Part shown: positions 1 to 64,000 of the stretch, piece after piece | Position numbering within the stretch: the first letter of the stretch is position 1 | Layout: each line of letters begins with the position of its first letter | Assembly (NCBI GenBank): GCA_026388155.1 | Contig: JAPLKI010000018.1 | Coordinates: 1-64,000, forward strand | Source: Elusimicrobiota bacterium | Lineage (GTDB): Bacteria > Elusimicrobiota > Elusimicrobia > Elusimicrobiales > UBA9959 | Length of the DNA stretch: 64,000 bases | Direction: 5' to 3' | Notes under the pieces: generated by a model | Databases searched by the model: none | The model's input: only the letters and a program-made list of their open reading frames with translations | What the model was told of the DNA's origin: nothing | Translations under genes and position numbers: made by a program

Positions 1-8
1 GCGGGAAC

Positions 9-200
9 GGGCGCCGGCGCTTTCCCCGCGCGCTCCGGGACCGGGTTTTAAAGAAGAATCCTGAAGTCTTCCGCCGGCTCCGGAACGCGTCTGAAAGACA
101 ATGCTTTCAGACTTGAACGGTCCTCACCGTCGCGGAGCGATCCGCTCCAGACTTCAGGATTAAACCCTTTAAGGAGCGCGCGGGGAAAACACCGCCGCCC
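9..200 (+). ncRNA. Structured element E, copy 1 (unrecognised family)
   Basis: A nested set of stems is visible. Positions 21-36 and 173-188 are a perfect 16-bp inverted repeat; 43-48 pairs with 162-167; 57-69 pairs with 149-161 (13 bp); inside are hairpins 89-97/104-112, 117-120/127-130 and 134-139/143-148. An outer extension 9-13/196-200 is possible. The element is homologous to 46758-46953 on the other strand: unpaired blocks such as CGCCGGCTCCGGAACGCG and TTGAACGGTCCTC are shared almost exactly, whereas stem sequences differ by compensatory changes. The plus strand is called because copy 2 read in the same sense aligns this way, but a strand-neutral DNA element is not excluded. I do not recognise it as RNase P RNA, tmRNA, SRP RNA or a known riboswitch. 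Confidence 0.7.
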
Positions 201-249
201 TTTGACTCTTCCCTTTTTTACAACAAGTTTCTCCCTTGAATAAATGGAG

Positions 250-372
250 CGGGTGCCGCCGGAACCGGGTTAGCGGGGCCTTCGCGAACCTGAGGCTTAC
301 GCAAGCGCCGAAGGTGAGTGATGGAAGCCGGCCACGGTGTGGACGGCTGTCCCCGCGTTCCGGTCCGGCGGC
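250..372 (+). ncRNA. Structured element C, copy 1
   Basis: Pairings: 255-262 with 365-372, 264-268 with 360-364, 273-278 with 351-356, a side hairpin 279-284/309-314 with inner 295-298/303-306, and a second hairpin 327-330/344-347 with 332-335/339-342. The same three-part layout (closing stem, one arm with a GCTT...AAGC tip, one arm with a CAC-GGT-GTG tip) occurs at 20855-20991 and 46437-46575 in the opposite orientation. Bases inside stems differ in a pairing-preserving way. It follows element E by about 50 bases, as at the 46.5 kb locus. Confidence 0.65.
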
Positions 373-377
373 AGGCC

Positions 378-456
378 CAGCCCTTTTGGCCCAGGAACCA
401 TGGCTAATTAGCTCCACCTTGTATAATTGACTGTTGCCGCGAAGCCAAAAGAGCTG
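378..456. repeat. CCTTTTGG / CCAAAAGA hairpin, copy 1
   Basis: Positions 378-390 pair with 444-456 over 12 bp with one C-A mismatch. The hairpin at 52201-52239 has the same geometry with the mismatch at the same place, while the base of the stem differs compensatorily (CAGC/GCTG here, CCCGC/GCGGG there). Both are followed by a similar GGACA..GCCCCTGA-like stretch. The loop is much longer here (53 bases) and contains a TATAAT at about 422-427. Confidence 0.5.
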
Positions 457-748
457 GACAGGCCCTGATAACCCGTAAGGCCGGCTGCCTGATAAAAACA
501 TTCCTCCCTCTCACACGTGAGGCACCCGGATTTCAAGAGGGTTACTAATGAAGAGACGATGATTTTTAGGGGGCCTGTGGAAGTCGGGAAATATACACTT
601 GGAATTATATCCGTATGAGGAAGAGCGGTTAAGCGTTTAATCGAAGTAAGATGCTGTGGACGAAGTGATGCGGGTTGCGAGGGGTTGCTGATTAAGAAAC
701 GTAAAGGTTTTTTTAAAAGCCCTCCTGGGAAAAGCTTGCACCTTTCAC

Positions 749-1519
749 TCACTTGCCGTCCGAACTGGCCAAATACTGGCCGTAGTCCGTGAAAAGCATG
801 TAGCCCTGTCTTACCACCGGCGTGTCTGTGCCGCTGTTCGGGGAAGGCTGGATTAAAGTGGAGCGCGGTTGGGCGCCGATTTCAAGCTTGACGAGTCCGG
901 AGGCGACCATAACCCGATCCGGAGCAAAACAGATTTGACTTATCTTTTGTTTAAACACGCCCGCTTTAGGCAAATTGACGGACGGATCGGCGTTCCAGGT
1001 GACGTCAACGGACATGGTTTTAACATCGAACTTGTAAGCGCCTATCAGGCTCTTGCGTGTTATGAACAGGCTGCCTACACTCCCATCCGTCAACGCCCGG
1101 CCGTCGGGAAAAGTCAGGTACCACCGGCTTTGGGTTATAGTCCTGAACGCGAGGAGCGCGGACTGTAAGTTGGGCAGATCCGCCGAACGGACGCCCAAAA
1201 CCGAAAATCCTTCGCTTTTTGTTCTGCCGCACTCTTCGCTGGACGTGCAGCACATAGAACCGCTGGGGTACGAAGCCTTCAGGCCGAGTCCCTTATCCAA
1301 CCCATTTGCCCAAGGCTGGTCTTCCTCAGCCGGAACCGCCGTTGGCGCCGGAATAGCCGTAAAATCCTGCGCGGCCGGGGCCCAGTTTTGCAGTTGTAAG
1401 AAAGAGCCTGCGGCATCGTTAAAACCGGCCTTCTTTGCGGGCGCCGCGTCGCGCTGAGCCGCCATAAGAAATGTCGGTGCCAGAACCAGAGCCAAAATGA
1501 GGGGCATTATTGTTTTCAT
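749..1519 (-). CDS. Secreted protein of unknown function
   Basis: 256 residues. The N-terminus (MKTIMPLILALVLAPTFLMA, cleavage likely after AxA near residue 21) is a clear signal peptide, so the product is exported. No domain is recognised. A Pro/Ala-rich stretch follows (about 25-70), then a CC...C cluster around residues 90-97 that could form a disulfide or bind metal, and a beta-rich C-terminal half. The start is supported by AGGAG six bases upstream. It stands alone, with hairpin-containing spacers on both sides. Product export is well supported; the function is unknown. Confidence 0.75.
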   Translation of the reverse strand: MKTIMPLILALVLAPTFLMAAQRDAAPAKKAGFNDAAGSFLQLQNWAPAAQDFTAIPAPTAVPAEEDQPWANGLDKGLGLKASYPSGSMCCTSSEECGRTKSEGFSVLGVRSADLPNLQSALLAFRTITQSRWYLTFPDGRALTDGSVGSLFITRKSLIGAYKFDVKTMSVDVTWNADPSVNLPKAGVFKQKISQICFAPDRVMVASGLVKLEIGAQPRSTLIQPSPNSGTDTPVVRQGYMLFTDYGQYLASSDGK

Positions 1520-1629
1520 AAGTTCTCCTGCTTATACTTTCTTGTACTTTTTAAATTCTTAATAATCATCCACCGTGTGTTGTTTGAGCTTCTGTTTAAA
1601 GTATAACACTGAGCGTCGGCATATGCATG

Positions 1630-1666
1630 GGGCCAAGGACCCATTTCCAATGAGACAAATGGCCCC
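1630..1666. repeat. Small inverted repeat in the promoter-side spacer
   Basis: GGGGCC at about 1630 and GGCCCC at about 1661 form a short hairpin with a second internal partial match (CATTT/AAATG). The spacer 1520-1750 separates two minus-strand genes. The hairpin may end transcription of neither gene in an obvious way because no T-run follows. A weak minus-strand TATACT (1600-1605) lies between it and the downstream gene. Confidence 0.3.
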
Positions 1667-1750
1667 GCATTTGGCGGCGGCAGGGGGTGTGTTTCAGACG
1701 AATGGCGGGGGGCTCTTCCAAGCGGAAAACACTCAGTAGTCTTATTTTGA

Positions 1751-3358
1751 TTACGGATTTTTTAAAGTCAGGGCGATGCGCCTGTATTTGTCGGCTTCTT
1801 TCAGGTCTCCGGTCTTCTGGAAGCAGAAAACAAGGATTTCGTAAGTTTTGCGCACTTCAGGTTCAATGGCTATTTTGAGTTTATAATACTCAATGGCGCG
1901 CGGGTAATCGCCCCTTGCCGCCATCAGATTGCCGATATTCTCTATTACTATCGCTTTCCCCGGAGTAAGTTTTAATTCGTCTTCGTAAAGCCTGAGCGCT
2001 TCATCGTAGCGTCCCGCCTGTTTGTATATGACGCCCAGGTTGGTGCGCGCGTCCGGGATCGAGGGGCTGCCGGTAATGACCTTCAGATAATATTTTTCCG
2101 CGCCGGCCATATCCCCGCGCAACTGGGCGGAGTAACCGAGTTCATAGGCGGCTTCTCCGCAGGAAGGGGAGACCGCGTACGCGTCAGCCCAGAAGACATC
2201 AGGGTCTTTGAAGCGGCGGAGAGAATGAAAAGTTATTGCGGCCAGGCAAAGGGCCGAAGCCGCCATCACAGCCAGTGTCAGCGCTCTTTTGGCGGGATAA
2301 AATATCCGCGCGGCTTCAGTTGCCGCCAGCGCGAAGAAAAAGACCGGCAGGTACAGCCTGTGAGGCAGGAACCGGTCGGAGAATGCCGAAGGAAGGATGA
2401 AAAGACAAAATGCCGCGAAAGCGCAGGGCAGCAGCTTTCCTTTCCGCGACTGCCATGCGGCGGCCAGCAGGATAAGGCCTGCCGTATCGGCAAGTATTAT
2501 CCGCATGGGTGACAGGTCGCTGAACCAGGCGAACACCGGGATATTAACGGGGACAAAAACGAAGGCGGCATAGGAGGCCGTTCTAAAAACAAGATCGTGT
2601 GTATTCGATAAAAGATTCGCGGGACCGCCCTTAAGCGCGCCGGTCCTCAGAAATAAATAAAGCCCTGCGCAAAATATCCAGCCCAGCGCCGCCGCCGCTT
2701 TTAATTTCCATTTTCCGGAGAGCGCGGAGTCCCTGTGGAAAACATAGATCCAGGCGGGGAAGAGAGGGAGCAGAACGGCGGCTGTTTCCTTCGTCAGCAG
2801 GGCGAGGAAAAAAGCAATAAGGTGGAGTATAAATAAGCCGGCGTTCCTGCGTTTGGCGGCCTCCGTTAAAAAAAGCAAAGCCAGGGCTGAAAAGGCAAAA
2901 AGAAGGGAGTCGTTCCGCCCGGGGATCCATCCGGAAGCAGCCGCGAGCGCCGGGTGCAGCGAAAAAAGCATGGCGCCCGCGGCGGCAAGTTCCGCCCCGT
3001 AGGCGAGCCGCGCCAGCAGAATAAAGCACAGCAGGGCGTTAAAAATATGGAGGAACAGATTGCTCCGGTGAAAGGGCGCCGGATCGAATTTGTCTCCGGA
3101 AAGGCGGGCGTCCGCTATGAAGGAAAGGGTGAGGACAGGGCGGTAAAAGGCGCCGGTTCCGAGATTAAAGACATCGTGTTTAAAGGCGTCCGGAAAGGAT
3201 CTGCCGGCTTTGAGGTTCCGCCATTTGTCGCTCAGGAGCTGCTGTTCGTCCAGATGTACCGGGGCGAAAGAAGTTGTCTGCCGGTAGACCAGGAAGTTGG
3301 CCAGCGCTATCGCCGCGCCCAGTGTCAAGTATTTTATTATTGAATGCGAGTCTCTCAT
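1751..3358 (-). CDS. Polytopic membrane protein with C-terminal TPRs (TMTC / ArnT-like GT-C type)
   Basis: 535 residues. The first about 380 residues hold some ten hydrophobic segments. Conserved-looking pieces resemble the TMTC/DUF1736 kind of GT-C fold proteins: GAFYRPVLTLSFIAD, FHRSNLFLHIFNALL, a SLHP loop, a GWIPGRNDSL loop and a LLTKE segment. The last about 130 residues form at least three tetratricopeptide repeats (AAYELGYSAQLRGDMAGAEKYY and following units). Members of this class are thought to transfer sugars from lipid carriers, often to Ser/Thr residues; that role is inference here. The gene follows rlmN on the same strand with about 65 bases between them. Confidence 0.7.
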   Translation of the reverse strand: MRDSHSIIKYLTLGAAIALANFLVYRQTTSFAPVHLDEQQLLSDKWRNLKAGRSFPDAFKHDVFNLGTGAFYRPVLTLSFIADARLSGDKFDPAPFHRSNLFLHIFNALLCFILLARLAYGAELAAAGAMLFSLHPALAAASGWIPGRNDSLLFAFSALALLFLTEAAKRRNAGLFILHLIAFFLALLTKETAAVLLPLFPAWIYVFHRDSALSGKWKLKAAAALGWIFCAGLYLFLRTGALKGGPANLLSNTHDLVFRTASYAAFVFVPVNIPVFAWFSDLSPMRIILADTAGLILLAAAWQSRKGKLLPCAFAAFCLFILPSAFSDRFLPHRLYLPVFFFALAATEAARIFYPAKRALTLAVMAASALCLAAITFHSLRRFKDPDVFWADAYAVSPSCGEAAYELGYSAQLRGDMAGAEKYYLKVITGSPSIPDARTNLGVIYKQAGRYDEALRLYEDELKLTPGKAIVIENIGNLMAARGDYPRAIEYYKLKIAIEPEVRKTYEILVFCFQKTGDLKEADKYRRIALTLKNP

Positions 3359-3422
3359 GCGGCTCCGGTATGGCGAACCTGAGCATCCCTTCCAGAGTTG
3401 ATCCGAAACGGCGGCGCGGATC

Positions 3423-4445
3423 CTATTTTCCGGCTAGTTGTCCGCAGGCGCCGTCTATGTCTTCGCCCAGGCTTTTGCGCAGGGTGACGGGAATCCCCAG
3501 TTCAAGCAGATACTCGTGAAAAGTACGGACTTTTTCTTTTGTCGGTTTCCTGAACTGTCCCCCCGTTTCGTTGTAGGGGATGAGATTTACATTGAAATAT
3601 TTAAGCGCTTCCACGTCTTTAAGCCAGTCAAGAAGCTTTTTGGCGGAGCTTTTGCTGTCGTTTACGTTCTCGAGCAGGACATATTCCAAAAACACGCGGC
3701 GCTTGGTGACGAACAAATAGTCCTTTAAAGCTTTTGCGATCTGGGGAAGCGGATATTTACGGTTTAAGGGCACCAAAGCGTCGCGAAGCCCGTTGTCGGC
3801 GGTTTGCAGCGATACCGCCAGGTTTATCTGCGGGAAATCCTTGGCGAAGCGCCTTATTCCGGGCACATGCCCGGCCGTGGATACCGACACATGCCGCTGC
3901 CCCATGCCTATCAGGGCGGGGTCTATAATGGTTTTAATGGCCGCGGCCACGGTGTCGTAGTTAAGGAAGGGTTCGCCCATGCCCATGAAAACCACGCTGT
4001 GTATTTTTTGCGCGTTTTCGGCTTTTAAATACGCGGCCGCCGACAGAAACTGGTCGGTTATTTCTTCCGGGGAAAGGTTGCGTTTAAGGCCTTTCCGGCC
4101 GGTGGCGCAGAAGGGGCAGCGCACCGGGCAGCCGGCCTGGGTGGAAACGCAGAGGCTCCATTTTTCCGCCATCAGATTTAACAGCACTGTCTCGATTTTA
4201 AGGCCGTCTTTGAGCAAAAAGGAAAATTTAACGGCGTCCCTTCTTTTTGAAACCTGCTGTTTGTCCGGGGTAAGGGAGGAAAAACGGAAATCGTATTTAA
4301 GCCTGGAGCGCAGGGCTTCCGGCAGCACGGTTATCTGGTCAAAACCGGAGGCGAAATTTTTATAAACCGCCGTTCGTATCTGGGTCAGCCTGAAAGCGGG
4401 CTGTGAATTTTCTTTCAAAAAAACGGCAAGATTCTTAAGGTCCAT
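3423..4445 (-). CDS. rlmN: 23S rRNA (adenine2503-C2)-methyltransferase RlmN
   Basis: 340 residues, the normal family length. A radical SAM enzyme that methylates C2 of A2503 in 23S rRNA and, in many bacteria, A37 of some tRNAs. The cluster-binding CxxxCxxC is at C106, C110 and C113 (AGCPVRCPFC). C99 and the C-terminal C334 (DGACGQ) fit the two mechanistic cysteines of the family, so the enzyme looks intact. GMGEP is present at about 155. The start at 4445 lies just inside the short, AT-rich gap to the divergent sulfatase gene, so both promoters must share about 50 bases. Confidence 0.95.
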   Translation of the reverse strand: MDLKNLAVFLKENSQPAFRLTQIRTAVYKNFASGFDQITVLPEALRSRLKYDFRFSSLTPDKQQVSKRRDAVKFSFLLKDGLKIETVLLNLMAEKWSLCVSTQAGCPVRCPFCATGRKGLKRNLSPEEITDQFLSAAAYLKAENAQKIHSVVFMGMGEPFLNYDTVAAAIKTIIDPALIGMGQRHVSVSTAGHVPGIRRFAKDFPQINLAVSLQTADNGLRDALVPLNRKYPLPQIAKALKDYLFVTKRRVFLEYVLLENVNDSKSSAKKLLDWLKDVEALKYFNVNLIPYNETGGQFRKPTKEKVRTFHEYLLELGIPVTLRKSLGEDIDGACGQLAGK

Positions 4446-4497
4446 AATTTTATAGAATCATTATATCATTATAGACCGTGCTTCAAGTTTTGTCACT

Positions 4498-6333
4498 ATG
4501 AAAACCCCCGTCTATGGCCGCCTGAGCGTCTACCTGGCCCTTAATTTCCTGCTGTCTTTGCTGTTCAGCACTTTTTATTTGTTTTTCGCCGGCTCAAACC
4601 CGCTTGGGCTGTTTTTTGCCGGGTCCGCGCTTATTTCAAACACTTTCATGTTTTACGCCGCCTTATCGCTTTTCGGTTTGGCGGTTTTCTGGCTGAAACC
4701 GGCCCGCTTTGTTTTCACGGGCCTGATCACGGTTTTCCAGCTGGCCCTGGTGACGGACGCGGCCATTTATAAAATTTTCAAGATGCACATAAATCCCATG
4801 GTGCTGAACCTTATTCTCACCCCGGGCGGGCTGAATTCCCTTGACCAGGGCTTCTGGATGAAGGCGCTGTTTTTTGCCATACTTCTCGGCCTGATAGCGC
4901 TTGAGGCGTGGTTTTACAGGCTTTCGGGAAAAGCGGCGCGAAAAGACCTCGCCGGCCCCGGATTTATTAAAAAGCGGCTGGCATCAGTACTTGGCGTTCT
5001 GTTATTTTTCCTGCTGCTTGATAAACTTCTGTTCGCCTGGGGCTCGGCCTATGACATTGTGAACATAACCAGGAACGCCAAATTATTCCCGCTTTACCAG
5101 CCGTTTACCGCACGGACGTTCATACAGAAGCATTTCCATACACGCCTGGATAAGCCGGTGAGTTTTAAACTGGATGTGAAGTCTTCAAGGCTTGATTACC
5201 CGAAAAAACCGCTTGAATTCGCCCCGGCAGACAAGCCGAATATCGTGTATATCGTGATCGATTCCTTCCGCGGCGATATGATGAACCCGGAGGTAACGCC
5301 GGAGTTGTGGGCGTTCTCAAAAAAGGCCGTGGTCTTTAAAAACCATTACAGCGGCGGGAATTGCACCCGGTTCGGCATCTTTTCGCTGATTTACGGGCTT
5401 TACGGCAGCTACTGGTTCCAGTTCGTGGCCGAAAGAAAGCCGCCCGTCATGATCCAGGCGCTGGAGGAACTTGGCTACGATTTCAGGCTTTACGCCGGCG
5501 TCAAGCTGAGCTTTCCGGAATTTGACAGGACCTGCTTTGTGGATATCCCGCACTCCAAAGTTTATGATGAGCCCGCGGCCGAAGGGAAGTCGGATAAAGA
5601 CGCCGAAATAACCGGAAAATTTATTGAATTCGCAAGGAACAGGGACAAGAAGAAACCGTATTTCGCTTTCATCTTTTACGACGCTTCGCACGGCACTTAT
5701 GAATATCCTCCGGAGTATGAGCGTTTCAAGCCGGCGGCTTCTTCGTTCAGCTATCTTACCGTGGAGAAAAAAAAGGTTCTGCCGATCTTCAATAAATACA
5801 AGAATTCAATTTACTACGACAGCAGCCTGGCGATGAAGATAATAAACGCGCTCTCCGCGGGCGGCGGCCTGAAAAACACGGCGGTTATAGTTACCGGCGA
5901 CCATGGCGAGCCGTTTTTTGAACACGGCCTCTACGGCCATAATCACGGCTATCCGCCGGAGGAGATAAAGGTTCCGCTGGTGTTTTATTGGCCGGGGCTT
6001 AAGCCCCGCTCCTATGAGGACTTTTCCAGCCATTTTGACGTGGCCCCCGGCGTGTTGAAGCTTTTAGGCGCTAAAAATCCGCCCTCCGATTACAGCAGCG
6101 GAACCGATCTGTTCAAGCCGGAAGCCAGGGACTTCCTGGCCGCTTTTTCCTGGGACACGGCGGCCATTGTGAAAAAAACAGGCACCCTGACGATGGCGCT
6201 TGAGGCCTACAGGCTTGGAGGGGTGAAGGTTTTCGACGCCGATTACCGCGAGGTGGCCGGCAAAAAGGCGGAGGCGGCCTTTACCGGAGATCTGCTCTCC
6301 TTCCAAAAAGAAGCAGTCAGGTTTTATAAATGA
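4498..6333 (+). CDS. Membrane-anchored sulfatase / LtaS-like phosphotransferase
   Basis: 611 residues. Five hydrophobic segments in residues 1-180 are followed by a large alkaline-phosphatase-superfamily domain from about residue 243 (PNIVYIVIDSFRGD). Metal and nucleophile motifs are visible: IDSF, GGNCTRFGIFSLIYG with the probable Thr nucleophile, and VTGDHGEPFFEHGLYGHNH near residue 467. This is the plan of LtaS, OpgE and EptA-type enzymes that move phospho-alcohol head groups from lipids to sugars on the outer face of the inner membrane. The exact acceptor cannot be told; lipid A or periplasmic glycan modification is plausible because the strain has lipid A genes. The start ATG follows the stop-free gap after rlmN. 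Confidence 0.8.
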   Translation: MKTPVYGRLSVYLALNFLLSLLFSTFYLFFAGSNPLGLFFAGSALISNTFMFYAALSLFGLAVFWLKPARFVFTGLITVFQLALVTDAAIYKIFKMHINPMVLNLILTPGGLNSLDQGFWMKALFFAILLGLIALEAWFYRLSGKAARKDLAGPGFIKKRLASVLGVLLFFLLLDKLLFAWGSAYDIVNITRNAKLFPLYQPFTARTFIQKHFHTRLDKPVSFKLDVKSSRLDYPKKPLEFAPADKPNIVYIVIDSFRGDMMNPEVTPELWAFSKKAVVFKNHYSGGNCTRFGIFSLIYGLYGSYWFQFVAERKPPVMIQALEELGYDFRLYAGVKLSFPEFDRTCFVDIPHSKVYDEPAAEGKSDKDAEITGKFIEFARNRDKKKPYFAFIFYDASHGTYEYPPEYERFKPAASSFSYLTVEKKKVLPIFNKYKNSIYYDSSLAMKIINALSAGGGLKNTAVIVTGDHGEPFFEHGLYGHNHGYPPEEIKVPLVFYWPGLKPRSYEDFSSHFDVAPGVLKLLGAKNPPSDYSSGTDLFKPEARDFLAAFSWDTAAIVKKTGTLTMALEAYRLGGVKVFDADYREVAGKKAEAAFTGDLLSFQKEAVRFYK

Positions 6334-6349
6334 AATAAAGTAGTATAAT
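6321..6349 (+). promoter_or_regulatory. Possible promoter for the outer-membrane barrel gene
   Basis: A perfect TATAAT lies at 6344-6349, just after the stop of the sulfatase gene and about 38 bases before the next start codon. The -35 region is poor. An AAGGAG ribosome site at about 6375-6380 precedes the ATG at 6387. Confidence 0.4.
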
Positions 6350-6386
6350 TGCTTTCCCAACTTCAGACAGATTTAAGGAGAATGTA

Positions 6387-7736
6387 ATGCGAAATATAGT
6401 CAGATTGCTTTTGTTGACGCTGTGTTTCGGGGCCGTTGACGTTCGCGCGATGTGGATCCCCATGTTCCAGATAGATGAGATGGAATACGTGGGGAATCCC
6501 CTGTTAAGGAGCGATTATTTTCAGTATATGGTCAGGCCTTACCGCGACCGGACCGAGCGCTTCCGCAGCGCCAGGGTTGAAGCCCTGCAAATGGGACTGG
6601 CGGTGAATGACGAGAGCGACCAGTTGACGCTTGAAAATTGGGGCGACAACCGCGCGGATATACGGTCAGGCTCTTCCATGCTCAAAGCGGGGGGCGGCGT
6701 TCTTAAAGGCACCACCTACAGCGGCTCTGCCAAGGACCAGGAATATTCCGGGAATGACGCCGGAGTTTACGGCCGTTTCGGAACGTTCGAGGCGGAGGGT
6801 TCGTATCTGCGGCAGAAGGCCAGGTATTCCGGGAGTTCCAGTAAAGATGAGTATGAAAAGACCGCCGCGGGAGCCGGGTTTTCCTTAGGGGGAGAAGGTG
6901 TTCGGCTGGGCCTGCATGGAAATATGAACGAAGGCAAAGACCCCGACAGCAAGCTGGAACTGCCGAATCAGTCGGCCGGCGCCGCGCTGGCTTTGCGCGC
7001 CGGCATTTTTGAACTTGGAACCACGGCGGATTATGTGGACAGGGGTGTGAAGATTTCCGGAAGCGATTTCGACATAAAGCGCAGCGGGCCGCAACTGGGT
7101 GCCCAGGCGATGATAAAACCGTTCAAAGGCCTTAAAGCCGCTCTTCGGGCTTCCGTGGCAAAACTATCCGGCGACTATAATAGCTTTGGATATAAAGCCG
7201 ATTTCGCCGGCGATAACACGGAGTTCGGCATGCGGGCCGAATGGAAGTTCGAGGCTGTTCCCCTTACTCTTGCTTTTGATTATGAAAAGCTTATGATGAC
7301 CCCTGAGTATAAGCAGGGAAATTTCAGTGAGAGAAATCAAACAGAAAACAGGCTTAAATCCTCCGCCGCCGCCTTCCACTTTTTTGGCGGCCGTTTCCTG
7401 CTGGGAGTAGAAGCGCAGGATCTGAAAATAGACTCCGACTTTTATAACAATAATATTTTTGCCTCGCACGAGCATACTACTTTGGTCACTTTCGCCGGCG
7501 GGACCGAGGTATGGCTGCTCCCCTGGTTCGGCGTGCGGGGCTCGTTTAAGAGGATGGACTTCCAGGACGATATTACCAAGGCGGAAACCTTTTACAACGC
7601 GATGGCCGCCGGAGTCGGGCTGAAAGGGAAGAAGCTGTCTCTGGATGTTTCCGCCCGCAAAATGACGGGGGATAATAAGGTCGTTAAGCAGAACGAGTTC
7701 ACCGACGTAAAAGCCACCCTGGCGTGCAGGTTCTAA
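6387..7736 (+). CDS. Predicted outer-membrane beta-barrel protein
   Basis: 449 residues with a signal peptide (about 1-21, ending DVRA). From about residue 75 the sequence alternates polar and hydrophobic residues with Gly and aromatic residues, as in transmembrane beta-strands, and the last residue is Phe (ATLACRF), the usual beta-signal for BAM-dependent insertion. No specific porin or transporter family is recognised. It has its own good ribosome site and possible promoter and is followed directly by a strong terminator, so it is probably transcribed alone. The barrel assignment is by pattern, not by family. Confidence 0.65.
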   Translation: MRNIVRLLLLTLCFGAVDVRAMWIPMFQIDEMEYVGNPLLRSDYFQYMVRPYRDRTERFRSARVEALQMGLAVNDESDQLTLENWGDNRADIRSGSSMLKAGGGVLKGTTYSGSAKDQEYSGNDAGVYGRFGTFEAEGSYLRQKARYSGSSSKDEYEKTAAGAGFSLGGEGVRLGLHGNMNEGKDPDSKLELPNQSAGAALALRAGIFELGTTADYVDRGVKISGSDFDIKRSGPQLGAQAMIKPFKGLKAALRASVAKLSGDYNSFGYKADFAGDNTEFGMRAEWKFEAVPLTLAFDYEKLMMTPEYKQGNFSERNQTENRLKSSAAAFHFFGGRFLLGVEAQDLKIDSDFYNNNIFASHEHTTLVTFAGGTEVWLLPWFGVRGSFKRMDFQDDITKAETFYNAMAAGVGLKGKKLSLDVSARKMTGDNKVVKQNEFTDVKATLACRF

Positions 7737-7750
7737 AGGCGCCGTAAGTT

Positions 7751-7780
7751 AAAAAAGGCCCCGGTAACGGGGCCTTTTTT
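7751..7780 (+). terminator. Rho-independent terminator after the barrel gene
   Basis: AAAAAAGGCCCCGG, a TAA loop, then CCGGGGCC-type complement and TTTTTT. The flanking A-run and T-run make it usable from both strands. Confidence 0.9.
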
Positions 7781-7885
7781 ATTGTCTTTCGCCGCTGCCT
7801 GCGTTTCTTTACGTGTTTATCCGCTTAAGAAATCGGGGACATAATACCCATATCTGCCGGTTGAATTCGTATTATCGGGGGTAAA

Positions 7886-7911
7886 TAAAAAGGCCGCCGG
7901 GCGGCGGCCTT
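7886..7911 (-). terminator. Rho-independent terminator for the secreted-protein gene
   Basis: On the minus strand AGGCCGCC, a short CCGG apex, GGCGGCCT and then TTTTTATTT. It sits about 20 bases after the stop at 7930 of the minus-strand gene and faces the previous terminator. Confidence 0.85.
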
Positions 7912-7929
7912 GCTGCGGTAAAAACCGGG

Positions 7930-8787
7930 TCAAAAAGGAGCGGAATCCTGTAAATTGTCCAGAGTGCCGCTTTTGGGCGGCACAGCCGGGGCCGCGCTTT
8001 TCTCGGCGTCGCGCCTGGCCTTGATCTGGGCCTGCACCGCGTCATTAAGTATCCTTTCCCCGCACCAGTCCCTGCCGCCGGCCTTGTAAAGGTAATCGTG
8101 CGTGCCCTTGTCAAAGTTATACCACCAGGTATACGCCGGCGCCAGCGTGTTGGCCCAGGCGTCAGCCACTATTTCGGCGCGGGTGTGTCCGTCGTCATAG
8201 ACGAAGCAAGGCGCCCAGTGCACTCCTCCGTAGAGGTCGTCGCGGATGCCGCGCCGGTCCGACACGGAGATCATATTGGCTGTTATCTCCTCGGTGTGCC
8301 AGCCGGGGAAGCGGCCGTCATTCTCCAGCGGGGCCATGGTTGCCGTAAGTTTAGCACTGCGGTCGGAGCAGAGGCGCGGCTCTACGGGAAGCCCCACATT
8401 CTGAATTATGTTACCGCCGGGCCCCCAGCCCAGCCTCTCATAAAGCGCGCGGCGCTCCCGCTCAAGCCGTATGACGAAATGCCACTGATTGCCGGGCAGT
8501 TTCGCCACTTCGCGGCGTATATTTTCTCCCTGTTTATCCAACTTGCCGCCGCGCAGCAGATGGTCCAGATCCCTTACTTCGGATTCGCGCGCGGACGGGG
8601 TTTCGGGCAGCTCCTCGGCGAAAGCCGCGGCCGGGCCGCCCCAGCGCCCGCCATTGGCGTCCAGAAAGGCGGCCAGCGCGGGAAAACGCCCCTCATCGAG
8701 GAGCTTGGAGAGTTCCCCGCGTTGATCCTCCGCCGCGCCCGCAGTTAAGGCGGCTGAAAGGAACATAAGCGTTAAAAGTGCGCGCAT
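7930..8787 (-). CDS. Secreted protein of unknown function
   Basis: 285 residues from the chosen start. An upstream in-frame ATG would add 45 residues, but they are Pro/Phe-rich and place the obvious signal peptide (MRALLTLMFLSAALTAGAA) internally, so the start at 8787 is preferred. The mature protein has an acidic helical N-terminal part and, from about residue 110, an LGWGPGGNIIQNVG segment, several Trp residues (GVHWAPCFVYDDGHTRAEI, AYTWWYNFDKG) and two cysteines. I do not recognise a family. It ends with its own terminator. Export is well supported. Confidence 0.7.
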   Translation of the reverse strand: MRALLTLMFLSAALTAGAAEDQRGELSKLLDEGRFPALAAFLDANGGRWGGPAAAFAEELPETPSARESEVRDLDHLLRGGKLDKQGENIRREVAKLPGNQWHFVIRLERERRALYERLGWGPGGNIIQNVGLPVEPRLCSDRSAKLTATMAPLENDGRFPGWHTEEITANMISVSDRRGIRDDLYGGVHWAPCFVYDDGHTRAEIVADAWANTLAPAYTWWYNFDKGTHDYLYKAGGRDWCGERILNDAVQAQIKARRDAEKSAAPAVPPKSGTLDNLQDSAPF

Positions 8788-8914
8788 TTTAATAGTATAA
8801 GGCCTAAAACTGATGCGCGCAAGGGGTAAAAAAAAGCCGGGCCGGAGAGGGGACTCCGAAAAATTGATAAAAACACCGCCGCTTTTTGGGGAAAAGGCAG
8901 CAGGAGCTTTTTTA

Positions 8915-9283
8915 TTAATCACTATTCTTCAGGCGCTGTTTTCGGATTTTGTCGGTTTTTCGCTTGCGGAGTTTTTTGAATTCTTTCAGGCGTCCGGAAG
9001 TGGAGGGGGAAACCTTTATTTCAATTTCATCCACCAGTTCCCTGAGAGCTATAAAGCGGTTCAGCGAACGCCGGCGTTCGCGCTGGCAGCGCACGATAAG
9101 CCCCAGCGGCGGGTATTTTAGCTGCACGGTATTCGAGGTTTTGTTTATCTTCTGACCGCCATGGCCGGAGCCGCGGATAAAATTTTCCTCCACCAGATCC
9201 AGGTTTATCTGCAGGCGGGCGATACGCGCCTTCAGAGCGTCAACCTTGGCCGGTGTGATTTCCGAAAATTCCGTGAAGTTCAT
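8915..9283 (-). CDS. Release-factor-like ribosome rescue protein (RF-1 domain, ArfB/YaeJ-like)
   Basis: 122 residues from MNFTEF. It holds the peptidyl-tRNA hydrolysis loop GSGHGGQKINKTSN, followed by a segment ending in a very basic tail (KEFKKLRKRKTDKIRKQRLKN), as in ArfB and the related PrfH/RF-like proteins. It lacks the codon-recognition domains of true RF1/RF2. The likely role is freeing stalled ribosomes. A longer frame of 182 residues exists upstream, but its first 60 residues run through a repeat-rich spacer and into the end of rel and look non-coding. No strong ribosome site precedes either candidate, so the start is uncertain. Confidence 0.8.
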   Translation of the reverse strand: MNFTEFSEITPAKVDALKARIARLQINLDLVEENFIRGSGHGGQKINKTSNTVQLKYPPLGLIVRCQRERRRSLNRFIALRELVDEIEIKVSPSTSGRLKEFKKLRKRKTDKIRKQRLKNSD

Positions 9284-9392
9284 AAAGAAGATGCGCAGAT
9301 GCATAGAGGCATAGATGTGTGGAAATGCGGATAAACTGGCGACAGAAATCGCTCTTGCTACGCATCTAAATTGCTGCGCGTCTATGCATCCT
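9284..9392. repeat. Word-repeat spacer (GCATAGAGGCATAGATG)
   Basis: The left part repeats GATGCATAGA and GGCATAGATG; the right part has GTCTATGCATCC and CGCATCTAAATT, its rough reverse complements. It belongs to the class of self-complementary spacers described in the findings and separates the release-factor-like gene from rel. Confidence 0.5.
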
Positions 9393-10835
9393 CTACTCCA
9401 AGGCCTGGCCGTGTTCCCGCAGGTACTTGCGGATGTGGGAGCGGGCGCCGGCGGTTTTAACAATACCCAGCCAATCCTTTTTCGGCGCGGAGTTCCTGCG
9501 GGTGAGTATCTCGCAGATGTCGCCGCTTTTCAGTTCGTGGTCGAGTCTTGCCATTTTATTGTTCACCTTGGCGCCCACGCAGGTGTTGCCCACTTCGGAG
9601 TGTATTATGTAGGCGAAATCAATGGGGGTGGCGTGCATGGGAAGCGACTTGACCTCGCCCTTCGGGGTAAAGATAAAGATCTGGTCCAGCTCAAGGTCGG
9701 TTTTAAAGCTTTCAATAAATTCCCTGGGGCTTGAAAGGTCCTGCAGCCACTCCATCCACTGGCGCAGCCAGTTGAGTTTCTCATTTAAGTGCGCGTCCTT
9801 GCCGCCCTCGCCCATCTTATAGCGCCAGTGCGCGGCTATGCCGTATTCCGAAGTGTGGTGCATCTCATCGGTGCGGATCTGTATTTCCACCAGCTCGCCC
9901 GATGAAGCCATCACGGTGGTGTGCAGGCTGCGATAAAAGTTCATCTTCGGCACCGCGATATAATCCGTAAATGAGCCGGCGAGCGGCTTGAACACCGAAT
10001 GAACCACGCCCAGAAGGGCGTAGCAGTTTATAACCGTGTCGGTGATAAGGCGCACGCCAAGAGCGTCCTGAATGTTCTCAAAGGACGTCTCCTGCTTTTC
10101 CATCTTGCGGTATATGGAATAAAGGTTTTTGGCTCTGGCAAGTATGCGGTAGGGGACCTGTGTCGGGGCCAGGTGCGCTTCCAGCTCCGCTTTGAAATTC
10201 TCAAGCAGTTTCTCGCGCTTGGCGAAACGCAGCTGCACCTTGGCCGAGAGGCTACTGAATTCGTCGGGGTGCATATATTTGAAAGACAGGTCTTCCAGCT
10301 CGGATTTTATCTGGAACATCCCCAGGCGCTGGGCGAGAGGCGCGTAAAGAGAAAGGGTTTCGTAGCCTATTTCAAGCTGTTTTTCGCGCGGGAGAAAATT
10401 GAGCGTGCGCATATTGTGCAGGCGGTCGGCCAGCTTTATTACGATAACGCGTATATCCTTGGCCGTGGCCAGCAGCATGCGCCGCCAGTTTTCGGCCTGC
10501 GCCACGTCGCGCGAGGAGAATTTAAGCGTTTCTATCTTTGTGACGCCCTGCACCAGGTCGCAGACTTCCTGGCCGAAGTCTTTTTTTATGGCTTCGGGCG
10601 TTATCGTTGTGTCTTCCAGCACATCGTGCATAAGGCCGGCCGCCACCGTTTCCTGGTCCATCCGGAATCCCGCAAGTATTTCCGCCACGGCCTGGCAATG
10701 CGTAAAGAACAGGTCGCCCGAGGCCCGTTTCTGCTGGGCATGGGCGTCTTTTGAAAAATTCCAGGCGAGCTCAAGCAGAGTTGTGTCCTGCGTGGAATAT
10801 TCCTTGAATTTTTTAAGCAAGTCTTCCATTTCCAT
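9393..10835 (-). CDS. Bifunctional (p)ppGpp synthetase/hydrolase Rel, C-terminally short
   Basis: 480 residues. The N-terminal HD hydrolase is intact in its key residues (H46 and H70-D71 in GLMHDVLEDT). The synthetase domain follows with RAKNLYSIYRKM, GVRLITD and YRSLHTTV, and then a TGS domain (IFIFTPKGEVKSLPMHATPIDFAYIIH). The protein stops soon after a short helical stretch (ARSHIRKYLRE) and lacks the zinc-finger and ACT domains that bring full-length Rel/SpoT to about 700 residues or more. The stop is not near any frameshift sign, so this looks like a natural short form. It likely sets alarmone levels; loss of the regulatory end should alter ribosome-linked control. Confidence 0.9.
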   Translation of the reverse strand: MEMEDLLKKFKEYSTQDTTLLELAWNFSKDAHAQQKRASGDLFFTHCQAVAEILAGFRMDQETVAAGLMHDVLEDTTITPEAIKKDFGQEVCDLVQGVTKIETLKFSSRDVAQAENWRRMLLATAKDIRVIVIKLADRLHNMRTLNFLPREKQLEIGYETLSLYAPLAQRLGMFQIKSELEDLSFKYMHPDEFSSLSAKVQLRFAKREKLLENFKAELEAHLAPTQVPYRILARAKNLYSIYRKMEKQETSFENIQDALGVRLITDTVINCYALLGVVHSVFKPLAGSFTDYIAVPKMNFYRSLHTTVMASSGELVEIQIRTDEMHHTSEYGIAAHWRYKMGEGGKDAHLNEKLNWLRQWMEWLQDLSSPREFIESFKTDLELDQIFIFTPKGEVKSLPMHATPIDFAYIIHSEVGNTCVGAKVNNKMARLDHELKSGDICEILTRRNSAPKKDWLGIVKTAGARSHIRKYLREHGQALE

Positions 10836-10845
10836 AGTATAAAAT

Positions 10846-10927
10846 CAGCGTAGAGGGGGCAGCGGTCAGGGGTGAGGGAAGGAGTTTCTTATTCCTCCCC
10901 CAACCGCTAGCCCCTCGCCCCTATTCC
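10846..10927. repeat. Word-repeat hairpin spacer
   Basis: Left arm built of GCGGTCAGGGGTGAGGG, apex AAGGAGTTTCTTATT, right arm CCGCTAGCCCCTCGCCCC: the arms are reverse complements with mismatches. The apex is shared with the spacers at 14838, 24178, 34596 and 50217. Confidence 0.6.
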
Positions 10928-11650
10928 CTACCCCAGAGCGGTTATGGCGAGCACCGCGCCGTAGCCGAGGGCGTAAAAAACCGGCGTAAGACGGTCGTAG
11001 GTTTTATGCAGCCCCGGTAAAATATCGGCCATGGCTATATAAAGAAAAGAGCCCCCGCTGATTCCGAGCAAAAGGGATTCGGTCCATGGGTTTACGCTCA
11101 GAAAAAAAGGTTCCACTATCAGCGCCCCAAGGGGCGTGGCGAGCGCCAGCAGCAGGCTTAAATACACGGCCCGCTTGACGGTGCGGCCTGAATGAAGCAG
11201 GAGCGAGATCAGGGCTATGCCGTCGGCGAGCTTGTGCAGGATAACGCCAAGCGAAATGTTAAAGCCGGCAAGCGAACCCGCTTTGAAACCTACGGCGATG
11301 TTGAAACCGTCAAGCACCGAGTGCACCGTCATGGCGGCCAGCGCGAAAGTGCCAAGCGCGTGTTCGTGCACTTCGCAGTTTTCCATATATTCGCCGGCGG
11401 AATTGATTACCGTGAAATTTTCAAGCGAGAAAAGGGAGAGCAGCGCCATCAGGCAGCCGTAGGCCGCGGCTCCGGGGTTCAGTCGCCACGCTTCGGGGAA
11501 AATGTCAAGGAAAGCCGCCGACAGCAGCACCCCCGCTGAAAAAGCCAGCGTGCGCGAAAGCAGGCGTTTGTTCACGGAGCCGAATCTGGCGGTCAGTCCC
11601 GCGCCAAGCATTGTGAAGGCCACGGCAATAAGGCTGAAAAGATAGATCAT
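10928..11650 (-). CDS. ZIP-family metal transporter
   Basis: 240 residues with about eight hydrophobic segments. The metal-path helices carry the ZIP signatures HSVLDGFNIAVG (about residue 110) and HKLADGIALISLLLHSG (about 135-150), with an acidic segment before them. These proteins move zinc, iron or manganese into the cytoplasm. The His-rich loop common in larger ZIPs is nearly absent (CEVHEHA only). It lies between rel and the msbA operon on the same strand, set off by word-repeat spacers on both sides. Confidence 0.88.
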   Translation of the reverse strand: MIYLFSLIAVAFTMLGAGLTARFGSVNKRLLSRTLAFSAGVLLSAAFLDIFPEAWRLNPGAAAYGCLMALLSLFSLENFTVINSAGEYMENCEVHEHALGTFALAAMTVHSVLDGFNIAVGFKAGSLAGFNISLGVILHKLADGIALISLLLHSGRTVKRAVYLSLLLALATPLGALIVEPFFLSVNPWTESLLLGISGGSFLYIAMADILPGLHKTYDRLTPVFYALGYGAVLAITALG

Positions 11651-11654
11651 AAAA

Positions 11655-11780
11655 ATTATCGTTACAGCATTAGTAGACAGAATTCAGTAGTTCAGAATTC
11701 AGAATAGTGGAACCGTTCCCGTTGCCGGTGTTTTCATTCTGACTACTGTATTCTGACTTCTGGCTACTTGAGCCGTTCCA
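11655..11780. repeat. Word-repeat hairpin spacer
   Basis: Left words of the type CAGAATTCAGTAGTTCAGAA, right words ATTCTGACTACTGTATTCTG; the two sides are imperfect reverse complements around a GC-rich middle. It separates the ZIP gene from msbA. Confidence 0.6.
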
Positions 11781-11783
11781 AAA

Positions 11784-13553
11784 TTAATTCTGCGCCTCGT
11801 ACAGCGTTTTGTAAACCCCGTTTTTAGCCAGCAGCTCTTCATGGCTGCCTGATTCGGCCAGCTCACCATGCTTTAACACAAAAATTTTATCCGCGTTCCT
11901 GACGGTGGACAGGCGGTGCGCCACCATTACCACCGTGCGCCCTTTCAAAATACGCTCTATGGCCGCCTGCACCACCTGCTCGCTTGCCGTGTCCAGGTTT
12001 GATGTGGCCTCGTCCAAAAGCAGGATCTCGGGTTTTTTTATTATGGCCCTCGCTATGGCAAGGCGCTGGCGCTGTCCGCCGGAAAGCTTCACGCCCCGCT
12101 CACCCAGGCGGGTATCGTACCCTTGCGGCATGTCCTTTATGAAGCCGTGTACGTCGGCCGCCGTGGCGGCTTCAATAACCTCATCCATTGAGGCGCCCGG
12201 CTTGCCTATGGTGATGTTTTTAAAAACGGTGTCGTCAAAGAGTATGGTGTCCTGCGTCACCAGGCCCATGTGGTCTTTCAGCTCTTTGGTGTCTATCTCG
12301 CGCAACTCCCGCCCGTCTATTAAAACCCGGCCGGAGACAGGGTCAAAAAACCTGAGCAGCAGGTGTATAATGGTGGTTTTTCCGGAGCCCGACGGCCCCA
12401 CGAAGGCGGCCACCTGCCCCGGCTCAATCGTAAAACTGAGGTTTTTAAGCACCTGCGTGTCGCGGGAGGGATACTTGTAGCCCAGGCTGTCAAATTCCAC
12501 GCGGCCCTGCACTGTGCCCAGGGGCTTCGGGTTATTTACTATGGTCACGGTCGGTTTTTCATCCAGGATCTGTAAAATGCGTTCCCAGGAAGCAAGGCCC
12601 AATTGCAGGTTTGAGTTTAGGTTCGCTATGTTCTTAAGAGGCATGTAGGCGGTAAAGAAAGCCGCGATAAATGAAAAGAAAGCGGCCGTGGTCATGGTGC
12701 CTTCAAAAATGGCGTGCCCTCCCAGGTAGATCATAACTACCAGGATGATGCTGCCTATAAATTCCATAAGCGGGCCGGTCATGGCGGCGGCGCGCAGATA
12801 ACGCATGGTTTTTCCGAAGTATTCGTTGTTTGAGGAACGGAATTTGGCTATGGCTTCTTCTTCGTAGTTAAAGGCCTTTACCACGGTCATGCCCTGCAGG
12901 CTTTCCTGGAAACGGTGGGAGATCTCGCTCACTATCACCTGGGATTCCATGCTGGACTTGCGCATTTTTCTGCCCAGTATTTTCATCGTGGAGGAGGTGA
13001 TAGGTATGATGATAAGCGAGATAAGCGCGAAGCGCCAGTTCACGTAGAAAAGAACGAATATCAGCGCCGACACGGTAAATGTGTCGCGGATAAGGTAAAG
13101 CGGCACGAACTGCACGGTGGACTGCACATTGTTCAGGTCGTTTATTACCCGGCTCATCACGTCCGAAGAGCGCTTGCGCCAGTAAAATTCTATGGACAGG
13201 CGGTGAATGTGGGTAAAAAGGTCGTCGCGGATCTGCTGGACCGCTTTCTGGCCGATCCAGCTCATCAGGTAGCCGTTGATGTATTCGGTCGTCATGCGCA
13301 GCGCGAACAGTATGGGCAGGCCTATAAGCACCAGGCGCAGCATGCGCAGGTTCTTCTCCATGAACACGCCCTGTATTACGGGGCCCATGAGATAAACCAC
13401 CCCGCCGCGCAGCGCGGCAAGCATTATCATGGAAAGCGCCGCATGCACAAATTGCTTCTTATAGGGTTTTATGTATTCGAAAAGGGCCTTAGCCAGGTAA
13501 GAGTTCTTTTTTTTGCGGTCTTGCGCATGGGCCGTGGGTTTTTTATCGGACAT
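11784..13553 (-). CDS. msbA: Lipid A export ABC transporter MsbA-like
   Basis: 589 residues, a half transporter with an N-terminal six-helix membrane domain and a C-terminal ATPase. ATPase motifs: Walker A GPSGSGKTTIIHLL, signature LSGGQRQRLAIARA, Walker B ILLLDEATSNLD and the switch His in VMVAHRLST. The first 20 residues are polar and Lys-rich. Position next to lpxB supports a role as the flippase for lipid A core across the inner membrane; by sequence alone it could also be another type IV exporter of lipids or peptides. Confidence 0.85.
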   Translation of the reverse strand: MSDKKPTAHAQDRKKKNSYLAKALFEYIKPYKKQFVHAALSMIMLAALRGGVVYLMGPVIQGVFMEKNLRMLRLVLIGLPILFALRMTTEYINGYLMSWIGQKAVQQIRDDLFTHIHRLSIEFYWRKRSSDVMSRVINDLNNVQSTVQFVPLYLIRDTFTVSALIFVLFYVNWRFALISLIIIPITSSTMKILGRKMRKSSMESQVIVSEISHRFQESLQGMTVVKAFNYEEEAIAKFRSSNNEYFGKTMRYLRAAAMTGPLMEFIGSIILVVMIYLGGHAIFEGTMTTAAFFSFIAAFFTAYMPLKNIANLNSNLQLGLASWERILQILDEKPTVTIVNNPKPLGTVQGRVEFDSLGYKYPSRDTQVLKNLSFTIEPGQVAAFVGPSGSGKTTIIHLLLRFFDPVSGRVLIDGRELREIDTKELKDHMGLVTQDTILFDDTVFKNITIGKPGASMDEVIEAATAADVHGFIKDMPQGYDTRLGERGVKLSGGQRQRLAIARAIIKKPEILLLDEATSNLDTASEQVVQAAIERILKGRTVVMVAHRLSTVRNADKIFVLKHGELAESGSHEELLAKNGVYKTLYEAQN

Positions 13554-13562
13554 ATCAAAGCG

Positions 13563-13685
13563 TAGATTGAAGATTCAAGATTTCAGATTGAAGACCAGAG
13601 GGGGAGTTTTAAATCTTAAATTTTGAATCATAAATTTTAAATCTTAAATCTGGAATCTTAAATCTTGAATCCTGTTCCTGTGTCC
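13563..13685. repeat. Word-repeat hairpin spacer
   Basis: Tandem variants of AGATTCAAGATTT on the left and AAATCTTGAATC, AAATCTTAAATC on the right. Positions 13572-13583 and 13660-13671 are a perfect 12-bp inverted repeat. Between msbA and lpxB. Confidence 0.65.
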
Positions 13686-14834
13686 CTAATTCAGGTAAGA
13701 AAGTATTTTTTCCGCCGCCCGCGTAGCTGCGCCAGGCGTTCCGAGCATGGCCCTTAAGGCGGAGAATTCCGCCCGCATGGCCGCCATTTTAGGGGGATTA
13801 TTGAACAGGGCGAAGGCTTCCCTGGCCAGAAATTCAACTGTGGCCTTTTCCTGGATAAGTTCTTTTACCGCCGGTTTTTTAAGCAGGATGTTTACGAGCG
13901 AAATGTAGGGGACCTTGATCACTTTGCGCGCCACTTCATACGTGAGACGGGGCACTTTGTAGGCCACCACCATAGGCACGCCAAGCAGGGCGTTTTCAAG
14001 GGTTGCCGTGCCTGAGCAGGTGAAAGCGAAGTCCAGGGCGGCGCGTTCTTTGTAGCCGTATTCGCGCACTATTTCAATATCCTTTGACCAGTATTTTTCC
14101 GCCCGTTCCAGGAAAGGCACCAGGTTTTCGTCCGGAAATTCCGGCACGGCAAACACTTTCGCTTTGGCGTTCGGACAGCTGGCCTTTATTTTGTAGAACG
14201 CGTTCAGGAAAATAGGCAGATGGCGCGAAATTTCGGTCTTTCTTGAGCCGGGCAATATGCCTATCTGCCAGGCATTGTCCGGCGGCGGGAAAGTTTTCTC
14301 CACCGGCTCGGGCAGCAGGTCTAAAAGCGGATGCCCCACAAAAGTGGCGTTGCCCCCGGCCTTTTTGTAGATGGTTTCTTCAAAAGGAAAGATGACAAAA
14401 AGCTCTTTCGTGAGTTTCGCGAGCTTGGCTGCCCGGCTCAGGCGCGAAGCCCACACTTGCGGGCTGATATAATAAAAAGCGGGAATATGGCGGTGAGCCG
14501 CAAGCCCCAGCATCTGGTGGTTGAAGCCATAAAAGTCAACGGCTATAACGCAGGCGGGACGTTTTTCCTCAAGATAGCGGCGCACCAGCTTCAGCAGTTT
14601 CAACCAGAGGAAAAAATGCTTGAAGGGTTCCGAAAAGCCCACGGCTCCCACAGAAACCAGGTTGTAAATAAAATGGGAGGACACCTCCTGCATGCGCACT
14701 CCGCCTATGGAGGTGACCGAAAGATCAGGGTCTTTCTCTTTCAGCGCCCTGATCAGGTTCGAGGCGTGCAGATCTCCCGACGGGTCGCCGGCGACTATAA
14801 GAATGTTTTTTGTTGTGGGAGCGATTTTGGACAT
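13686..14834 (-). CDS. lpxB: Lipid-A-disaccharide synthase LpxB
   Basis: 382 residues, family length. A GT-B glycosyltransferase (GT19) that joins UDP-2,3-diacylglucosamine and lipid X into the lipid A disaccharide at the inner membrane. The N-terminal family motif is present as AGDPSGDLHASNLIRAL, followed by SIGGVRMQ. Further typical pieces are YISPQVWASR, FPFEETIYKKAG, FVGHPLLD, LPGSRKTEI and a TCSGTATLENALLGVPMVVAYK segment. It sits between msbA and the Gfo/Idh gene on the same strand, in the gene order known from other bacteria that use LpxI. Confidence 0.95.
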   Translation of the reverse strand: MSKIAPTTKNILIVAGDPSGDLHASNLIRALKEKDPDLSVTSIGGVRMQEVSSHFIYNLVSVGAVGFSEPFKHFFLWLKLLKLVRRYLEEKRPACVIAVDFYGFNHQMLGLAAHRHIPAFYYISPQVWASRLSRAAKLAKLTKELFVIFPFEETIYKKAGGNATFVGHPLLDLLPEPVEKTFPPPDNAWQIGILPGSRKTEISRHLPIFLNAFYKIKASCPNAKAKVFAVPEFPDENLVPFLERAEKYWSKDIEIVREYGYKERAALDFAFTCSGTATLENALLGVPMVVAYKVPRLTYEVARKVIKVPYISLVNILLKKPAVKELIQEKATVEFLAREAFALFNNPPKMAAMRAEFSALRAMLGTPGAATRAAEKILSYLN

Positions 14835-14837
14835 ATA

Positions 14838-14930
14838 AAATCAGGGGCCAGGGGCTGGCGATTAGGGGTTGGGGAAGGAGTTCCTTATACCTACCTTATC
14901 CCCTAGCCTCTATACGCTAGCCGCTGCCGT
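14838..14930. repeat. Word-repeat hairpin spacer
   Basis: Left arm AGGGGCTGGCGATTAGGGGT, apex AAGGAGTTCCTTATA, right arm TATCCCCTAGCCTCTATACG. Same family as 10846, 34596 and 50217: the G-rich word and the apex are shared. Confidence 0.6.
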
Positions 14931-14931
14931 C

Positions 14932-16002
14932 TTACGACTTATCTATCCCGGCGTTTTTCAGGCCTTCTTCAACCACCATGCCGGCGGCATGGCCGATATC
15001 GGAAATGGAGCGGGCCAGGGACTGGCCGGGCTCATTCGTCGGCGAGCCGGAAACCTCAAAGCGCCTCATGGCTTCGGTTATGCTAAGCGCCAGGCGCATG
15101 GCTTTAAGACCTTTTTCTCCGCTGGGGGCCGGGGTCTTGGAGGTTTTTATGCAATCAATAAAGTGATAAAGCTCTTCTTTTATGGGCTCTTTTTTTTCCA
15201 GTTTTGGGAACAGTATCTCTATGTCTTTCAGGGATTTTACCACCGGAGTTTTCTTGTGGTAGATCTTAAGGCGGGCGCTCACATAGTCCACCGAGAGATA
15301 GGCGTCCTGCTGGTAGATGCGCATGCGGCGGGAGTTCTCCATGCTGACGCGGCTGGCGGTGATGTCGGCCACGCAGCCGTTTTTGAATTTAATGCGGACA
15401 TTGGAGATGTCCTCGTGATTGGAAAGTATGCTTGCGCCTATAGCTTCAAAGGAAGCCACTTCGGAATCTATCATGGTAAGGATGATGTCCAGATCGTGTA
15501 TCATCAGGTCCAGCGTCACGCCCGTAGCCGCCACGCGCGGGTCGTACGGGCCGAGGCGCTCTATGGTGACATAGCGGGGGTTTTTTACATGCTTCAGCGT
15601 TTCAACCACGGCGGAATTAAAGCGCTCTGAATGGCCCACCTGCAGGACCACATTGTTTTTTTCGGCAAGGGCCAGCAGGCGGCGGGCGCCTTCTTCAGAA
15701 TCGGCCAGGGGTTTTTCGATCAGCACATGGATGCCGGCTTCCAGGGCTTTAACGCCTATTTCCGCGTGATATTCCGTGGGGGCGGCTACAACCAGGGCGT
15801 CCACCTGTGTGAGCATGTCAAGATAGCTTTTGTAAGCCACACAATTATAGCGCCAGGCCAGCGTCTGCGCGCGCATAAGGTTCGGGTCGGAAACACCCAC
15901 AAGTTCAACTTCGGGCATTTTGGACAGGGTGCGCGTATGGAAGCCGCCGAGTTTTCCGGCGCCGGTCACGCCGAAACGCATTTTCTTTTCTTTTTCAGCC
16001 AT
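14932..16002 (-). CDS. Gfo/Idh/MocA-family oxidoreductase of the lipid A cluster
   Basis: 356 residues from MAEKEK. This start is chosen over one 12 codons upstream because AGAGGAC lies just before it. The N-terminus is an NAD(P)-binding Rossmann fold (MRFGVTGAGKLGGFHTR); the family lysine is in IEKPLADSEEGA (about residue 95). The C-terminal alpha/beta domain has GVTLDLMIHDLDIILTMI. The family oxidises or reduces sugars and sugar nucleotides. Its place between lpxI and lpxB is known from other bacteria; GnnA, which oxidises the 3-OH of UDP-GlcNAc for 3-amino lipid A, belongs to this family, so a GnnA-like role is possible but no GnnB-like aminotransferase is adjacent. Confidence 0.8.
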   Translation of the reverse strand: MAEKEKKMRFGVTGAGKLGGFHTRTLSKMPEVELVGVSDPNLMRAQTLAWRYNCVAYKSYLDMLTQVDALVVAAPTEYHAEIGVKALEAGIHVLIEKPLADSEEGARRLLALAEKNNVVLQVGHSERFNSAVVETLKHVKNPRYVTIERLGPYDPRVAATGVTLDLMIHDLDIILTMIDSEVASFEAIGASILSNHEDISNVRIKFKNGCVADITASRVSMENSRRMRIYQQDAYLSVDYVSARLKIYHKKTPVVKSLKDIEILFPKLEKKEPIKEELYHFIDCIKTSKTPAPSGEKGLKAMRLALSITEAMRRFEVSGSPTNEPGQSLARSISDIGHAAGMVVEEGLKNAGIDKS

Positions 16003-16203
16003 GGTGTCCTCTAAATCAAAATAAACCGCTGCCGGCATGAGGCCGGTCTTATATTATAATTCTACTAAATGTGCGGGTGATATGTGAGGTATGAGGAGGC
16101 TGTTTTTTAAATCCCGGCGTCACCCGGCGCACGAAGTATTTAATTTTTTATAAATCCCCGCCCTGCCGATACAGCCATTCGCGCCCTCAAGGCGGCTATG
16201 GGC

Positions 16204-19011
16204 CTACAGATCGTTAAGGGCGTCGAAGAAATCCATCGGGTCGGCGAACCTCTGCGACGGTTCCGGCTCCATCGCCCGGGTTATAAGCTCGTCAATTCCG
16301 CTCGGCAGCCAGGGCAGCATCCCGCTGACCTCGCGGAACTCCTTTTCGTTCTTCTGCTTCTGTATATCCCCTACGGTGAAAGGGAGCTTCCCCGTCAGCA
16401 TCTCGTAAAGGCATACGCCCATGGCGTAAATGTCGGATTCCCGCTTGACTATCCCCATATATTGTTCGGGCGCCATATAGGCGGGCGTTCCGGACGTGGT
16501 CTGGTGGGTCACTCTCGTGAGGCTTTCACGCAGTTCGCTCGCCAGCCCGAAATCCATCACCTTGGCGTTGCCGTTCTTGTCCAGCATGATGTTGGCAAGC
16601 TTCAGGTCCCTGTGGATGACGTTGCTCATGTGGGCGTAGTGGACCGCTCCGCACACGCCTTTAAAAATATCTTTACATTCCTGGAGCGGCAAACGCCCTT
16701 TTTCTTTCAGCAGGTCGGACAGGGTTTTGCCGTCCACATAGTCGAATATCAGGTATATTTCGTCTTCCTGTTCCACTATCGCCTGCACGCCCACGATGTT
16801 CGGGTGCTGTAGCCGGCTGACTATCTTGGCTTCCTGCACGAACCTCCCGTGTTCCTCGGGATATTTTTTGAGCCAGGAATGCATTTTTTTGATGGCCACT
16901 TTCCGGGCCATCTGCCTGTCCCAGCCTTCATAGACCGTGGCCATGCCGCCCTCTCCGAGTTCGCCTTTTATCTCGTATTTTCTGTCAAGCACCTTGCCGA
17001 AAAGCGAAACGCCGGAGCGGGTAAATTGCTGTCCTGCGGCCGCGCTGTTCTGCGCGGGCTGCGCGACGGTAACCAGAAGTCTGGCCTTCAGGTCTCCGTA
17101 ACGCGCGGAAACGTCCTTATAGCCGCCTAAGCCGGCGTCCAGCATGCAGCGGAAAATATCGCGCGCGAGTTCCGCGTCTTCCTTCTGCTCGCAAAATGCC
17201 GCCAGATTATAATACAGGGAGGCGTTCTCGTCCGCTTTAACGGACGCTTTCAGGGCTTCGAACAGGCCGCGGTGAATTATACGGGCCAAGCGGGTTTCTC
17301 CGTGCTCATGACAAAGGACGGCCAGGTTTTCATAATGCTGGATGTTCTCCGTAAGCAGCCTGTTCCCTTTGAGCGACTCAAAGATGTTGCCTGCCCTGGA
17401 GAAATCCCCGAGGCGTATATATATTTCGAAGAGCCTGGCCCTGTCCGCATCATCTATCTTAAACGTGGTTTTCCGGGAAAGAGTTTCAAGCGCTTCCTTA
17501 TAGTTTCCGGCCTCCATGAGGTTGCTGATCTGCACGGAGCGGTAAGAAGTGGCGTCCGGCTCCGCGCTTTTTACAGGTTCCGGCTTGGCTGCGGGCCCGG
17601 CTAAATTGCGCGTTTCCCCGGGGAAGGGCCTTTTGTCCGGGTGGAAACTTGGGGGAAATTGGCCGGCTTGAACTTCCCCTGAATTATCGTCCCTGCGGAC
17701 CGATTCGGCCTTCATGGAATAAGAGGCTAAAACACTTACACAGGAGACGGTGCCCGAGATCAGCAGCCCGGCCAGTATTTTTATCACGTTATCCAGGGGG
17801 AAGTTGAAGAAAATAAAACCGGCGGCCAGTGAACCCAGCGCCGAGTATATGGCCAGACTTATCAAAAGCTTGCCGTGGAACTCGCTTTCCGGAGGCATGA
17901 AAAAGCCGAAGAACATCCAGTGTATGTCCACGTTCATTTCTGTCGCCAGGGGCTGCAGCTCTTTCCGTATCCTGGCGTGATCGTCCTTGAAAGTCAGGTA
18001 TGTGACGCAGAGGAATATAGCCGCCGGCAGAAAAAATCCCGCAACACAATAAAGTATCCAGTCATTTTCGGCTGGTTTGCCGGCTTTCGAACGGCCGGTT
18101 TCAGCCCGGTCGACTGGCGTCTCCGGGGAGGTGAGGCTTTGGGAGGGTTTGGACCAGCTGGAGAAGCTTTGCGCATTTTGCGTGTCCGCTGTTGCGGTCT
18201 GACCGGCAACGGCCGTGTTCCGGAGGCTGACGGGTGTGACATCCGGCTGTATCCGGGGCGGCAGGTTGGAAGGACGCCTGGCCGGCGCGTTGAATGGCTT
18301 TCCGCTGATATTTTGCAGCCGGCCCAGCCACCCCGGCCTGCCGCGTTGCAGGCGGCCCTTCTTTTCCTCTTCAAGTTTTTGATACGCGGAGTCGCGGGTC
18401 TTGCGCGCGTCGTTAAAATCCGGCTGCACTCTGAGGGCCGCGTCAAAATCCGCTATAGCTCTCCTGTACTGCTTCTGCATGTAGAAAACGTCCCCTCGGT
18501 TGTTGTACGGCGCGGCGTCGCGGGGATTCAGCTCGATGGCCGCGCTGTAATCCTCAACGGCCCTGTCGTATTCCCCCTTTAGATAGTAGGCCGAGCCGCG
18601 GCCTGTGTAGGCGTTGGCTTTGGTTTCAGGGCCGTCGCAGGGCGACCAAAGGGCGAGCGCTTTGGTATAGTAATGTATCTTCGCGTCCGGGCCCTGAACG
18701 TTCATGGCGGAAGAAAGCGCGGGCTTGAAGAGCGACATCCCGCCTTTGCAGGCGCCGCCGCGATTCCCCGGCATTTCCCGGGGGGCGGCTCCTTTCGCAT
18801 CTATTATTTTAGGCTTATAAGCTTTGCGGGCGTCGTTCCACGGACGGCACCTCCACCCTCCGGAGAAGGACTCGCAGGAGTCGCCGTCCGCGCAGGCGAG
18901 GGACTGGCCCCCGGGAAGTCCCTCGCACAACTCCGCCCCGAAAACAGCCGGGACGCGGGAGATAAGCAATAAGCCGGCAAAAAAACATTTACCGGCAAAA
19001 TTAACACGCAT
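16204..19011 (-). CDS. Membrane Ser/Thr protein kinase with two TPR regions
   Basis: 935 residues from the chosen start. The upstream 36 in-frame residues are dropped because a signal peptide (MRVNFAGKCFFAGLLLISRV) begins here. Order: export signal; a Cys-containing stretch; TPRs (about 110-210: AYTGRGSAYYLKGEYDRAVEDY, PYNNRGDVFYMQKQYRRAIADF); a Pro-rich linker; hydrophobic helices (about 310-450); a second TPR/helical region; and a C-terminal kinase (about 670-930). The kinase has GELGEGGMATVYEG, VAIKKM, HRDLKLANIM (near 800), DFGLA and a TPAYMAPEQ activation segment, so it looks active. The topology suggests a periplasmic sensor part and a cytoplasmic kinase. Target unknown. It interrupts the lipid A gene order. 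Confidence 0.82.
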   Translation of the reverse strand: MRVNFAGKCFFAGLLLISRVPAVFGAELCEGLPGGQSLACADGDSCESFSGGWRCRPWNDARKAYKPKIIDAKGAAPREMPGNRGGACKGGMSLFKPALSSAMNVQGPDAKIHYYTKALALWSPCDGPETKANAYTGRGSAYYLKGEYDRAVEDYSAAIELNPRDAAPYNNRGDVFYMQKQYRRAIADFDAALRVQPDFNDARKTRDSAYQKLEEEKKGRLQRGRPGWLGRLQNISGKPFNAPARRPSNLPPRIQPDVTPVSLRNTAVAGQTATADTQNAQSFSSWSKPSQSLTSPETPVDRAETGRSKAGKPAENDWILYCVAGFFLPAAIFLCVTYLTFKDDHARIRKELQPLATEMNVDIHWMFFGFFMPPESEFHGKLLISLAIYSALGSLAAGFIFFNFPLDNVIKILAGLLISGTVSCVSVLASYSMKAESVRRDDNSGEVQAGQFPPSFHPDKRPFPGETRNLAGPAAKPEPVKSAEPDATSYRSVQISNLMEAGNYKEALETLSRKTTFKIDDADRARLFEIYIRLGDFSRAGNIFESLKGNRLLTENIQHYENLAVLCHEHGETRLARIIHRGLFEALKASVKADENASLYYNLAAFCEQKEDAELARDIFRCMLDAGLGGYKDVSARYGDLKARLLVTVAQPAQNSAAAGQQFTRSGVSLFGKVLDRKYEIKGELGEGGMATVYEGWDRQMARKVAIKKMHSWLKKYPEEHGRFVQEAKIVSRLQHPNIVGVQAIVEQEDEIYLIFDYVDGKTLSDLLKEKGRLPLQECKDIFKGVCGAVHYAHMSNVIHRDLKLANIMLDKNGNAKVMDFGLASELRESLTRVTHQTTSGTPAYMAPEQYMGIVKRESDIYAMGVCLYEMLTGKLPFTVGDIQKQKNEKEFREVSGMLPWLPSGIDELITRAMEPEPSQRFADPMDFFDALNDL

Positions 19012-19149
19012 AAAACTATTGTATAAAACTTTAATAACCTTAAAGTTGCCGGGGCTGGAAAATGCCGGCGGGATCGGTTCGCGGGGACCGGGAGTTTCAG
19101 CGCGCTTATGAGGGGTCAATTTTCAGGGGAAAGTCAACGCCGCGAGCCC

Positions 19150-19350
19150 TTATTTGCCGTTGTCCGTGGGAGAACTGAGAGTTTGGGCCGCGCCGCTTAT
19201 AAGGGTCTGTAATTGCGCAAATAGCTGGGGTATGTATCTTCTGAGAGCCGTGCCGGTGATCAACACCACCCCTGTTATAACGGCCAGCATCAGCAGATAT
19301 TCCACCGTATTCTGGCCTTTTCGGTGTCTAAATATCCTGTTCATTTTCAT
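19150..19350 (-). CDS. Short pilin-like protein with class III-type signal
   Basis: 66 residues. A basic leader (MKMNRIFRHRKGQ) precedes NTVEYLLMLAVITGVVLITG, a hydrophobic helix with Glu at about position 5 after the predicted cleavage site, as in Flp/Tad pilins and class III signal proteins. The rest is a short Ser/Thr-rich tail. It may be a minor pilin or pseudopilin; no secretion or pilus genes are close. It lies about 140 bases upstream of the kinase on the same strand and could share its transcript. Confidence 0.65.
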   Translation of the reverse strand: MKMNRIFRHRKGQNTVEYLLMLAVITGVVLITGTALRRYIPQLFAQLQTLISGAAQTLSSPTDNGK

Positions 19351-19607
19351 TGCACGGTTTCCTGCGGATTAATATAATTTAGCACTAAAAGCCGCGGTGT
19401 GCAATAGAAAAGTACCCTTGCCGCTGCGGGCAAACTCCGGCGGCAGGCCTCCACCCTATCGTGCGCCGCTTCTATAAGTATCTGAATGTTTCCCTGTGAT
19501 TCCATATAAAATAAACCGGCCCTGCCGTGGGACGGGAGCGGGTTATGTTTCGTTATTATGTAAAATACCAGTGTGTCTTTTACCTATGCCGCTGAAATGA
19601 GGATAAT

Positions 19608-20816
19608 ATGAATAACAATAACCTGTCTGATGGGGTGGAAAAAGAAGAAAATTTTGCCGAAATGTTTAATAATAACTCTATGGAAACGGACCGGCTGGAA
19701 CCGGGACAGAAGATAGAGGCCCCCATAGTAAAAATAACCGCGGAATGGGCGCTCCTTCAAGTGGGCGGGAAGGGCGAGGGGTATCTGGACAGGAAAGAAT
19801 TGCAGGACGAAAACGGCAATCTGACCGTAAAAGAAGGCGACAAGGTCCGTGCTTACTTCATGTTTTCGGAGAACGGCGAAATGCGCTTCACCACGAAAAT
19901 AGGGTCGGGCCCGGCTGCCCGCGCCCAGCTTGAAGACGCCTGGAAGAACGGCGTTCCCGTTGAGGGAACGGTAGCCAAAGAAATGAGGGGCGGCTTTGAA
20001 ATCAGCATCAGCGGGGAAACGCGCGCTTTCTGCCCGTTCTCGCAGATGGGGCTGCGGCGGGAGGAGAACAAGGAAAGTTATCTGGGAAAGGTCCTGATGT
20101 TTGAAATAATAGAGTGCGGCGAGAGGAATATCGTCCTTTCCCGCAAAGGCATCCTGGGGCGTGAGAGACAGGAAAGAACAGCGGTTCTTAAAGAAACGCT
20201 GAAAGAGGGCGCGAGAATAAAAGGGACCGTGACCTCCCTGCAGAAATTCGGCGCCTTTGTCGACATAGGAGGCGTGGAAGGCCTGCTGCCGGTTTCGGAA
20301 ATAGCCTGGAACCGGACTGAAAACGTGAGCGACATCCTCTCAGTCGGTCAGAAGGTGGAGGTGATAATCAAAAGCCTGGATTGGGAGAACGAAAAAATTT
20401 CCTTCAGTCTTAAAGATACGCTGCCGGACCCCTGGGATATGGCCGCGCAAAACTGGATCCCCGGTTCATATCACACAGGTATTGTATCCCGGCTTGTCCC
20501 GTTCGGCGCTTTCGTCACGCTGGGCGAAGGCGTGGACGGACTTATACATATCTCCCGCCTGGGCGGCGAGAGGCGGATACAGCATCCGGACGAGGTATTG
20601 AAGGCGGGCCAGTCCATTGAGGTGCGCGTGGAGTCGGTGGACCGGGAAAACAAGAAGATTTCGCTTATTCCCGCCGATGTCAGCCGCGAGGAAGAAGAAA
20701 CAGCGGCCACTTTGAAGCAGTACCAGCAGCGGGATCTATCGGAACCTCAGCTTATGGGTTCATTCGGGGATCTGATCGAACAGCAGCTGCAAAAAAAGGG
20801 GAAGCCTGAGGACTAA
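19608..20816 (+). CDS. S1-domain RNA-binding protein (ribosomal protein S1-like)
   Basis: 402 residues with four S1 repeats: an N-terminal divergent one (GQKIEAPIVKITAEWALLQVGG), a second less typical, then two clear ones (GTVTSLQKFGAFVDIGGVEGLLPVSEI; GIVSRLVPFGAFVTLGEGVDGLIHIS). Shorter than the six-domain S1 of E. coli but like the four-domain S1 proteins of Gram-positives and other phyla. It probably helps mRNA loading on the 30S subunit or acts as a general RNA chaperone. GAGG lies about seven bases before the ATG. It stands alone, divergent from the pilin-like gene. Whether it is the main S1 or a paralog cannot be told. Confidence 0.85.
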   Translation: MNNNNLSDGVEKEENFAEMFNNNSMETDRLEPGQKIEAPIVKITAEWALLQVGGKGEGYLDRKELQDENGNLTVKEGDKVRAYFMFSENGEMRFTTKIGSGPAARAQLEDAWKNGVPVEGTVAKEMRGGFEISISGETRAFCPFSQMGLRREENKESYLGKVLMFEIIECGERNIVLSRKGILGRERQERTAVLKETLKEGARIKGTVTSLQKFGAFVDIGGVEGLLPVSEIAWNRTENVSDILSVGQKVEVIIKSLDWENEKISFSLKDTLPDPWDMAAQNWIPGSYHTGIVSRLVPFGAFVTLGEGVDGLIHISRLGGERRIQHPDEVLKAGQSIEVRVESVDRENKKISLIPADVSREEEETAATLKQYQQRDLSEPQLMGSFGDLIEQQLQKKGKPED

Positions 20817-20854
20817 AAAGATTTAGGTTTATAGGGGAATTTTTTAACGAGTTC

Positions 20855-20991
20855 GCGGGTCCCGCCGGGGGAGTGGGTTCCAAAAACCAGGGTCGGGGCA
20901 CACCGTGCCCGCCCTTCCCTTCCTCGGTCTCGCCGCTTGCGCAAGTCTCGGCCTCCGGAGGGTTTTTTTCACCCACACCCCCGTCACCCGC
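20855..20991 (-). ncRNA. Structured element C, copy 2
   Basis: Pairings: 20855-20860 with 20986-20991; 20867-20871 with 20978-20982; 20873-20878 with 20971-20976; 20896-20901 with 20905-20910 (GGGCAC/GTGCCC); 20917-20923 with 20957-20962 (CCCTTCC/GGAGGG, one bulge); apex CTTGCGCAAG. Relative to copy 3 the paired bases change together (GGACAC/GTGTCC and CGCTTCC/GGAGCG there). Here it stands without element E. The sense is assigned by alignment with copy 1. Confidence 0.65.
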
Positions 20992-21031
20992 TCCATTGAT
21001 ATGTTTGCCGCGTTTAATATTCAATAATTTA

Positions 21032-21066
21032 CTAGCCCGAATCCTTCAATTGAAGGATCGAGCTAG
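21032..21066. repeat. Palindrome with CTTCAATTGAAG core, copy 1
   Basis: CTAGC ... GCTAG ends enclose ATCCTTCAATTGAAGGAT, a perfect 18-base palindrome (21041-21058) preceded by CCGA. The same core with longer perfect arms is at 44079-44114. No T-run follows, so it is not a standard terminator. Confidence 0.6.
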
Positions 21067-21146
21067 AGGTTATAAGATAATTTTCTTAACTTCAGCCTTC
21101 AGTCGCTGACAACACCATAGGCCAGCGACAGGCCAGTGTCACAGCC

Positions 21147-21803
21147 CTAAGCCTTCAGCCTGCATTCGTTGGCCAGGAGCTCTTCGGCTTCGGCGGTGAG
21201 CGTATTCAGGATGTTTTCAAGTTCCGCGGCTTTAGCTGCTACATCGTCGGTTTCCGCCACGGCAAACGGCGCGCCGTAAACGGCCTGGATGCGGCCGAAG
21301 GGGAGGGGGAACTGGTAGTGGTCCCAACTGGGGAGAATTTTCTTTTTTGAAAGGGCGCACGCGACCGGTATCAGCGGCGCGCCTGCTTTCTGCGCCAGAT
21401 ATACCACGCCGGGCTGCACCTTGAAGACGGGCCCGCGGGGGCCGTCGGGCGTGATGGCTATTGAGTAGCCGCCGCGCGCGGCTTTTATCAGGCCGCGCAG
21501 CGACATAAAACCGCCCGAAGTGGTGGACCCGCGGACAAAAGTAAAGCCGAAGCGCTTCAGTATGCGGGCCATATATTCTCCGTCTTTGCTCTTACTGACC
21601 AAGCCGCAGATACTGCGGTTCCTGTGCAGGTAAATCATCAATACTTCTTGGCGGTGCCAGAGGGCATAAATTGCCGTGCCGGGGTGGTTTTTTATGCCTT
21701 TTATTGAAATTTTGGAGGTAAGGCCTATCAGTTGTATGTAAAGCCAGGCAAGCCAGGAAAGCAGGGTGTGTGCGGGTGAGCGTTTGTAAAGAAGCTCGTT
21801 CAT
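21147..21803 (-). CDS. Lysophospholipid/lipid A acyltransferase family protein (DUF374)
   Basis: 218 residues. The segments ALWHRQEVLMIYL, LVSKSKDGEYMARILKRFGF, VRGSTTSGGFMSLRGLI and ITPDGPRGPVFKVQPGVVYLAQ match the DUF374/LpxL-related acyltransferases. One hydrophobic helix near the N-terminus anchors it in the inner membrane. The usual HX4D motif is replaced by the WHR...DGE arrangement of this subfamily. It likely adds a secondary acyl chain to lipid A or its Kdo-linked precursor. It ends the first lipid A block and follows lpxI across a word-repeat spacer. Confidence 0.82.
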   Translation of the reverse strand: MNELLYKRSPAHTLLSWLAWLYIQLIGLTSKISIKGIKNHPGTAIYALWHRQEVLMIYLHRNRSICGLVSKSKDGEYMARILKRFGFTFVRGSTTSGGFMSLRGLIKAARGGYSIAITPDGPRGPVFKVQPGVVYLAQKAGAPLIPVACALSKKKILPSWDHYQFPLPFGRIQAVYGAPFAVAETDDVAAKAAELENILNTLTAEAEELLANECRLKA

Positions 21804-21881
21804 AATAGGGAGCGAATAGTAAGAAAGCGAATAGCGAATAGTGAATAAAAAATTTCCTTAATCGCACTATTTGCTTTCTTA
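21804..21881. repeat. Word-repeat hairpin spacer
   Basis: Left words AATAGTAAGAAAGCGAATAG, right words TATTTGCTTTCTTACTATT (continuing to about 21896 inside lpxI). About 19 bp pair with one G-T wobble. The last codons of lpxI (GEANSK) are written in this repeat. Confidence 0.65.
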
Positions 21882-22751
21882 CTATTTGCTATTTGCTTCC
21901 CCAAACGACTGTTCGTTTTCGGCGCCAAAAACGGTTACCCCGGTCTCTTTGGCGGCGGCCAGAAAGTCTTCCAAGCCGAGTATCAGCGTTTTTCCGGCTT
22001 CGATCACCAGCGTGTCCGCGCCGGCGTCTTTCATGTTCCGCAGCGTGGGCGCGCCCACAACCGGCAGGTCAAAGCGCATGTCCTGGTCCGGGCGGGCCAC
22101 CTTAACAACCATCATGGCCGGGCCTTTACGCCCCTGCTCGCGCAGGCGGAGGAAAATTTCACCCGCCCGTTTTATGCAGGCGTCTGTGCCTTCCTGGGCT
22201 TCGGCCGCCAGCACTATACGGTCGCGCAACACCACGGTAAGGCCTATATCCAGGGCGGCCAGGGTCTTCGCGGCTTTCCAGCCGAACGCGGCGCATTTAA
22301 GGCTGTCGCCTGAAAGTTTCCTGCCGGCCATCAGGCCCGGCTTCATAAGAAGATGTTCCAGCAGAGTGGCGGAATTTACAAGCTCTATGCCGTCAGCGGC
22401 AAGTTCTTCGGCGACTGCGCCGAGGAGGGCGTTCGCTTTTTTATCTTTAAGTTTGAAAAGCAGTTTTGCGGCGCGCAGGTCCGGCATGATCCCCCCGAAG
22501 ATCGAGACATGCGGCACTGAGCCCGCCATCAGAACTTTTGTAACGCCGTGTTTTTTAAAGAATTCAATAGGTCCGCTTATCTGGCCCAGCTTAAAATAAG
22601 CGGTTCCCTCGGCGTACTTTTCTATCTCTTTCGGGGTAATGCCCTGAAGCCCTACGATAAATAACTTCCGTCCGGCCTTTTTAGCCTCAGCCGCGAACAG
22701 CAGCGGGAAAGAGCCTCCGCCGGATATCAGGCCTATTTTATCATCAGTCAT
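21882..22751 (-). CDS. lpxI: UDP-2,3-diacylglucosamine hydrolase LpxI
   Basis: 289 residues, DUF1009 family. It cleaves UDP-2,3-diacylglucosamine to lipid X and UMP and replaces LpxH. Family features: KIGLISGGGSFPLLFA at the N-terminus, GQISGPIEFFKKHGVTKVLMAGSV, and ALDIGLTVVLRDRIVLAAEAQEGTDA and PDQDMRFDLPVVG in the C-terminal domain. No LpxH-like gene is in the window. The start overlaps the end of lpxA by eight bases, pointing to translational coupling. The final residues EQSFGEANSK are encoded by spacer repeat sequence and are probably an added tail. Confidence 0.94.
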   Translation of the reverse strand: MTDDKIGLISGGGSFPLLFAAEAKKAGRKLFIVGLQGITPKEIEKYAEGTAYFKLGQISGPIEFFKKHGVTKVLMAGSVPHVSIFGGIMPDLRAAKLLFKLKDKKANALLGAVAEELAADGIELVNSATLLEHLLMKPGLMAGRKLSGDSLKCAAFGWKAAKTLAALDIGLTVVLRDRIVLAAEAQEGTDACIKRAGEIFLRLREQGRKGPAMMVVKVARPDQDMRFDLPVVGAPTLRNMKDAGADTLVIEAGKTLILGLEDFLAAAKETGVTVFGAENEQSFGEANSK

Positions 22752-23556
22752 TGGCGGTTTCAGAGAGAGCTTTTAAATCCCGGCGCGGGCGGGCTATGCC
22801 TCGCTTGGAACTTTCGCAGAAATCAAGTATAAGCGCGGCTTCCGGCGGAAGTTTTTCTCCGCGCAGGCGGGCTATGGCGTCTTTAAGGAGCAGGCCGCCG
22901 AAAAACAGCGTTTTAAAAACATGTTTTATGGATTTTATGCTTTCGCGGGATATGCCGTTTCGCCTCATCCCTACGAGGTTCAAGCCCACGGGTTTGGCCC
23001 GGTCGCCCTGGGCGATAACGTAGGGGATTATGTCCTGGTTGGCCATGGCGCCGCCTGAGAGCATAGCGAACTTCCCTATGCGGGTGAACTGGTGTATGCC
23101 GACAAGACCCGAGATGAGGGCGCGGTCGCCGATGTGCACATGCCCGGCGGCGGCGGCGGAATTTACCATTATTATATTGTCGCCCAGGCGGCAGTCGTGG
23201 CCCACATGGGAGTTGGCCATCAGCATGCAGCCCGAGCCCATTGAGGTGAGGTTTGTGGCGTGTGAGCCGCGATGCAGTGAAACGCCTTCGCGGATAATGT
23301 TCGAGTCGCCCATGGTGAAACGGGTGTGCTCGCCGTGATACGAGTAGTCCTGCGGGGGCATGCCTACGTAGGCGGCGCCGGTAAATTGGTTGTTCTTCCC
23401 GATGGTGGAGAATTCTATTATGCAGTGCGGACCGACATAAGTGCCCGATCCTATCCGGGTGTCGTCGCCTATTACGGTGTAAGGCCCTATTTCCACATCC
23501 TTGTCTATCTGGGCTTTGGGATGTATAACAGCCGTAGGGTGTATTTTGGTCGGCAT
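22744..23556 (-). CDS. lpxA: UDP-N-acetylglucosamine acyltransferase LpxA
   Basis: 270 residues from MPTKIHPT. An in-frame ATG 17 codons upstream is rejected because that part is spacer repeat and GGAG lies just before the chosen start. Left-handed beta-helix hexapeptide repeats fill residues 5-190, followed by the helical C-terminus. The catalytic His is in ANSHVGHDC (H117 and H120 match E. coli H122 and H125). HQFTRIGKFAML and YVIAQGDRAKPVGLN are family hallmarks. It transfers the first acyl chain to UDP-GlcNAc (or to a 3-amino analogue; see the Gfo/Idh gene). Confidence 0.95.
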   Translation of the reverse strand: MPTKIHPTAVIHPKAQIDKDVEIGPYTVIGDDTRIGSGTYVGPHCIIEFSTIGKNNQFTGAAYVGMPPQDYSYHGEHTRFTMGDSNIIREGVSLHRGSHATNLTSMGSGCMLMANSHVGHDCRLGDNIIMVNSAAAAGHVHIGDRALISGLVGIHQFTRIGKFAMLSGGAMANQDIIPYVIAQGDRAKPVGLNLVGMRRNGISRESIKSIKHVFKTLFFGGLLLKDAIARLRGEKLPPEAALILDFCESSKRGIARPRRDLKALSETAND

Positions 23557-23576
23557 TTTATGTCTCCGTAAAAAAT

Positions 23577-23694
23577 CCAGGCTGAAGGCTGAGGGCTGAA
23601 GGACCAAGGCTTAAAGTTTACCTCGTATTTTTTCCCAAAAGTGAGCCAAAGTACGGGGTTTATAAGATAATCGTTTCAACTTCAGCCTTCAGCC
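23577..23694. repeat. Word-repeat hairpin spacer
   Basis: Left arm CAGGCTGAAGGCTGAGGGCT, right arm CTTCAGCCTTCAGCCTTAAG. The right side also contains TTTATAAGATAATCGTTTCA, nearly identical to a stretch at about 21070. Between fabZ and lpxA. Confidence 0.65.
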
Positions 23695-24156
23695 TTAAGC
23701 CACCGCGAAGGTCAGTTCCGCCTCGGCCGCAAGCTCGTCTTCAACAAAGGCCCGGCCGCGCACCTTGCCCGCGCTGCCTTTGAAGCGCAGTATCTCAACG
23801 TAAAATTTAAGCACTTCTCCGGGCACCACCTGCCTGCGAAATTTGGCCGCTCTTATGCCTGCGAGGAAGGCGAAATGGCCCTTGATTTCCGGAAGGCCCA
23901 TCATCATCGCCGCCCCTGTCTGGGCCATGCCCTCAATGATCAGCACCCCCGGCATTATGGGTTTTTGCGGGAAATGGCCGTGGAAATAAAGTTCGTTGGC
24001 GGAGACGCATTTTACGCCTATGCAGCTTTTGTTTTCTTCGGTGATCTCTACCCGGTCCACCAGCAGAAAGGGATAGCGGTGCGGTATGAGTTTTAAAATT
24101 TCCTCGCAGAGAATGATCCTGACAGGTTTACGGGACGGCGGCTTGATTTCATTCAT
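23695..24156 (-). CDS. fabZ: 3-hydroxyacyl-ACP dehydratase FabZ
   Basis: 153 residues with a single hot-dog fold. The active-site helix is intact: HGHFPQKPIMPGVLIIEGMAQ with the catalytic His at 61 and Glu at 75. LIPHRYPFLLVDRV is the usual start of the fold. It dehydrates 3-hydroxyacyl-ACPs for fatty acid elongation; its place between lpxC and lpxA is a common arrangement because both pathways share the 3-hydroxyacyl-ACP pool. Confidence 0.95.
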   Translation of the reverse strand: MNEIKPPSRKPVRIILCEEILKLIPHRYPFLLVDRVEITEENKSCIGVKCVSANELYFHGHFPQKPIMPGVLIIEGMAQTGAAMMMGLPEIKGHFAFLAGIRAAKFRRQVVPGEVLKFYVEILRFKGSAGKVRGRAFVEDELAAEAELTFAVA

Positions 24157-24177
24157 AATATCAACCTTTAAACGAGA

Positions 24178-24268
24178 TATTGTTTGCCATAGGCCGTATG
24201 CTTTAGGCCATAAGCTTTTAAGGAATTCCTTAACAAGCCTATGGCGTATGGCTTAAAGCGTATGGCAA
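24178..24268. repeat. Word-repeat hairpin spacer with perfect 16-base apex palindrome
   Basis: Left arm TTGCCATAGGCCGTATGC, right arm GCGTATGGCTTAAAGCGTAT; the apex TTAAGGAATTCCTTAA (24218-24233) is a perfect palindrome related to the AAGGAGTTCCTTAT apex of other spacers. Between lpxC and fabZ. Confidence 0.65.
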
Positions 24269-25111
24269 TCATAGCGCTCTTGCGCTATGATTTACTAACA
24301 GTTTAGCAAAATTGACATTGCCCGCGTGTCCGGGACGTTCGGCTTCGATAATAAGGCCTTCAAAAAATAAACCTGTCAGCGCCAGGTCGCCGATAAGGTC
24401 CAGCAGTTTGTGCCTGGCGAATTCGTCGGCGAATCGCAGGCCGTTATGAGCGAGTATTTCCGTTTCGTCTATTAACACGGCGTTTTCAAGCGAGCCGCCT
24501 AAAGCGAGGCCCGCCGCTTTCAGGGCTTTTATTTCGTGGCTGAAGGCAAAGGTGCGCGCCGGGGCTATTTCTTTGAGGTATATTTCGGGTGAAAGGCAAA
24601 ACTCCACCGCCTGCCTGCCCACCAGAGGGTGCGGGTATTCATAAACCAGCCTGAAGGCAGCGCCGGAAGCCGCGGGTTCGGCGCGGTACCTGGTTTCGCC
24701 TTTTGAAAATTCCACCGGCGCGGCCAGGCGCGCGTATGAGCGCTTCGAACCGGGCTTGTCCCTCATGCCGGCTTCAAGCAGGGCTTTGGCAAATGGCAGG
24801 GCCGAGCCGTCCATGGCCGGAGGTTCCAAGCCGGAGATCTCAATATCCAGATCGTCCACGCCAAGGCCCGCGGCTGCGGAAAGCAAATGCTCAACAGTGT
24901 AAAGAATGTTTTTTCCGTCGCCTATATTGGTGCCGCGCGCCGTGCCGCTTACATTTTCAAGCAGGGCCGGTATGGGGCTGGAAAAAAGGGGGCTTATAAA
25001 GCGTATGCCTGATGAGCCGGGGGCGGGCAGGAAAGTTACGCGTGCCGGGGTTCCCTTGTGAAGGCCCGTTCCTTCAAGGGTTATTCTATTTTTGATCGTT
25101 TTTCGAAACAT
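24269..25111 (-). CDS. lpxC: UDP-3-O-acyl-N-acetylglucosamine deacetylase LpxC
   Basis: 280 residues, family length. The zinc enzyme that commits the pathway to lipid A. Zinc ligands are present: H75 (TVEHLLSA), H234 and D238 (FARHKLLDLIGDLAL). E74 and H262 (GHAGNVNF) fit the catalytic pair. IEISGLEPPAMDGSALPF is a family hallmark. The start overlaps the end of lpxD by 26 bases. It is not fused to fabZ, unlike in Bacteroidetes and some others. Confidence 0.95.
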   Translation of the reverse strand: MFRKTIKNRITLEGTGLHKGTPARVTFLPAPGSSGIRFISPLFSSPIPALLENVSGTARGTNIGDGKNILYTVEHLLSAAAGLGVDDLDIEISGLEPPAMDGSALPFAKALLEAGMRDKPGSKRSYARLAAPVEFSKGETRYRAEPAASGAAFRLVYEYPHPLVGRQAVEFCLSPEIYLKEIAPARTFAFSHEIKALKAAGLALGGSLENAVLIDETEILAHNGLRFADEFARHKLLDLIGDLALTGLFFEGLIIEAERPGHAGNVNFAKLLVNHSARAL

Positions 25112-26144
25112 CGGTAATTCCCAGATGTTTTTTTATTTTGCGGATGGCGGCGTGCATTTCCGGAAGTTTTGAAAGCAGGGCCTCTATTTTCATGGCCTGC
25201 AGGTGGGGTCTTGCGACATGCCCAAAAACTATCTGGTTGGGGCCCAAATCCGAGATAACGGCCGTTTTGCCCATTACCACCGTGTTGTCGCCTATGGTTA
25301 TGTGGTCTGAAACAGCGGCCTGGCCGGCGAGGACGGCGTTGTCCCCTATAACGGCGGAGCCGGCTATTCCGGCCTGCGCCAGAACAAGACAATTTTTCCC
25401 GACGCGCACATTATGGGCGATGTGCACCAGGTTGTCTATTTTTGTCCCGTCGCCTATTATTGTGGCTTCAAGGGCCGCCCGGTCTATGGCGGTGTTGGCG
25501 CCTATTTCAACGTCAGAACCAATAATTACCCTGCCTATCTGGGGGATTTTTTTATGCAATCCGCCGTCGGGCGTATAGCCGTAGCCGTCGGAGCCCGCAA
25601 CGGCGCCGGAGTGCAATATTGAGCGTTCTCCTATTTCACAGCCGTCCAGCACTTTTACACCCGGGTAAAGGCGGGCGTCAGAGCCTATTTTAGCCTTGGC
25701 GCCCACAAAGCATTGCGCGTCAATATAAGCTCTGTCGCCGATAACAGCGCCATCCTCAATTACGGTTAACGGACCTATATAAATATCTTTTCCAAGCCGC
25801 GCTGTTATGGAGATAATGGCGGAAGGGTGGCAAACACGCGCTTTAAGGGGGCGCAGTTCCTTCTCAAGCGCCGCAAGCGCAAGGCTGAAAGCCAGCTTGG
25901 GATTATTAACCAGGATCAACGTTCCCTGAAAATTCTTAAGCGTCTCCGCCGCCGTCGGGCTTGCCAGCAGGCAGCCGGCGTTTGAACGCCCGGCGAGCTC
26001 GGCATATTTGGCGTCCGCCAGGAAACTGAGGTCTTTCGGACCGGCTTTGTCAAGCGGGGCGGCGCCCGTTATTTCGGCGCTGATGCCTGCGCCGCGCAGC
26101 TCGCCGCCGGTCAGTTTCGCCACGGCTTCAGCCGTTAATTTCAT
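25086..26144 (-). CDS. lpxD: UDP-3-O-(3-hydroxyacyl)glucosamine N-acyltransferase LpxD
   Basis: 352 residues. The N-terminal uridine-binding domain (about 1-100, with LSFLADAKYAE) precedes a hexapeptide-repeat beta-helix and a C-terminal helix. The catalytic His motif is HIAHNVRVG (H241, H244), with GSDGYGY and NTAIDRAAL upstream as in other LpxD. It adds the second acyl chain at the amino group freed by LpxC. Overlaps of four bases with ompH and 26 with lpxC mark one operon. Confidence 0.95.
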   Translation of the reverse strand: MKLTAEAVAKLTGGELRGAGISAEITGAAPLDKAGPKDLSFLADAKYAELAGRSNAGCLLASPTAAETLKNFQGTLILVNNPKLAFSLALAALEKELRPLKARVCHPSAIISITARLGKDIYIGPLTVIEDGAVIGDRAYIDAQCFVGAKAKIGSDARLYPGVKVLDGCEIGERSILHSGAVAGSDGYGYTPDGGLHKKIPQIGRVIIGSDVEIGANTAIDRAALEATIIGDGTKIDNLVHIAHNVRVGKNCLVLAQAGIAGSAVIGDNAVLAGQAAVSDHITIGDNTVVMGKTAVISDLGPNQIVFGHVARPHLQAMKIEALLSKLPEMHAAIRKIKKHLGITDVSKNDQK

Positions 26145-27352
26145 ATCGGGCTTTCCTCAAGTTTTTTAATAAGTTTATCTGTCAGGTCAACCGCGGAATG
26201 GCCGAAAAGGATATTGCGCTTGTCCACTACCACGCTCACGCCCTCTTTCACCGCCAGCTCTTTAAGAGCCAGATAAATCCGGCCGAGTATTATCTCGCTT
26301 TTGTGGGTTTCATATTCCAAAAGTTCCCGCTCGGTCCGGTGCTGGGCTTGGCGCAGTTCTTCTTCTTTTTTTGAGAGTTCCGCTTCTTTGGCGGTTATAA
26401 CGACATCAATTTCCGCGGCTGAGGTCGAAACGGAAAATTTGAAGTAATTCAGCGGCACGCGACTGATGCCGGGCATGTCAATGCCGGCAAGTCCGGGCTG
26501 GCCGGTCGACGGGAACACCTCGTCCGCAGTGGAGGAGGCGGTGGAAATAAGGATGGCATTTACCGCGATGGTTGGTCCATTGATCTGCCCCAGGGCGGTG
26601 CCACTGGCGATGTCAGCAGTTGATATGTTTACCTGAACCGCCCCTGTTGAAATCTGTGGGGTTGCGGCTTTAACTGTTCGTGTTGAAAGTTGTACGGCGG
26701 CGGTGGAAGTTGTGACACTGGTCTGTCGCGGGCCATTGGCGCTGTCCGCGACTGTGACACTGGCCTGTCGCGGGCCACTGGCGCTGTCCGCGACTGAAAT
26801 TTGCGGGTTCGCGGCTTTAGTTGTTTGTGTTGAGGATTGTACGGCGGCGGTGGAAGTGGCAATCTGAGGATTTGCGTCGTTAGCCGTTTGTGTTGAAATC
26901 TGCGGGCTTGCATTTTCGGCGGCTTTGGCGACCGCGGCGGATATTTCCTCAGCCTGGCGCATGAGGCCGGGCAAAGTAAGGGCGAATGCGTGTTCCTGTT
27001 TCAGTTTTGCTATGTCGGCTTTCAGGGAAAAAATGGCCTGTTTTTTAATATTCAGGGCGTCTTCTTTCTTTTTTATTTCGGTTAAAAACTCCTCCCTGGC
27101 GTTTGAGGTGCCGGAAAAGTCCTTGAAAACACGGTCTATATCGACGTAACCTATGGTGCCGGATTCTCCCTTGTTTTCTTCAAGTGAAAGTTCAAGCGCC
27201 GCCGCGCGTGGGGCGGAGAAAAGGGTTAGCGCGGCACATGCGAATATCATAACGGCCGCGCGAATAAAAAACAATACAAATGTGTCCGGATATTCCCTCA
27301 ATTCGCGGTTATTCGCACGTCCTTTCATTCTCATCCCCGTTCGCATGTCCAT
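26141..27352 (-). CDS. OmpH/Skp-like periplasmic chaperone with a repeat insert
   Basis: 403 residues, over twice the usual 160-190. The N-terminus has a long hydrophobic stretch with AxA (SAPRAAALE near 52), so it is exported; the exact start among three close ATGs is uncertain. The Skp-like core is split: GYVDIDRVFKDFSGTSNAREEF and a coiled coil (about 70-125), then a 150-residue Ser/Thr/Ala/Gln-rich insert (about 130-290) with repeats such as STAAVQSSTQTTKAANPQIS and SVTVADSANGPRQ, then a second coiled coil ending KEGVSVVVDKRNILFGHSAVDLTDKLI. It likely escorts outer-membrane proteins to BamA next door. A nucleotide motif of the insert, CTGGCGCTGTCCGCGAC, recurs in bamA. Confidence 0.82.
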   Translation of the reverse strand: MDMRTGMRMKGRANNRELREYPDTFVLFFIRAAVMIFACAALTLFSAPRAAALELSLEENKGESGTIGYVDIDRVFKDFSGTSNAREEFLTEIKKKEDALNIKKQAIFSLKADIAKLKQEHAFALTLPGLMRQAEEISAAVAKAAENASPQISTQTANDANPQIATSTAAVQSSTQTTKAANPQISVADSASGPRQASVTVADSANGPRQTSVTTSTAAVQLSTRTVKAATPQISTGAVQVNISTADIASGTALGQINGPTIAVNAILISTASSTADEVFPSTGQPGLAGIDMPGISRVPLNYFKFSVSTSAAEIDVVITAKEAELSKKEEELRQAQHRTERELLEYETHKSEIILGRIYLALKELAVKEGVSVVVDKRNILFGHSAVDLTDKLIKKLEESPI

Positions 27353-27378
27353 AAATTTCCACCCGCTTTATTAAATTG

Positions 27379-29919
27379 CTAGAACAAATTCCCGAGCGTA
27401 AAATAAATATCCGAACGCTGCTCACCCGGCTTGTGGTTAAAGCCGTAACCCCAGTCAAGCCTTATTGGGAAAGCCGGCGTGGTGAAACGGATGCCGAAAC
27501 CGGCGCCCGCTTTCAGGGTATTCACGCCTGAGCCGCTGTGCAGGTTTACATTGTTGAAGTGGTTCCAGGAATTGCCCAGGTCAAAGAAGAAGGCCCATTG
27601 CACTATGGTGCGCTTGTGCTCCCTCGCGAGCGGGATTTTAAACTCTATATTCAGTATGTCGTAAACATTGCCGCCGTTGGGCGGGCCGATCTGGCCGTTG
27701 TTCGAGTAACCCCTTATCGTGTCGGCGCCGCCGATAAAATAACGTTCCGTAACGGGCACACTGCGGGTGGAGCCGAAATGCGCTATGTAACCCAGGCGGT
27801 TCGATGCCGCCAGCACGAACGGATAATCTTCTATGGAGAAAAGCTTGAGGTTATAAGTTGTAGTCAGGCTCGGCTTATAATAGTTCTCATCCCCTCCAAA
27901 AGGTCCGCCGGTAAAATCAAGCCCCAGCGCTATGCGCGAGCCGCGGGTGGGATCCCACACATTATCCCTGGTGTCGCGCGCGAATTCCACGTAAATTGAG
28001 GAAGTCACGCTGGTGCCTTCGGGCAGCTCTCCTGCGTATTGCGCTTCCACTGACGATATCCTCACCTTTTCATAGGTGTAGGAAGTGGTAAGGGTGTATT
28101 TGTCGTCCTGGAATCTTGGGGCGAGCGTCACCCTGCCGCCGGTGCGCTGCTCGGTATAGGCGGAAAGCGTGGTTTGGTAAGGCTTATAGCGGCGGGTATT
28201 GTAAAGATCCACGCCAAGCGTCATGGGGTGTTTTCCCACCCAGGGGGTGGACCAGCTAAGGGTATAATCATTCACCCTTTTACCGAAGCTCCATGACAGG
28301 GAGGTTTTGTAAGCCCGCCCGAAAAGGTTCAGGTGCGACAGAGAGAGCGTTCCCACCAGCCCGTCCGTAGAGGAGATCCCGGCGCCGGCCGTAAGCATGC
28401 CGGGCTTGCCTTCGGTGACATCAAAAACCAGGTCCACTTTGTCCGGATCGGAGGTGGGGTTTATCACGGGGCTCACATCGTCGATAAAACCCAGGTTAAA
28501 AATCCTTTCCTGGCTGCGTCTTATTTTTGAGGAGCTGAAAACCTCGCCTTCTTTTTGCGTTATTTCGCGCTTGAGCACATAGGTTTTGGTGGCCTTGTTG
28601 CCCTCCACATCCACGTGATCCACATAGATCGGGTTGTTTTCTGTAATGCCGAATTCAATATCCAGTCCGCCTGTTTTTTCGTTCGGCACTTTCGCGGGTT
28701 TTATCTGGGCCTTCAGGTAGCCTTTGTCGGCATATTTATCCTGGATGGCGCGCAGTGTTTCGTCAAAATTGTCCTGGTTGAAAACCTTGCCTTCGCGGTA
28801 TGCCACGGCCTCGGCGAGGTCCTTTGAAAGATAAACGGTATTGCCGGAAAAATAAGTGCCGCCGAAGCGCTGCCGCGCGCCTTCAGTTATGGCGATGCTT
28901 ATGAAAACCAGGCTTCTGTCCCCGTTGAACGAAACGGAAGATGAGGTTATTTTGAAATCGCTGTAGCCGTTGTTCTTGTAATAGGTTTCCAGAACTTTCA
29001 GGTCCGCGTCGAAATCCTGCGGAGAATAAATCTTTTTCGGACGGTTTTTCAGCTTTTTCACCAGTTTTTTGAGCTTAAAAGCTTTAGCTCCTTCCAGTTT
29101 TACCTCCGCCACCTTGGCTTTTTTGCCCTCGCTCACCGACACAGTAAGGAAACAGAGACGCGCGGCCGTGTCGTAACGGATTTCATAATCGGCCCTGGCG
29201 TCTATGAAGCCTTTTTCGTGGTATTTATCGGTTATTTTTATGAGGTCTTCCCGCATTTTCAGTTCGTCAAAAAAATCTTTTTCTTTCAGGGACATCTCAT
29301 TTTTTACGGAGGATTTTGAAAGTTCCTTGTTGCCCTTCAGCGCTATTTCCTTTATCATCGGTTTTTCCGAGACGATGTAAGTGATGCGCGCGGTCGCGCT
29401 TGAGGCCGACAGGGCGCTGAACTTGGCCGCCGAGGGCTTGTCGGGAAGTTCCGCGATATCCACTGAAACATTTTCCATGCTGCCAAGGCCTAAAATAGAC
29501 TCAATGTCCGAGTTAACGTAGTCAGTGTAGTAAAGAGCGCCTTTTTTAGCTTTGCCGGTTTTCAGCACAACTTTCGGTTTCACATTAATGGCGCCTTTCA
29601 CGGCGGTCTCATACACTTCCCAGGGGCCCTTATTCTTCTCCGCTGTTGTTTCAGCGGCGGGGAAGGCGGCGAGGCCGGGGAGGGCCGAAACGGCGGATGT
29701 GGTACTGGCGCTGTCCGCGACGACCGCGACCGGCTGTGAGGGGGGGGCAACAGGGGTTTCCGTAGATATCTCGACGGGAACCGGCTGGGCTATCGCGGAA
29801 GCGGGGGCGGTTGAGGCGCCGGCGGAAACTGCTGCTGCGGCCGGGGCCGGCGTTCCCTGGGCGGCGGAGAAAGAAGCGAAAGCGAAAGGTAAAAGCAGGA
29901 GCAGTATATGTTTTTTCAT
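27379..29919 (-). CDS. bamA: Outer-membrane protein assembly factor BamA
   Basis: 846 residues. A signal peptide (about 1-20) is followed by a long Ala/Pro/Val low-complexity stretch to about residue 100, then POTRA repeats (about 150-520; KEIALKGNKELSKSSVKNEM, VDHVDVEGNKATKTYVLKRE) and a C-terminal 16-strand barrel. The barrel has the VPVTERYFIGGADTIRGYS lid-loop motif (family VRGF/Y/IRGY) and ends in Phe (YFTLGNLF). It folds and inserts barrel proteins. First gene of the envelope operon, oriented away from phoH. The N-terminal low-complexity part is unusual. Confidence 0.94.
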   Translation of the reverse strand: MKKHILLLLLPFAFASFSAAQGTPAPAAAAVSAGASTAPASAIAQPVPVEISTETPVAPPSQPVAVVADSASTTSAVSALPGLAAFPAAETTAEKNKGPWEVYETAVKGAINVKPKVVLKTGKAKKGALYYTDYVNSDIESILGLGSMENVSVDIAELPDKPSAAKFSALSASSATARITYIVSEKPMIKEIALKGNKELSKSSVKNEMSLKEKDFFDELKMREDLIKITDKYHEKGFIDARADYEIRYDTAARLCFLTVSVSEGKKAKVAEVKLEGAKAFKLKKLVKKLKNRPKKIYSPQDFDADLKVLETYYKNNGYSDFKITSSSVSFNGDRSLVFISIAITEGARQRFGGTYFSGNTVYLSKDLAEAVAYREGKVFNQDNFDETLRAIQDKYADKGYLKAQIKPAKVPNEKTGGLDIEFGITENNPIYVDHVDVEGNKATKTYVLKREITQKEGEVFSSSKIRRSQERIFNLGFIDDVSPVINPTSDPDKVDLVFDVTEGKPGMLTAGAGISSTDGLVGTLSLSHLNLFGRAYKTSLSWSFGKRVNDYTLSWSTPWVGKHPMTLGVDLYNTRRYKPYQTTLSAYTEQRTGGRVTLAPRFQDDKYTLTTSYTYEKVRISSVEAQYAGELPEGTSVTSSIYVEFARDTRDNVWDPTRGSRIALGLDFTGGPFGGDENYYKPSLTTTYNLKLFSIEDYPFVLAASNRLGYIAHFGSTRSVPVTERYFIGGADTIRGYSNNGQIGPPNGGNVYDILNIEFKIPLAREHKRTIVQWAFFFDLGNSWNHFNNVNLHSGSGVNTLKAGAGFGIRFTTPAFPIRLDWGYGFNHKPGEQRSDIYFTLGNLF

Positions 29920-30277
29920 CTTATAATGGATTACGTGAAAACCTCTGAAATGGTTTCAAACGGTTTTTTTTGCGGCTGCCCGGGAAGCAAAAGATAAAAG
30001 AGGGCGATAACTTTTTTAAGCGCATAGCTGGCGGCCGGGGCGGGCTTTGGCTTCCGGCTTATCCTTATGGAGCCGCATTAGCGGAACGGGCGGCTTCCGA
30101 ATAATTAAGATATATAATACAAATTTTAGCCGCGGTTTTGGAAAGCCGGTGAAACCGTCTGTCCCTCATCTTTTTCGCTCCATCGCTGTATTGCGCGGCG
30201 GCTATTTGTTTTCATGCGCAAATAGACTATAATTTTACTGTTCAACGCGAAAGGCATGGAAAAATGGAAGGTTCACG
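29920..30277. promoter_or_regulatory. Divergent intergenic region of bamA and phoH
   Basis: 358 bases without a gene, between two divergent starts, so it must hold both promoters. A good plus-strand promoter is listed separately (30206-30233). A second plus-strand TATAAT lies at 30113-30118 without a good -35. For bamA the AT-rich stretch near 30105-30125 read on the minus strand (TTGTATTATATATC) is the best candidate, but it is weak. No repeat of the kinds seen elsewhere is obvious here. Confidence 0.5.
30206..30233 (+). promoter_or_regulatory. Sigma70-type promoter for the PIN-PhoH gene
   Basis: TTGTTT at 30206-30211, a 16-base gap and a perfect TATAAT at 30228-30233, about 45 bases before the start codon. 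Confidence 0.6.
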
Positions 30278-31579
30278 ATGAAAAAAACTTACATATTGGA
30301 CACCAATGTGCTCATTCACGATCCGCTTTCTTTCACCAAATTTGACGACAACACCGTTGTAATACCTATTTCCGTTCTGCAGGAGCTGGACACCTTTAAA
30401 ACCGCGGCCGACGAGCGCGGCAAGAGCGCGCGCGTGGTTTCGCGCCGTCTTGACGAGTATCGCGCCAAGGGCAAGCTTAATGTCGGCGTTAAACTTGAAA
30501 ACGGCGGCATATTGAAAATAGAGCTGGACCATCTGCAGGTGCTTCCGCCGGAGTTTAAGCTCAACGAGATGGATGATCGCATTCTTAACAGCGCTTTCTG
30601 GCTTGCCAAAGAAAAAAACAATGTGGTGCTGGTCACCAAAGACATTAACCTGCGCCTGAAATCCGACGCCGTAGGGATAAAGGCCGAGGATTACGAGGCG
30701 GGCAAAGTAAAAGTGGACGAGCTCTATCCGGGCCTCAGCCCCCGGGAGGTAAGCTCCGCCGTCATAGATAGGTTTTACAAAGACAAGTCCGTAAAAAACG
30801 AAGCGGCGGACCTGGCTCCTAATGAATTCGTTATTTTCAGGGCTAAGGAAGACCCCAAAAAAACAGCCATAGGCCGCTGTGACCCTGCGGACGGTTCGGT
30901 AATACGGGCGTTAAATCCCGAACCGTCGCCCTGGGGCATCAGGCCCATGAACAAGGAACAGCGCTGCGCCATGGAGCTTTTGCTGGACGATAATGTAAAA
31001 CTGGTAACCCTTATCGGCACGGCGGGCACGGGCAAAACGCTTATATCGCTGGCCTGCGGTCTGCAGAAAGCCGTTGACGACAATATTTACAAGCGGCTGA
31101 TCATCTGCCGTTCCGTGGTGCCCGTGGGGCGCGACATCGGTTTTTTGCCCGGCACCAAGGAAGAGAAACTTTCCACCTGGATGGGCGCCATTTACGACAA
31201 CCTTGAGATAATAATGGACAAGCGCCACCAGGAGGACTCCATGCAGAAGTTTGAATATCTCCTGCAGAACGAGAAGATCGAAATAGCCTCCGTCAGCCAC
31301 ATACGCGGCCGTTCGCTGCCGAAACAATACATGCTGGTGGACGACGCCCAGAACCTGAGTCCGCATGAAATTAAAACCATACTAAGCCGCGCGGGCGAGG
31401 GCACCAAAGTGGTGGTAACCGGCGACCCCTATCAGATAGACAACCCTTACCTTGACATCGCCTCGAACGGCCTTACCTATATAGTGGACCGCATGAAAGG
31501 CCAGAAGCTTTACGGCCACCTGACATTCACCAAAACCGAGCGCAGCCAGCTGGCGTCCCTGGTAGCGGAGCTGCTGTAA
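30278..31579 (+). CDS. PIN-domain PhoH-type ATPase (PhoH2-like)
   Basis: 433 residues. An N-terminal PIN RNase domain (YILDTNVLIHDP with the first acidic residue, LQELD, DDRILNSA, LVTKDINLR) is joined to a PhoH ATPase domain from about residue 225 (MNKEQRCAMELLLDD). Walker A is GTAGTGKTLISLA; the Walker B region reads YMLVDDAQNLS, where most members have DEAQN. PIN-PhoH proteins are thought to be RNA helicase-nucleases. It has its own promoter and is followed by a word-repeat hairpin spacer. Confidence 0.9.
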   Translation: MKKTYILDTNVLIHDPLSFTKFDDNTVVIPISVLQELDTFKTAADERGKSARVVSRRLDEYRAKGKLNVGVKLENGGILKIELDHLQVLPPEFKLNEMDDRILNSAFWLAKEKNNVVLVTKDINLRLKSDAVGIKAEDYEAGKVKVDELYPGLSPREVSSAVIDRFYKDKSVKNEAADLAPNEFVIFRAKEDPKKTAIGRCDPADGSVIRALNPEPSPWGIRPMNKEQRCAMELLLDDNVKLVTLIGTAGTGKTLISLACGLQKAVDDNIYKRLIICRSVVPVGRDIGFLPGTKEEKLSTWMGAIYDNLEIIMDKRHQEDSMQKFEYLLQNEKIEIASVSHIRGRSLPKQYMLVDDAQNLSPHEIKTILSRAGEGTKVVVTGDPYQIDNPYLDIASNGLTYIVDRMKGQKLYGHLTFTKTERSQLASLVAELL

Positions 31580-31584
31580 ACAGC

Positions 31585-31726
31585 GCACAAGAACATAGGA
31601 TCACAAGTCACAAGCAAGAGGCTAAAGAAGACGTGAGGGCACACGGCGCAACTGAAAGAGAATTGCGTCTTGTATCCCCGCACTCTTGTGATTTGTGCTC
31701 TTGTGCACTTGTGTGCTTGTGCTCTT
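31585..31726. repeat. Word-repeat hairpin spacer
   Basis: Left words CACAAGTCACAAGCAAGAG, right words CACTCTTGTGATTTGTGCTC and GTGCACTTGTGTGCTTGTG; the middle has GCGCAACT...AATTGCGT as an inner stem. The same word family appears inside the nifHD-like gene at 35531 and at the 3' end of the gene at 47732. Confidence 0.65.
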
Positions 31727-31728
31727 GC

Positions 31729-32556
31729 CTATGGGAACGGGCAATAGACCAGGCGGTCGACGCGTATTTTTTCAAGCTCTTTTTCTGAAGAATAAAACCT
31801 GCCGGGGAATTCGATAAAAACCGTGTTTCCCCGTATCAGAAGTTTTTCCTTTATCCAGGGGTGGGCTACTTCAAACGTGCAGGCGCGGCATTCGCGGAGG
31901 CAGTTTATGCCTTCTATCGACTGATGCGGCCTTATATCCTGCATCCCTACAAGGCAGGCGCGGGTGGTGGTCATGTTAAAGTAGGGGTAGTAAAACGTAA
32001 GGTTGAAATCCAGCTTTCCGAGACCATAGATCCTGCTGTTGAAATTTGAACTGAGGTCCCTTCCGGCTACGGAAACCTCGTAGCGTTTTATGCCAAGCGA
32101 GCTGAAGAGATCAAGGGCCTGGCGGCTGATCACCCCCACGTGTTTTTTTGACTGATCGACAACATTTTCGTAGAAGATCCTTCCGGCGGATATCTTAACG
32201 GCGATTTTACAGGCGCGGGCAAGTTCCAGGGCGGCAAAGTCATTGATACTCAGTTCCAGGCGTGAAAAATCCGCTTTTCCCGATTTTTCCAAAGCGCGAA
32301 GGACGGAAAAAATTTTTTTCAGCTTGAACACCCCTTTTTCGCTTAAAGGAGGTGTTAAAAGGCAGACCTTTTTGCCTTTTTTCTGGAAGCGGACTATGTC
32401 GCCGCAAAGGGTCTCTTCAAGCAGATTTTCGCAAAACTCGCCTCCAAGGTAAAACCAGCTGAAGCGGTCCAGCGCGTTTTCAAGGGCGCCGGTTTCTTCC
32501 AGGTCCGAAAAGCTCATAGTCCCGAGCCGTATGGCGTGTTCGAGCGGCATAATCAA
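31729..32556 (-). CDS. UbiV-like U32-family protein (partner subunit)
   Basis: 275 residues. It reads like the UbiV type of U32 proteins: an early WFYLGGEFCENLL (UbiV has YLGE..C), a KKVCLLTPPLSEKG strand, a ELSINDFAALEL piece and a SAGRIFYENVV barrel strand. Cysteines at the early motif and in INCLRECRACTFE could hold a 4Fe-4S cluster as in UbiV. Known UbiU-UbiV pairs carry out oxygen-independent hydroxylation; the substrate here is unknown and quinone synthesis genes are absent. It overlaps the next gene by four bases (ATGA type), as expected for subunits. A paralog is at 52340. Confidence 0.72.
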   Translation of the reverse strand: MIMPLEHAIRLGTMSFSDLEETGALENALDRFSWFYLGGEFCENLLEETLCGDIVRFQKKGKKVCLLTPPLSEKGVFKLKKIFSVLRALEKSGKADFSRLELSINDFAALELARACKIAVKISAGRIFYENVVDQSKKHVGVISRQALDLFSSLGIKRYEVSVAGRDLSSNFNSRIYGLGKLDFNLTFYYPYFNMTTTRACLVGMQDIRPHQSIEGINCLRECRACTFEVAHPWIKEKLLIRGNTVFIEFPGRFYSSEKELEKIRVDRLVYCPFP

Positions 32557-33503
32557 CTTCCCTTCCAGGCGGTCATTTTTTCTATAAATACATCCCTTGC
32601 CTTTTCGGTCCCGAGGTCGGCTGAAAGTTTTTCCGCCATATCGGCCATATCGCGCATCTGTCTGACCTTGCGGGTTTTAACGGCGGCGGGATCCTGGCGG
32701 GTGCCGTATTTCAGGTAGTTCACGCCCGCCGTTAAAAAATCGAAAAAAGCGGCGGCGTTGGCCATGCGCGGGGCACCGCCGCAAGCAAGTCTCGCGGACA
32801 GCCTTCTGGCTGCGGTTTTAGCGAGCGCCGCGTTCGTTTCGCCTTTTCCGGGATAGAGCGGTTTCAAGTGTTTGCCGACCGGGATATTGACGCGGCAAAG
32901 CGAGCCGTCCGGCACGTTGGCTTTCAGCGTGTGATATTCGGGCAGGTGCAGATGACAGCGGCCGTTTATGTAAGCGCAGCCGAAAAACCGGTAATCAAAA
33001 ATTTCGGTTTCAACCCCTTTTTTCCGGCAAAGCCGCAGCAGCGCTCCGGCTTCGCGCGGCGCCAGCTGGTTCGGCAGTATCAGCCGCGAAAATCCGAGAC
33101 GGATAAAAAAAGCGGCCGCCACGCTGTTAAAGCAGGGCTGTACGGAGCTTAAATGCAGCGCCGCCTTCGGCTTGAATTTGTAGTCCGCGAATATTTTAAG
33201 CGCGGAGATATTAGAAATTATGAACGCGTCCGCGCCGGCGGCTTCGGCCTCGGCGCAAAGGGCGGCCAGCCTTTGCGCCGAGGGGACGCTGCACTGCAGG
33301 CGCAGGGCGTTCACGGCCAGGCTGATCTTCAGCCCAAGGCTTCGTGCCCTGCTGGCGGCCCGTCTGAATTCAGCGAGGTTTTTGAGCGCCGAAGCTTCCC
33401 GGAAAGAGGGGAGAGGATTTACCGCGCAATAAAGCTCCGAGGCTCCCGCGGCGGCGAGCGGACCTATTTCTTCCAGGCTCGAAAAACAGGAAATGGTCTT
33501 CAT
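32553..33503 (-). CDS. UbiU-like U32-family protein
   Basis: 316 residues. U32 peptidase-family barrel: GPLAAAGASELYCAVNPL, SLAVNALRLQ, AEAAGADAFIISNISAL, LHLSSVQPCFNS, SRLILPNQLAPREAG. The family Cys region is present as FFGCAYINGRCHLH and DGSLCR. Despite the family name, studied members (UbiU, RlhA, TrhP) act in hydroxylation of quinones or RNA rather than proteolysis. The first Met is preceded by a word-repeat spacer with AAGGAG at about 33505. It heads a two-gene unit with the UbiV-like gene. Paralog of the gene at 51364. Confidence 0.75.
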   Translation of the reverse strand: MKTISCFSSLEEIGPLAAAGASELYCAVNPLPSFREASALKNLAEFRRAASRARSLGLKISLAVNALRLQCSVPSAQRLAALCAEAEAAGADAFIISNISALKIFADYKFKPKAALHLSSVQPCFNSVAAAFFIRLGFSRLILPNQLAPREAGALLRLCRKKGVETEIFDYRFFGCAYINGRCHLHLPEYHTLKANVPDGSLCRVNIPVGKHLKPLYPGKGETNAALAKTAARRLSARLACGGAPRMANAAAFFDFLTAGVNYLKYGTRQDPAAVKTRKVRQMRDMADMAEKLSADLGTEKARDVFIEKMTAWKGS

Positions 33504-33505
33504 AA

Positions 33506-33640
33506 AGGAGAGATTACAGTAAAGAGATTACGGCGATAAAACGGCGATTACAGTGATACTCATAGAGATTATAGTGACCGCTCATCTTTGCCATACTTTC
33601 TTCATCGTTGTAATCTCCTTCGCTATCGCCGTAATCTCCT
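33506..33640. repeat. Word-repeat hairpin spacer
   Basis: Positions 33524-33538 (GAGATTACGGCGATA) and 33624-33638 are a perfect 15-bp inverted repeat; around them GATTACAGT and TGTAATCTCC variants repeat. Confidence 0.7.
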
Positions 33641-33641
33641 C

Positions 33642-34562
33642 TTAAAATTTTTCCGGCTTTATGGAGAAGGGGTCTTTTTTTGAAGCCTTAAGTTCTTTGC
33701 CGCCGTGGACTTTCAGGTAATCCGGCCTGGCTCCGCAGCACGCGGGTTCAAGTCTGCAGCGCGCGCAGGCGGGATGCGGCGCTTTGGGATCTATGCCGCC
33801 TTCAAGCACCCTGTCGCCGCGGCGCCAGCGCTGGAATTCAAACGAAAACCCCTCAAAATTTTCCAGCGCGCAAAGCGGCATATTCTGCACCACCGCCTTG
33901 CGGCCTTTAAGTTTGAGCCTTGCCAGCGCCAGTTTTATGAACGGCGAAACCCGCGAGTAACGCGGCACTATCCCGGGGGCTTTCAGCGCCCGGCCTTTAT
34001 TGCGCACAAAAGTGAAATTTACGAACGCGGCGCGCGGAAAATTTTTCATGGTCCAGAGCGCGAACTCGGGCAGCAGGCGGTAGTTTTCGCTTGAGATGAT
34101 ATGGAAAAACCGTATTTTTTCCTCGGCGCCCAGGGCCTTGATGTTCGCCAGGCCTTTAAGGGCCATCGGGAATTTTACGCTGCGCGTGACGGAGGCGTAA
34201 ACCTCCGCGTGGTGAGAGGGGAAGTTGACGGTAAAAAAATCGATATCAGCGGCCGCTTTCCGGCAGAAAGCGCTGTCGGAGAGCGCCACGGCGTTGGTGG
34301 AAAGCATGAAATTTTTCACGCCGGCGGCTTTCAGCGCCTTTATCCAGGTGAAAAAATCCGGGCTGGCCGTAGGCTCGCCCGCGCCTTCAAGGCTTACGGC
34401 TTTTACCCCCGCGGTTTTTATCAGGGCCGCCGTTTTTAAAGGGTTTTTTTTTGCGCCGTCGGGCGGATTATGGCAGTAAAGGCAGTAGAGATTACAGGTG
34501 TGGGCCATGCTGACGCAGGACTGCTCGCTTATCCAGCCGGTTTTTTGTTCACGGTTCGCCAT
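33642..34562 (-). CDS. Radical SAM protein with C-terminal Cys cluster region
   Basis: 306 residues. The 4Fe-4S motif is HTCNLYCLYC (C23, C27, C30), with LEGAGEPTASPD as the SAM-binding GGE-type strand and NFPSHHAEVY in the barrel. The C-terminus has PACARCRLEPACCGARPDY, a partial SPASM-like auxiliary cluster site. Substrate unknown. It sits between the U32 pair and the nitrogenase-like genes, but with word-repeat spacers at both ends. The final residues (KPEKF) directly border the spacer. Confidence 0.82.
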   Translation of the reverse strand: MANREQKTGWISEQSCVSMAHTCNLYCLYCHNPPDGAKKNPLKTAALIKTAGVKAVSLEGAGEPTASPDFFTWIKALKAAGVKNFMLSTNAVALSDSAFCRKAAADIDFFTVNFPSHHAEVYASVTRSVKFPMALKGLANIKALGAEEKIRFFHIISSENYRLLPEFALWTMKNFPRAAFVNFTFVRNKGRALKAPGIVPRYSRVSPFIKLALARLKLKGRKAVVQNMPLCALENFEGFSFEFQRWRRGDRVLEGGIDPKAPHPACARCRLEPACCGARPDYLKVHGGKELKASKKDPFSIKPEKF

Positions 34563-34595
34563 ATCGCTGAATTTTATTATACCATGTATGCTGTA

Positions 34596-34690
34596 TAAAG
34601 GCAGAGGTTAGCGGCTAGGGGTTTAGGGTAGAAGATAGAGTTATAAGGAACTCCTGCCCTCACCCCTGTCCTCTGACCTCTAGCCCCTTG
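34596..34690. repeat. Word-repeat hairpin spacer
   Basis: Left arm AGAGGTTAGCGGCTAGGGGT, apex ATAAGGAACTCCT (the reverse complement of the common apex), right arm CTCTGACCTCTAGCCCC. Upstream of the nitrogenase-like genes. Confidence 0.6.
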
Positions 34691-34720
34691 ACTGAGCACA
34701 ATATCAGATTAAATTAACCC

Positions 34721-37246
34721 ATGGAAAGCATCGTATTCTTCGGCAAAGGCGGCATAGGCAAAAGCACCATCGCATCGAATATGTCGGTGATACTTGCATT
34801 CGGCGGACGGAAGGTGCTGCATGTCGGCTGTGACCCGAAGATGGATTGCTGCCTTTCTCTTATGCGCAGACACATACCGCCCTTTGCAGACAGGTCTGGC
34901 GGCGGCAATGAATCCGCTCTGCGCAAAAGCATTTACCCATCCGCCGTCAAAGGCGTTTACTGCATAGAAGCCGGCGGCCCCCAGCCCGGCGTGGGCTGCG
35001 CGGGAACCGGCATCGGTTCCATGCTCGACGCCATGAAAGACGGCGCCCTGATGGAAAAAGACGGCTACGACGCCGCGGTCTTTGACGTGCTGGGAGATGT
35101 GGTCTGCGGGGGGTTTGCCGCGCCGCTCAGGCGGGGCTTCGCGAAAAAAGCCGTTATTGTGACCTCGGAAGAGATCCTTTCCCTTTACGCGGCCAATAAA
35201 CTGATAATGATGATAAACAACTATGCGCGCAACGGCGTTTATCTGGCGGGCTTGGCGGTGAACGCCAAGAGCCCGGACGGCGTGCGCATGGCGGAGGATT
35301 TTGCCGGCATCGTTAACACCCGCGTGCTGGGCGTGATACTAAGGGACCCCGCCGTGGCCGCGGCTGAGCGCGAACATCGTCCCGCGGCGCTGGCCTTCCC
35401 TAAAAGTGATTTTGCCCTGCGCGCGGTGCGCCTTTGTTCAGCCCTAAGGACTGCCGGCGCGCCGGATACCCCGCCGCGTGCCATGCCGGACGCAGAGTTT
35501 TTTGTCTTCGCGGAAGGGCGACGGGAACAAAACAAGTTACAAGTCTCAAGTCACAAGTCTCAAGTCACAGGGCGCGGGTCACAGACCAAAGCGCACAGAT
35601 CAGCCGTTTCTCTTTTTGAGGCGGCCGGTTTTAAACCTTCCGGTATGGAAGGCGGCCAGATAATATGCGATTGGAAATCTTCAAAAGGCGTTTTCAAGAC
35701 CGTAATCGCTCCGGCTTCCGCCGCGCAGGAAGGCATGCCCCGCTTTTCCGACTGGGCCGTATGCTTTCATCCATCGGCAGGTAAAGACCCCGGAGCCTCT
35801 AACGCCGAACTGTTGGACGCGGCGGCGCAATTATCCTCCCTGCGTTTTGACGACATGCTTTCAACTTTTACGGGCATGAAAGATTTTTACGGTGCCCTGA
35901 TAGCCTTCGGCGGCCCGGAGGATAAGACTCTGGCCGCCCCCGACACGCCCAAACGCCCGCACATCGGTTTCGGGCAGTGGCAGCGTTTCATTTTCCCCGG
36001 CGGAGGGGTGAACGCCCGCATACCGCCCGGTTCCGTTATGGTGGAACACGGAGACAGCGAATGCCGTTTCAGCGGCTGCGCGGGCGGGGCGCTGGGCATA
36101 TTCAGCGAGAACGCCGGACTGAAATGTTCCGGCAGACAGTTCCGCGGGCCGTTGCTGCCGAAGAGCGACGCGTTCGTGGTCAACACAGAATTCCAGGCCC
36201 ATGACGCCGTTTTTGGCGACGAGGCTAAGATGCTTGAATCGCTTTACCGCGCGGCGGACCAGGCCGGTCCGGGGGGGCTGGTGGAATTTTACGTTGGCTG
36301 CTCCCCCATATTGTTATCCAGCGACGTCCGCGCTTTTGCGCGCAGGGTTGAGCGCGAGAAAAATGTGAAGGTGCAGCTTGAGAACTATAACAGTTTTGGT
36401 GAGCACGGCCCCGCCAAAGCCGCCGTGCGCGTGGAGTTTATGGCGTCCAGGCTGTCACGCGGGAAAGCCGGGAAGACGCGCGACGTCAATCTTATAGATT
36501 TCGGCGAATCAGCCGGCCGCATGTCCGCCCTGCTTGCCGGCCTGGAAATATCGGCGGGAGAACCGGGTCCGGATTTTTACGGAGCAGCGCGGGCTTCGCG
36601 CTTACAGGTGCTCTCAGAACCCGACACGGTGCTTGGACCCGCCTTCGACAAAGCCGGCATGAAGTGGATACTGCCGCCGGCGCCTTACGGTTTCGCCGGC
36701 ACCGACGCCTGGCTTGCCGCCGTAGCCGGCGCGCTGGGCTGGAAAAAAATAACGCCCGGCCCTTCAGCGGCCCAAAAGGCGGCCGCGCTGGAGCTTTGGC
36801 GCCGCGCCCGGGGTTACGCGGTTTGTTTCGTACTCGCGGCCGAAGAAACGGGCCTGCTGTCCGGAAGTCCCGCGCTCAGGATGGTGCCGGTGCTGCCGGT
36901 GTTGGCGGAAGCCGGGTTCGAGGTCCGCCTTTTTATAACGGGCGGCGGCTCTTATGGAAAGACCGGGGCGGATATTTCCGCGCTGAAGGCTTCTCTGCCG
37001 GGAAGGCGTTTATCCGCGGAATTCTTTAAAACGCCGCGGGAACTGGCCGCCCTGCTGCGCTCGGGCCCCGCGCTTCGCCTGGTCTATTCGGACATACGCA
37101 GCGACCCGCGCGTGGTTTCAGCCGGAAAAACCCCCTTTTCCGCGGCGCTTTTCGAGCCGGGCTATGACGGCGCGCTTGAAACCCGGCGCCGCCTGCTTGA
37201 ACTTTGCGAATGGAATTTTAATGAACGCTACCTCTCGTCAAAATAG
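34721..37246 (+). CDS. NifH-like / NifD-like fusion protein of a nitrogenase paralog
   Basis: 841 residues. Residues 1-265 are a NifH/BchL-type ATPase: P-loop GKGGIGKST (K14), GCDPKMD, and both bridging 4Fe-4S ligands, C93 in GPQPGVGCAGTG and C129 in DVLGDVVCGGFA. The Arg after the first ligand in NifH (CAGRG) is Thr here. Residues about 300-841 resemble nitrogenase component 1: ECRFSGC, and VEFYVGCSPILLSSDV matching the NifD Cys154 region. The linker (about 267-305, KLQVSSHKSQVTGRGS) is encoded by a spacer-type word repeat, so two genes may have fused. Dinitrogen fixation is unlikely since no nifE, nifN or nifB is seen; a role in reductive cofactor or metabolite synthesis is inference. Confidence 0.85.
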   Translation: MESIVFFGKGGIGKSTIASNMSVILAFGGRKVLHVGCDPKMDCCLSLMRRHIPPFADRSGGGNESALRKSIYPSAVKGVYCIEAGGPQPGVGCAGTGIGSMLDAMKDGALMEKDGYDAAVFDVLGDVVCGGFAAPLRRGFAKKAVIVTSEEILSLYAANKLIMMINNYARNGVYLAGLAVNAKSPDGVRMAEDFAGIVNTRVLGVILRDPAVAAAEREHRPAALAFPKSDFALRAVRLCSALRTAGAPDTPPRAMPDAEFFVFAEGRREQNKLQVSSHKSQVTGRGSQTKAHRSAVSLFEAAGFKPSGMEGGQIICDWKSSKGVFKTVIAPASAAQEGMPRFSDWAVCFHPSAGKDPGASNAELLDAAAQLSSLRFDDMLSTFTGMKDFYGALIAFGGPEDKTLAAPDTPKRPHIGFGQWQRFIFPGGGVNARIPPGSVMVEHGDSECRFSGCAGGALGIFSENAGLKCSGRQFRGPLLPKSDAFVVNTEFQAHDAVFGDEAKMLESLYRAADQAGPGGLVEFYVGCSPILLSSDVRAFARRVEREKNVKVQLENYNSFGEHGPAKAAVRVEFMASRLSRGKAGKTRDVNLIDFGESAGRMSALLAGLEISAGEPGPDFYGAARASRLQVLSEPDTVLGPAFDKAGMKWILPPAPYGFAGTDAWLAAVAGALGWKKITPGPSAAQKAAALELWRRARGYAVCFVLAAEETGLLSGSPALRMVPVLPVLAEAGFEVRLFITGGGSYGKTGADISALKASLPGRRLSAEFFKTPRELAALLRSGPALRLVYSDIRSDPRVVSAGKTPFSAALFEPGYDGALETRRRLLELCEWNFNERYLSSK
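35531..35582 (+). repeat. Word repeat inside the nifHD-like gene
   Basis: Tandem variants of ACAAGTCTCAAGTC encode the linker between the NifH-like and NifD-like parts. The same word forms the spacer at 31585-31726 and the 3' end of the gene at 47732. Only one arm is present, so no hairpin forms here. Confidence 0.7.
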
Positions 37247-38507
37247 GTTTAAAAAGGCCTTTAATATGCCCTACCAGCTGGGCATTTACCTGGCCGCCAA
37301 CGCGGTGTCGGACTGCTGCGTAGTGGTGGACGGGCTTAACTGTGTTATGCCGAAAATAGATTTTCTGGCCGGCAATCACGACCTGAATTCCACTTTGCTT
37401 TCGCCGGAGGGCAGGCACAGGGTCATTTGCACTATGACGGGGCCGCTGCCGCAGGGGAATAACCCGGAAAAAAAATTTTCAGCTCTGCTTGAAAGCGTGG
37501 CGGGCGCCGGCGACTTCGCCGTGATAATGGCGACCGGGCTGCCGTTTTTGAAACTGGCCGGCATGGATTATGAGGGTCTTGCCGCCGGAGTAAAAAGCGG
37601 CGTCCCGGTGGTGGACGTGCCGGCCAGATCTTTTGAGGCGGACTGGCTTGAAGGATACGCCTTGTCGCTTGACGCTTTAGCCCGCGCGCTGCCGGCGCGC
37701 AAGGTCAAAAAAAGAAAGCGGTCTGTGGCGCTCGTGGGGTATTTAATGGACCGCAATGAGCGCGACCACGCGGCCAATATCGAAGAACTTGGGCGCCTGC
37801 TTGAACTGTGCGGGCTGGAACTCTCCTGCGTTTTCCCTTCGGGCGGCAGTTTCGGGGACTTGTCCCGCGCGCTTGAGGCCGGGGTAATTGTTTCCCTGCC
37901 TTACGGGCGCAAGGCCGCCGCCCGGCTTGCCGCCAGGTCCGGCGCGGTACTTGTGGAAACAGGCCTGCCTCTGGGGCTTCAGGGTACCGCGCATTGGCTT
38001 GAAGCTGTGCGGCGCGCCGCGGGTATGAAGGGAGGGCTTCCCCCGGCCGTGAAAGTTCTGGAAAAACAGGCGGCCAAAGCCATAGCTCCGGCCCTGGGAG
38101 AGCTGGCCCACCGCAGCATAATTTACGCCGGAGATCCTTACCTTTTCGCGGCCTTCGCCGCATACGCCGCGGAACTTGGGATGCGCGTTAGCTGCGCCCT
38201 CATAGATTCTTTCATCAGGCCGCTTGACAGCGTCCGGCTTCCGGGAGAACTGCTGTTCTCTCCGGACACGGAAGAAGCGGCGGCGGTTGTAAAGGGCCTG
38301 GGCGGATATTTAAAACCGGACCTGGCGGTGGGAAATTCCTTCGCGGCTACGGAAGGCCTGTCCGCCGGCCTGCCTTTAACCGAACTGGGTTTTCCGTCGT
38401 ACGGGCATCATTGTCTCAGCGACGAGCCGTTTTTCGGCTTCGCGGGAGCGCGTACGCTGGCCGGCCGGCTGTTCAACTGTCTCCGATCGGAAAATCCCCG
38501 TGAGTAA
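37221..38507 (+). CDS. Nitrogenase component-1-like protein (NifK/NifE-like partner)
   Basis: 428 residues from MNATSRQ; a start at 37266 (MPYQLGIY) is also possible. The gene overlaps the end of the NifHD-like gene, so the two are coupled. AANAVSDCCVVVDGLNCVMPK and HRVICTMTGPLPQGNNPEKKF resemble the first P-cluster-side Cys region and the following loop of NifK/NifE. The position that carries the third Cys in NifD/NifK reads MATGLPFLKLAG with Thr instead. VALVGYLMDRNERDHAANIEELGRLL is the typical second-domain strand. It should form the catalytic component with the NifD-like half. Few conserved cysteines suggest one cluster shared with the partner. Confidence 0.78.
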   Translation: MNATSRQNRFKKAFNMPYQLGIYLAANAVSDCCVVVDGLNCVMPKIDFLAGNHDLNSTLLSPEGRHRVICTMTGPLPQGNNPEKKFSALLESVAGAGDFAVIMATGLPFLKLAGMDYEGLAAGVKSGVPVVDVPARSFEADWLEGYALSLDALARALPARKVKKRKRSVALVGYLMDRNERDHAANIEELGRLLELCGLELSCVFPSGGSFGDLSRALEAGVIVSLPYGRKAAARLAARSGAVLVETGLPLGLQGTAHWLEAVRRAAGMKGGLPPAVKVLEKQAAKAIAPALGELAHRSIIYAGDPYLFAAFAAYAAELGMRVSCALIDSFIRPLDSVRLPGELLFSPDTEEAAAVVKGLGGYLKPDLAVGNSFAATEGLSAGLPLTELGFPSYGHHCLSDEPFFGFAGARTLAGRLFNCLRSENPRE

Positions 38508-38534
38508 GGCTGAAGGCTGAAAGAGGGATTGAAG

Positions 38535-39353
38535 ATGCTTACAAAGTCTTGTTTTATTTTATCCTCTGCCCGATGCGCCAACCCCTCTACCCTGCTATCC
38601 TTGTGCCTATGTCTGTTTTGTCTGACCGCCGCGCGGGGTGAAGAGGTGAAATTTAAAACCAGCGATGGCTGCCTTATTGCCGCCTCTTACGGCGCTCCCG
38701 CCAAGGGGAAACTTGTTTTTGTCAATATTCACGGCCTTGGCTCAAATAAGGGCGAGTGGGGCGCCTTTGAAAAAATCCTTAAAGCGCGGAGCGCGGGCTG
38801 GCTTTCGCTTGACCTGAGGGGCCACGGGCAAAGCCTTGAGTGCGCGGGCATAAAAGCGGATTACAGGGCTTTCGGCCCCGGGGACTGGAATGCCGCCGCC
38901 AAAGATATAGCTGCCGCCGTTGACTGGCTGAAAAAAAGAAAAATCCCCGCTTCGAGAACGGCGCTTTGCGGCGCCAGCGTGGGGGCGAATCTGGCTTTAA
39001 AAGCGGCGGTTGATCATTCGCTTAAGCCGGCCGCGGTAATAATGCTTTCACCGGGACTTGTTTACGCCGGGGTTGGTATTGAGGAGTATTTTTTGCGGCC
39101 CCTGCCTTTTTCCCTGCTTTTGGCGGCCTCCCCCGACGATTATTATGCCTGGCAAAGCTCCATGCGCCTTTTTGAGGAGGCCCGGATTCAAAAGCTCCCC
39201 GCTTCTTCCAAACAACCGGCGGGGCATTCCGCGCCCGCCCATAGCGAAAAAGCCGTCTTCCGGCAGGGCGTGTCAGGCCATGGAGTCAATATGTTCTCCG
39301 GCGCCGGCGCGCCGTTAATGGAAGAAATAGCGCTTTGGGCGGCGGCCAGGTAA
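38535..39353 (+). CDS. Secreted alpha/beta hydrolase
   Basis: About 272 residues. An N-terminal signal region (STLLSLCLCLFCLTAARGEE) is followed by an alpha/beta hydrolase fold: FVNIHGLGSNKGEW as the oxyanion strand, LDLRGHGQS, the nucleophile elbow CGASVGANLAL (Ser) and a GHGVNM His near the C-terminus. It is probably an esterase or similar, acting in the periplasm. It lies about 27 bases after the NifK-like gene, across a short CTGAAGGCTGAA word repeat, and may be on the same transcript; no link to that system is evident. Confidence 0.78.
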   Translation: MLTKSCFILSSARCANPSTLLSLCLCLFCLTAARGEEVKFKTSDGCLIAASYGAPAKGKLVFVNIHGLGSNKGEWGAFEKILKARSAGWLSLDLRGHGQSLECAGIKADYRAFGPGDWNAAAKDIAAAVDWLKKRKIPASRTALCGASVGANLALKAAVDHSLKPAAVIMLSPGLVYAGVGIEEYFLRPLPFSLLLAASPDDYYAWQSSMRLFEEARIQKLPASSKQPAGHSAPAHSEKAVFRQGVSGHGVNMFSGAGAPLMEEIALWAAAR

Positions 39354-39523
39354 ATCTTTGGGGGGTATTGTGCCGTCAGTCAGATAAAATCGCTGCACTT
39401 CGTAAATGCCCCTTGAAAAGCCCGCGTTTATATATTAAGCTATAAAGTATCAAGACCCGCATGGAAAAAACCATCCGGGTACTTTGTTTGTCCGGCTTTT
39501 ACCCGGTAACACCAGGGGGGCTT

Positions 39524-40297
39524 ATGGAAAATGAAAAAGTTGTGGTTTTACAACTTAAACTGACCCAAAAGCGCTGCCTTTTTGTCCTGACGCTCGCTTT
39601 CCTGTGTTTTCACCCGCGGTCGCTTGGCTCGGAAACACTGACGCTTACCACTTACTATCCGGCCCCCTACGGCGGCTATGTCGGCCTGCTTACCACCAAT
39701 CAGACCCTGCTTGCCCGCGACGCCGGCAGTGTGGGCATCGGTCTGGGCTCGGGGGGGGTTCCGGTGCAGAAATTTCAGGTCAATAGCTCGGGAGTGAATT
39801 CATTCGTTGTCACTGCGGGGGGCAGTGTGGGGGTCGGGACTGCCGGTCCCGCCTATAAATTGACGGTAACAAATGGCGGAATAGGCGGCACCTACGCGCT
39901 GACCCCTAATTATATGAGTTGGGCCGCCTACGGCACCGGTGACGGAGGGGCGGCGATCTATAACGACGCTTCCGGCTTCAGGAAACTCATGATCGTGGGC
40001 AATAATTCCGCAGGCGGAAACAGGGAGGTCGGGATCTGGGACAACCTGACTGTCAGCAACAACCTCGCTATTGGCGGTATAATCACCGGCGTGTGTCAGC
40101 AGGTTGGTTACGGCGTGGGCGGCACAACCTGGTGTCCCAACGGCAATCAAAGGGTTTTTGGCTGGTATGCCGGCGGCGTTGGGGTATGCGGCATGCTTTT
40201 TACGGGTGGAGTTCTTCAAGACCCCGGCAGATGGACGCAGGGGGTGTGCGTTACCGGCGACCGTACCGGCACAATGAATTGCTGCAGGATACAATAA
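39524..40297 (+). CDS. Secreted protein with TYYPAPYG motif (tail-fibre-like repeats)
   Basis: 257 residues from the ATG at 39524, chosen because GGGGGG lies about six bases upstream; a start 21 codons earlier is possible. A hydrophobic export segment (FVLTLAFLCFHPRSLGS) is followed by LTLTTYYPAPYGGYVGL, a motif I associate with Elusimicrobiota secreted proteins. Then come Gly/Val/Asn-rich stretches (AGSVGIGLGSGG, GGSVGVGTAGPAYKLTVTN) like the collar or spike repeats of phage fibres and trimeric adhesins. The C-terminus has six cysteines. The stop overlaps the next start (TAATG), which ties it to the His-Xaa-Ser cluster. Confidence 0.7.
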   Translation: MENEKVVVLQLKLTQKRCLFVLTLAFLCFHPRSLGSETLTLTTYYPAPYGGYVGLLTTNQTLLARDAGSVGIGLGSGGVPVQKFQVNSSGVNSFVVTAGGSVGVGTAGPAYKLTVTNGGIGGTYALTPNYMSWAAYGTGDGGAAIYNDASGFRKLMIVGNNSAGGNREVGIWDNLTVSNNLAIGGIITGVCQQVGYGVGGTTWCPNGNQRVFGWYAGGVGVCGMLFTGGVLQDPGRWTQGVCVTGDRTGTMNCCRIQ

Positions 40298-40773
40298 TGG
40301 AAAAAGGCGTAAAAATACTTGTTGACACCAAAAAACATAGTGTTGAATCCGTCAGGTACGCCGGCTATTCGCTTAGCGGTGAGGCCTATGTTCTTTTAAA
40401 ACCGTCGGGAAGGGCGGAAACGACGGTGGAACTGGCGCCGAAAAACGGGGCGCGCGCGGATTCAGGTGGTTTAAAAAAAAGATTTTTAAGCGGACTTGAG
40501 GAGGAAAATAACAGGGAGGCTGTTTTCAAGTTCAACCTGGAGCTTCGCGAGTTCATGCTGCTTAAAGCGCTCTCTTACGAGGAAAAGGCTCCGGAGCCCA
40601 AGGATTCGGGGCTTAGCCCCGATCAGGAAAAAGAGCTGGACGCGCTTATTGCGCAGGTGGAGAACGAGCTGAAAGAGGAGTCCAAAAAGGCCTCCAGCCG
40701 CGATCCTCTCGGCATAACCAGGATCTGGGAAGAAAAAAATGATTCAAAGCGCTCTAAAAGCAAAAGCAAATAA
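40297..40773 (+). CDS. HxsD-like protein with charged C-terminal extension
   Basis: 158 residues. VKILVDTKKHSVESVRYAGYSLSGEAYVLLKP and the later VFKFNLELREFMLLKAL follow the HxsD pattern (beta-strand, SxExV...AY..S, then an N-x-x-LRE helix). A Lys/Glu-rich tail of about 60 residues follows. HxsD proteins accompany His-Xaa-Ser peptide maturation and may bind the peptide or the radical SAM enzyme. It overlaps hxsB by 35 bases. A more typical HxsD lies on the other side of hxsB, so this is a second, extended copy. Confidence 0.65.
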   Translation: MEKGVKILVDTKKHSVESVRYAGYSLSGEAYVLLKPSGRAETTVELAPKNGARADSGGLKKRFLSGLEEENNREAVFKFNLELREFMLLKALSYEEKAPEPKDSGLSPDQEKELDALIAQVENELKEESKKASSRDPLGITRIWEEKNDSKRSKSKSK

Positions 40774-42202
40774 GAAAATTTCCGAAACCAAGCCGCCGCA
40801 TTTCTACTGGGCAAGGCTTGGCGGGCGGGTTTTGCTTACCAATGACGCCGGCTGCAGCGTTTGGCTTAATGAGAAAGATTTCCGGAGCCTGCTTGGCGGC
40901 GGATTAAAGGAGGGAAATCCCTCTTTCGCCGAACTTTCTGAAAATGGTTTCATAAGAACGCAGCTTAATTTTGATGACCTCTCGCTCAAGTGCAAGAGAA
41001 AAGAGGCGCATTTGCAGGCGGGGCCGGGGCTGCACATTTTTGTAACTACGCTGCGCTGCAATCACAAGTGTCTTTATTGCCAGTCAGGCGCCATTAACCA
41101 GGCTTCAAAAGGCACCGACATGAGCTGGCCCACCGCTAAGAAAAGCGTGGATTTCGCCTTTGAAAGCCCGAGCCGCGGCATAACCATTGAATTTCAGGGG
41201 GGCGAGCCCCTGCTGAACTGGAAGACGGTTGAAAAAACAGTGCGTTACGCGCGGAAAAAGGAAAAAGACGAGGGCCGCGAGCTGGGGCTGGCTTTGGTGT
41301 CCAATTTCAGCCTGATGACCGAAGAAAAAGCCGCTTTCCTCATTGCCAATGAAGTTTCCGTCTGCGCTTCTCTTGACGGCCCCGAAGAGCTGCATAACAG
41401 AAACAGGCTTTATGCGGAAGGCAGCTCTTACAAACCTACGGTAAAGTGGCTTAAGTATTTTAGCGCCAAAAGCGAGAAACAGAAAGGGGAAAACAGGGTT
41501 TTCAGGCCGAGCGCGCTTCTTACCGTGACCAAGTATTCGCTGGGCAGGCACAAAGAAATAATCGACGAATACGTGAAGCTCGGCATGGATTATATTTTTG
41601 TCAGGTCGCTCGCGCCCATAGGATACGCCAAGAACCTTTGGGGCACTATAGGCTACAGCGCCGAGGAATTCGTAAAATTTTACAGGGACAGCCTTGCGTA
41701 TATAATCGAGCTCAACCTCAAAGGTACCGCGATAAAAGAAAAAATGGCGGTTATGATGCTCAAAAAAATAGTGAGGCAGGACGACCCGATGTTCGTCGAT
41801 CTGCGCTGCCCGTGCGGAGCGGGGATAGGCCAGTTGGCTTACGACTACAACGGGGATATCTATACCTGTGACGAGGGCCGGATGCTCGCCTGGGAAGGGG
41901 ATGAGCTGTTCAAGGCGGGCAATGTATTTAAAAGCAAGTACGCGGAGGTGATACTCAGCCCCGCGGTTAAAGCCTGCGCCGCCGCCTCGAACCTGGAGAT
42001 CCAGCCAGTTTGCTTCAGGTGCGTTTATAAGCCGTTCTGCGGAGTGTGCCCCGTGTATAACTACGAGGCTCAGGGGTCCCTTTGGGGGAGCATGCCCTCG
42101 AACGAGCGCTGCGCGGCGCTTAAGGGCATTTTTGAAACCGTTTTCCTCTCCCTGCGCGACAAAAAAAGCGGCGCTGTTCTGCGCTCATGGGTGGAAAAAT
42201 GA
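40739..42202 (+). CDS. hxsB: His-Xaa-Ser system radical SAM/SPASM maturase HxsB
   Basis: 487 residues. After an N-terminal domain of about 95 residues (FYWARLGGRVLLTNDAG), the radical SAM motif TLRCNHKCLYCQ gives C107, C111 and C114; IEFQGGEPLLNW and CASLDGPEELHNRN follow. The C-terminal SPASM-type region has CPCGAGIGQLAYDYNGDIYT, CDEGRMLAWEGD, and CFRCVYKPFCGVCPVY, giving ligands for auxiliary 4Fe-4S clusters. These match what I recall of HxsB. It likely modifies the Ser-His-Gly repeats of the peptide encoded at 43686, perhaps by cross-linking; the chemistry is not known to me. Confidence 0.88.
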   Translation: MIQSALKAKANKKISETKPPHFYWARLGGRVLLTNDAGCSVWLNEKDFRSLLGGGLKEGNPSFAELSENGFIRTQLNFDDLSLKCKRKEAHLQAGPGLHIFVTTLRCNHKCLYCQSGAINQASKGTDMSWPTAKKSVDFAFESPSRGITIEFQGGEPLLNWKTVEKTVRYARKKEKDEGRELGLALVSNFSLMTEEKAAFLIANEVSVCASLDGPEELHNRNRLYAEGSSYKPTVKWLKYFSAKSEKQKGENRVFRPSALLTVTKYSLGRHKEIIDEYVKLGMDYIFVRSLAPIGYAKNLWGTIGYSAEEFVKFYRDSLAYIIELNLKGTAIKEKMAVMMLKKIVRQDDPMFVDLRCPCGAGIGQLAYDYNGDIYTCDEGRMLAWEGDELFKAGNVFKSKYAEVILSPAVKACAAASNLEIQPVCFRCVYKPFCGVCPVYNYEAQGSLWGSMPSNERCAALKGIFETVFLSLRDKKSGAVLRSWVEK

Positions 42203-42236
42203 GGGAAGAGATCACAGTGATAAAGAAGGGATTACG

Positions 42237-42557
42237 GTGAAAAAGAAAGAAATAAAAACGAACGGCGTTTTTTTTGACGCGCGGTTTTACTCTCCTGAGG
42301 CGGTAAAGCTGGCCGCTGTAGTGTTTTCGGGTCGGCTGGGCGTCAGTTTGAAAAAAACGGCGCAAGGCACAATGGCGGTTTTCGGCGACGGAGAGGAGAG
42401 CATGGCCGCTCTGAGAGGGGAATTCATAAATGAGGCCCTGAACCAGCAATGCCGTATGGATTTGGGACGTAAAAATTCAAGGCTCGCGCGTATAGTGCTG
42501 ACCAAGGCTTTGCTTGCGGCCTGCGGCGACAAAATCAAGTCAGGGGGAAAAAAATGA
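42237..42557 (+). CDS. hxsD: His-Xaa-Ser system protein HxsD
   Basis: 106 residues from GTG. GTG is chosen because AGAAGGG precedes it and upstream codons run through a GATTACAGTGATAAAG spacer repeat. VFFDARFYSPEAVKLAAVVFSGRLGVSLK, GEFINEALNQQCR and RLARIVLTKALLAA fit HxsD. The protein is small and has one alpha/beta unit, similar in size to PqqD-like peptide-binding domains, so peptide handling is an attractive guess. It ends four bases inside the next gene. Confidence 0.75.
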   Translation: MKKKEIKTNGVFFDARFYSPEAVKLAAVVFSGRLGVSLKKTAQGTMAVFGDGEESMAALRGEFINEALNQQCRMDLGRKNSRLARIVLTKALLAACGDKIKSGGKK

Positions 42558-43669
42558 AGAAATGGGGAGCATTGACGATCGTTCTTATTTTAGGCGTTAT
42601 GCTGGTGCTGCAGTATTTCCTTAAAAAGAAAGAGGCGGGCGTTATCCCGCCGCCCGCGGCGACCGGGGGCTCAGGGACCGCGGGGGTGGCCTTGCCGGCC
42701 GGAAATCCCGCCGTCTCCGCGTATGACGCGCAGCACCCCCTCACTATGCCGGCAGCCGGCGGGGCATCCTCAACCTACGGTCCTCTGCCCACTATCAAGG
42801 GGGAAGATTTCCAGCGGGGAGAATGCAAAGACGGGGCGATGAACGACATTCTCAGCAGCCATGGAAAGATATGGGGCACCGCTCTCCCTACGGGGGGGTT
42901 CTCTGCCGGGGAAAGTGTGCAGATTTACAGCCTGCTCTCCAAATACTTTACCTGCGCCGCCTTTGCCAGGCATGACGTGTCGTTCTGTGATAATCTGCCC
43001 GCCGATGGAACGAGCGGGAAGGTAAAGATCGCTTTTGAACAGAGCCCGGACTACGCCTGCAGGAAGGGGTATACGGAAATCGCTTTTCTGGGTTTTATGG
43101 CCGGAAAAAGCGCGGACAATTCACCCTGCCAGCTGACGGTCGCCGAGGGCGCCCTTGAAAATATCCCGTCTATTTCCGGCACGGATTTTTGCGACGCGGC
43201 CGCCAAGGGCATGGAAAATGTTTGTCCAATACTGATGAAAAATGTTAAACCTGAACAGGCGAAAATGTGCGGGAAATTCTTTCCCGCCGGCAGAAACGAC
43301 TGCCGCGGAGATTCTCAATGCCTGTGGCGCTACGAGGTTTATAAAGCGATACAGTCGGGGAAAGCCGATAAATGTCCCAGGACAGATGAAGACTTCTGCC
43401 GGGCCTATATCTTAAGGACCGAGGCCCCCTGCGGCGGCATTTTAAAAGAACTGAGCCGCGCTTACTGCAGAGACCTTGCCCAGCTTATTAAGACCGTCAA
43501 GGGCCCGCCGGGACTTACGCAGGAAGAAGCAAAGGCGTGGGCGGCAAAAGAAGCCATGGATCTTGCCGAAAAAGAAAGGCTCAAGACGGAAAAGGCAAAA
43601 ATGCATCAGGAAGAACAAAAGACCATGGAAGACATAAATAAGAGCATCCGCGCCACAAAGGGCAAATAA
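42554..43669 (+). CDS. Membrane-anchored Cys-containing protein of the hxs cluster
   Basis: 371 residues. A single N-terminal helix (WGALTIVLILGVMLVLQYFL) followed by KKK suggests an anchored protein with an outside C-terminal part. A Pro/Gly/Ala linker leads to a domain with about 15 cysteines spread from residue 95 to 310 (FTCAAFARHDVSFCDNLP, CDAAAKGMENVCPILM), probably disulfide-bonded. The last 60 residues are a charged coiled coil. I do not recognise the family. It overlaps hxsD by four bases and precedes the hxsA-like gene by 16, so it likely belongs to the system, perhaps in export or display. Confidence 0.65.
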   Translation: MKKWGALTIVLILGVMLVLQYFLKKKEAGVIPPPAATGGSGTAGVALPAGNPAVSAYDAQHPLTMPAAGGASSTYGPLPTIKGEDFQRGECKDGAMNDILSSHGKIWGTALPTGGFSAGESVQIYSLLSKYFTCAAFARHDVSFCDNLPADGTSGKVKIAFEQSPDYACRKGYTEIAFLGFMAGKSADNSPCQLTVAEGALENIPSISGTDFCDAAAKGMENVCPILMKNVKPEQAKMCGKFFPAGRNDCRGDSQCLWRYEVYKAIQSGKADKCPRTDEDFCRAYILRTEAPCGGILKELSRAYCRDLAQLIKTVKGPPGLTQEEAKAWAAKEAMDLAEKERLKTEKAKMHQEEQKTMEDINKSIRATKGK

Positions 43670-43685
43670 CAGCGGGGGTATTTTT

Positions 43686-44027
43686 ATGACCAATAAAAAA
43701 TCACGCATAAAGAAAAATATAGGCCTTTTCCTGAACAGCGAAGAGGGGAAAATGCTGGACGCGGATATCGTGAAAACCGGAATTGCTTTGGGAATTCTTG
43801 GGGCCGCCATGGTGGATCAGGCGGCCGCGCAGACCACTTTCCACAGCAATTATTTCACCGCCTCAAGCCATGTAAGCCACCAGAGCCACGGCTCGCACGG
43901 CTCGCACGGCTCGCACGGCTCGCACGCGTCGCACGGCTCGCACGGCTCGCACGGCTCGCACGGCTCGCACGGCTCGCACGGCTCGCACGGCTCGCACGGC
44001 TCGCACGGCTCGCACGGCTCGTACTAG
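43686..44027 (+). CDS. hxsA: His-Xaa-Ser repeat peptide (HxsA-like RiPP precursor)
   Basis: 113 residues. The first about 45 residues act as a leader ([20 protein letters not shown], then [18 protein letters not shown]). From about 61 to the end there are 17 Ser-His-X units: SHV, SHQ, four SHG, SHA, ten SHG, then SY. The DNA is a 9-base tandem array of TCGCACGGC, with the last ten units identical. HxsA-type peptides are the presumed substrates of HxsB. Many His residues would bind metals; modification may link His or Ser side chains. GGGGG lies nine bases before the ATG. Confidence 0.85.
43878..44018 (+). repeat. 9-base tandem repeat in hxsA
   Basis: Fifteen or so units of the type TCGCACGGC, the last ten (43929-44018) identical. 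The length is likely to vary between strains by slippage. It encodes Ser-His-Gly. Confidence 0.9.
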
Positions 44028-44078
44028 GACGGCAGGGGATAGGGTTTAGGGCCGGGGGCCGGGAGCCCCGTATCTTTG

Positions 44079-44114
44079 TTAACCCGAATTCTTCAATTGA
44101 AGAATTCGGGTTAA
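44079..44114. repeat. Perfect 36-base palindrome with CTTCAATTGAAG core
   Basis: TTAACCCGAATTCTTCAA is followed by its exact reverse complement. The core matches the palindrome at 21032-21066 (CCGAATYCTTCAATTGAAG). It could end hxs transcription as a hairpin, but the T-tract after it is broken (GTTTAGTTTC). A GC hairpin GGGGC-CGGGA-GCCCC lies just before it at about 44056-44070. Confidence 0.75.
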
Positions 44115-44269
44115 GTTTAGTTTCTATCACCTTTTAATTTTCCGTGCTTCGGCAATACTTGCCCCGCTCTTTTGGCCGCAGAACGGACACCATGCAAGCC
44201 GGACATAAATTTACGACCAAACCTGCCGAACCCAAAGTGCGGGGCCCGCTGCGCCAAAAGCGCGGGGCT

Positions 44270-45436
44270 ATGCTTATCAGACGGCCGAAGTTCGCTTTTT
44301 ATTATTTCAATTCCAACCGCGACATAGGCCATGCCGTTCACCTTTTGCGCATTATTTCAGGCCTCCGGGGCCGGGGCTTAAAAAAAGAAGATCTGTCTCT
44401 TTTCTGCGAGCGGGCCGCGGGCTATCCGTTTGAAGACCTCCGCCGCCGGGCGCGCGTAATTATCCTTCCGCCGTTTAAAAAAAGATCCCTTAAAAAACGC
44501 CAGGCTATCATGCGCTCAGAGCTTCGCAGGCTCGGGCCCTGTTGGCTTATAACCGAGTTTTTTCCATTCGGCAGGCTTGAATGCGCGCCTGAAATCGGCA
44601 AACTGCTCGCATACGCGCGTGAAAAAAAAATTAAAATAGCCGCAAGCGTCCCCCTGCCCTATTTTACTCATCCGAGCTCCCGTCTCGGCGAATTGTTTCA
44701 AGCCGCCTTGTTTTACGACAAGCTCCTTGTGCATTGTCCAGGGGGCGCCGATCTGCGCCGCATGGCAAGGCACATAGCGCGCGAGCGCAGGCTTTCTCCC
44801 GGAGAATTTCTGCGGGCTTTTCTTAAGCTGGGAAGAAAAGTCTTTTTTACCGGCTATGTGCTGCCTCCCGCGCATGAAAAAATAAAGCCGCGGCCCCGCG
44901 GTTTTGTGCTGGTTCAGCGCGGGGGCGGCTCCACTTCTCCGCGCGTAATTACCTGCGCCATCCGCGCCAAAAAACTGCTTGGCGCCGGAGTTGAAATGAA
45001 AATATGCGCGGGCCCCGCTTCCGGCGCGTTCCATATGCGGCGCTGGGCGGAACTTATTAAAAAACTCGGCCTAAAAAACATTTCTCTCGAAAAAAGTCGC
45101 CCGGATCTGTTTTCCCTTATCGGTTCAAGCGCGGTTTGCGTCGGAACCGCCGGCGGCTCGGTTTATGAGATGCTTTATTTCAACAAACCGGCCGTGCTTA
45201 TCCCATATGAAGGTTCGCCGGGCAGGGAGCATAGCGATCAAGCGGCCAGGGCGGAGCTTTTGCGTGATTATTGCGGAGCCGCGGTTCTTGACTACTGCAC
45301 TCTGACGCCGAAGGGCCTTGCCCTTGAAATTAAACGCGCTATGGCCGGGACGGGCTCAAGCGGCGATCCCGTTCCCTCAAATTGGTTTAACGGGCTTGAA
45401 AACACGCTGGATTATCTTTTGCCATGCAAAAAATAA
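44270..45436 (+). CDS. GT-B-fold glycosyltransferase-like protein (family 28-like)
   Basis: 388 residues from MLIRRPKF, chosen because the 42 upstream in-frame residues are basic and low in pattern and because the fold starts here (FAFYYFNSNRDIGHAVHLLRI). The N-terminal half resembles the sugar-acceptor domain of MurG-like and related predicted glycosyltransferases; the C-terminal half has FVLVQRGGGSTSPRV and SSAVCVGTAGGSVYEMLYF plus AVLIPYEG, the nucleotide-sugar site pattern of that group. Acceptor unknown. It overlaps the radical SAM gene downstream by 13 bases. Confidence 0.7.
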   Translation: MLIRRPKFAFYYFNSNRDIGHAVHLLRIISGLRGRGLKKEDLSLFCERAAGYPFEDLRRRARVIILPPFKKRSLKKRQAIMRSELRRLGPCWLITEFFPFGRLECAPEIGKLLAYAREKKIKIAASVPLPYFTHPSSRLGELFQAALFYDKLLVHCPGGADLRRMARHIARERRLSPGEFLRAFLKLGRKVFFTGYVLPPAHEKIKPRPRGFVLVQRGGGSTSPRVITCAIRAKKLLGAGVEMKICAGPASGAFHMRRWAELIKKLGLKNISLEKSRPDLFSLIGSSAVCVGTAGGSVYEMLYFNKPAVLIPYEGSPGREHSDQAARAELLRDYCGAAVLDYCTLTPKGLALEIKRAMAGTGSSGDPVPSNWFNGLENTLDYLLPCKK

Positions 45437-46386
45437 AAACGGTCATGCTGGAGCTTACCTGGCGCTGTAATCTTGCCTGCGATTTTTGCTATCTCCGCCA
45501 TTTCGGGGTTTTAAACAAACCGGGCCCCGAAATGGATTTTAAAACTATCGCGGGTTTTATTGAAGGCTTCCGTGAAAAAACCCATTTTTATCTGAGCGGA
45601 GGAGAGCCGTTTTTAAGGGATGATATCTTTGAAATAGCTGCTTTGGCAAAGAAAAAAGGCCATGACTGCGGGATAAATACCAACGGCCTGCTCCTCGACA
45701 GACGCGCCGCCCTGCGCCTGCTAGAAAATCCGCCTGATTATGTCATTTTTTCCCTGCACGGTCCTGCCTCCGCGCACGACAGGATCACGGGGCTTAAAGG
45801 AACCTATAAAAAAATAATTTCAAACATGAAAACTTTCAGCGCTCTCGCCCGCGGGAAAACCGAGGTGATAGTAAATTGCGTTATTAACCGGGAAAACGCC
45901 GGCTTTTTGCCCGCGGTTTTCAGCGCGGCGGTGAAAGCCGGGGCCGACCGGGTGATCTTTGAGAATCTGCAATTTCTTAAAAAAAACGAGATGGCGCGGG
46001 GAAGCTGCGCTCCGATCACTCCGGTGATTGAAAGTTACAGGTTGAAAGCGGGGCTTGTGAGAGACGGATTAAAGCGCATCTCCGCGCTTGCGGCCGGAGG
46101 CAAAACCCATTTTGAAGTCAGACCTCTTATGACACGCGAAATGATCGATTCGTATTACAACGGACATATAAGGCCTGAAGGCTCCTGCGCCCGTATTCTT
46201 GACAGCGTTAATATTGAGCCGGACGGCTCAATAAGGATGTGCGTGCTGGCCGCCCGCAAAGTTTCTTCGGTGAACGATTTCAGCTGGAAAAAAATACTTG
46301 CCGCAAAGAAAAAGTTCGTTTCCGGCGGCCTGCCGTATTTATGCGCGCGCTGCTGCCACCGCTTTGATATTTTCAGGGTCTCCTGA
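45424..46386 (+). CDS. Radical SAM/SPASM-type protein
   Basis: 320 residues. The cluster motif comes right at the start: LTWRCNLACDFCYLR (C15, C19, C22). HFYLSGGEPFLRDD and SLHGPASAHDRITG follow, and the C-terminus has CARILDSVNIEPDGSIRMCV and CARCC, a SPASM-like auxiliary cluster site. It resembles other maturases or sugar-modifying SPASM enzymes. It is coupled to the glycosyltransferase gene by overlap. It was considered as the missing HxsC, but its layout is generic and an unrelated gene and a palindrome lie between. Confidence 0.82.
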   Translation: MQKIKTVMLELTWRCNLACDFCYLRHFGVLNKPGPEMDFKTIAGFIEGFREKTHFYLSGGEPFLRDDIFEIAALAKKKGHDCGINTNGLLLDRRAALRLLENPPDYVIFSLHGPASAHDRITGLKGTYKKIISNMKTFSALARGKTEVIVNCVINRENAGFLPAVFSAAVKAGADRVIFENLQFLKKNEMARGSCAPITPVIESYRLKAGLVRDGLKRISALAAGGKTHFEVRPLMTREMIDSYYNGHIRPEGSCARILDSVNIEPDGSIRMCVLAARKVSSVNDFSWKKILAAKKKFVSGGLPYLCARCCHRFDIFRVS

Positions 46387-46436
46387 CTTCCGCAATGGGA
46401 CACCTGAAACCTTAAACAGCGGCCTGTCCTATGTCG

Positions 46437-46575
46437 GCGCGGGGCCTGCCGGGGAGCTGGAACGCAAAACCAGGGTCGGGACACACCGTGTCCGCCCTTC
46501 GCTTCCTCGCCCTCCGCGCTTTGCAAGCGTCGGGCTCCGGAGCGTTTTGCTTATCCAGTTCCCCGTCACCCGCGC
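46437..46575 (-). ncRNA. Structured element C, copy 3
   Basis: Pairings: 46437-46443 with 46569-46575; 46451-46455 with 46560-46564; 46457-46460 with 46555-46558; 46464-46470 with 46544-46550 (GCAAAAC/GTTTTGC); 46479-46484 with 46488-46493 (GGACAC/GTGTCC); 46500-46506 with 46539-46544. Against copy 2 the arms change in pairs while the ACC apex and CCAGGGTCGGG, CCGCCCTTC blocks stay. It starts about 50 bases after the end of the radical SAM gene. Confidence 0.68.
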
Positions 46576-46757
46576 AGATTATAGTAGCGGCTTTGCTATG
46601 TTATAGATAATCCCGCCCTTATTGATGATACGGCGCGGTTGCCCGCCCATCGGCCGCAACCGGCTTATACAAAACAACTCTTATTCATTATTGGCGGGTA
46701 ATTATGCTTTACCTTAAAAGGGCGGGGACACCATATAAAAAAATCAACAGAGCATTT

Positions 46758-46953
46758 GGTTGCCGGTGGGTTCCCTTAGCGCTCCTTATAGGGTTTAATC
46801 CCGTGGTCTGGAGCGAATCCTTATCATTTAGGACGGCGAGGACCGTTCAAGCCGCCCCGCTATGCGGGCCGGCGCGTTCCGGAGCCGGCGCAAGACCACG
46901 GGATTCTTCTTCAAAACCCGGTCTTGGAGCGCTAAGGGAATCTGCCGGCAACC
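46758..46953 (-). ncRNA. Structured element E, copy 2
   Basis: Outer stem 46758-46766/46945-46953 (9 bp), then 46771-46785/46926-46940 (15 bp, perfect), 46791-46796/46914-46919, and 46797-46809/46893-46905 (13 bp, perfect). Internal hairpins match copy 1 in position but not in sequence: the stem written GTCTGAAAG/CTTTCAGAC in copy 1 is GCCG.CCCGC/GCGGG.CGGC here. On the minus strand it reads ...GACCGGGTTTTGAAGAAGAA and TTGAACGGTCCTC like copy 1. It ends 31 bases from the stop of the deacetylase-like gene. Confidence 0.72.
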
Positions 46954-46984
46954 ACTTTGGGGCGGTAGTGGAAGACGGGAGAAA

Positions 46985-47704
46985 TCAGTGTAATTTATCT
47001 TTAATCTGCGTAATCGCTTCTTTAAAAAGCGAAAATTCTATCAGCCCCCGCGCCCTCAAAGCTTCCAAAAAAGACAGGTAAGCCTTAAAAACCGCGAAGT
47101 TGGCCGCGTCAAAAGTATCATGGTGAAAATAGGCGCATATGTCGCCGCGGCTTTTCAGACGGTTTATGGTCTTTTGTTTCAGGCGTTCCAAATTAAGCGG
47201 CATTGGGCGTCCGTCCGGCGCGTAAACATTCACGTCAATATTGGCGGTTATAAAAAAAAGTCCCCGGCCCCCGGCCGGTATTCTTTTGCTGGCGGAAAAT
47301 CCCTTAAGCCCCGCCGCTTTTGCGGCGCGCAGGGTGTCAATATTGTACACATGGAAAGGCGGCACGAATACCGGAGTAAAAAGCTTCCCGAAATTTTTCT
47401 TGAGCAGCTTGAAACCTTTTAAAATATCTTGCTTCTGAGCGGCCGCCGGGGCCAGGTTGCCGAATTCCTGCCTGAGCCAGCGTGAACCGCGGTTTTTGTG
47501 GGTCCAGCCGTGCTGGAGAACTTCAAAAACCGTTCCGGCGCGGGCCTCGGCTTTTAAAAACCCAACAAGGTTTTCTTTCAGCTCCGCCGGAATTACGGCG
47601 TATGAAGCCGCCATCCCCTCCGCTTTCAGCAGACGGAAGGTTTTCATAAAACGCGCGTTCGCGGCCCCGGCGTCGTCGTCGCGCAGATAAAATTTTTTAA
47701 TCAT
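46985..47704 (-). CDS. Polysaccharide deacetylase-like protein (NodB-type fold)
   Basis: 239 residues. KFYLRDDDAGAAN near the start gives the metal-binding Asp-Asp pair, and LQHGWTHKNRG gives the HxxxH-type motif of carbohydrate esterase family 4 relatives (DUF2334-like). FVPPFHVYNIDTLRAAKAAGLKG and HHDTFDAANF are further barrel strands. No signal peptide, so it acts in the cytoplasm. It may deacetylate a sugar intermediate made by the neighbouring island. It follows the radical SAM gene at 47732 by a short word-repeat spacer. Confidence 0.75.
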   Translation of the reverse strand: MIKKFYLRDDDAGAANARFMKTFRLLKAEGMAASYAVIPAELKENLVGFLKAEARAGTVFEVLQHGWTHKNRGSRWLRQEFGNLAPAAAQKQDILKGFKLLKKNFGKLFTPVFVPPFHVYNIDTLRAAKAAGLKGFSASKRIPAGGRGLFFITANIDVNVYAPDGRPMPLNLERLKQKTINRLKSRGDICAYFHHDTFDAANFAVFKAYLSFLEALRARGLIEFSLFKEAITQIKDKLH

Positions 47705-47731
47705 ATTTTAATCTGTTGTTTTATCCGTCCG

Positions 47732-49072
47732 TCACTTGTGACCTGTGACCTGCAACTTGTGACTATCTTTAAGGTACGGGTCCTTTCCTGAATAATTCCC
47801 GCTCTCCGCCCGGGCCATGAAACGGCTGCCGCCCAGGCATCTTAATCGGAAAATGCAGCTGCGGCAGCTGCGAAGCCGGGCCGGGCCGCTTATGTTTTTC
47901 AAAAGGCGGCTGTTCCATGCTTTAAAGGGTTCCGCGCCCAGTTTTTTTTGAATGTAATAGCTCGGCTTGTAAAAACCCCGCGGGTCAAGCACCAGGCGGG
48001 TGTGACCGTCGTCAAAACTGGCTCCCAGAAAAAGCGGGGCCTGCCTTTTTTTAAAAAGGCAGAACGGGACCGGGTTCGCGAAAAGTGTCCGCGGCTTGAG
48101 CCCCAGGCGCGGCTCAAGGCGGCGGACCAGGCGGCGCAGGTCTTTTAGCGTTATCCGGAATTCTTTCGGGAGGCTGGTGTTTGACCCCATGGGCCTGTAA
48201 AGCTCCCATATTTCTGCCTTCAAGCCTTCAGCTAAAGCGCGGTATTTTTCAAAATTAGTTATCAGCTCTTTTGAAATAACAGTTCCAAGCCGCAAAACCC
48301 CTATGCCGGAGCGGCGAAGCAGGCGGATATTTTTTATTTTTTTTGAGAACAGGCCGCGCGTCCCGGTGGCGGCGGCCTCGCTTTCGGCGTCGCAGCCCTG
48401 CATGGACACCAGTATATTGTCTATAAATGGGGCGGCCTTCTTTATCAGTTTGGCGTCCAGCAGGGTGGCGTTCGTGTTCACCAGCACATAGAAACCCAGT
48501 TTTTTGGCCGCGGCCAGCGCCTCTAAAATTTTGGGATGAAGGAAAGGCTCTCCGCCGGTGAAACGGATGTTTTTCACTCCCAGCGCGCGCGCGGCCGCCA
48601 GATGAGAGCGTATTTCAGGCAGCGAAAGCTTGGCGGTAAGGGAACCGGAGGAGCAGACGGCGCAGGCAAGATTGCAGCGACGGTTCACTTCAATAACTAT
48701 TTCCAGCGGGATTTCAAGGACGGGTTTAAGGCCGATACCCGCCGGGCCCAGGAAAATAGAACCCGGCTCAAGGCCCGGGCAAAGCCGGCTAAGGCGGCAG
48801 CGGGAGCAAATATCCAGCCTTGCCGCTTTGCGCCGGGACGATTTCGGCCGCAAAATATGGTCGTAGGCATCCGGCAGGAAGCAGAAGGGGACGCCTTTTA
48901 CAAAAACGCTGAAACGGTTTTCATAGGTATTAAGAGCCCCGTAAAGGAAAGCGCGCGCGGTTTCAAGTTCCGTCCGCCCGGGGCGCACGGAGATGCATAG
49001 CGTTCTTTCTTTCCGGTTAATAAGCGCGCTTACCCCCGCCATAGGTTTTATAAGTTTTATTTCAGAGCCCAT
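47732..49072 (-). CDS. Radical SAM protein with N-terminal Cys-rich domain
   Basis: 446 residues. An N-terminal domain of about 120 residues ends with a DICSRCRLSRLCPG cluster (C89, C92, C98) and comes before the radical SAM motif VNRRCNLACAVC (C133, C137, C140). RFTGGEPFLHPK and LVSMQGCDAE follow, then a SPASM-like CRSCIFRLRC. The last residues (HKLQVTGHK) are translated spacer repeat. The order, with extra Cys sites on both sides, suggests at least two clusters. Start overlaps the stop of the gene at 49057 by 16 bases, so the two are coupled. Confidence 0.8.
   Translation of the reverse strand: MGSEIKLIKPMAGVSALINRKERTLCISVRPGRTELETARAFLYGALNTYENRFSVFVKGVPFCFLPDAYDHILRPKSSRRKAARLDICSRCRLSRLCPGLEPGSIFLGPAGIGLKPVLEIPLEIVIEVNRRCNLACAVCSSGSLTAKLSLPEIRSHLAAARALGVKNIRFTGGEPFLHPKILEALAAAKKLGFYVLVNTNATLLDAKLIKKAAPFIDNILVSMQGCDAESEAAATGTRGLFSKKIKNIRLLRRSGIGVLRLGTVISKELITNFEKYRALAEGLKAEIWELYRPMGSNTSLPKEFRITLKDLRRLVRRLEPRLGLKPRTLFANPVPFCLFKKRQAPLFLGASFDDGHTRLVLDPRGFYKPSYYIQKKLGAEPFKAWNSRLLKNISGPARLRSCRSCIFRLRCLGGSRFMARAESGNYSGKDPYLKDSHKLQVTGHK
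47735..47768. repeat. Word repeat at a gene end
   Basis: CACTTGTGACCTGTGACCTG and CAACTTGTGACTATC: the CACAAGTCACAAG word family in reverse. It encodes the C-terminal tail of the radical SAM protein. Confidence 0.6.
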
Positions 49073-50214
49073 AAATATTTTCCGCCCTTGAATTCGCGCG
49101 AGACAAGGCCTTTTTTAATTAATATCTGACCGGTGGACAGGACGCTTGCGCCGTCCCTGCAGTCGTGGCAGAGCGGCAGGCCTTTGGCTATTTCAAGCGC
49201 GCGCGTTGTGGACACGCGGCTTTCTTTTTTCAGTATTTCCATAAAACATTTTTCCATGTTGTTCAGGTAAACGCGTCCGGGGGCGGAGGCCGCAGTCCCC
49301 CTTGGGAGGGGCGGATCCCCGGCGGGATAAACGCTGCCGGCCGGAAAAAAATCAAAATAGCGCCTGTCAACTCCGAAGCAGCGCCGCCGCAGCCGGCAGG
49401 CCCGGCACTCTTTCAGGCGGACTTTTTCCCGCTTTACATTTTCGTCCAGGTCCCACGACTCTCCGGCGGGCGTTGAAACCACGGTGTTAAATTTGTAGCG
49501 GCCGGCGGCCCGGTCCTTATAGGGGCCAAGCAGACAGGGGGGGATATTCAAAACTTTTATTTCCTTAATAAGGCCGAGGGCCTTGAAACGGTCCAGGGCT
49601 TTTATGGCCTCGGGCGCCGCAATGCCCAGGGAAACCCCGAGTTCGGCGGCGTTTTCGGCCATATTCCCTGTATAAATAGGGTAGATCAGCACAAAGCTTG
49701 AAACTCCCTGGTCTAGAAAAAAATCGAGAGTGGCAACAAGGTCGCGGCAGTTAAGGCGGTTGATGAGTATGTTTACCCCAAGGCCCGCTTTAAGGGTCCG
49801 CATGTTTTTTAAGCCCGCAAGACTGCGCGCGAAAGAGCCTTTTTTTCCGGTAAGGCGGTTATGCACCGCCGCTTTGCTGCTTAAGAACGTGAACTTGCAG
49901 AGGGTGAGCCCCGCGTCCACCAGTTTTTTCGCCAGAGCCATGTCGGAGAGCCTTACGGCGTCGGTTTGAAGCCTTATGAATTTAAATCCCAGATGTCTGG
50001 CCGCGCCTATCAGTTTCGGCAGCTCGGGCCTGAGCAGCGCCTCGCCGCCTGAAAACCCCAGGCGCCTGTAACCCAGTTGTTTGGCCTTGTAAATTTCGGC
50101 TATCGCGGTTTTAAGCGGCTTGAAAAGCGCGGGGTTGAAATCCCCCTGTGAACAAAAGCGGCAGCGCAGGTCGCAGTTATAGTTGGTTACTATCTCGTAG
50201 CAGTCTTTGGGCAT
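49057..50214 (-). CDS. Radical SAM/SPASM protein with C-terminal winged-helix-like part
   Basis: 385 residues. TNYNCDLRCRFC (C14, C18, C21) at the start, GFSGGEALLRPE, then the TIM-barrel half. A SPASM-like ECRACRLRRRCFG is near residue 270. After a Pro/Ala linker (about 285-310) the last 75 residues (CFMEILKKESRVSTTRALEI, VLSTGQILIKKGLVSREFKG) look like a winged helix, as in the recognition elements of peptide- or nucleic-acid-binding radical SAM enzymes. Substrate unknown. Confidence 0.82.
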   Translation of the reverse strand: MPKDCYEIVTNYNCDLRCRFCSQGDFNPALFKPLKTAIAEIYKAKQLGYRRLGFSGGEALLRPELPKLIGAARHLGFKFIRLQTDAVRLSDMALAKKLVDAGLTLCKFTFLSSKAAVHNRLTGKKGSFARSLAGLKNMRTLKAGLGVNILINRLNCRDLVATLDFFLDQGVSSFVLIYPIYTGNMAENAAELGVSLGIAAPEAIKALDRFKALGLIKEIKVLNIPPCLLGPYKDRAAGRYKFNTVVSTPAGESWDLDENVKREKVRLKECRACRLRRRCFGVDRRYFDFFPAGSVYPAGDPPLPRGTAASAPGRVYLNNMEKCFMEILKKESRVSTTRALEIAKGLPLCHDCRDGASVLSTGQILIKKGLVSREFKGGKYLWALK

Positions 50215-50216
50215 AT

Positions 50217-50290
50217 GAATTAAGAGCGGTTAGCGAATAGCGTATAGAGGTTAGGGGTGGAGTTTCTTACTCTATTCGTTATTTTCTATT
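50217..50290. repeat. Word-repeat hairpin spacer
   Basis: Left AGAGCGGTTAGCGAATAGCG, apex GGAGTTTCTTAC, right CTATTTACTATTCGCCGC, running slightly into the end of the next gene. It mixes the TTAGGGG and GCGAATAG word families. Confidence 0.6.
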
Positions 50291-51208
50291 TACTATTCGC
50301 CGCTTTTTAAAATCGGTGACGGGGACGAATTCTTTCCAACCGTAAATTCCGGGATATTCCCGCCAGGGGCCCTCGCAAATTTCAAAATACTTGCATTCGG
50401 GGCAGCGCGGGCCCTTCGCTTTGCCCTCCGTTCTGCGGTACTCTCCGTAGTTTTCTATGAATTTATCCGCGTCGGCCACCGGGCCGTCCGGTATCATGCG
50501 TTCGGCTACGCAGGCTTCGTAGCCCTTCATCAGGCAGAATGGTATGGCTTCCGTGAAACAGGGAACCCCGTTTTTTATGCCGACATCAAGGCCCTTTTTG
50601 ACCCAGGGCATTATGTCGGTTTTTTGGGGCACTATCCATTTTTTGTTTTCCAGGGCGGTGCCTACTATGTGGATGAACGCGAACTGGTACTGGCTGGCGC
50701 CCAGGGAAACCAGAATTGAAGCCAGCTCCGGCAGCTCGCGGTAATTAAGGGAAGTTATTACGCTGTTGGTTATCACATTGAAACCCATCTGAGCCGCGTT
50801 TTTTATGCCCGTGATGGTCTGAATGAAACTGCCGGGCGAATGGGTAAGGGCGTCGTGCGTAGCGGGTTTTGCCCCGTGCAGGGAGGGGCCAATTTCATTG
50901 GCCCCGGCTTTTTTAAGGTTTTCCAAAAGGCTTTTGTAAGTGAAAGCCCGGCCGTTGGTCTGCAATTGTATGGTTTTGTATCCTAGCTTTTTGGCCTTTG
51001 CCACGAAGTCTATTATATTTGAATGCAGCGTGGGTTCCCCGCCGGTAAAAACAACGCCGCGGACGCCTTTCTTATAAGCGGCGGCCAGTTCCGCGTAAAC
51101 GCGGGCCTTCGTGCGGTCCGCGTACATATCGCGTTTGTGTCCCTGGGCGCAAAAATCGCATTTATTGTTGCACCTGAAAGTGATCTTTATGTCTATTCGT
51201 GTGTACAT
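50279..51208 (-). CDS. Radical SAM protein
   Basis: 309 residues. KITFRCNNKCDFCAQG (C13, C17, C20), VVFTGGEPTLHSN, and the SLHGAKPATHDALT barrel strand are all typical. The C-terminus has PRCPECKYFEICEGPWREY, a short SPASM-like site. It resembles the other CSQG/CAQG-type radical SAM protein next to it (gene at 49057), so the two may be old duplicates acting in sequence. First gene of the minus-strand group 51208 to 46985. Confidence 0.84.
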   Translation of the reverse strand: MYTRIDIKITFRCNNKCDFCAQGHKRDMYADRTKARVYAELAAAYKKGVRGVVFTGGEPTLHSNIIDFVAKAKKLGYKTIQLQTNGRAFTYKSLLENLKKAGANEIGPSLHGAKPATHDALTHSPGSFIQTITGIKNAAQMGFNVITNSVITSLNYRELPELASILVSLGASQYQFAFIHIVGTALENKKWIVPQKTDIMPWVKKGLDVGIKNGVPCFTEAIPFCLMKGYEACVAERMIPDGPVADADKFIENYGEYRRTEGKAKGPRCPECKYFEICEGPWREYPGIYGWKEFVPVTDFKKRRIVNRK

Positions 51209-51290
51209 GAGAGAGTTTGCCTTTAAAACAGCCGTTCTTTACATTTTACCATTGAAGATTGAGTTGTGACCATAGCCCGCTATTTATGCT

Positions 51291-51321
51291 TTGATTAATA
51301 TTTTCTTAATAGTTATATAAT
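51291..51321 (+). promoter_or_regulatory. Promoter for the second U32 pair
   Basis: TTGATT at 51291-51296, 19-base gap, TATAAT at 51316-51321, in an AT-rich stretch 40 bases before the start codon. The gap is slightly long. Confidence 0.45.
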
Positions 51322-51363
51322 ATTCGCAAAGGCGGAAATTTTCGGTTTATTTACCTTTTCATT

Positions 51364-52182
51364 ATGATCATAGTGGCCGGGGCGAAAAATTTCAAAGAGG
51401 CCGAATGGCTTTTTTCCAACGGGGCTGACGAGATCTATTGCGGCCTCGTGGACATCCCGAACCACAGGCGGGATTCCCTGTCCATACGGGACGAAAGGGA
51501 ATTCTTCAAGATCATAAACCTGGCTAAAAAGAAGGGGAAAAGGTCCCTGCTGCTGATAAACGAGGCCGGCGCCCCGGATAAATACCCGAAGCTGGCGGAA
51601 AAGGCGAAAAAGATCGTCGAGCGCGGCGTCGGGGGGCTGGTGGTAAAAGACGTGTCGCTGATAGAGTACCTTCAGAATTACGGGGTAAAGAGCTATTACA
51701 TACTCAGCAGCCTGGCCCTGGCCTTCAACTCAAGGACGCTTGAATTTTTCAAGAAATACAACGTAAAAAGGGTCATCTTACCCTATCACCTGCCCCCCGC
51801 CGAGGCCGGGAAGATAATAAAGAACAAGTGCGGCATAGAGACCGAAATGTTCTATTACCCCAGCCACTTCTGCCAGAACGTGGACCCGCTGTGCAAATTC
51901 TGCGACTGGAGCCGGGATTATAAGCCGTGCAAGATACGCCTTGACAGCGAAGGCGGCTATTTTACCATGCCTTCCCCGGACGCTTCCGGGCTTGCGGATA
52001 TAATGTATGACGGCCACCGGGCCGGAGTTCAATACCTGAAGATACCGCGCACGCTGGATTTCAACGGGCTGAAGAGCTTCCTGGGTGATGCCAGGCGCCT
52101 GCTTTGCCTGCTGGACGGCGGCGTTTCGCGCAAAGAGTTCAGGAATTTTTTTAAAAACGTTTACAGCAGCAGCAGGGTTTGA
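51364..52182 (+). CDS. UbiU-like U32-family protein, second copy
   Basis: 272 residues. WLFSNGADEIYCGLVDIPN, a RGVGGLVVKDVSLIEYLQNYG strand and KRVILPYHLPPAEAGKI are U32-barrel pieces. The Fe-S region is FCQNVDPLCKFCDWSRDYKPC, with four cysteines. It is shorter than the copy at 32553 and diverged, but paired in the same way with a UbiV-like partner downstream. Expected role: subunit of an oxygen-independent hydroxylase or related enzyme; the substrate is not known. Confidence 0.76.
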   Translation: MIIVAGAKNFKEAEWLFSNGADEIYCGLVDIPNHRRDSLSIRDEREFFKIINLAKKKGKRSLLLINEAGAPDKYPKLAEKAKKIVERGVGGLVVKDVSLIEYLQNYGVKSYYILSSLALAFNSRTLEFFKKYNVKRVILPYHLPPAEAGKIIKNKCGIETEMFYYPSHFCQNVDPLCKFCDWSRDYKPCKIRLDSEGGYFTMPSPDASGLADIMYDGHRAGVQYLKIPRTLDFNGLKSFLGDARRLLCLLDGGVSRKEFRNFFKNVYSSSRV

Positions 52183-52200
52183 CCGTCTGAAGGGCATAGC

Positions 52201-52239
52201 CCCGCCCTTTTGGGCTGAACATTAATCCAAAAGAGCGGG
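52201..52239. repeat. CCTTTTGG / CCAAAAGA hairpin, copy 2
   Basis: 13-base arms with a single C-A mismatch at the same place as in 378-456. Preceded by CATAGCCCCG and followed by CATAGCCCCTG, a direct repeat. Confidence 0.5.
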
Positions 52240-52252
52240 ACATAGCCCCTGA

Positions 52253-52310
52253 CCCCGCCACCCGCTTGCAAATCTGAGATTTGCCTTCGGCAAATAAACA
52301 GGTGGTGGGG
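52253..52310. repeat. CCCCACCACC hairpin family, copy 1
   Basis: CCCCGCCACC pairs with GGTGGTGGGG (one G-T wobble). In reverse complement, 56595-56654 has the same flanks (CCTGACCCC before, CAGGTGGTGGGG at the end) and a different loop. Confidence 0.55.
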
Positions 52311-52339
52311 CGATACGGCACAGCCATAGGCTGAAAATA

Positions 52340-53029
52340 ATGCAGACCGGAATAATATTGAACGGCAGGCGCTTCTTCGCCAGGTATTCGGGTTTAAAGA
52401 ACGATCTGATATACCTCGGCAGCGAATTCTGCCGGAACCTGCTCCCCGGCCCGGAGGAGTTCGGCCGGGCTTTAAAGACCTTTAAAAAACGCGTGGTCCT
52501 CGTAACCCCGTTCCTGACCGACAGGTCTTTCAGGGGTATAGAGGCGATAATACGGAAATATTCCGGCAGGGACGGCAGGCTGGAGATAGTGGCCAACGAC
52601 CTGGGGCTTATACATCTGATCCGGGAAAAATACTCCTCCAAGGCGCAAATTTCCCTTGGCAGAATACTGGGCAATGTCCTGAAATCTTCCCGCGACGCTT
52701 TCATAGCCAGGTTCCTCGCTGAGAACGGGATAACACGGATAGAGGCCGACTCCACGGACCTGCCGGTCAGGTACGGCCGGTTCGAGGGGGTGTCCTGCAC
52801 TTACCATATCCCGTACTCGTACATGGCCGTCACCCGGTTTTGTCCATGGGAAAAACACTGGGTGGACCAAAAATGCCGCTATACCTGCTTTGGAGCGGGG
52901 AAAAAGCTGACAAGCAGGCTTATGCCCGGGCCGCTGCGCCTTTTAAACTGCGGATATTTTATGGACGGCGGAAAGCCGGTGAAGAACGGGAATATAGACA
53001 GGATAGTTTACCAGCCTTCGGTTTATTGA
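52340..53029 (+). CDS. UbiV-like U32-family protein, second copy
   Basis: 229 residues. LIYLGSEFCRNLLPG, VVLVTPFLTDRSFRG, LEIVANDLGLIHLI and AQISLGRILGNVLK follow the UbiV pattern more clearly than the paralog at 31729. Cysteines: the early SEFC and later FCPWEKHWVDQKCRYTCFG, enough for a 4Fe-4S cluster. One base separates its stop from the following cobalamin-type radical SAM gene, so the three genes are likely one transcript. Confidence 0.76.
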   Translation: MQTGIILNGRRFFARYSGLKNDLIYLGSEFCRNLLPGPEEFGRALKTFKKRVVLVTPFLTDRSFRGIEAIIRKYSGRDGRLEIVANDLGLIHLIREKYSSKAQISLGRILGNVLKSSRDAFIARFLAENGITRIEADSTDLPVRYGRFEGVSCTYHIPYSYMAVTRFCPWEKHWVDQKCRYTCFGAGKKLTSRLMPGPLRLLNCGYFMDGGKPVKNGNIDRIVYQPSVY

Positions 53030-53030
53030 T

Positions 53031-54833
53031 ATGGACTCGCCTCAAAAACCGCTCAAAGTTACCCTGATATATCCACCCGGGGAACAGAAGATCTCGGAGC
53101 CGATACCTCCGCCGAACATGACCATCGCCGTGCTTGCCGGCGCTTTAATTAAAAACGGCCACGAGGTTTTTCAAATTGACGCGGAAAAAGACTGGTTCGA
53201 CAGAATACAATATCTGTTCAGCCGGAAACAGCTGTCTCTTTTATACGATAAAGATTCCGTGGGTTCATACGTAAACGGCAAAGCCTCAAAAAAACTCCTG
53301 GCTGAATATGACCGGATAGGGGAGATGTTCCTTAAAGGATTGGATATTAAACGGTCCGATCTTGTGGGGATAACGCTGGTCGATATAAGAGCGGAGCCGC
53401 TAATAATAAATTTTTCCGCCCTGATGGCGTATGCGGTCAAAAAGAAATTCAAGGCGAAAACGGTCATCGGCTACAGGGGCCTGCCGAAAGAGGCGTTTTT
53501 TTATCTGATGAGGAGATATCCCTGTTTTGACTATGGCGTATATGCCGAATGGGGGGAAAAAGCTCTTCTGGAGATCTTAAAGGACGCGGCCGGAGAAAAG
53601 GCCGGCCTTGTCGGAACTGTCGCGCGAAAAGGCGGTAAATTGCGGAATTATCAGGGCGACGGGATCCGCAGGCCTTATGCCCCGCGCCCTCATTATGAGG
53701 ATCATATCCTTGAAAAATACAGGGTCCGCGACCGCGAATTGTTTGCCAGCTATAATTCAAATTTCCCCTTTATCAAAAAACTGATCAAAAATGATAAAAA
53801 ATACCTGGTTGTGCCGTATGCTTTTGAGCTTACCTGCACCGGCGCCTGCGCTTTTTGTGAAAACAACAACAAATTGCCTTCGGATATGAAATCCGCGGAT
53901 CAGATCATAGACGAACTTTCCGGACTGAAAGAAAAAGGCGCCACCGGAATTTATTTTGTGAACTCCTCTTTTAACAATCACTATAAATTCGCCGAAGAGC
54001 TTTGTGACAGGATGATCAAATACAAATTAAACCTTAAATGGTTCGATTGCGCGAACCTGAGGATGATGGACGAGCGCCTGCTCGATAAAATGAAGGCCGC
54101 CGGGGCCGTAAAGCTGACGTTCGGAGTGGAGACAGGCAGCCAGAGGCTGCTGGATTATGTGAAAAAGGGCGTTACGGTCGAGAAGGCCCGCAAGTACCTT
54201 GAATATTCCCACAAAATAGGCATCTGGAACCATATCGAACTGATCGCGGGATTTCCCACCGAGAGCCCGAGGGATGTGGAAGCCACCGTAAATTCCATAG
54301 ACAGTATTAAGGATTTTGTGGACATATACACGCTTAATCCTTTTTATTTATATCCCAATTCAAGATTCTACCGTGAACAGGAAAAATTCGGGGTTAAGGT
54401 GGTCCCTTATCCGCCCATGCAGTTCATGAACTTTTTTTATCCGTTGTACCGGATCGTGGAACAGTACTCTTTAAAATTTGACGAGGTCGGCGGGCTGAAG
54501 TGGGAGGAGAAAAACAGACAAATCATTGAGTCTACGAAAGCTGTCGCCGGTAAAATAGACTCCATCGCGACTTTCAGGGCGATAGGGAATGAACATCTGT
54601 ATTTGCTGATGTGCCTTTATGATAAGCTCGGGCACGAGAATAAAGAGCTGATCAGAAAAATGGTCCGGATCTTAACCCTTAAATTCAGGCCCTATAATTT
54701 AAACTTTTTCCTTGGGGATTTCAGGACAAGCTTCAGCAAGGAAAAAGACCTGCGTATCTTTTTGCCTATTAAGACCACGTCATTTCTGGGAAAATTCCGT
54801 CCTCCGCGCGTCAAGCACTTCGCGCGCCGTTGA
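53031..54833 (+). CDS. Cobalamin-binding-type radical SAM protein (BchE/B12-rSAM class)
   Basis: 600 residues. The N-terminal part (about 1-200) has the B12-domain fold of this class (VTLIYPPGEQK, MTIAVLAGALIKNGHEVFQID, LVGITLVDIRA); the usual DxHxxG is not clear, so cobalamin may bind base-off without a His ligand. The radical SAM motif is LTCTGACAFCE (C269, C273, C276), then FGVETGSQRLLDYVKKG and GFPTESPRDVEATVNSI. The class contains methyltransferases and ring-forming enzymes such as BchE. Its last 54 bases overlap the convergent deacetylase gene. Confidence 0.86.
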   Translation: MDSPQKPLKVTLIYPPGEQKISEPIPPPNMTIAVLAGALIKNGHEVFQIDAEKDWFDRIQYLFSRKQLSLLYDKDSVGSYVNGKASKKLLAEYDRIGEMFLKGLDIKRSDLVGITLVDIRAEPLIINFSALMAYAVKKKFKAKTVIGYRGLPKEAFFYLMRRYPCFDYGVYAEWGEKALLEILKDAAGEKAGLVGTVARKGGKLRNYQGDGIRRPYAPRPHYEDHILEKYRVRDRELFASYNSNFPFIKKLIKNDKKYLVVPYAFELTCTGACAFCENNNKLPSDMKSADQIIDELSGLKEKGATGIYFVNSSFNNHYKFAEELCDRMIKYKLNLKWFDCANLRMMDERLLDKMKAAGAVKLTFGVETGSQRLLDYVKKGVTVEKARKYLEYSHKIGIWNHIELIAGFPTESPRDVEATVNSIDSIKDFVDIYTLNPFYLYPNSRFYREQEKFGVKVVPYPPMQFMNFFYPLYRIVEQYSLKFDEVGGLKWEEKNRQIIESTKAVAGKIDSIATFRAIGNEHLYLLMCLYDKLGHENKELIRKMVRILTLKFRPYNLNFFLGDFRTSFSKEKDLRIFLPIKTTSFLGKFRPPRVKHFARR

Positions 54834-55598
54834 GAAGCTGAACCCGCCAAAAAGCCGCTCTATTTTCTCCCGCACACTTGAAAGGTTTGAAAATTGTACG
54901 GCCCGCTTCCAGGCGGGGACCGGCGGCGCCTTGAGGTCCATCTCCCAGGTGTGAAAATACAGCATTCCGGGCAGGCCCGCGGAGTTAAGGCGGCGCAGGT
55001 TCGCATGGATAAACTTAAGCGGCAGCAGCCTTAAAAAAGTTCCGCCTAAAAAGGGGACGGGCGGCAGCGGGCACCGCGCCACCGAAAGCGGGTATTCCCG
55101 GAACCCCGGCAGGATTTCATGCGGCCCCCGGGGTATTTTTCTGCCCGAAAAAATTCTCAGCGGATAAAGGCTTGAGTCGTAGCTGTACCCGGCTCTTTGA
55201 AGTATTTCCATATGGGCCCGTTCCCGCGAATATATGGAGAAGGTGGGGGCGCGGTAACCCACGGGCGCGTAACCCGAGATATCAAAAAGCAGTTTTTTTG
55301 AGTCCGCCGCGGTTTTTTCAAATTCCTCCAGGCTGAGCGAGTTAACGCTTGCGTGCGTCATACCGTGGCTGGCTATTTCGTGCCCGGCGCGCGCTATGGC
55401 TTTTACCGTGTCGGGATATTTTTGAGCCGCTGAGCCGAGAATAAAAAAAGTGGCTTTAACGGAAAAACGGTCGAAAAGCTCAAGTATTTCCAGCGTGTTT
55501 TCCGGCAGGGCCGTGAGCCGGCCGCGCAGTTCATCACTTTTGCCGAAAAGCACGGTGTCGTGCCATTCTTCCACGTCAACCGAAACGGCGTTCAGCAT
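54780..55598 (-). CDS. Polysaccharide deacetylase family protein
   Basis: 272 residues. SVDVEEWHD near the start, KATFFILGSAAQKYPDTVKA, ASHGMTHASVN with the metal-binding His pair, and GYRAPTFSIY define the NodB/CE4 fold. It is close to the type found with exopolysaccharide and PEP-CTERM gene sets (DUF3473-like end). No signal peptide is seen. It overlaps the end of the convergent radical SAM gene by 54 bases and follows the radical SAM gene at 55601 by two bases on its own strand. Confidence 0.85.
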   Translation of the reverse strand: MLNAVSVDVEEWHDTVLFGKSDELRGRLTALPENTLEILELFDRFSVKATFFILGSAAQKYPDTVKAIARAGHEIASHGMTHASVNSLSLEEFEKTAADSKKLLFDISGYAPVGYRAPTFSIYSRERAHMEILQRAGYSYDSSLYPLRIFSGRKIPRGPHEILPGFREYPLSVARCPLPPVPFLGGTFLRLLPLKFIHANLRRLNSAGLPGMLYFHTWEMDLKAPPVPAWKRAVQFSNLSSVREKIERLFGGFSFSTAREVLDARRTEFSQK

Positions 55599-55600
55599 AA

Positions 55601-56707
55601 TCAGGAACCTGTGTAGGGCACGCGCCCGCAGCGCGAGCAGACCGGAAGAAAGCCGCCGGCGGCGAGCAGCTTTTCCCTGAATTCGTTATAAGCGCGGCCA
55701 TCGTAAACCTTGCGCCAAGCCCTGTCTTTTATGGAGCCGAATTTAAGGCCGAGCGGCTGACATGATAAAACTTCCCCGCCGGGGGAGAGCCAGAGAGAGT
55801 TCCATTGGCCGGAGCAGCAACCGCTTTTCCTTTTTAATTCGCCGGAAGAATACCATTTTCTAAAATCCTTCAGGGCCAGGTCCGGGTAAAACTTAACTTT
55901 TGGGTCTTTTTCTTTTTTTATTTCAAGTAGCTGGCGCCAGAGCGCGGCCTTGTTTAGCCCCCTAAGCAGGCTCTGGGATGGTTCGAGCTTTATTACCTTC
56001 CCTAAAATAGCGCCGGTTTTTTTAATGTCCGCGGCGCGCGCGAATTCCAGGTGATTAAAGGCTATTATGTCGGGCCGGAGCTTTTTGACGCATATATACA
56101 GCTCGTGAAGCCGCGCGTGGTTGGCAGCGTTTATAGTACACCATATATTTATGGCCGGGCGGCCGTTTTTGCCGGCCATGCGCAGAAGGCGGATAGCTTT
56201 CGCTGCGCGGTAGAAAGAGCCGTTTGCCGCGGTAATTTTGTCGTGCTCGTGCGGCAGCCCGTGCAGGGAGATCACAATTTCATCGGCTCCGCTTTTTGCC
56301 AGGGAAAAGGCTTTTTGCCGGTCAAGCAGCCAGGCGTTGGTGGTTATAAGTACTGAATGCCCCTGTTTCTTTATGTGCGAAACTATGCCGGAAAGGTCCT
56401 TTCTCAGCAGCGGTTCTCCGCCGGTGAGGTAGAACTGGCGCGGTTTTCCTTTCAGAGAATCAATAAACGCCCTGAGCTGCGGCAGGGACAGCTCATTTCC
56501 GGGGCCGGAGCGCAGCTTGTTGGTTTTTACAAAGCAGAAAGGGCAGGAGAAGCCGCACCTGTAAGTGAGGTCAATGGCTATATAGCGCGGGTCACCCCAC
56601 CACCTGCTTACCCGACTTTGGCGGGCCCTTGTGGTCCCGAAGCGGGTGGTGGGGTCAGGCCCGGCGTTTTTTGAAAAATCTTTCGATGGCGCTACAGACA
56701 TAATCAA
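55601..56707 (-). CDS. Radical SAM protein with repeat-encoded N-terminus
   Basis: 368 residues from the only usable upstream ATG. LTYRCGFSCPFCFVK gives C51, C55 and C58; FYLTGGEPLLRKD and SLHGLPHEHDKIT follow; the C-terminus has GCCSGQWNSLWLSPGGEVLSC and CSRCGRVPY (SPASM-like). Residues about 15-42 are encoded by a hairpin repeat (56595-56654), and the first codons lie inside the DegT gene. No ATG, GTG or TTG lies in frame between the repeat and the catalytic core, so either the odd leader is translated or a rare start is used. Confidence 0.82.
   Translation of the reverse strand: MIMSVAPSKDFSKNAGPDPTTRFGTTRARQSRVSRWWGDPRYIAIDLTYRCGFSCPFCFVKTNKLRSGPGNELSLPQLRAFIDSLKGKPRQFYLTGGEPLLRKDLSGIVSHIKKQGHSVLITTNAWLLDRQKAFSLAKSGADEIVISLHGLPHEHDKITAANGSFYRAAKAIRLLRMAGKNGRPAINIWCTINAANHARLHELYICVKKLRPDIIAFNHLEFARAADIKKTGAILGKVIKLEPSQSLLRGLNKAALWRQLLEIKKEKDPKVKFYPDLALKDFRKWYSSGELKRKSGCCSGQWNSLWLSPGGEVLSCQPLGLKFGSIKDRAWRKVYDGRAYNEFREKLLAAGGFLPVCSRCGRVPYTGS
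56595..56654. repeat. CCCCACCACC hairpin family, copy 2
   Basis: 56595-56604 pairs with 56645-56654 (10 bp, perfect). It begins right after the stop codon of the DegT gene read on the minus strand. Flanks match 52253-52310 in reverse complement. Confidence 0.6.
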
Positions 56708-57695
56708 TTTCGCTTTCAGTCATTTTACAATAAACCGGCAGGTGCAGCGCCCGCTCGCGGTAAAGTGCGCTTACCTGGTATGAGCTGTCGGCAAGCCCAA
56801 GTTGAGTGTGGAAAGGGGTGTATTTCCTTTCAGGCTTTATGCCCGCCTTATCAAGAAAGGCCGAGAGACCGGCCGCGGACCCGCTATTCACGAATAACGG
56901 TATTTCCTGCGCGGCCGCTCCGGCGCCGGCGAGGCGCAGCTGCGGTATTTTTTTAAGGCGCGCCCTGAAGCGGGCGTTCGATCCTTTCAGGTCAAGGAGA
57001 ATGAGCGGGAGATTTTTCAGCTTTACCTTCAGCATTGGCGCTGCGGCTTCAAGGCCGGGCGGGAGCTCCGGCGCGCCGGGGGGGAGGAGCCGGTAATATT
57101 TGTCGTCGTCAAATAATAAGGCGCCGGCTTTTATTCCCATGCGGGAAACCGGTTTATACGGGGAAAGAGATAAAACGCTTATGTCACCGAAGCTTCCCAA
57201 AGGCTTTCCGGCGTATTTCAGCCCTATGGCCTGAGAGGCGTCTTCAAGCGTTTTTATGCCGCGCTCAAGGCAAAGAGTTTTTATAGCTCTGACATCGCCG
57301 CCGCAGGCGAACATGTGCGCCAATAAAAGTATGTCTGCGTCTTTGGCAAGTTTTTTAAAACTGTCGGAGCCGGGGTTTAAGGTTCGGGGCCCTGCTTCCA
57401 CAGGCAGGGGTCTGGCCTTGCTTTTTAGTACGGCTTCAAGCAGCGAATGGTGGGTGAGATTGTTTAAAACCACGGTTTTTCCGCGCCCCGAGCCCAGCGC
57501 CGCCAGCCCCGCCGCAATAGCGGCTCTTCCGCTGTCCGTAAAAACACAATGTTTTCTGCCGGAAAGCCGGGCCAGGTCGCGGCCCAGGCCGGCTATATAT
57601 CGTTCCGCGCCCATGCGTTCAAGCGAACGCGCCTCGGCCGCTTCCTCTCCGGCCAGCAGCGCGTCAATGCGGTAGGGGTCAAATATTCCGCTCAT
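56655..57695 (-). CDS. DegT/DnrJ/EryC1-family PLP aminotransferase
   Basis: 346 residues. Fold type I pattern: SGRAAIAAGLAALG (PLP phosphate loop), THHSLLEAVL, LEDASQAIG with D152, and the Schiff-base Lys in LSPYKPVSRMG (K181). The family makes amino sugars from keto-sugar nucleotides. Together with the methyltransferase, SDR and epimerase next to it, it suggests synthesis of a modified amino sugar. Some members only act as scaffolds or regulators when the Lys is lost; here it is kept. Confidence 0.88.
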   Translation of the reverse strand: MSGIFDPYRIDALLAGEEAAEARSLERMGAERYIAGLGRDLARLSGRKHCVFTDSGRAAIAAGLAALGSGRGKTVVLNNLTHHSLLEAVLKSKARPLPVEAGPRTLNPGSDSFKKLAKDADILLLAHMFACGGDVRAIKTLCLERGIKTLEDASQAIGLKYAGKPLGSFGDISVLSLSPYKPVSRMGIKAGALLFDDDKYYRLLPPGAPELPPGLEAAAPMLKVKLKNLPLILLDLKGSNARFRARLKKIPQLRLAGAGAAAQEIPLFVNSGSAAGLSAFLDKAGIKPERKYTPFHTQLGLADSSYQVSALYRERALHLPVYCKMTESEIDYVCSAIERFFKKRRA

Positions 57696-57727
57696 ATTTT
57701 TCCGGTTTCAAGAAAGTAAACATATTC

Positions 57728-58591
57728 TCATTCCCGCCTGGAGCAGAGGCAGACAGTATTGCCCAGGCCCAGTGGCAGGTCCGCTTTGGTCAGCCTGGCG
57801 CAAAGCGACATGGCCTTCAAATAGAACGGGAGCTCTTTTTTTATGGTCAGGAACAGCCTGTCTTCGTCCCCGGCTATGCTCAGCCGGCTCATCTTTTCTA
57901 TATTCAGGCCGGACCGCTCAATCAGACAGCGGAGCGAGCTTTCCGTGAAAAAATTGATGTGGCCGTGATGTACCGGCTCTCCTTTGTACAGGCCGAGGAA
58001 TTTCCTTGCGCCCGCTCTCAGCCTTAAAAGCGATTCGTCCGGAACTTCCAGGTAGAAGAGCCCTCCTTTTTTCAGGAAGCTTTTGGCCTCTTTCATGAAA
58101 TCAAGAGGCTTGTCGGTGAACTGCAGGATGTCCACCGCTATCAAAAGGTCAAAATGTTCTTCGTATTCGGCCCCTGGCAGGAGGGTGTTTAGAACTTTCC
58201 CTGAAAGGCTTTTGAAATTTTCAAGCTGGAAGCCGTGGAAAACGGAAGAGGGTTCGGTGCCCAGATATTGGCCGGCGGAGCCCGCCAACTGGGAGGCCAG
58301 GCAGCCCAGTCCCGTGCCAAGTTCCAGGATTTTAAGTTCAGAGAAGTCTCCGCCCGTCAGCTTCTTTATCCGTCCGGCCCTTTTTGAGTCCACCCGCAGC
58401 CTGGCTTCCAGGAAGGCCGGGTCGGAAAGCCTGTCTATGCACCTGTCCGGGCAGGCCGCGCATTTGGCGGAAACGCAGCCATTGTACGGATACCTGGACA
58501 TGAAGCCGCAGTCCGGACATTTAACTATGCCCGAGTTTTTGGACAGGAATATCTTTTTCAGGCGGCTTCCGCCGCACAGCAGGCAGCCCAT
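57728..58591 (-). CDS. SAM-dependent methyltransferase with N-terminal zinc ribbon
   Basis: 287 residues. An N-terminal Cys-rich part (CLLCGG, KCPDCGFMSRYP, CAACPDRC) is followed by a class I methyltransferase fold: LKILELGTGLGCLASQL for SAM binding, LLIAVDILQFTDKPLDFM and KGGLFYLEVPDES. This is the layout of sugar C-methyltransferases and SAM-binding proteins that act on keto sugars, seen in deoxysugar gene sets. It ends four bases after the SDR gene starts... in direction of transcription the SDR gene lies just upstream, with four bases between. Confidence 0.84.
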   Translation of the reverse strand: MGCLLCGGSRLKKIFLSKNSGIVKCPDCGFMSRYPYNGCVSAKCAACPDRCIDRLSDPAFLEARLRVDSKRAGRIKKLTGGDFSELKILELGTGLGCLASQLAGSAGQYLGTEPSSVFHGFQLENFKSLSGKVLNTLLPGAEYEEHFDLLIAVDILQFTDKPLDFMKEAKSFLKKGGLFYLEVPDESLLRLRAGARKFLGLYKGEPVHHGHINFFTESSLRCLIERSGLNIEKMSRLSIAGDEDRLFLTIKKELPFYLKAMSLCARLTKADLPLGLGNTVCLCSRRE

Positions 58592-58594
58592 AAA

Positions 58595-59305
58595 TTATTT
58601 GAAAGGTTTCAGGAGCCGGTCGTGCCACTTGGCCATTTTTTCGTGCAGAAGGTCCGGAATGTTCCTGTAAAGAGCGGCCAAAAACCTCCAGCGCGACGGG
58701 GTGTACACGTTCCGGCGCTTTTTCAGTACGGCCTTAAATATGTCGCGGGCCGAGCTTTCCTCTTTTCCCGCGATGTAGGCGGGTATGACATTGGTCACGG
58801 AGATATCCGCGCCGGAGAGAGCCGCCGCCTGCCGCAGTCCCTCAAGATAATTGGAGATAAAAGCCTTTGAGGCGTTGTAAGCCGGGCAGGCGCCGTGGCC
58901 CCTGATGGCTCCGATAGAGGAGACCCCGGCTAGCCGCCCGGACCCTTTTTTTAGAAAATATCCGAAAGCGGCGTTCAGGACGCCGGCGCAGCCGAGGGCG
59001 TTTATCTCTATGGCTTTCTTCTCTATTTCCCAGTCGGTTTTGCGGTCCCATTCAAAATGCCCGGCGCTTACAATAACGGCGTCCGTCCCGCCAGGCTGTT
59101 CGGCCAGTTCCAGAAAATCTTTTCTGCTTTTCTCAGGGTCGGAGAGGTCCATCTTCCTGACCGTGACGCCGGGGTATAGCGCGCTGAAATCCTTTATGGA
59201 CTCATCCCGCGTTCCCGTGACCGCTACTTCCCACTTGTTGAATAGGAACACCCCGGCCAGAGCCCTGCCCAGCCCCGAAGTTCCCCCGATAATGATAACT
59301 TTCAT
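58595..59305 (-). CDS. Short-chain dehydrogenase/reductase
   Basis: 236 residues. NAD(P)-binding IIIGGTSGLGRALAG, DAVIVSAG, the catalytic Ser in GVSSIGAIRGHG and the YNASK motif are all present, so it is active. SDRs of this kind reduce or oxidise hydroxyl groups on sugars or lipids. First gene of the minus-strand set SDR, methyltransferase, DegT aminotransferase, radical SAM, deacetylase, all tightly spaced (2-53 bases, with one overlap). Confidence 0.9.
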   Translation of the reverse strand: MKVIIIGGTSGLGRALAGVFLFNKWEVAVTGTRDESIKDFSALYPGVTVRKMDLSDPEKSRKDFLELAEQPGGTDAVIVSAGHFEWDRKTDWEIEKKAIEINALGCAGVLNAAFGYFLKKGSGRLAGVSSIGAIRGHGACPAYNASKAFISNYLEGLRQAAALSGADISVTNVIPAYIAGKEESSARDIFKAVLKKRRNVYTPSRWRFLAALYRNIPDLLHEKMAKWHDRLLKPFK

Positions 59306-59451
59306 ATAAATAAGATTCTATAAATTAAACAGGGACAGCGGCCGTTTTTTTCGTCGTTTCATAGGGGAATTGCGCTTGGAACCCCACCTCGGATATTGTA
59401 TTATTTACCTTGCTCCTTCATTGCGGCGGACTCAGCTCCGGGGTGTAGAAC

Positions 59452-60453
59452 ATGGGGATAACTTTAGTCACAGGCGCGGCGGGTTTTATCGGCTCCCATC
59501 TGACGGAAGCGCTTATAAAGTCGGGCAGGAAGGTACGGGCTTTCGTGCAGACGGACAGCCGGCACCTGGACTATATACGGGGTCTGGGCGCCGAGATATT
59601 TTACGGCGACCTGCTGGACAAAGAAAGCCTGGCCAAAGCTCTTGACGGAGTGGACGAGGTATTCCACCTGGCCGCCAATGTCCGCCCGCAGCACTGGTTC
59701 TATTCAAGGACGGGTCTCGCCAGAGAGTTCGACAAGGTTAACAACATCGGCACCAGGAACCTGGCCGACCTCTCCAAAGGCAAAGTTAAAACATTTGTTT
59801 ACTATAGCAGCATAGCCGCGGCCGGAGTGCGTTCCCTGATGGACGAGACCTGCGACGCCCTGCCCGAAACTGAATACGGGGCTAGCAAGTATGACGCGGA
59901 ACAATACCTGCTTGAACTGCACAAAAAAGAGGGCTTCCCGGTGAAGGTGGTGCGCCCCGGCTCCGTTTACGGCCCCCGCAACCTCAACATGGCCATGGTG
60001 TTCAAGTTCCTGAAATACTCGATTTTCCCGTTTTTCGGCAAAGGGAATAATTCGGTGCCGTTCACTTATGTGGAGAACCTGGTAGACGCCACAATGTTCG
60101 TGGCCGAAAAGGCGCCGTACGGTGAAAAATATTTTGTGGTGGAAGACCCGCTGACCATGAGGGAGTTCTTCGGGGGGCTGGCCTCCGGGATAGACGGGCG
60201 GCTGTCCGGTTTTTATGTGCCGATGTGGCTTATCTACAGCGGTTTATTCGTGAAGGAAGCCCTGGAGCGCCTGTTCTTTTTCAGGTTCTTCCCCATGCGC
60301 ATGGATATACGCCTGAACACTGCCCAAGTGCCCTGCAGCGACTGGATCTGCAGCAATGAAAAAATAAAAAAGCTGGGCTGGAAGCCGGCGGTGGGCCGCG
60401 AAGAAAGCCTGCGCAGGACCGCCCGCTGGTACAAGGACAACGGCTTAGTGTAG
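59452..60453 (+). CDS. NAD-dependent epimerase/dehydratase
   Basis: 333 residues. Extended SDR: LVTGAAGFIGSHLTEALIKSG (NAD), GDLLDKESL, VFHLAANV, the Ser in YYSSIAAAGV and YGASKYDAEQ with Tyr and Lys catalytic residues, then RPGSVYGPRN. It probably acts on a nucleotide sugar or a lipid-linked one; a hydrophobic C-terminal segment (YVPMWLIYSGLFV) could tie it to the membrane, as in 3-beta-HSD-like members. It is divergent from the SDR and opens the last plus-strand operon. Its stop codon lies in a short inverted repeat. Confidence 0.87.
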   Translation: MGITLVTGAAGFIGSHLTEALIKSGRKVRAFVQTDSRHLDYIRGLGAEIFYGDLLDKESLAKALDGVDEVFHLAANVRPQHWFYSRTGLAREFDKVNNIGTRNLADLSKGKVKTFVYYSSIAAAGVRSLMDETCDALPETEYGASKYDAEQYLLELHKKEGFPVKVVRPGSVYGPRNLNMAMVFKFLKYSIFPFFGKGNNSVPFTYVENLVDATMFVAEKAPYGEKYFVVEDPLTMREFFGGLASGIDGRLSGFYVPMWLIYSGLFVKEALERLFFFRFFPMRMDIRLNTAQVPCSDWICSNEKIKKLGWKPAVGREESLRRTARWYKDNGLV

Positions 60454-60536
60454 TGTCCCGCTATGCGTGCTCTTCGTTCCTTGTTTCTCTCCAAAACTCG
60501 GTCAGTCAAAGGTCTAGCTATTTGCGGGACACTCCA
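60451..60536. repeat. Hairpin with TGTCCCGC / GCGGGACA ends
   Basis: 60452-60461 and 60524-60533 are a perfect 10-bp inverted repeat (AGTGTCCCGC/GCGGGACACT), with a 62-base interior. It includes the stop codon of the epimerase and spans the gap to the next gene. Ends of this type recall REP-like or small hairpin elements moved by Y1 transposases. Confidence 0.5.
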
Positions 60537-60545
60537 CTACCTTAT

Positions 60546-61547
60546 ATGTATTTTGAAACTTCGCTCAAAGAAAAGGTCCTTAAATTTATCCGGCTTGTCT
60601 CAAAAAGTTACGCTTACCCTCCCCGCGACATAACCATCGAGGTGTCTACCGTCTGCGGCCAGAAATGCGCCATGTGTTTCAGGTCTCCCCTGGGGGTCTC
60701 CGAAAGAACGATGAGCCTTGAGCTTTTTACCGGAGTCCTCTCCGGTATAAAACTCGCTTTCGCAGGCAAACAGCCCGGGTATCTTAATTTTGTGGGGTTG
60801 GGAGAGCCTTTCTGTAACGGGGCTCTTAAAGAGATACTCAGGCTCACCAAAAAAACTTTTCCCGATACCGCCCTGAACCTTGCCACCAGCCTTTCGGTTT
60901 TCGACCGGACGCTCATGGCGGACCTGGCGGCGGAAAAGATAATAAACCGGATGAGCGTTTCCATAGACAGCCTGGACGCGGGCGGTCCGCTGCACTCCTT
61001 TACCGGCGAGATCCGGAAAAACCTCGGGCTTTTGAAAGAAATGAAAGCCTCCGGGGGATTTAAAATAAGGGTGCAGACCCTGATAAGCTCAAAAGAGCGG
61101 GTTGAGGAAGTGATAAAGTTCGCGGCTGGGGCCGGGGCGGACGAGATACAACTGATGCGCATAGACCTGCACGCCTTCAAGGGCGAGCCCCCCGTAGGGC
61201 GGCCCTCCCTGCGGGAAGAGAGGAGCATAGTGCGCTCCGCGGCGCGCCTGGCCGGCCAATCCGGGCTCCGCTGCGTGAACAACAATTCCTACAATATTTT
61301 TATGGATCTCGCCTCGGCCTGGGACAGGTATTGCCTGACTACGGATGACCATATTTTCATTGATGTGGACGGCAATGTGCTGCCCTGCTTTTATCTTAGG
61401 GATATCTCTTTCGGGAACCTGGCGCGCCAGCCGCTGGCGGAAATAAGCGAAAAAAAACGGAGCCTGTCTTTTTATAACAAGCAGAAGCGGCTCTGCGCGG
61501 GCTGCGATATCTACAAAAGAAAACATTCCGGGGGCTCAGGCGCATGA
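60546..61547 (+). CDS. Radical SAM/SPASM protein
   Basis: 333 residues from MYFETS. The 31 in-frame residues before it are spacer hairpin sequence and are left out; no strong ribosome site precedes the ATG. STVCGQKCAMCFRSP gives C37, C41 and C44. VGLGEPFCNGAL is the GGE-type motif. IFIDVDGNVLPCFYLR and CAGCDIY form a SPASM-like auxiliary site. It is coupled by a four-base overlap (ATGA) to the cobalamin-type radical SAM gene downstream. Confidence 0.85.
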   Translation: MYFETSLKEKVLKFIRLVSKSYAYPPRDITIEVSTVCGQKCAMCFRSPLGVSERTMSLELFTGVLSGIKLAFAGKQPGYLNFVGLGEPFCNGALKEILRLTKKTFPDTALNLATSLSVFDRTLMADLAAEKIINRMSVSIDSLDAGGPLHSFTGEIRKNLGLLKEMKASGGFKIRVQTLISSKERVEEVIKFAAGAGADEIQLMRIDLHAFKGEPPVGRPSLREERSIVRSAARLAGQSGLRCVNNNSYNIFMDLASAWDRYCLTTDDHIFIDVDGNVLPCFYLRDISFGNLARQPLAEISEKKRSLSFYNKQKRLCAGCDIYKRKHSGGSGA

Positions 61548-62971
61548 AAGTCCTTCTTATAAATCCTCCCCAGGAAATGGGCCCGGCCCAACGGGCTCTT
61601 GAGAACCTGATGCCGCCTTTGAACCTGATGTATCTGGCTTCGTATCTCAAGAAGGCGGGCCATGAGGTTAAGATACTGGACCTTTACGCCGGTCCGCTTC
61701 CGAAAGAAGAGGCTCTGCGGGAGGTCAAAAATTTCAATCCTTTTTTAACGGGCTTTGCCACGTATCCCGGCGGCATGGACGAAGTTTACGCGCTTTCAAA
61801 AGAAATAAAAGCGCTTTTGCCCTCCTCTTATATCGTTCTGGGCGGGCTCTACGCGAGCTACCTGCCGGAGATCTGCCTTGAACAATGCCCGGCGGACGCG
61901 GTTGTAATGGGGGAAGGCGAAGCGGTACTTTCGGAACTCGTTTCCGCGCTGGAAAAGAAAGATGACCTCTCGGGGGTGGCCGGCATCTGCTACCGGAAGA
62001 ACGGCTCCCCCGCCCGCACCGGGGCCGGAGCTATAATTGAGGACATGGACGTTTTGCCCTGGCCGGCTTATGAGCTGATAAATTTTGACCTCTACCGCCT
62101 GCCGCCGACCCGGGCTGTGCGGTACGGGCGCGTCTCCTCCATTTTATCCGCGCGGGGTTGCAATTACAACTGCAGCTTCTGCAGCCATCACTACGGCTAC
62201 AACTGCCGGGTGCGTCTAAGGAGCCCGGAAAATGTGGTGGAGGAAATGGCTTACGTGGCGGAAAAGTACGGCGTCACCGAATTCCGTTTTGAGGACTGCA
62301 CTTTCACTGCCGACCCCGCCAGAGTGAAAAAAATATGCGCTCTGATAACCGAGCACAAGCTGCCCGTGGTATGGAACTGCGACGTGCGGGCCGACACGGC
62401 CTCGGACGGGCTTTTCGCCGTCATGCGCCGGGCGGGCTGCCGGAGGATTTTTATCGGGGTGGAATCGGGCTCCCAGAAACTGCTCGGGAGTATCTCCGCC
62501 AACAAGGATATCCGGCTGGACCAGGTAAGGAACGCCGTGAAACTGGCCAGGAAGCACGGTCTCAGGACAAACTGTTCGTTCGTGCTGGGCCTTCCCGGCG
62601 AAACGCGCGAGACCGCCATGGAAACTTTCAACTTCGCCCTGGAGCTGGACCCGGATTACGCTATGTTCTCCGTGCTGGCGCCCGTGGTGGGCTCAAAGCT
62701 TTTTGAGCAGGCGGTCAAAGAGGGCAAGATAGACGTGCCCGGCTACCGGGGCGCCCATTACCTTTCCGCCTACTCAAAAAAGATAGACGTGGTGGAGATG
62801 TCGGAATTGAAAGCGGAAGAGCTTGTGAAGCTGATGAAAACCTTTAATAAGAAGTTTTATTCCAGGCCGGGTTATCTGCTGAAGCGGTTCCTGGCTATTG
62901 AATCCCTGGCCGAGGCAAAATATCTGGCCTGGGGCTTTATGCATATCTTCGGCCGGAGACGGGGGAAGTGA
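61544..62971 (+). CDS. Cobalamin-binding-type radical SAM protein
   Basis: 475 residues. N-terminal B12-domain fold (KVLLINPPQEMG, PLNLMYLASYLKKAGHEVKIL, YIVLGGLYASYLPE, VMGEGEAVLSELV), then ARGCNYNCSFCSHH (C206, C210, C213), FRFEDCTFTADPARVKKI and FIGVESGSQKLL. The C-terminal tail is basic and helical and may touch the membrane. The class includes hopanoid, antibiotic and sugar methyltransferases. It is the last gene of its operon; a long inverted repeat follows. Confidence 0.88.
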   Translation: MKVLLINPPQEMGPAQRALENLMPPLNLMYLASYLKKAGHEVKILDLYAGPLPKEEALREVKNFNPFLTGFATYPGGMDEVYALSKEIKALLPSSYIVLGGLYASYLPEICLEQCPADAVVMGEGEAVLSELVSALEKKDDLSGVAGICYRKNGSPARTGAGAIIEDMDVLPWPAYELINFDLYRLPPTRAVRYGRVSSILSARGCNYNCSFCSHHYGYNCRVRLRSPENVVEEMAYVAEKYGVTEFRFEDCTFTADPARVKKICALITEHKLPVVWNCDVRADTASDGLFAVMRRAGCRRIFIGVESGSQKLLGSISANKDIRLDQVRNAVKLARKHGLRTNCSFVLGLPGETRETAMETFNFALELDPDYAMFSVLAPVVGSKLFEQAVKEGKIDVPGYRGAHYLSAYSKKIDVVEMSELKAEELVKLMKTFNKKFYSRPGYLLKRFLAIESLAEAKYLAWGFMHIFGRRRGK

Positions 62972-63014
62972 CGGAGCCTTCCGCCAAAACGCAAAAGGGG
63001 AATTGCGGAATTTG

Positions 63015-63108
63015 GGGACGCTGCACGATAACTTGATTATTCTTGCCTCACTGTAATGCTTTGGGTTTACAAGGGGTTTAAAGTTATCGAGTTATCGTGC
63101 AGCGTCCC
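63015..63108. repeat. Inverted-repeat element, perfect 19-bp ends
   Basis: 63015-63033 (GGGACGCTGCACGATAACT) and 63090-63108 are exact reverse complements; the interior holds a smaller repeat (AAAGTTATCGAGTTATCG). It looks like a non-autonomous hairpin element of the REP or MITE kind, at the border between the biosynthetic island and AT-rich DNA. It may also act as terminator of the preceding operon. Confidence 0.7.
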
Positions 63109-63195
63109 GTATTTCCGTATTTCTAGAATAGTATTATATCATTGGAAAATCGTTATTTTACGAAGTAATTTTTTATAAGTTATATAATTTAATCT

Positions 63196-64000
63196 ATGGA
63201 ATTTCAGACCCTTGAAACACAAGAAGTTGTTCGAATCCATGAATTACTCGTAGACGAGTTTGCAAACACACCTAATCCCATATTTCCCCCAGGAGTAAAA
63301 GACATGAACATGTTGTCCTCCGCAGTGTCCAGGCAACATGCGGGGTTTGGGGCTTTTGATAAATACTCAACCCCTACTCGAAATGCGGCCACGTTAACTT
63401 TTGGCATATGCTGCAATCACCCTTTTCATAACGGCAATAAACGAACTGCATTAGTGTCATTATTAGCACATTTGGAGAAAAATAGACTTACGATTCGAGG
63501 CACATCACACAAAGAATTGGAGGCCATGATAATTAACATTGCCACACATTCATTAATCAACACTCTGCATCCTAAACAACAGACCCAGTGTCGCTCCGCA
63601 TCTTCCCAAGACACCGAGGTTGCCGCAATAGACATGTACTTAAAAGAGCGTGTGGATACTGTTAAACGTGGGGAGCGACCTATCACATATAGGCGCCTTG
63701 AAGAAATTTTAAAGAAACATGGTTATGGCCTGAAAAACCAGGATGGAAGGCATATCGATATAATTAAGTTTGAAACACACCAAAAGCTTTTTAGCAAAAA
63801 GATCGAAACGACCGAACATAAAATTGGAAGTATTTCTTTCCAAGGGACCACCGCCACTGTAAGCCCCCATACAATAAAACAGACAAGAAGGTTTTGTGGA
63901 TTAAGAGAAGAAGATGGTCACGATAGTACCTCTTTCTACGACGATGAAGCTGTAATTGATAGTTTTATTAACACTTACCGAAAAATTCTACATAGACTAG
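63196..64000 (+). CDS. Fic/Doc-family protein, cut by the window end
   Basis: At least 268 residues; the frame is open to the last base. The Fic motif is HPFHNGNKRTA at residues 75-85. It keeps the first His and the GNKR loop, but the acidic residue of HxFx(D/E)GN is Asn and the second Arg is missing, as in Doc, so phosphorylation rather than AMPylation is possible. The C-terminal half (from about 120) is not recognised. Base use is visibly richer in A and T than in all other genes here, which points to recent transfer; a toxin or defence role is plausible. No antitoxin is seen upstream. Confidence 0.78.
   Translation, partial: MEFQTLETQEVVRIHELLVDEFANTPNPIFPPGVKDMNMLSSAVSRQHAGFGAFDKYSTPTRNAATLTFGICCNHPFHNGNKRTALVSLLAHLEKNRLTIRGTSHKELEAMIINIATHSLINTLHPKQQTQCRSASSQDTEVAAIDMYLKERVDTVKRGERPITYRRLEEILKKHGYGLKNQDGRHIDIIKFETHQKLFSKKIETTEHKIGSISFQGTTATVSPHTIKQTRRFCGLREEDGHDSTSFYDDEAVIDSFINTYRKILHRL

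Follow-up and report, generated by a model that had tools for sequence, protein, structure and literature searches.

Nitrogenase paralogs of Elusimicrobia that occur together with many radical-SAM genes have been published as "group VI" (PMC9391474 and PMC11257099, both citing Meheust 2020). In the accounts given by these citing papers the paralogs are classed as putative tetrapyrrole cofactor genes, and modification of a tetrapyrrole is suggested. The best-known simple-cluster relatives, DPOR, COR and Cfb, are all tetrapyrrole reducers. An earlier note on the DNA studied here had mentioned nitrogenase paralogs beside many radical-SAM genes in Elusimicrobia, and these correspond to group VI as the citing papers (PMC9391474, PMC11257099) describe it.

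The window, which is the whole analysed stretch of 64,000 nucleotides from an uncultured Elusimicrobiota bacterium, contains a nitrogenase-like gene pair, here called HDK, consisting of a fused NifH-NifD-like protein (HD, with an H and a D domain) and a NifK-like partner (K) that starts 26 bp before the end of HD (Table 1). The H-D fusion recurs in over 20 genomes of the host's family and is therefore not an assembly error; the fused gene pair is real, and the fused form, suggested in the earlier note as a possible variant, is fixed in this lineage. The extra linker stretch of HD, about 145 residues, is largely absent from the shorter fusions of other families, and the PDB matches of the HD model were confined to the NifD part, giving none for the linker fold. 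The two [4Fe-4S] cysteines of the H domain, C93 and C129, and the P-loop, all of which the earlier note saw as intact here, are conserved in 28 of 28 relatives, the P-loop with almost every column invariant. The regulatory Arg of NifH (GCAGR) is indeed replaced, by Thr96 here and by Thr or Ala throughout the close clade.

Table 1. Positions in the window of the HDK gene pair, its domains and aligned residues, and the neighbouring genes.
Feature	Position	Strand	Evidence
Partner of U32-like protein	31729..32556	-	No family match; clusters with 52340-53029
U32/UbiU-like protein	32553..33503	-	PF01136 E 7.6e-12
HxsC-like radical-SAM protein	33642..34562	-	TIGR03977 E 2.3e-14
Fused NifH-NifD-like protein (HD), 841 aa	34721..37246	+	Pfam; full-length conservation across many same-family genomes
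NifH-like Fe-protein domain, residues 1-262	34721..35506	+	Fer4_NifH (residues 3-219 of the 841-aa ORF) E 5.7e-56, Pfam; trees
P-loop GKGGIGKST, residues 8-16	34742..34768	+	Almost all columns invariant, 28 relatives
Cys93, first [4Fe-4S] ligand, H domain	34997..34999	+	Invariant (alignment)
Cys129, second [4Fe-4S] ligand, H domain	35105..35107	+	Invariant (alignment)
Linker with extra alpha+beta region, residues 263-406	35507..35938	+	Predicted secondary structure; alignment
NifD-like domain, residues 407-841	35939..37243	+	AlphaFold model (VIA Z 19.1 to MarD 9d9u_B); hhalign (NifD/MarD, E 1e-31); Oxidored_nitro (residues 472-747 of the 841-aa ORF) E 3.6e-13, Pfam
Cys448 in HxxxEC motif, aligned with NifD alpha88 / MarD Cys91	36062..36064	+	Invariant; hhalign
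Cys527, aligned with NifD alpha154 / MarD Cys158	36299..36301	+	Invariant in group VI; hhalign
NifK-like partner (K), 428 aa	37221..38507	+	Oxidored_nitro E 1.2e-37, Pfam
K Cys41, aligned with first P-cluster Cys of MarK (beta70 type)	37341..37343	+	Invariant; hhalign
K Cys70, aligned with beta95-type Cys	37428..37430	+	Not conserved in all relatives
Alpha/beta hydrolase, downstream edge of HDK stretch	38529..39353	+	In same-genus genomes without HDK too
HxsD-like protein, weak match	40231..40773	+	TIGR03976 25.6 bits, cut-off 50
HxsB radical-SAM maturase	40739..42202	+	TIGR03978 482.7 bits, cut-off 370
HxsA4, His-Xaa-Ser repeat peptide	43686..44027	+	NF038313 90.9 bits, cut-off 55
Three further radical-SAM genes of island	47732..51208	-	Profile matches
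Second U32/UbiU-like gene and partner	51364..53029	+	UbiU-like 59.5 bits, below cut-off

The trees placed the H domain in one clade with Elusimicrobiota and Myxococcota paralogs, outside the Nif, Cfb, Mar and BchL/DPOR references, so that the NifH phylogeny proposed in the earlier note assigned it to none of these groups. SH-aLRT support was 97 for the clade that unites the H domain with the main members from Elusimicrobiota and Myxococcota. In the more careful tree of 45 rows, the 21-row core without the two long Myxococcota rows L114 and L162 was supported by 97/93; the whole group including these two unstable rows was weakly supported (70/3). The structure 6nzj, which we take to be the NifH of Methanosarcina acetivorans, was rejected as a CfbC reference, grouping with NifH, and L161 served as the CfbC reference instead. 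On sequence grounds the H clade appears to match the published group VI, the comparison being with the description of the group rather than with named sequences. Other H-D fusions (L110, L119, L125, L142, L157, L114 and L132) also form one chain, but they come from Clostridia, Thermoplasmata and Myxococcota, and most fall in separate clades. L132 has two H domains.

Ligands were counted from alignments of 28 fused HD proteins and 27 K partners. Only three cysteines of component 1 were invariant, C448 (alpha88) and C527 (alpha154) of D and C41 (beta70) of K. In a wider set C448 was still invariant and C527 at least 90% conserved, and the unfused relatives share both of these D cysteines, no other Cys being fully conserved in them. 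An identification of C448 with alpha62, from a single-sequence phmmer alignment, was replaced by alpha88 on the basis of the family profile and the wider alignment. The hhalign profile alignment found the alpha62, beta153 and cofactor cysteines missing from D and K: the expected Cys that the earlier note saw lacking in K is of the beta153 type, and D likewise lacks those of the alpha62 type and of the cofactor. The six P-cluster cysteines of nitrogenase are thus incomplete, alpha62 and beta153 being absent, and the position of the FeMo-co ligand Cys275 is not a Cys here. The DPOR-type relay has three Cys and an Asp; here the invariant Cys number three, two in D and one in K. The K protein here and those of many close relatives also carry C70 (beta95 type), which leaves some room for a larger cluster in that subset and was counted against the explanation preferred below.

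A profile search of the host genome (96.9% complete) found no other NifD/K and no other convincing NifH, and NifB was also absent from it. The earlier note's remark that FeMo-co synthesis genes are missing was borne out for the genome, by the lack of NifB and of a second NifDK-type pair (NifEN). The reading as a true nitrogenase, for which the overall HDK architecture speaks, is already contradicted by these absences together with the missing cofactor Cys and the incomplete P-cluster ligands, and its probability is negligible.

Reduction of a C-S bond, as by Mar or the isethionate reductase Isr, would agree with Mar (9fmg, 9d9u) being the best sequence or structure match of the H and D domains, and with the radical-SAM partners found also in Mar and Isr (PMC12552129, PMC11423573). 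Mar needs six P-cluster Cys and Cys270 for its [Fe8S9C] cluster, as well as the NifB-like MarB, while the alpha62, beta153 and cofactor Cys and NifB are missing here and the tree separates the H domain from Mar; this reading is considered very improbable.

The explanation narrowly favoured over its negation is that HDK is a DPOR-like, ATP-driven, two-component group VI reductase with one [4Fe-4S] relay, no large cofactor and an organic substrate. Counted for it were the Fe-protein motifs kept in the 28 relatives, the three-Cys set and the absence of NifB, as well as the closeness of K to BchB, the separate H clade, the lack of HemB and HemC, and the proximity of radical-SAM genes and HxsB. The K model (AlphaFold pLDDT 87) reached a VIA Z of 37.9 to BchB of DPOR, and the best ten VIA rows were all BchB. 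Foldseek places AnfK first for the same model, and in VIA the Fe-nitrogenase is less than 2 Z units behind BchB; this small lead of BchB over AnfK, as well as the D domain being closest to MarD, was counted against the favoured explanation.

The cluster type, stoichiometry and electron path that we infer for such a reductase are as follows. Each of two fused HD chains would contribute one H domain; this pair would hold a single [4Fe-4S] cluster between its members by C93 and C129, hydrolyse ATP and donate low-potential electrons one at a time to a relay at the D-K interface. The relay would be one [4Fe-4S] cluster with D C448, D C527 and K C41 as three of its ligands. The fourth would be a residue other than a conserved Cys, candidates being the conserved Asp, Glu or His beside C448, or Asp37, His53 or Asp54 of K. 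An organic substrate in the D-K cavity would receive the electrons directly from the relay, no [Fe8S9C] or FeMo-type cofactor intervening. Because of the H-D fusion there would be one H2 per (DK)2, and consequently the two halves would be served in turn; by forcing one Fe-protein pair per catalytic tetramer, the fusion would offer a natural test of alternating halves. The hard reduction in an unknown biosynthesis proposed in the earlier note, a putative reaction, is in keeping with a complete Fe-protein machinery and with the absence of cofactor ligands.

As to the substrate, the published group VI reading implies that HDK reduces a scavenged or imported tetrapyrrole to a new cofactor in genomes unable to make one. 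The substrates of DPOR, COR and Cfb and the classification of group VI in the citing papers (PMC9391474, PMC11257099) agree with this, as do the B12-binding radical-SAM genes present in the adjoining island and the presence of HemB in carriers of other families (f12, f14 and f15), the last of which also counts against the favoured explanation. Against it, HemB and HemC are both absent from the host genome (96.9% complete), and HemB is absent from 13 of the 14 carriers of the host's family that are at least 90% complete, three of them at 100% completeness. Within this family the presence of HemB was unrelated to the paralog (6/23 versus 9/36), and the common radical-SAM neighbours of HDK match HxsC best and not the heme-type radical-SAM proteins. 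The scavenging reading is accordingly thought unlikely. Because the host and most close carriers cannot make tetrapyrroles, reduction of a cell-made tetrapyrrole by HDK looks unlikely in this genome as well. The inability of most family carriers to make any tetrapyrrole narrows the function of group VI and points elsewhere.

HDK lies at the edge of a radical-SAM island: 26 of the 52 radical-SAM matches of the genome are within the 80 kb adjoining it. An Hxs system is part of these surroundings, its HxsA repeat peptide and HxsB exceeding the curated cut-offs and the HxsD-like proteins falling below them. The flanking radical-SAM gene of the earlier note proved real and HxsC-like; of its UbiU/UbiV-like pair, one member is U32/UbiU-like at only 45 bits against a cut-off of 440, and the other has no family match. 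The U32 pair as part of an HDK system was weakened as a candidate, the pair and its radical-SAM gene being kept without HDK in a genome of the same genus (G123). HxsB was found within 25 kb of the paralog in 15 of the 48 carriers, against about 5% expected. The radical-SAM suite described for group VI is present here, though it is not specific to carriers: HxsC-like genes are just as numerous in relatives that lack the paralog, and radical-SAM counts did not differ between carriers and non-carriers. Counted against a link to the island were also the many genomes with full Hxs/radical-SAM sets that lack HDK, and the HDK pairs that adjoin ribosomal and PheST genes without radical-SAM genes. The link between HDK and the island is positional only.

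For the favoured reductase the substrate would not be a cell-made tetrapyrrole, and a product of the Hxs/radical-SAM island is the leading guess. A more specific version, held tentatively and rather doubtful, makes HDK a tailoring reductase of a ribosomal peptide, reducing a group on, or released from, HxsA or another repeat peptide after the action of HxsB/HxsC-type radical-SAM enzymes. To our knowledge no nitrogenase-like enzyme acts on a peptide, and HDK would then be the first one with a peptide substrate. Instead of reducing a substrate, HDK could also serve the ATP-dependent reductive activation of some other metalloenzyme, such as a corrinoid protein or a radical-SAM or U32 enzyme of the island. 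Fe-S and B12-type enzymes abound in the island, and nitrogenase-related features are reportedly discussed for the ATP-driven activation complex of MCR; no single partner gene stands beside HDK in all genomes, and the D-K pair would by analogy with DPOR suggest a small-molecule or peptide substrate, which makes an activator quite improbable.

Compared with the described systems, HDK shares with group VI, as known through the citing papers, the phylum, the radical-SAM-rich neighbourhood and a separate NifH clade with Myxococcota members; the fusion of H to D in one gene may set it apart from the group, and the function proposed there is at odds with most carriers of the host's family, which cannot make tetrapyrroles. 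From CfbCD, likewise ATP-driven and not in need of NifB, it is set apart by the presence of K, by the position of CfbC elsewhere in the tree (the L161 group) and by a CfbC equivalog score of 193 bits where 402 are required (NCBIfam). MarHDK (9fmg, 9d9u; PMC12552129) is the best PDB sequence match for H and D, and the motif PYGFAGTDAWL in D is common to Mar and HD, but HDK forms a separate clade and lacks the alpha62, beta153 and Cys270 ligands as well as MarB, and thus the combination of six P-cluster Cys, Cys270 and MarB typical of Mar. With DPOR (BchL-BchNB) the pair shares a BchB-like K fold, an intact Fe protein and few component-1 Cys, and no large cofactor would be expected in either. 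It differs from DPOR in the H-D fusion and in the tree, where DPOR is outside the clade, and its NCBIfam equivalog scores stay below the cut-offs for BchL (147 against 345 bits), BchN (51-59 against 324-420 bits) and BchB (43-50 against 490-509 bits). DPOR has three Cys in BchN together with Asp36 of BchB, whereas here two Cys remain in D and the residue contributed by K is a Cys. IsrBHDK (PMC11423573) resembles HDK in its incomplete P-cluster ligands, the lack of cofactor ligands and the nearby radical-SAM genes, but there D has one Cys and K three, while in HDK two of the strictly conserved Cys are in D and one in K. With this set of ligands throughout the lineage, the ligation of the relay would be unlike that of the P-cluster, DPOR and Isr.

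The fused NifH-NifD gene and the NifK-like partner gene (HD and K, together HDK) lie in a genome of 3.36 Mb with 96.9% completeness, the window being part of contig C18. The NifH-NifD fusion described in the earlier note proved to be a single ORF. Its full-length form occurs, at 43-70% identity, in more than 20 genomes of this bacterium's family (phylum-wide search of 340 genomes), several of which carry two copies. Genome-wide searches found neither NifB, a second component-1 gene nor another convincing NifH, agreeing with the absence of FeMo-co synthesis genes reported earlier.

Two H-domain trees, a quick one with 126 domains and a careful one with 45, both cluster the protein with other Elusimicrobiota and Myxococcota paralogs, separately from NifH/AnfH, methylthio-alkane reductase (Mar), Nfa (Endomicrobium type), CfbC and BchL; the CfbC reference, L161, scored above its curated cut-off. 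The long Myxococcota sequences L114 and L162 change position, which leaves the clade without a fixed outer boundary. The Elusimicrobia nitrogenase paralogs mentioned in the earlier note do exist in the literature: the clade is named group VI, with 'putative tetrapyrrole cofactor biosynthesis', in PMC9391474 and PMC11257099, citing Meheust 2020. HDK is a real, conserved fused member of this known yet unexplained group. The present analysis adds the set of cluster ligands, the lack of the tetrapyrrole pathway and the link to Hxs (the His-Xaa-Ser peptide system), and also the fusion, which may have been noted before.

Positions of HDK and of features observed in the island and in related loci
Feature	Position	Strand	Remark
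Fused NifH and NifD domains, one ORF, 841 residues	34721-37246	+	Contig C18
NifK-like protein, 428 residues	37221-38507	+	Start overlaps end of HD by 26 bp
Barnase-like and barstar-like pair	L185:10068-10634 and 10631-11050		Occupies the HDK position of the window
H-D fusions, Clostridia and Thermoplasmata	L110:7980-10169; L119:1915-4128; L125:3324-5504; L142:7968-10100; L157:7959-10103
H-H-D ORF, Myxococcota bacterium RA.bin121	L132:2465-5881		Two complete NifH domains, then NifD domain
Transposase-like gene	C18:100748-102136		Inside the island
Secreted-looking protein, Cys-pair repeats (AGYGACVAKGLTPAYCKN)	L184:4574-5218 (C18:107574-108221)		Directly upstream of HxsC-like radical SAM genes; no match in family search
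Membrane protein resembling prepilin peptidase	L184:6590-7729 (C18:109590-110729)
Short exported-looking proteins, common motif TLTTYYPAPYGGY	39461-40297; L072:14070-14633; L073:17534-18046		Beside Hxs genes

In other families of the phylum, the relatives found in the 340-genome search are shorter fused or unfused proteins, and the best matches beyond the phylum are from Myxococcota. Of two genomes of the same genus, G123 has the flanking radical SAM (rSAM) gene and hydrolase, with a barnase-barstar-like pair (names assigned by reading the sequences) between them and HDK missing, and G122 is without the U32 pair, rSAM and HDK. The GC content of HDK is 60.5%, against 53-56% in the adjoining genes. 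The simplest reading is that HDK is a mobile two-gene module, either recently gained horizontally or lost and replaced.

Genes similar to the barnase/barstar-like pair of L185 were found near the Hxs modules of L050, L072 and L073. The order K then HD, opposite to the usual one, is present in L050, L051 and L052. The family f15 loci L058, L060, L062 and L064 have D-K-H-H-D-K arrays, some with an additional fused HD-K, giving up to three adjacent nitrogenase-like systems. The NifH tree assigns the H-D fusions of Clostridia and Thermoplasmata to clades other than that of HDK, and thus such fusion is not unique to Elusimicrobiota. Two gut/rumen Clostridia (L117, L120) have a K fairly close to that of group VI (168-194 bits), together with unfused H and D, the H belonging to another clade. 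The cultured isolate Anaeromyxobacter oryzae Red232 (L144, complete genome) has an HDK-like set adjoining the Mar clade, outside it.

Neither HemC (PF01379) nor HemB (PF00490) was found in the genome carrying HDK. HemB is missing from 17 of the 23 carriers of the family. Fourteen carriers have a completeness of at least 90%, and 13 of them lack it, three of these being 100% complete; HemC is distributed likewise, except that G135 has a short fragment. A tetrapyrrole of the cell's own making is therefore a very unlikely substrate in this lineage, and the published group VI reading fits most carriers of the family badly. HemB is present in carriers of families f12, f14 and f15. Possibly the substrate is a scavenged tetrapyrrole, or the function may vary between lineages.

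The radical SAM neighbours pointed out earlier belong to an island, C18:34-114 kb, which holds 26 of the 52 rSAM matches of the genome (1.2 expected). A sample of 39 rSAM neighbours from the relatives contained 37 that match HxsC (best E 8.7e-49), which was the best among all families listed for them, below the equivalog cut-off where scored. HDK also adjoins HxsB, HxsD-like proteins and an HxsA4 repeat peptide; HxsB and HxsA4 score above their curated cut-offs. At least 15 of 48 carriers have a paralog with HxsB no more than 25 kb away, against about 5% expected under random placement with average genome values. A dedicated pathway is disfavoured by the HxsC-like enzymes present in all 59 genomes of the family, of which carriers have about as many as non-carriers (medians 11 vs 10, p 0.11; in genomes at least 90% complete 10.5 vs 10, p 0.66), and by four HDK pairs that adjoin IF3-L35-L20-PheST genes (named by reading the sequences) without rSAM.

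The island extends 50 kb past the window (C18:63-114 kb, L182-L184), with many B12-type rSAM genes. The protein with Cys-pair repeats is a possible peptide precursor. Near nitrogenase paralogs, a protein of this prepilin-peptidase-like kind recurs with HxsC-like rSAM genes on either side; cluster 9 represents it in L050, L060, L064, L066, L067, L068 and L073.

The H domain has its P-loop and the two cluster cysteines conserved throughout the 28 fused proteins compared. In place of the Arg that follows GCAG this protein has Thr96, and the close clade has Thr or Ala. The intact P-loop and cysteines and the replacement of the Arg agree with the earlier note. C448 and C527 are the only invariant cysteines of the D part, and C41 the sole one in 27 K partners; equivalents of C448 and C527 are present in 20 of 20 unfused D proteins, with no further fully conserved cysteine. 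Profile-profile alignment with D and K sets of the Mar/Nif type (Mar numbering from PMC12552129) places C448 at alpha88 (MarD Cys91), C527 at alpha154 (MarD Cys158), and K C41 and C70 at the first and second MarK ligands; this K shares C70 with many close relatives, yet not with all. The equivalents of alpha62, MarD Cys270 and beta153 are non-cysteine, the last accounting for the Cys noted earlier as lacking from K. The three strictly conserved cysteines, with adjacent acidic and His residues, argue for one small, DPOR-like cluster in D-K instead of a P-cluster, and no large cofactor is expected since NifB and the cofactor Cys are both missing.

The domains and ligands are read directly from the sequences; we infer the cluster type, the stoichiometry and the substrate. 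ATP-bound H domains from two HD chains would pair up and dock onto D-K, and each cycle would pass one electron through a [4Fe-4S] relay, held by C448, C527, K C41 and one non-Cys ligand, to an organic substrate. Every D supplies one H, so that an (HD-K)2 complex would have a single H2 at any time, and its halves would be served in alternation or by neighbouring complexes. The H-H-D chain of L132, from another clade, is possibly a built-in Fe-protein pair, and would be an alternative answer to this constraint.

AlphaFold models were obtained for a D construct (residues 266-841; mean pLDDT 73, core confident) and separately for K (mean pLDDT 87). The linker 263-406 between H and D is predicted to be an extra region of helices and strands. 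Residues 407-841 match NifD-type chains, MarD being the top likeness (VIA Z 19.1, rmsd 4.7, 335 aligned). For K, the best VIA match is BchB of DPOR (Z 37.9, rmsd 3.0, 398 aligned), which also fills the next nine rows, with AnfK of Fe-nitrogenase at 36.0, whereas Foldseek ranks AnfK on top.
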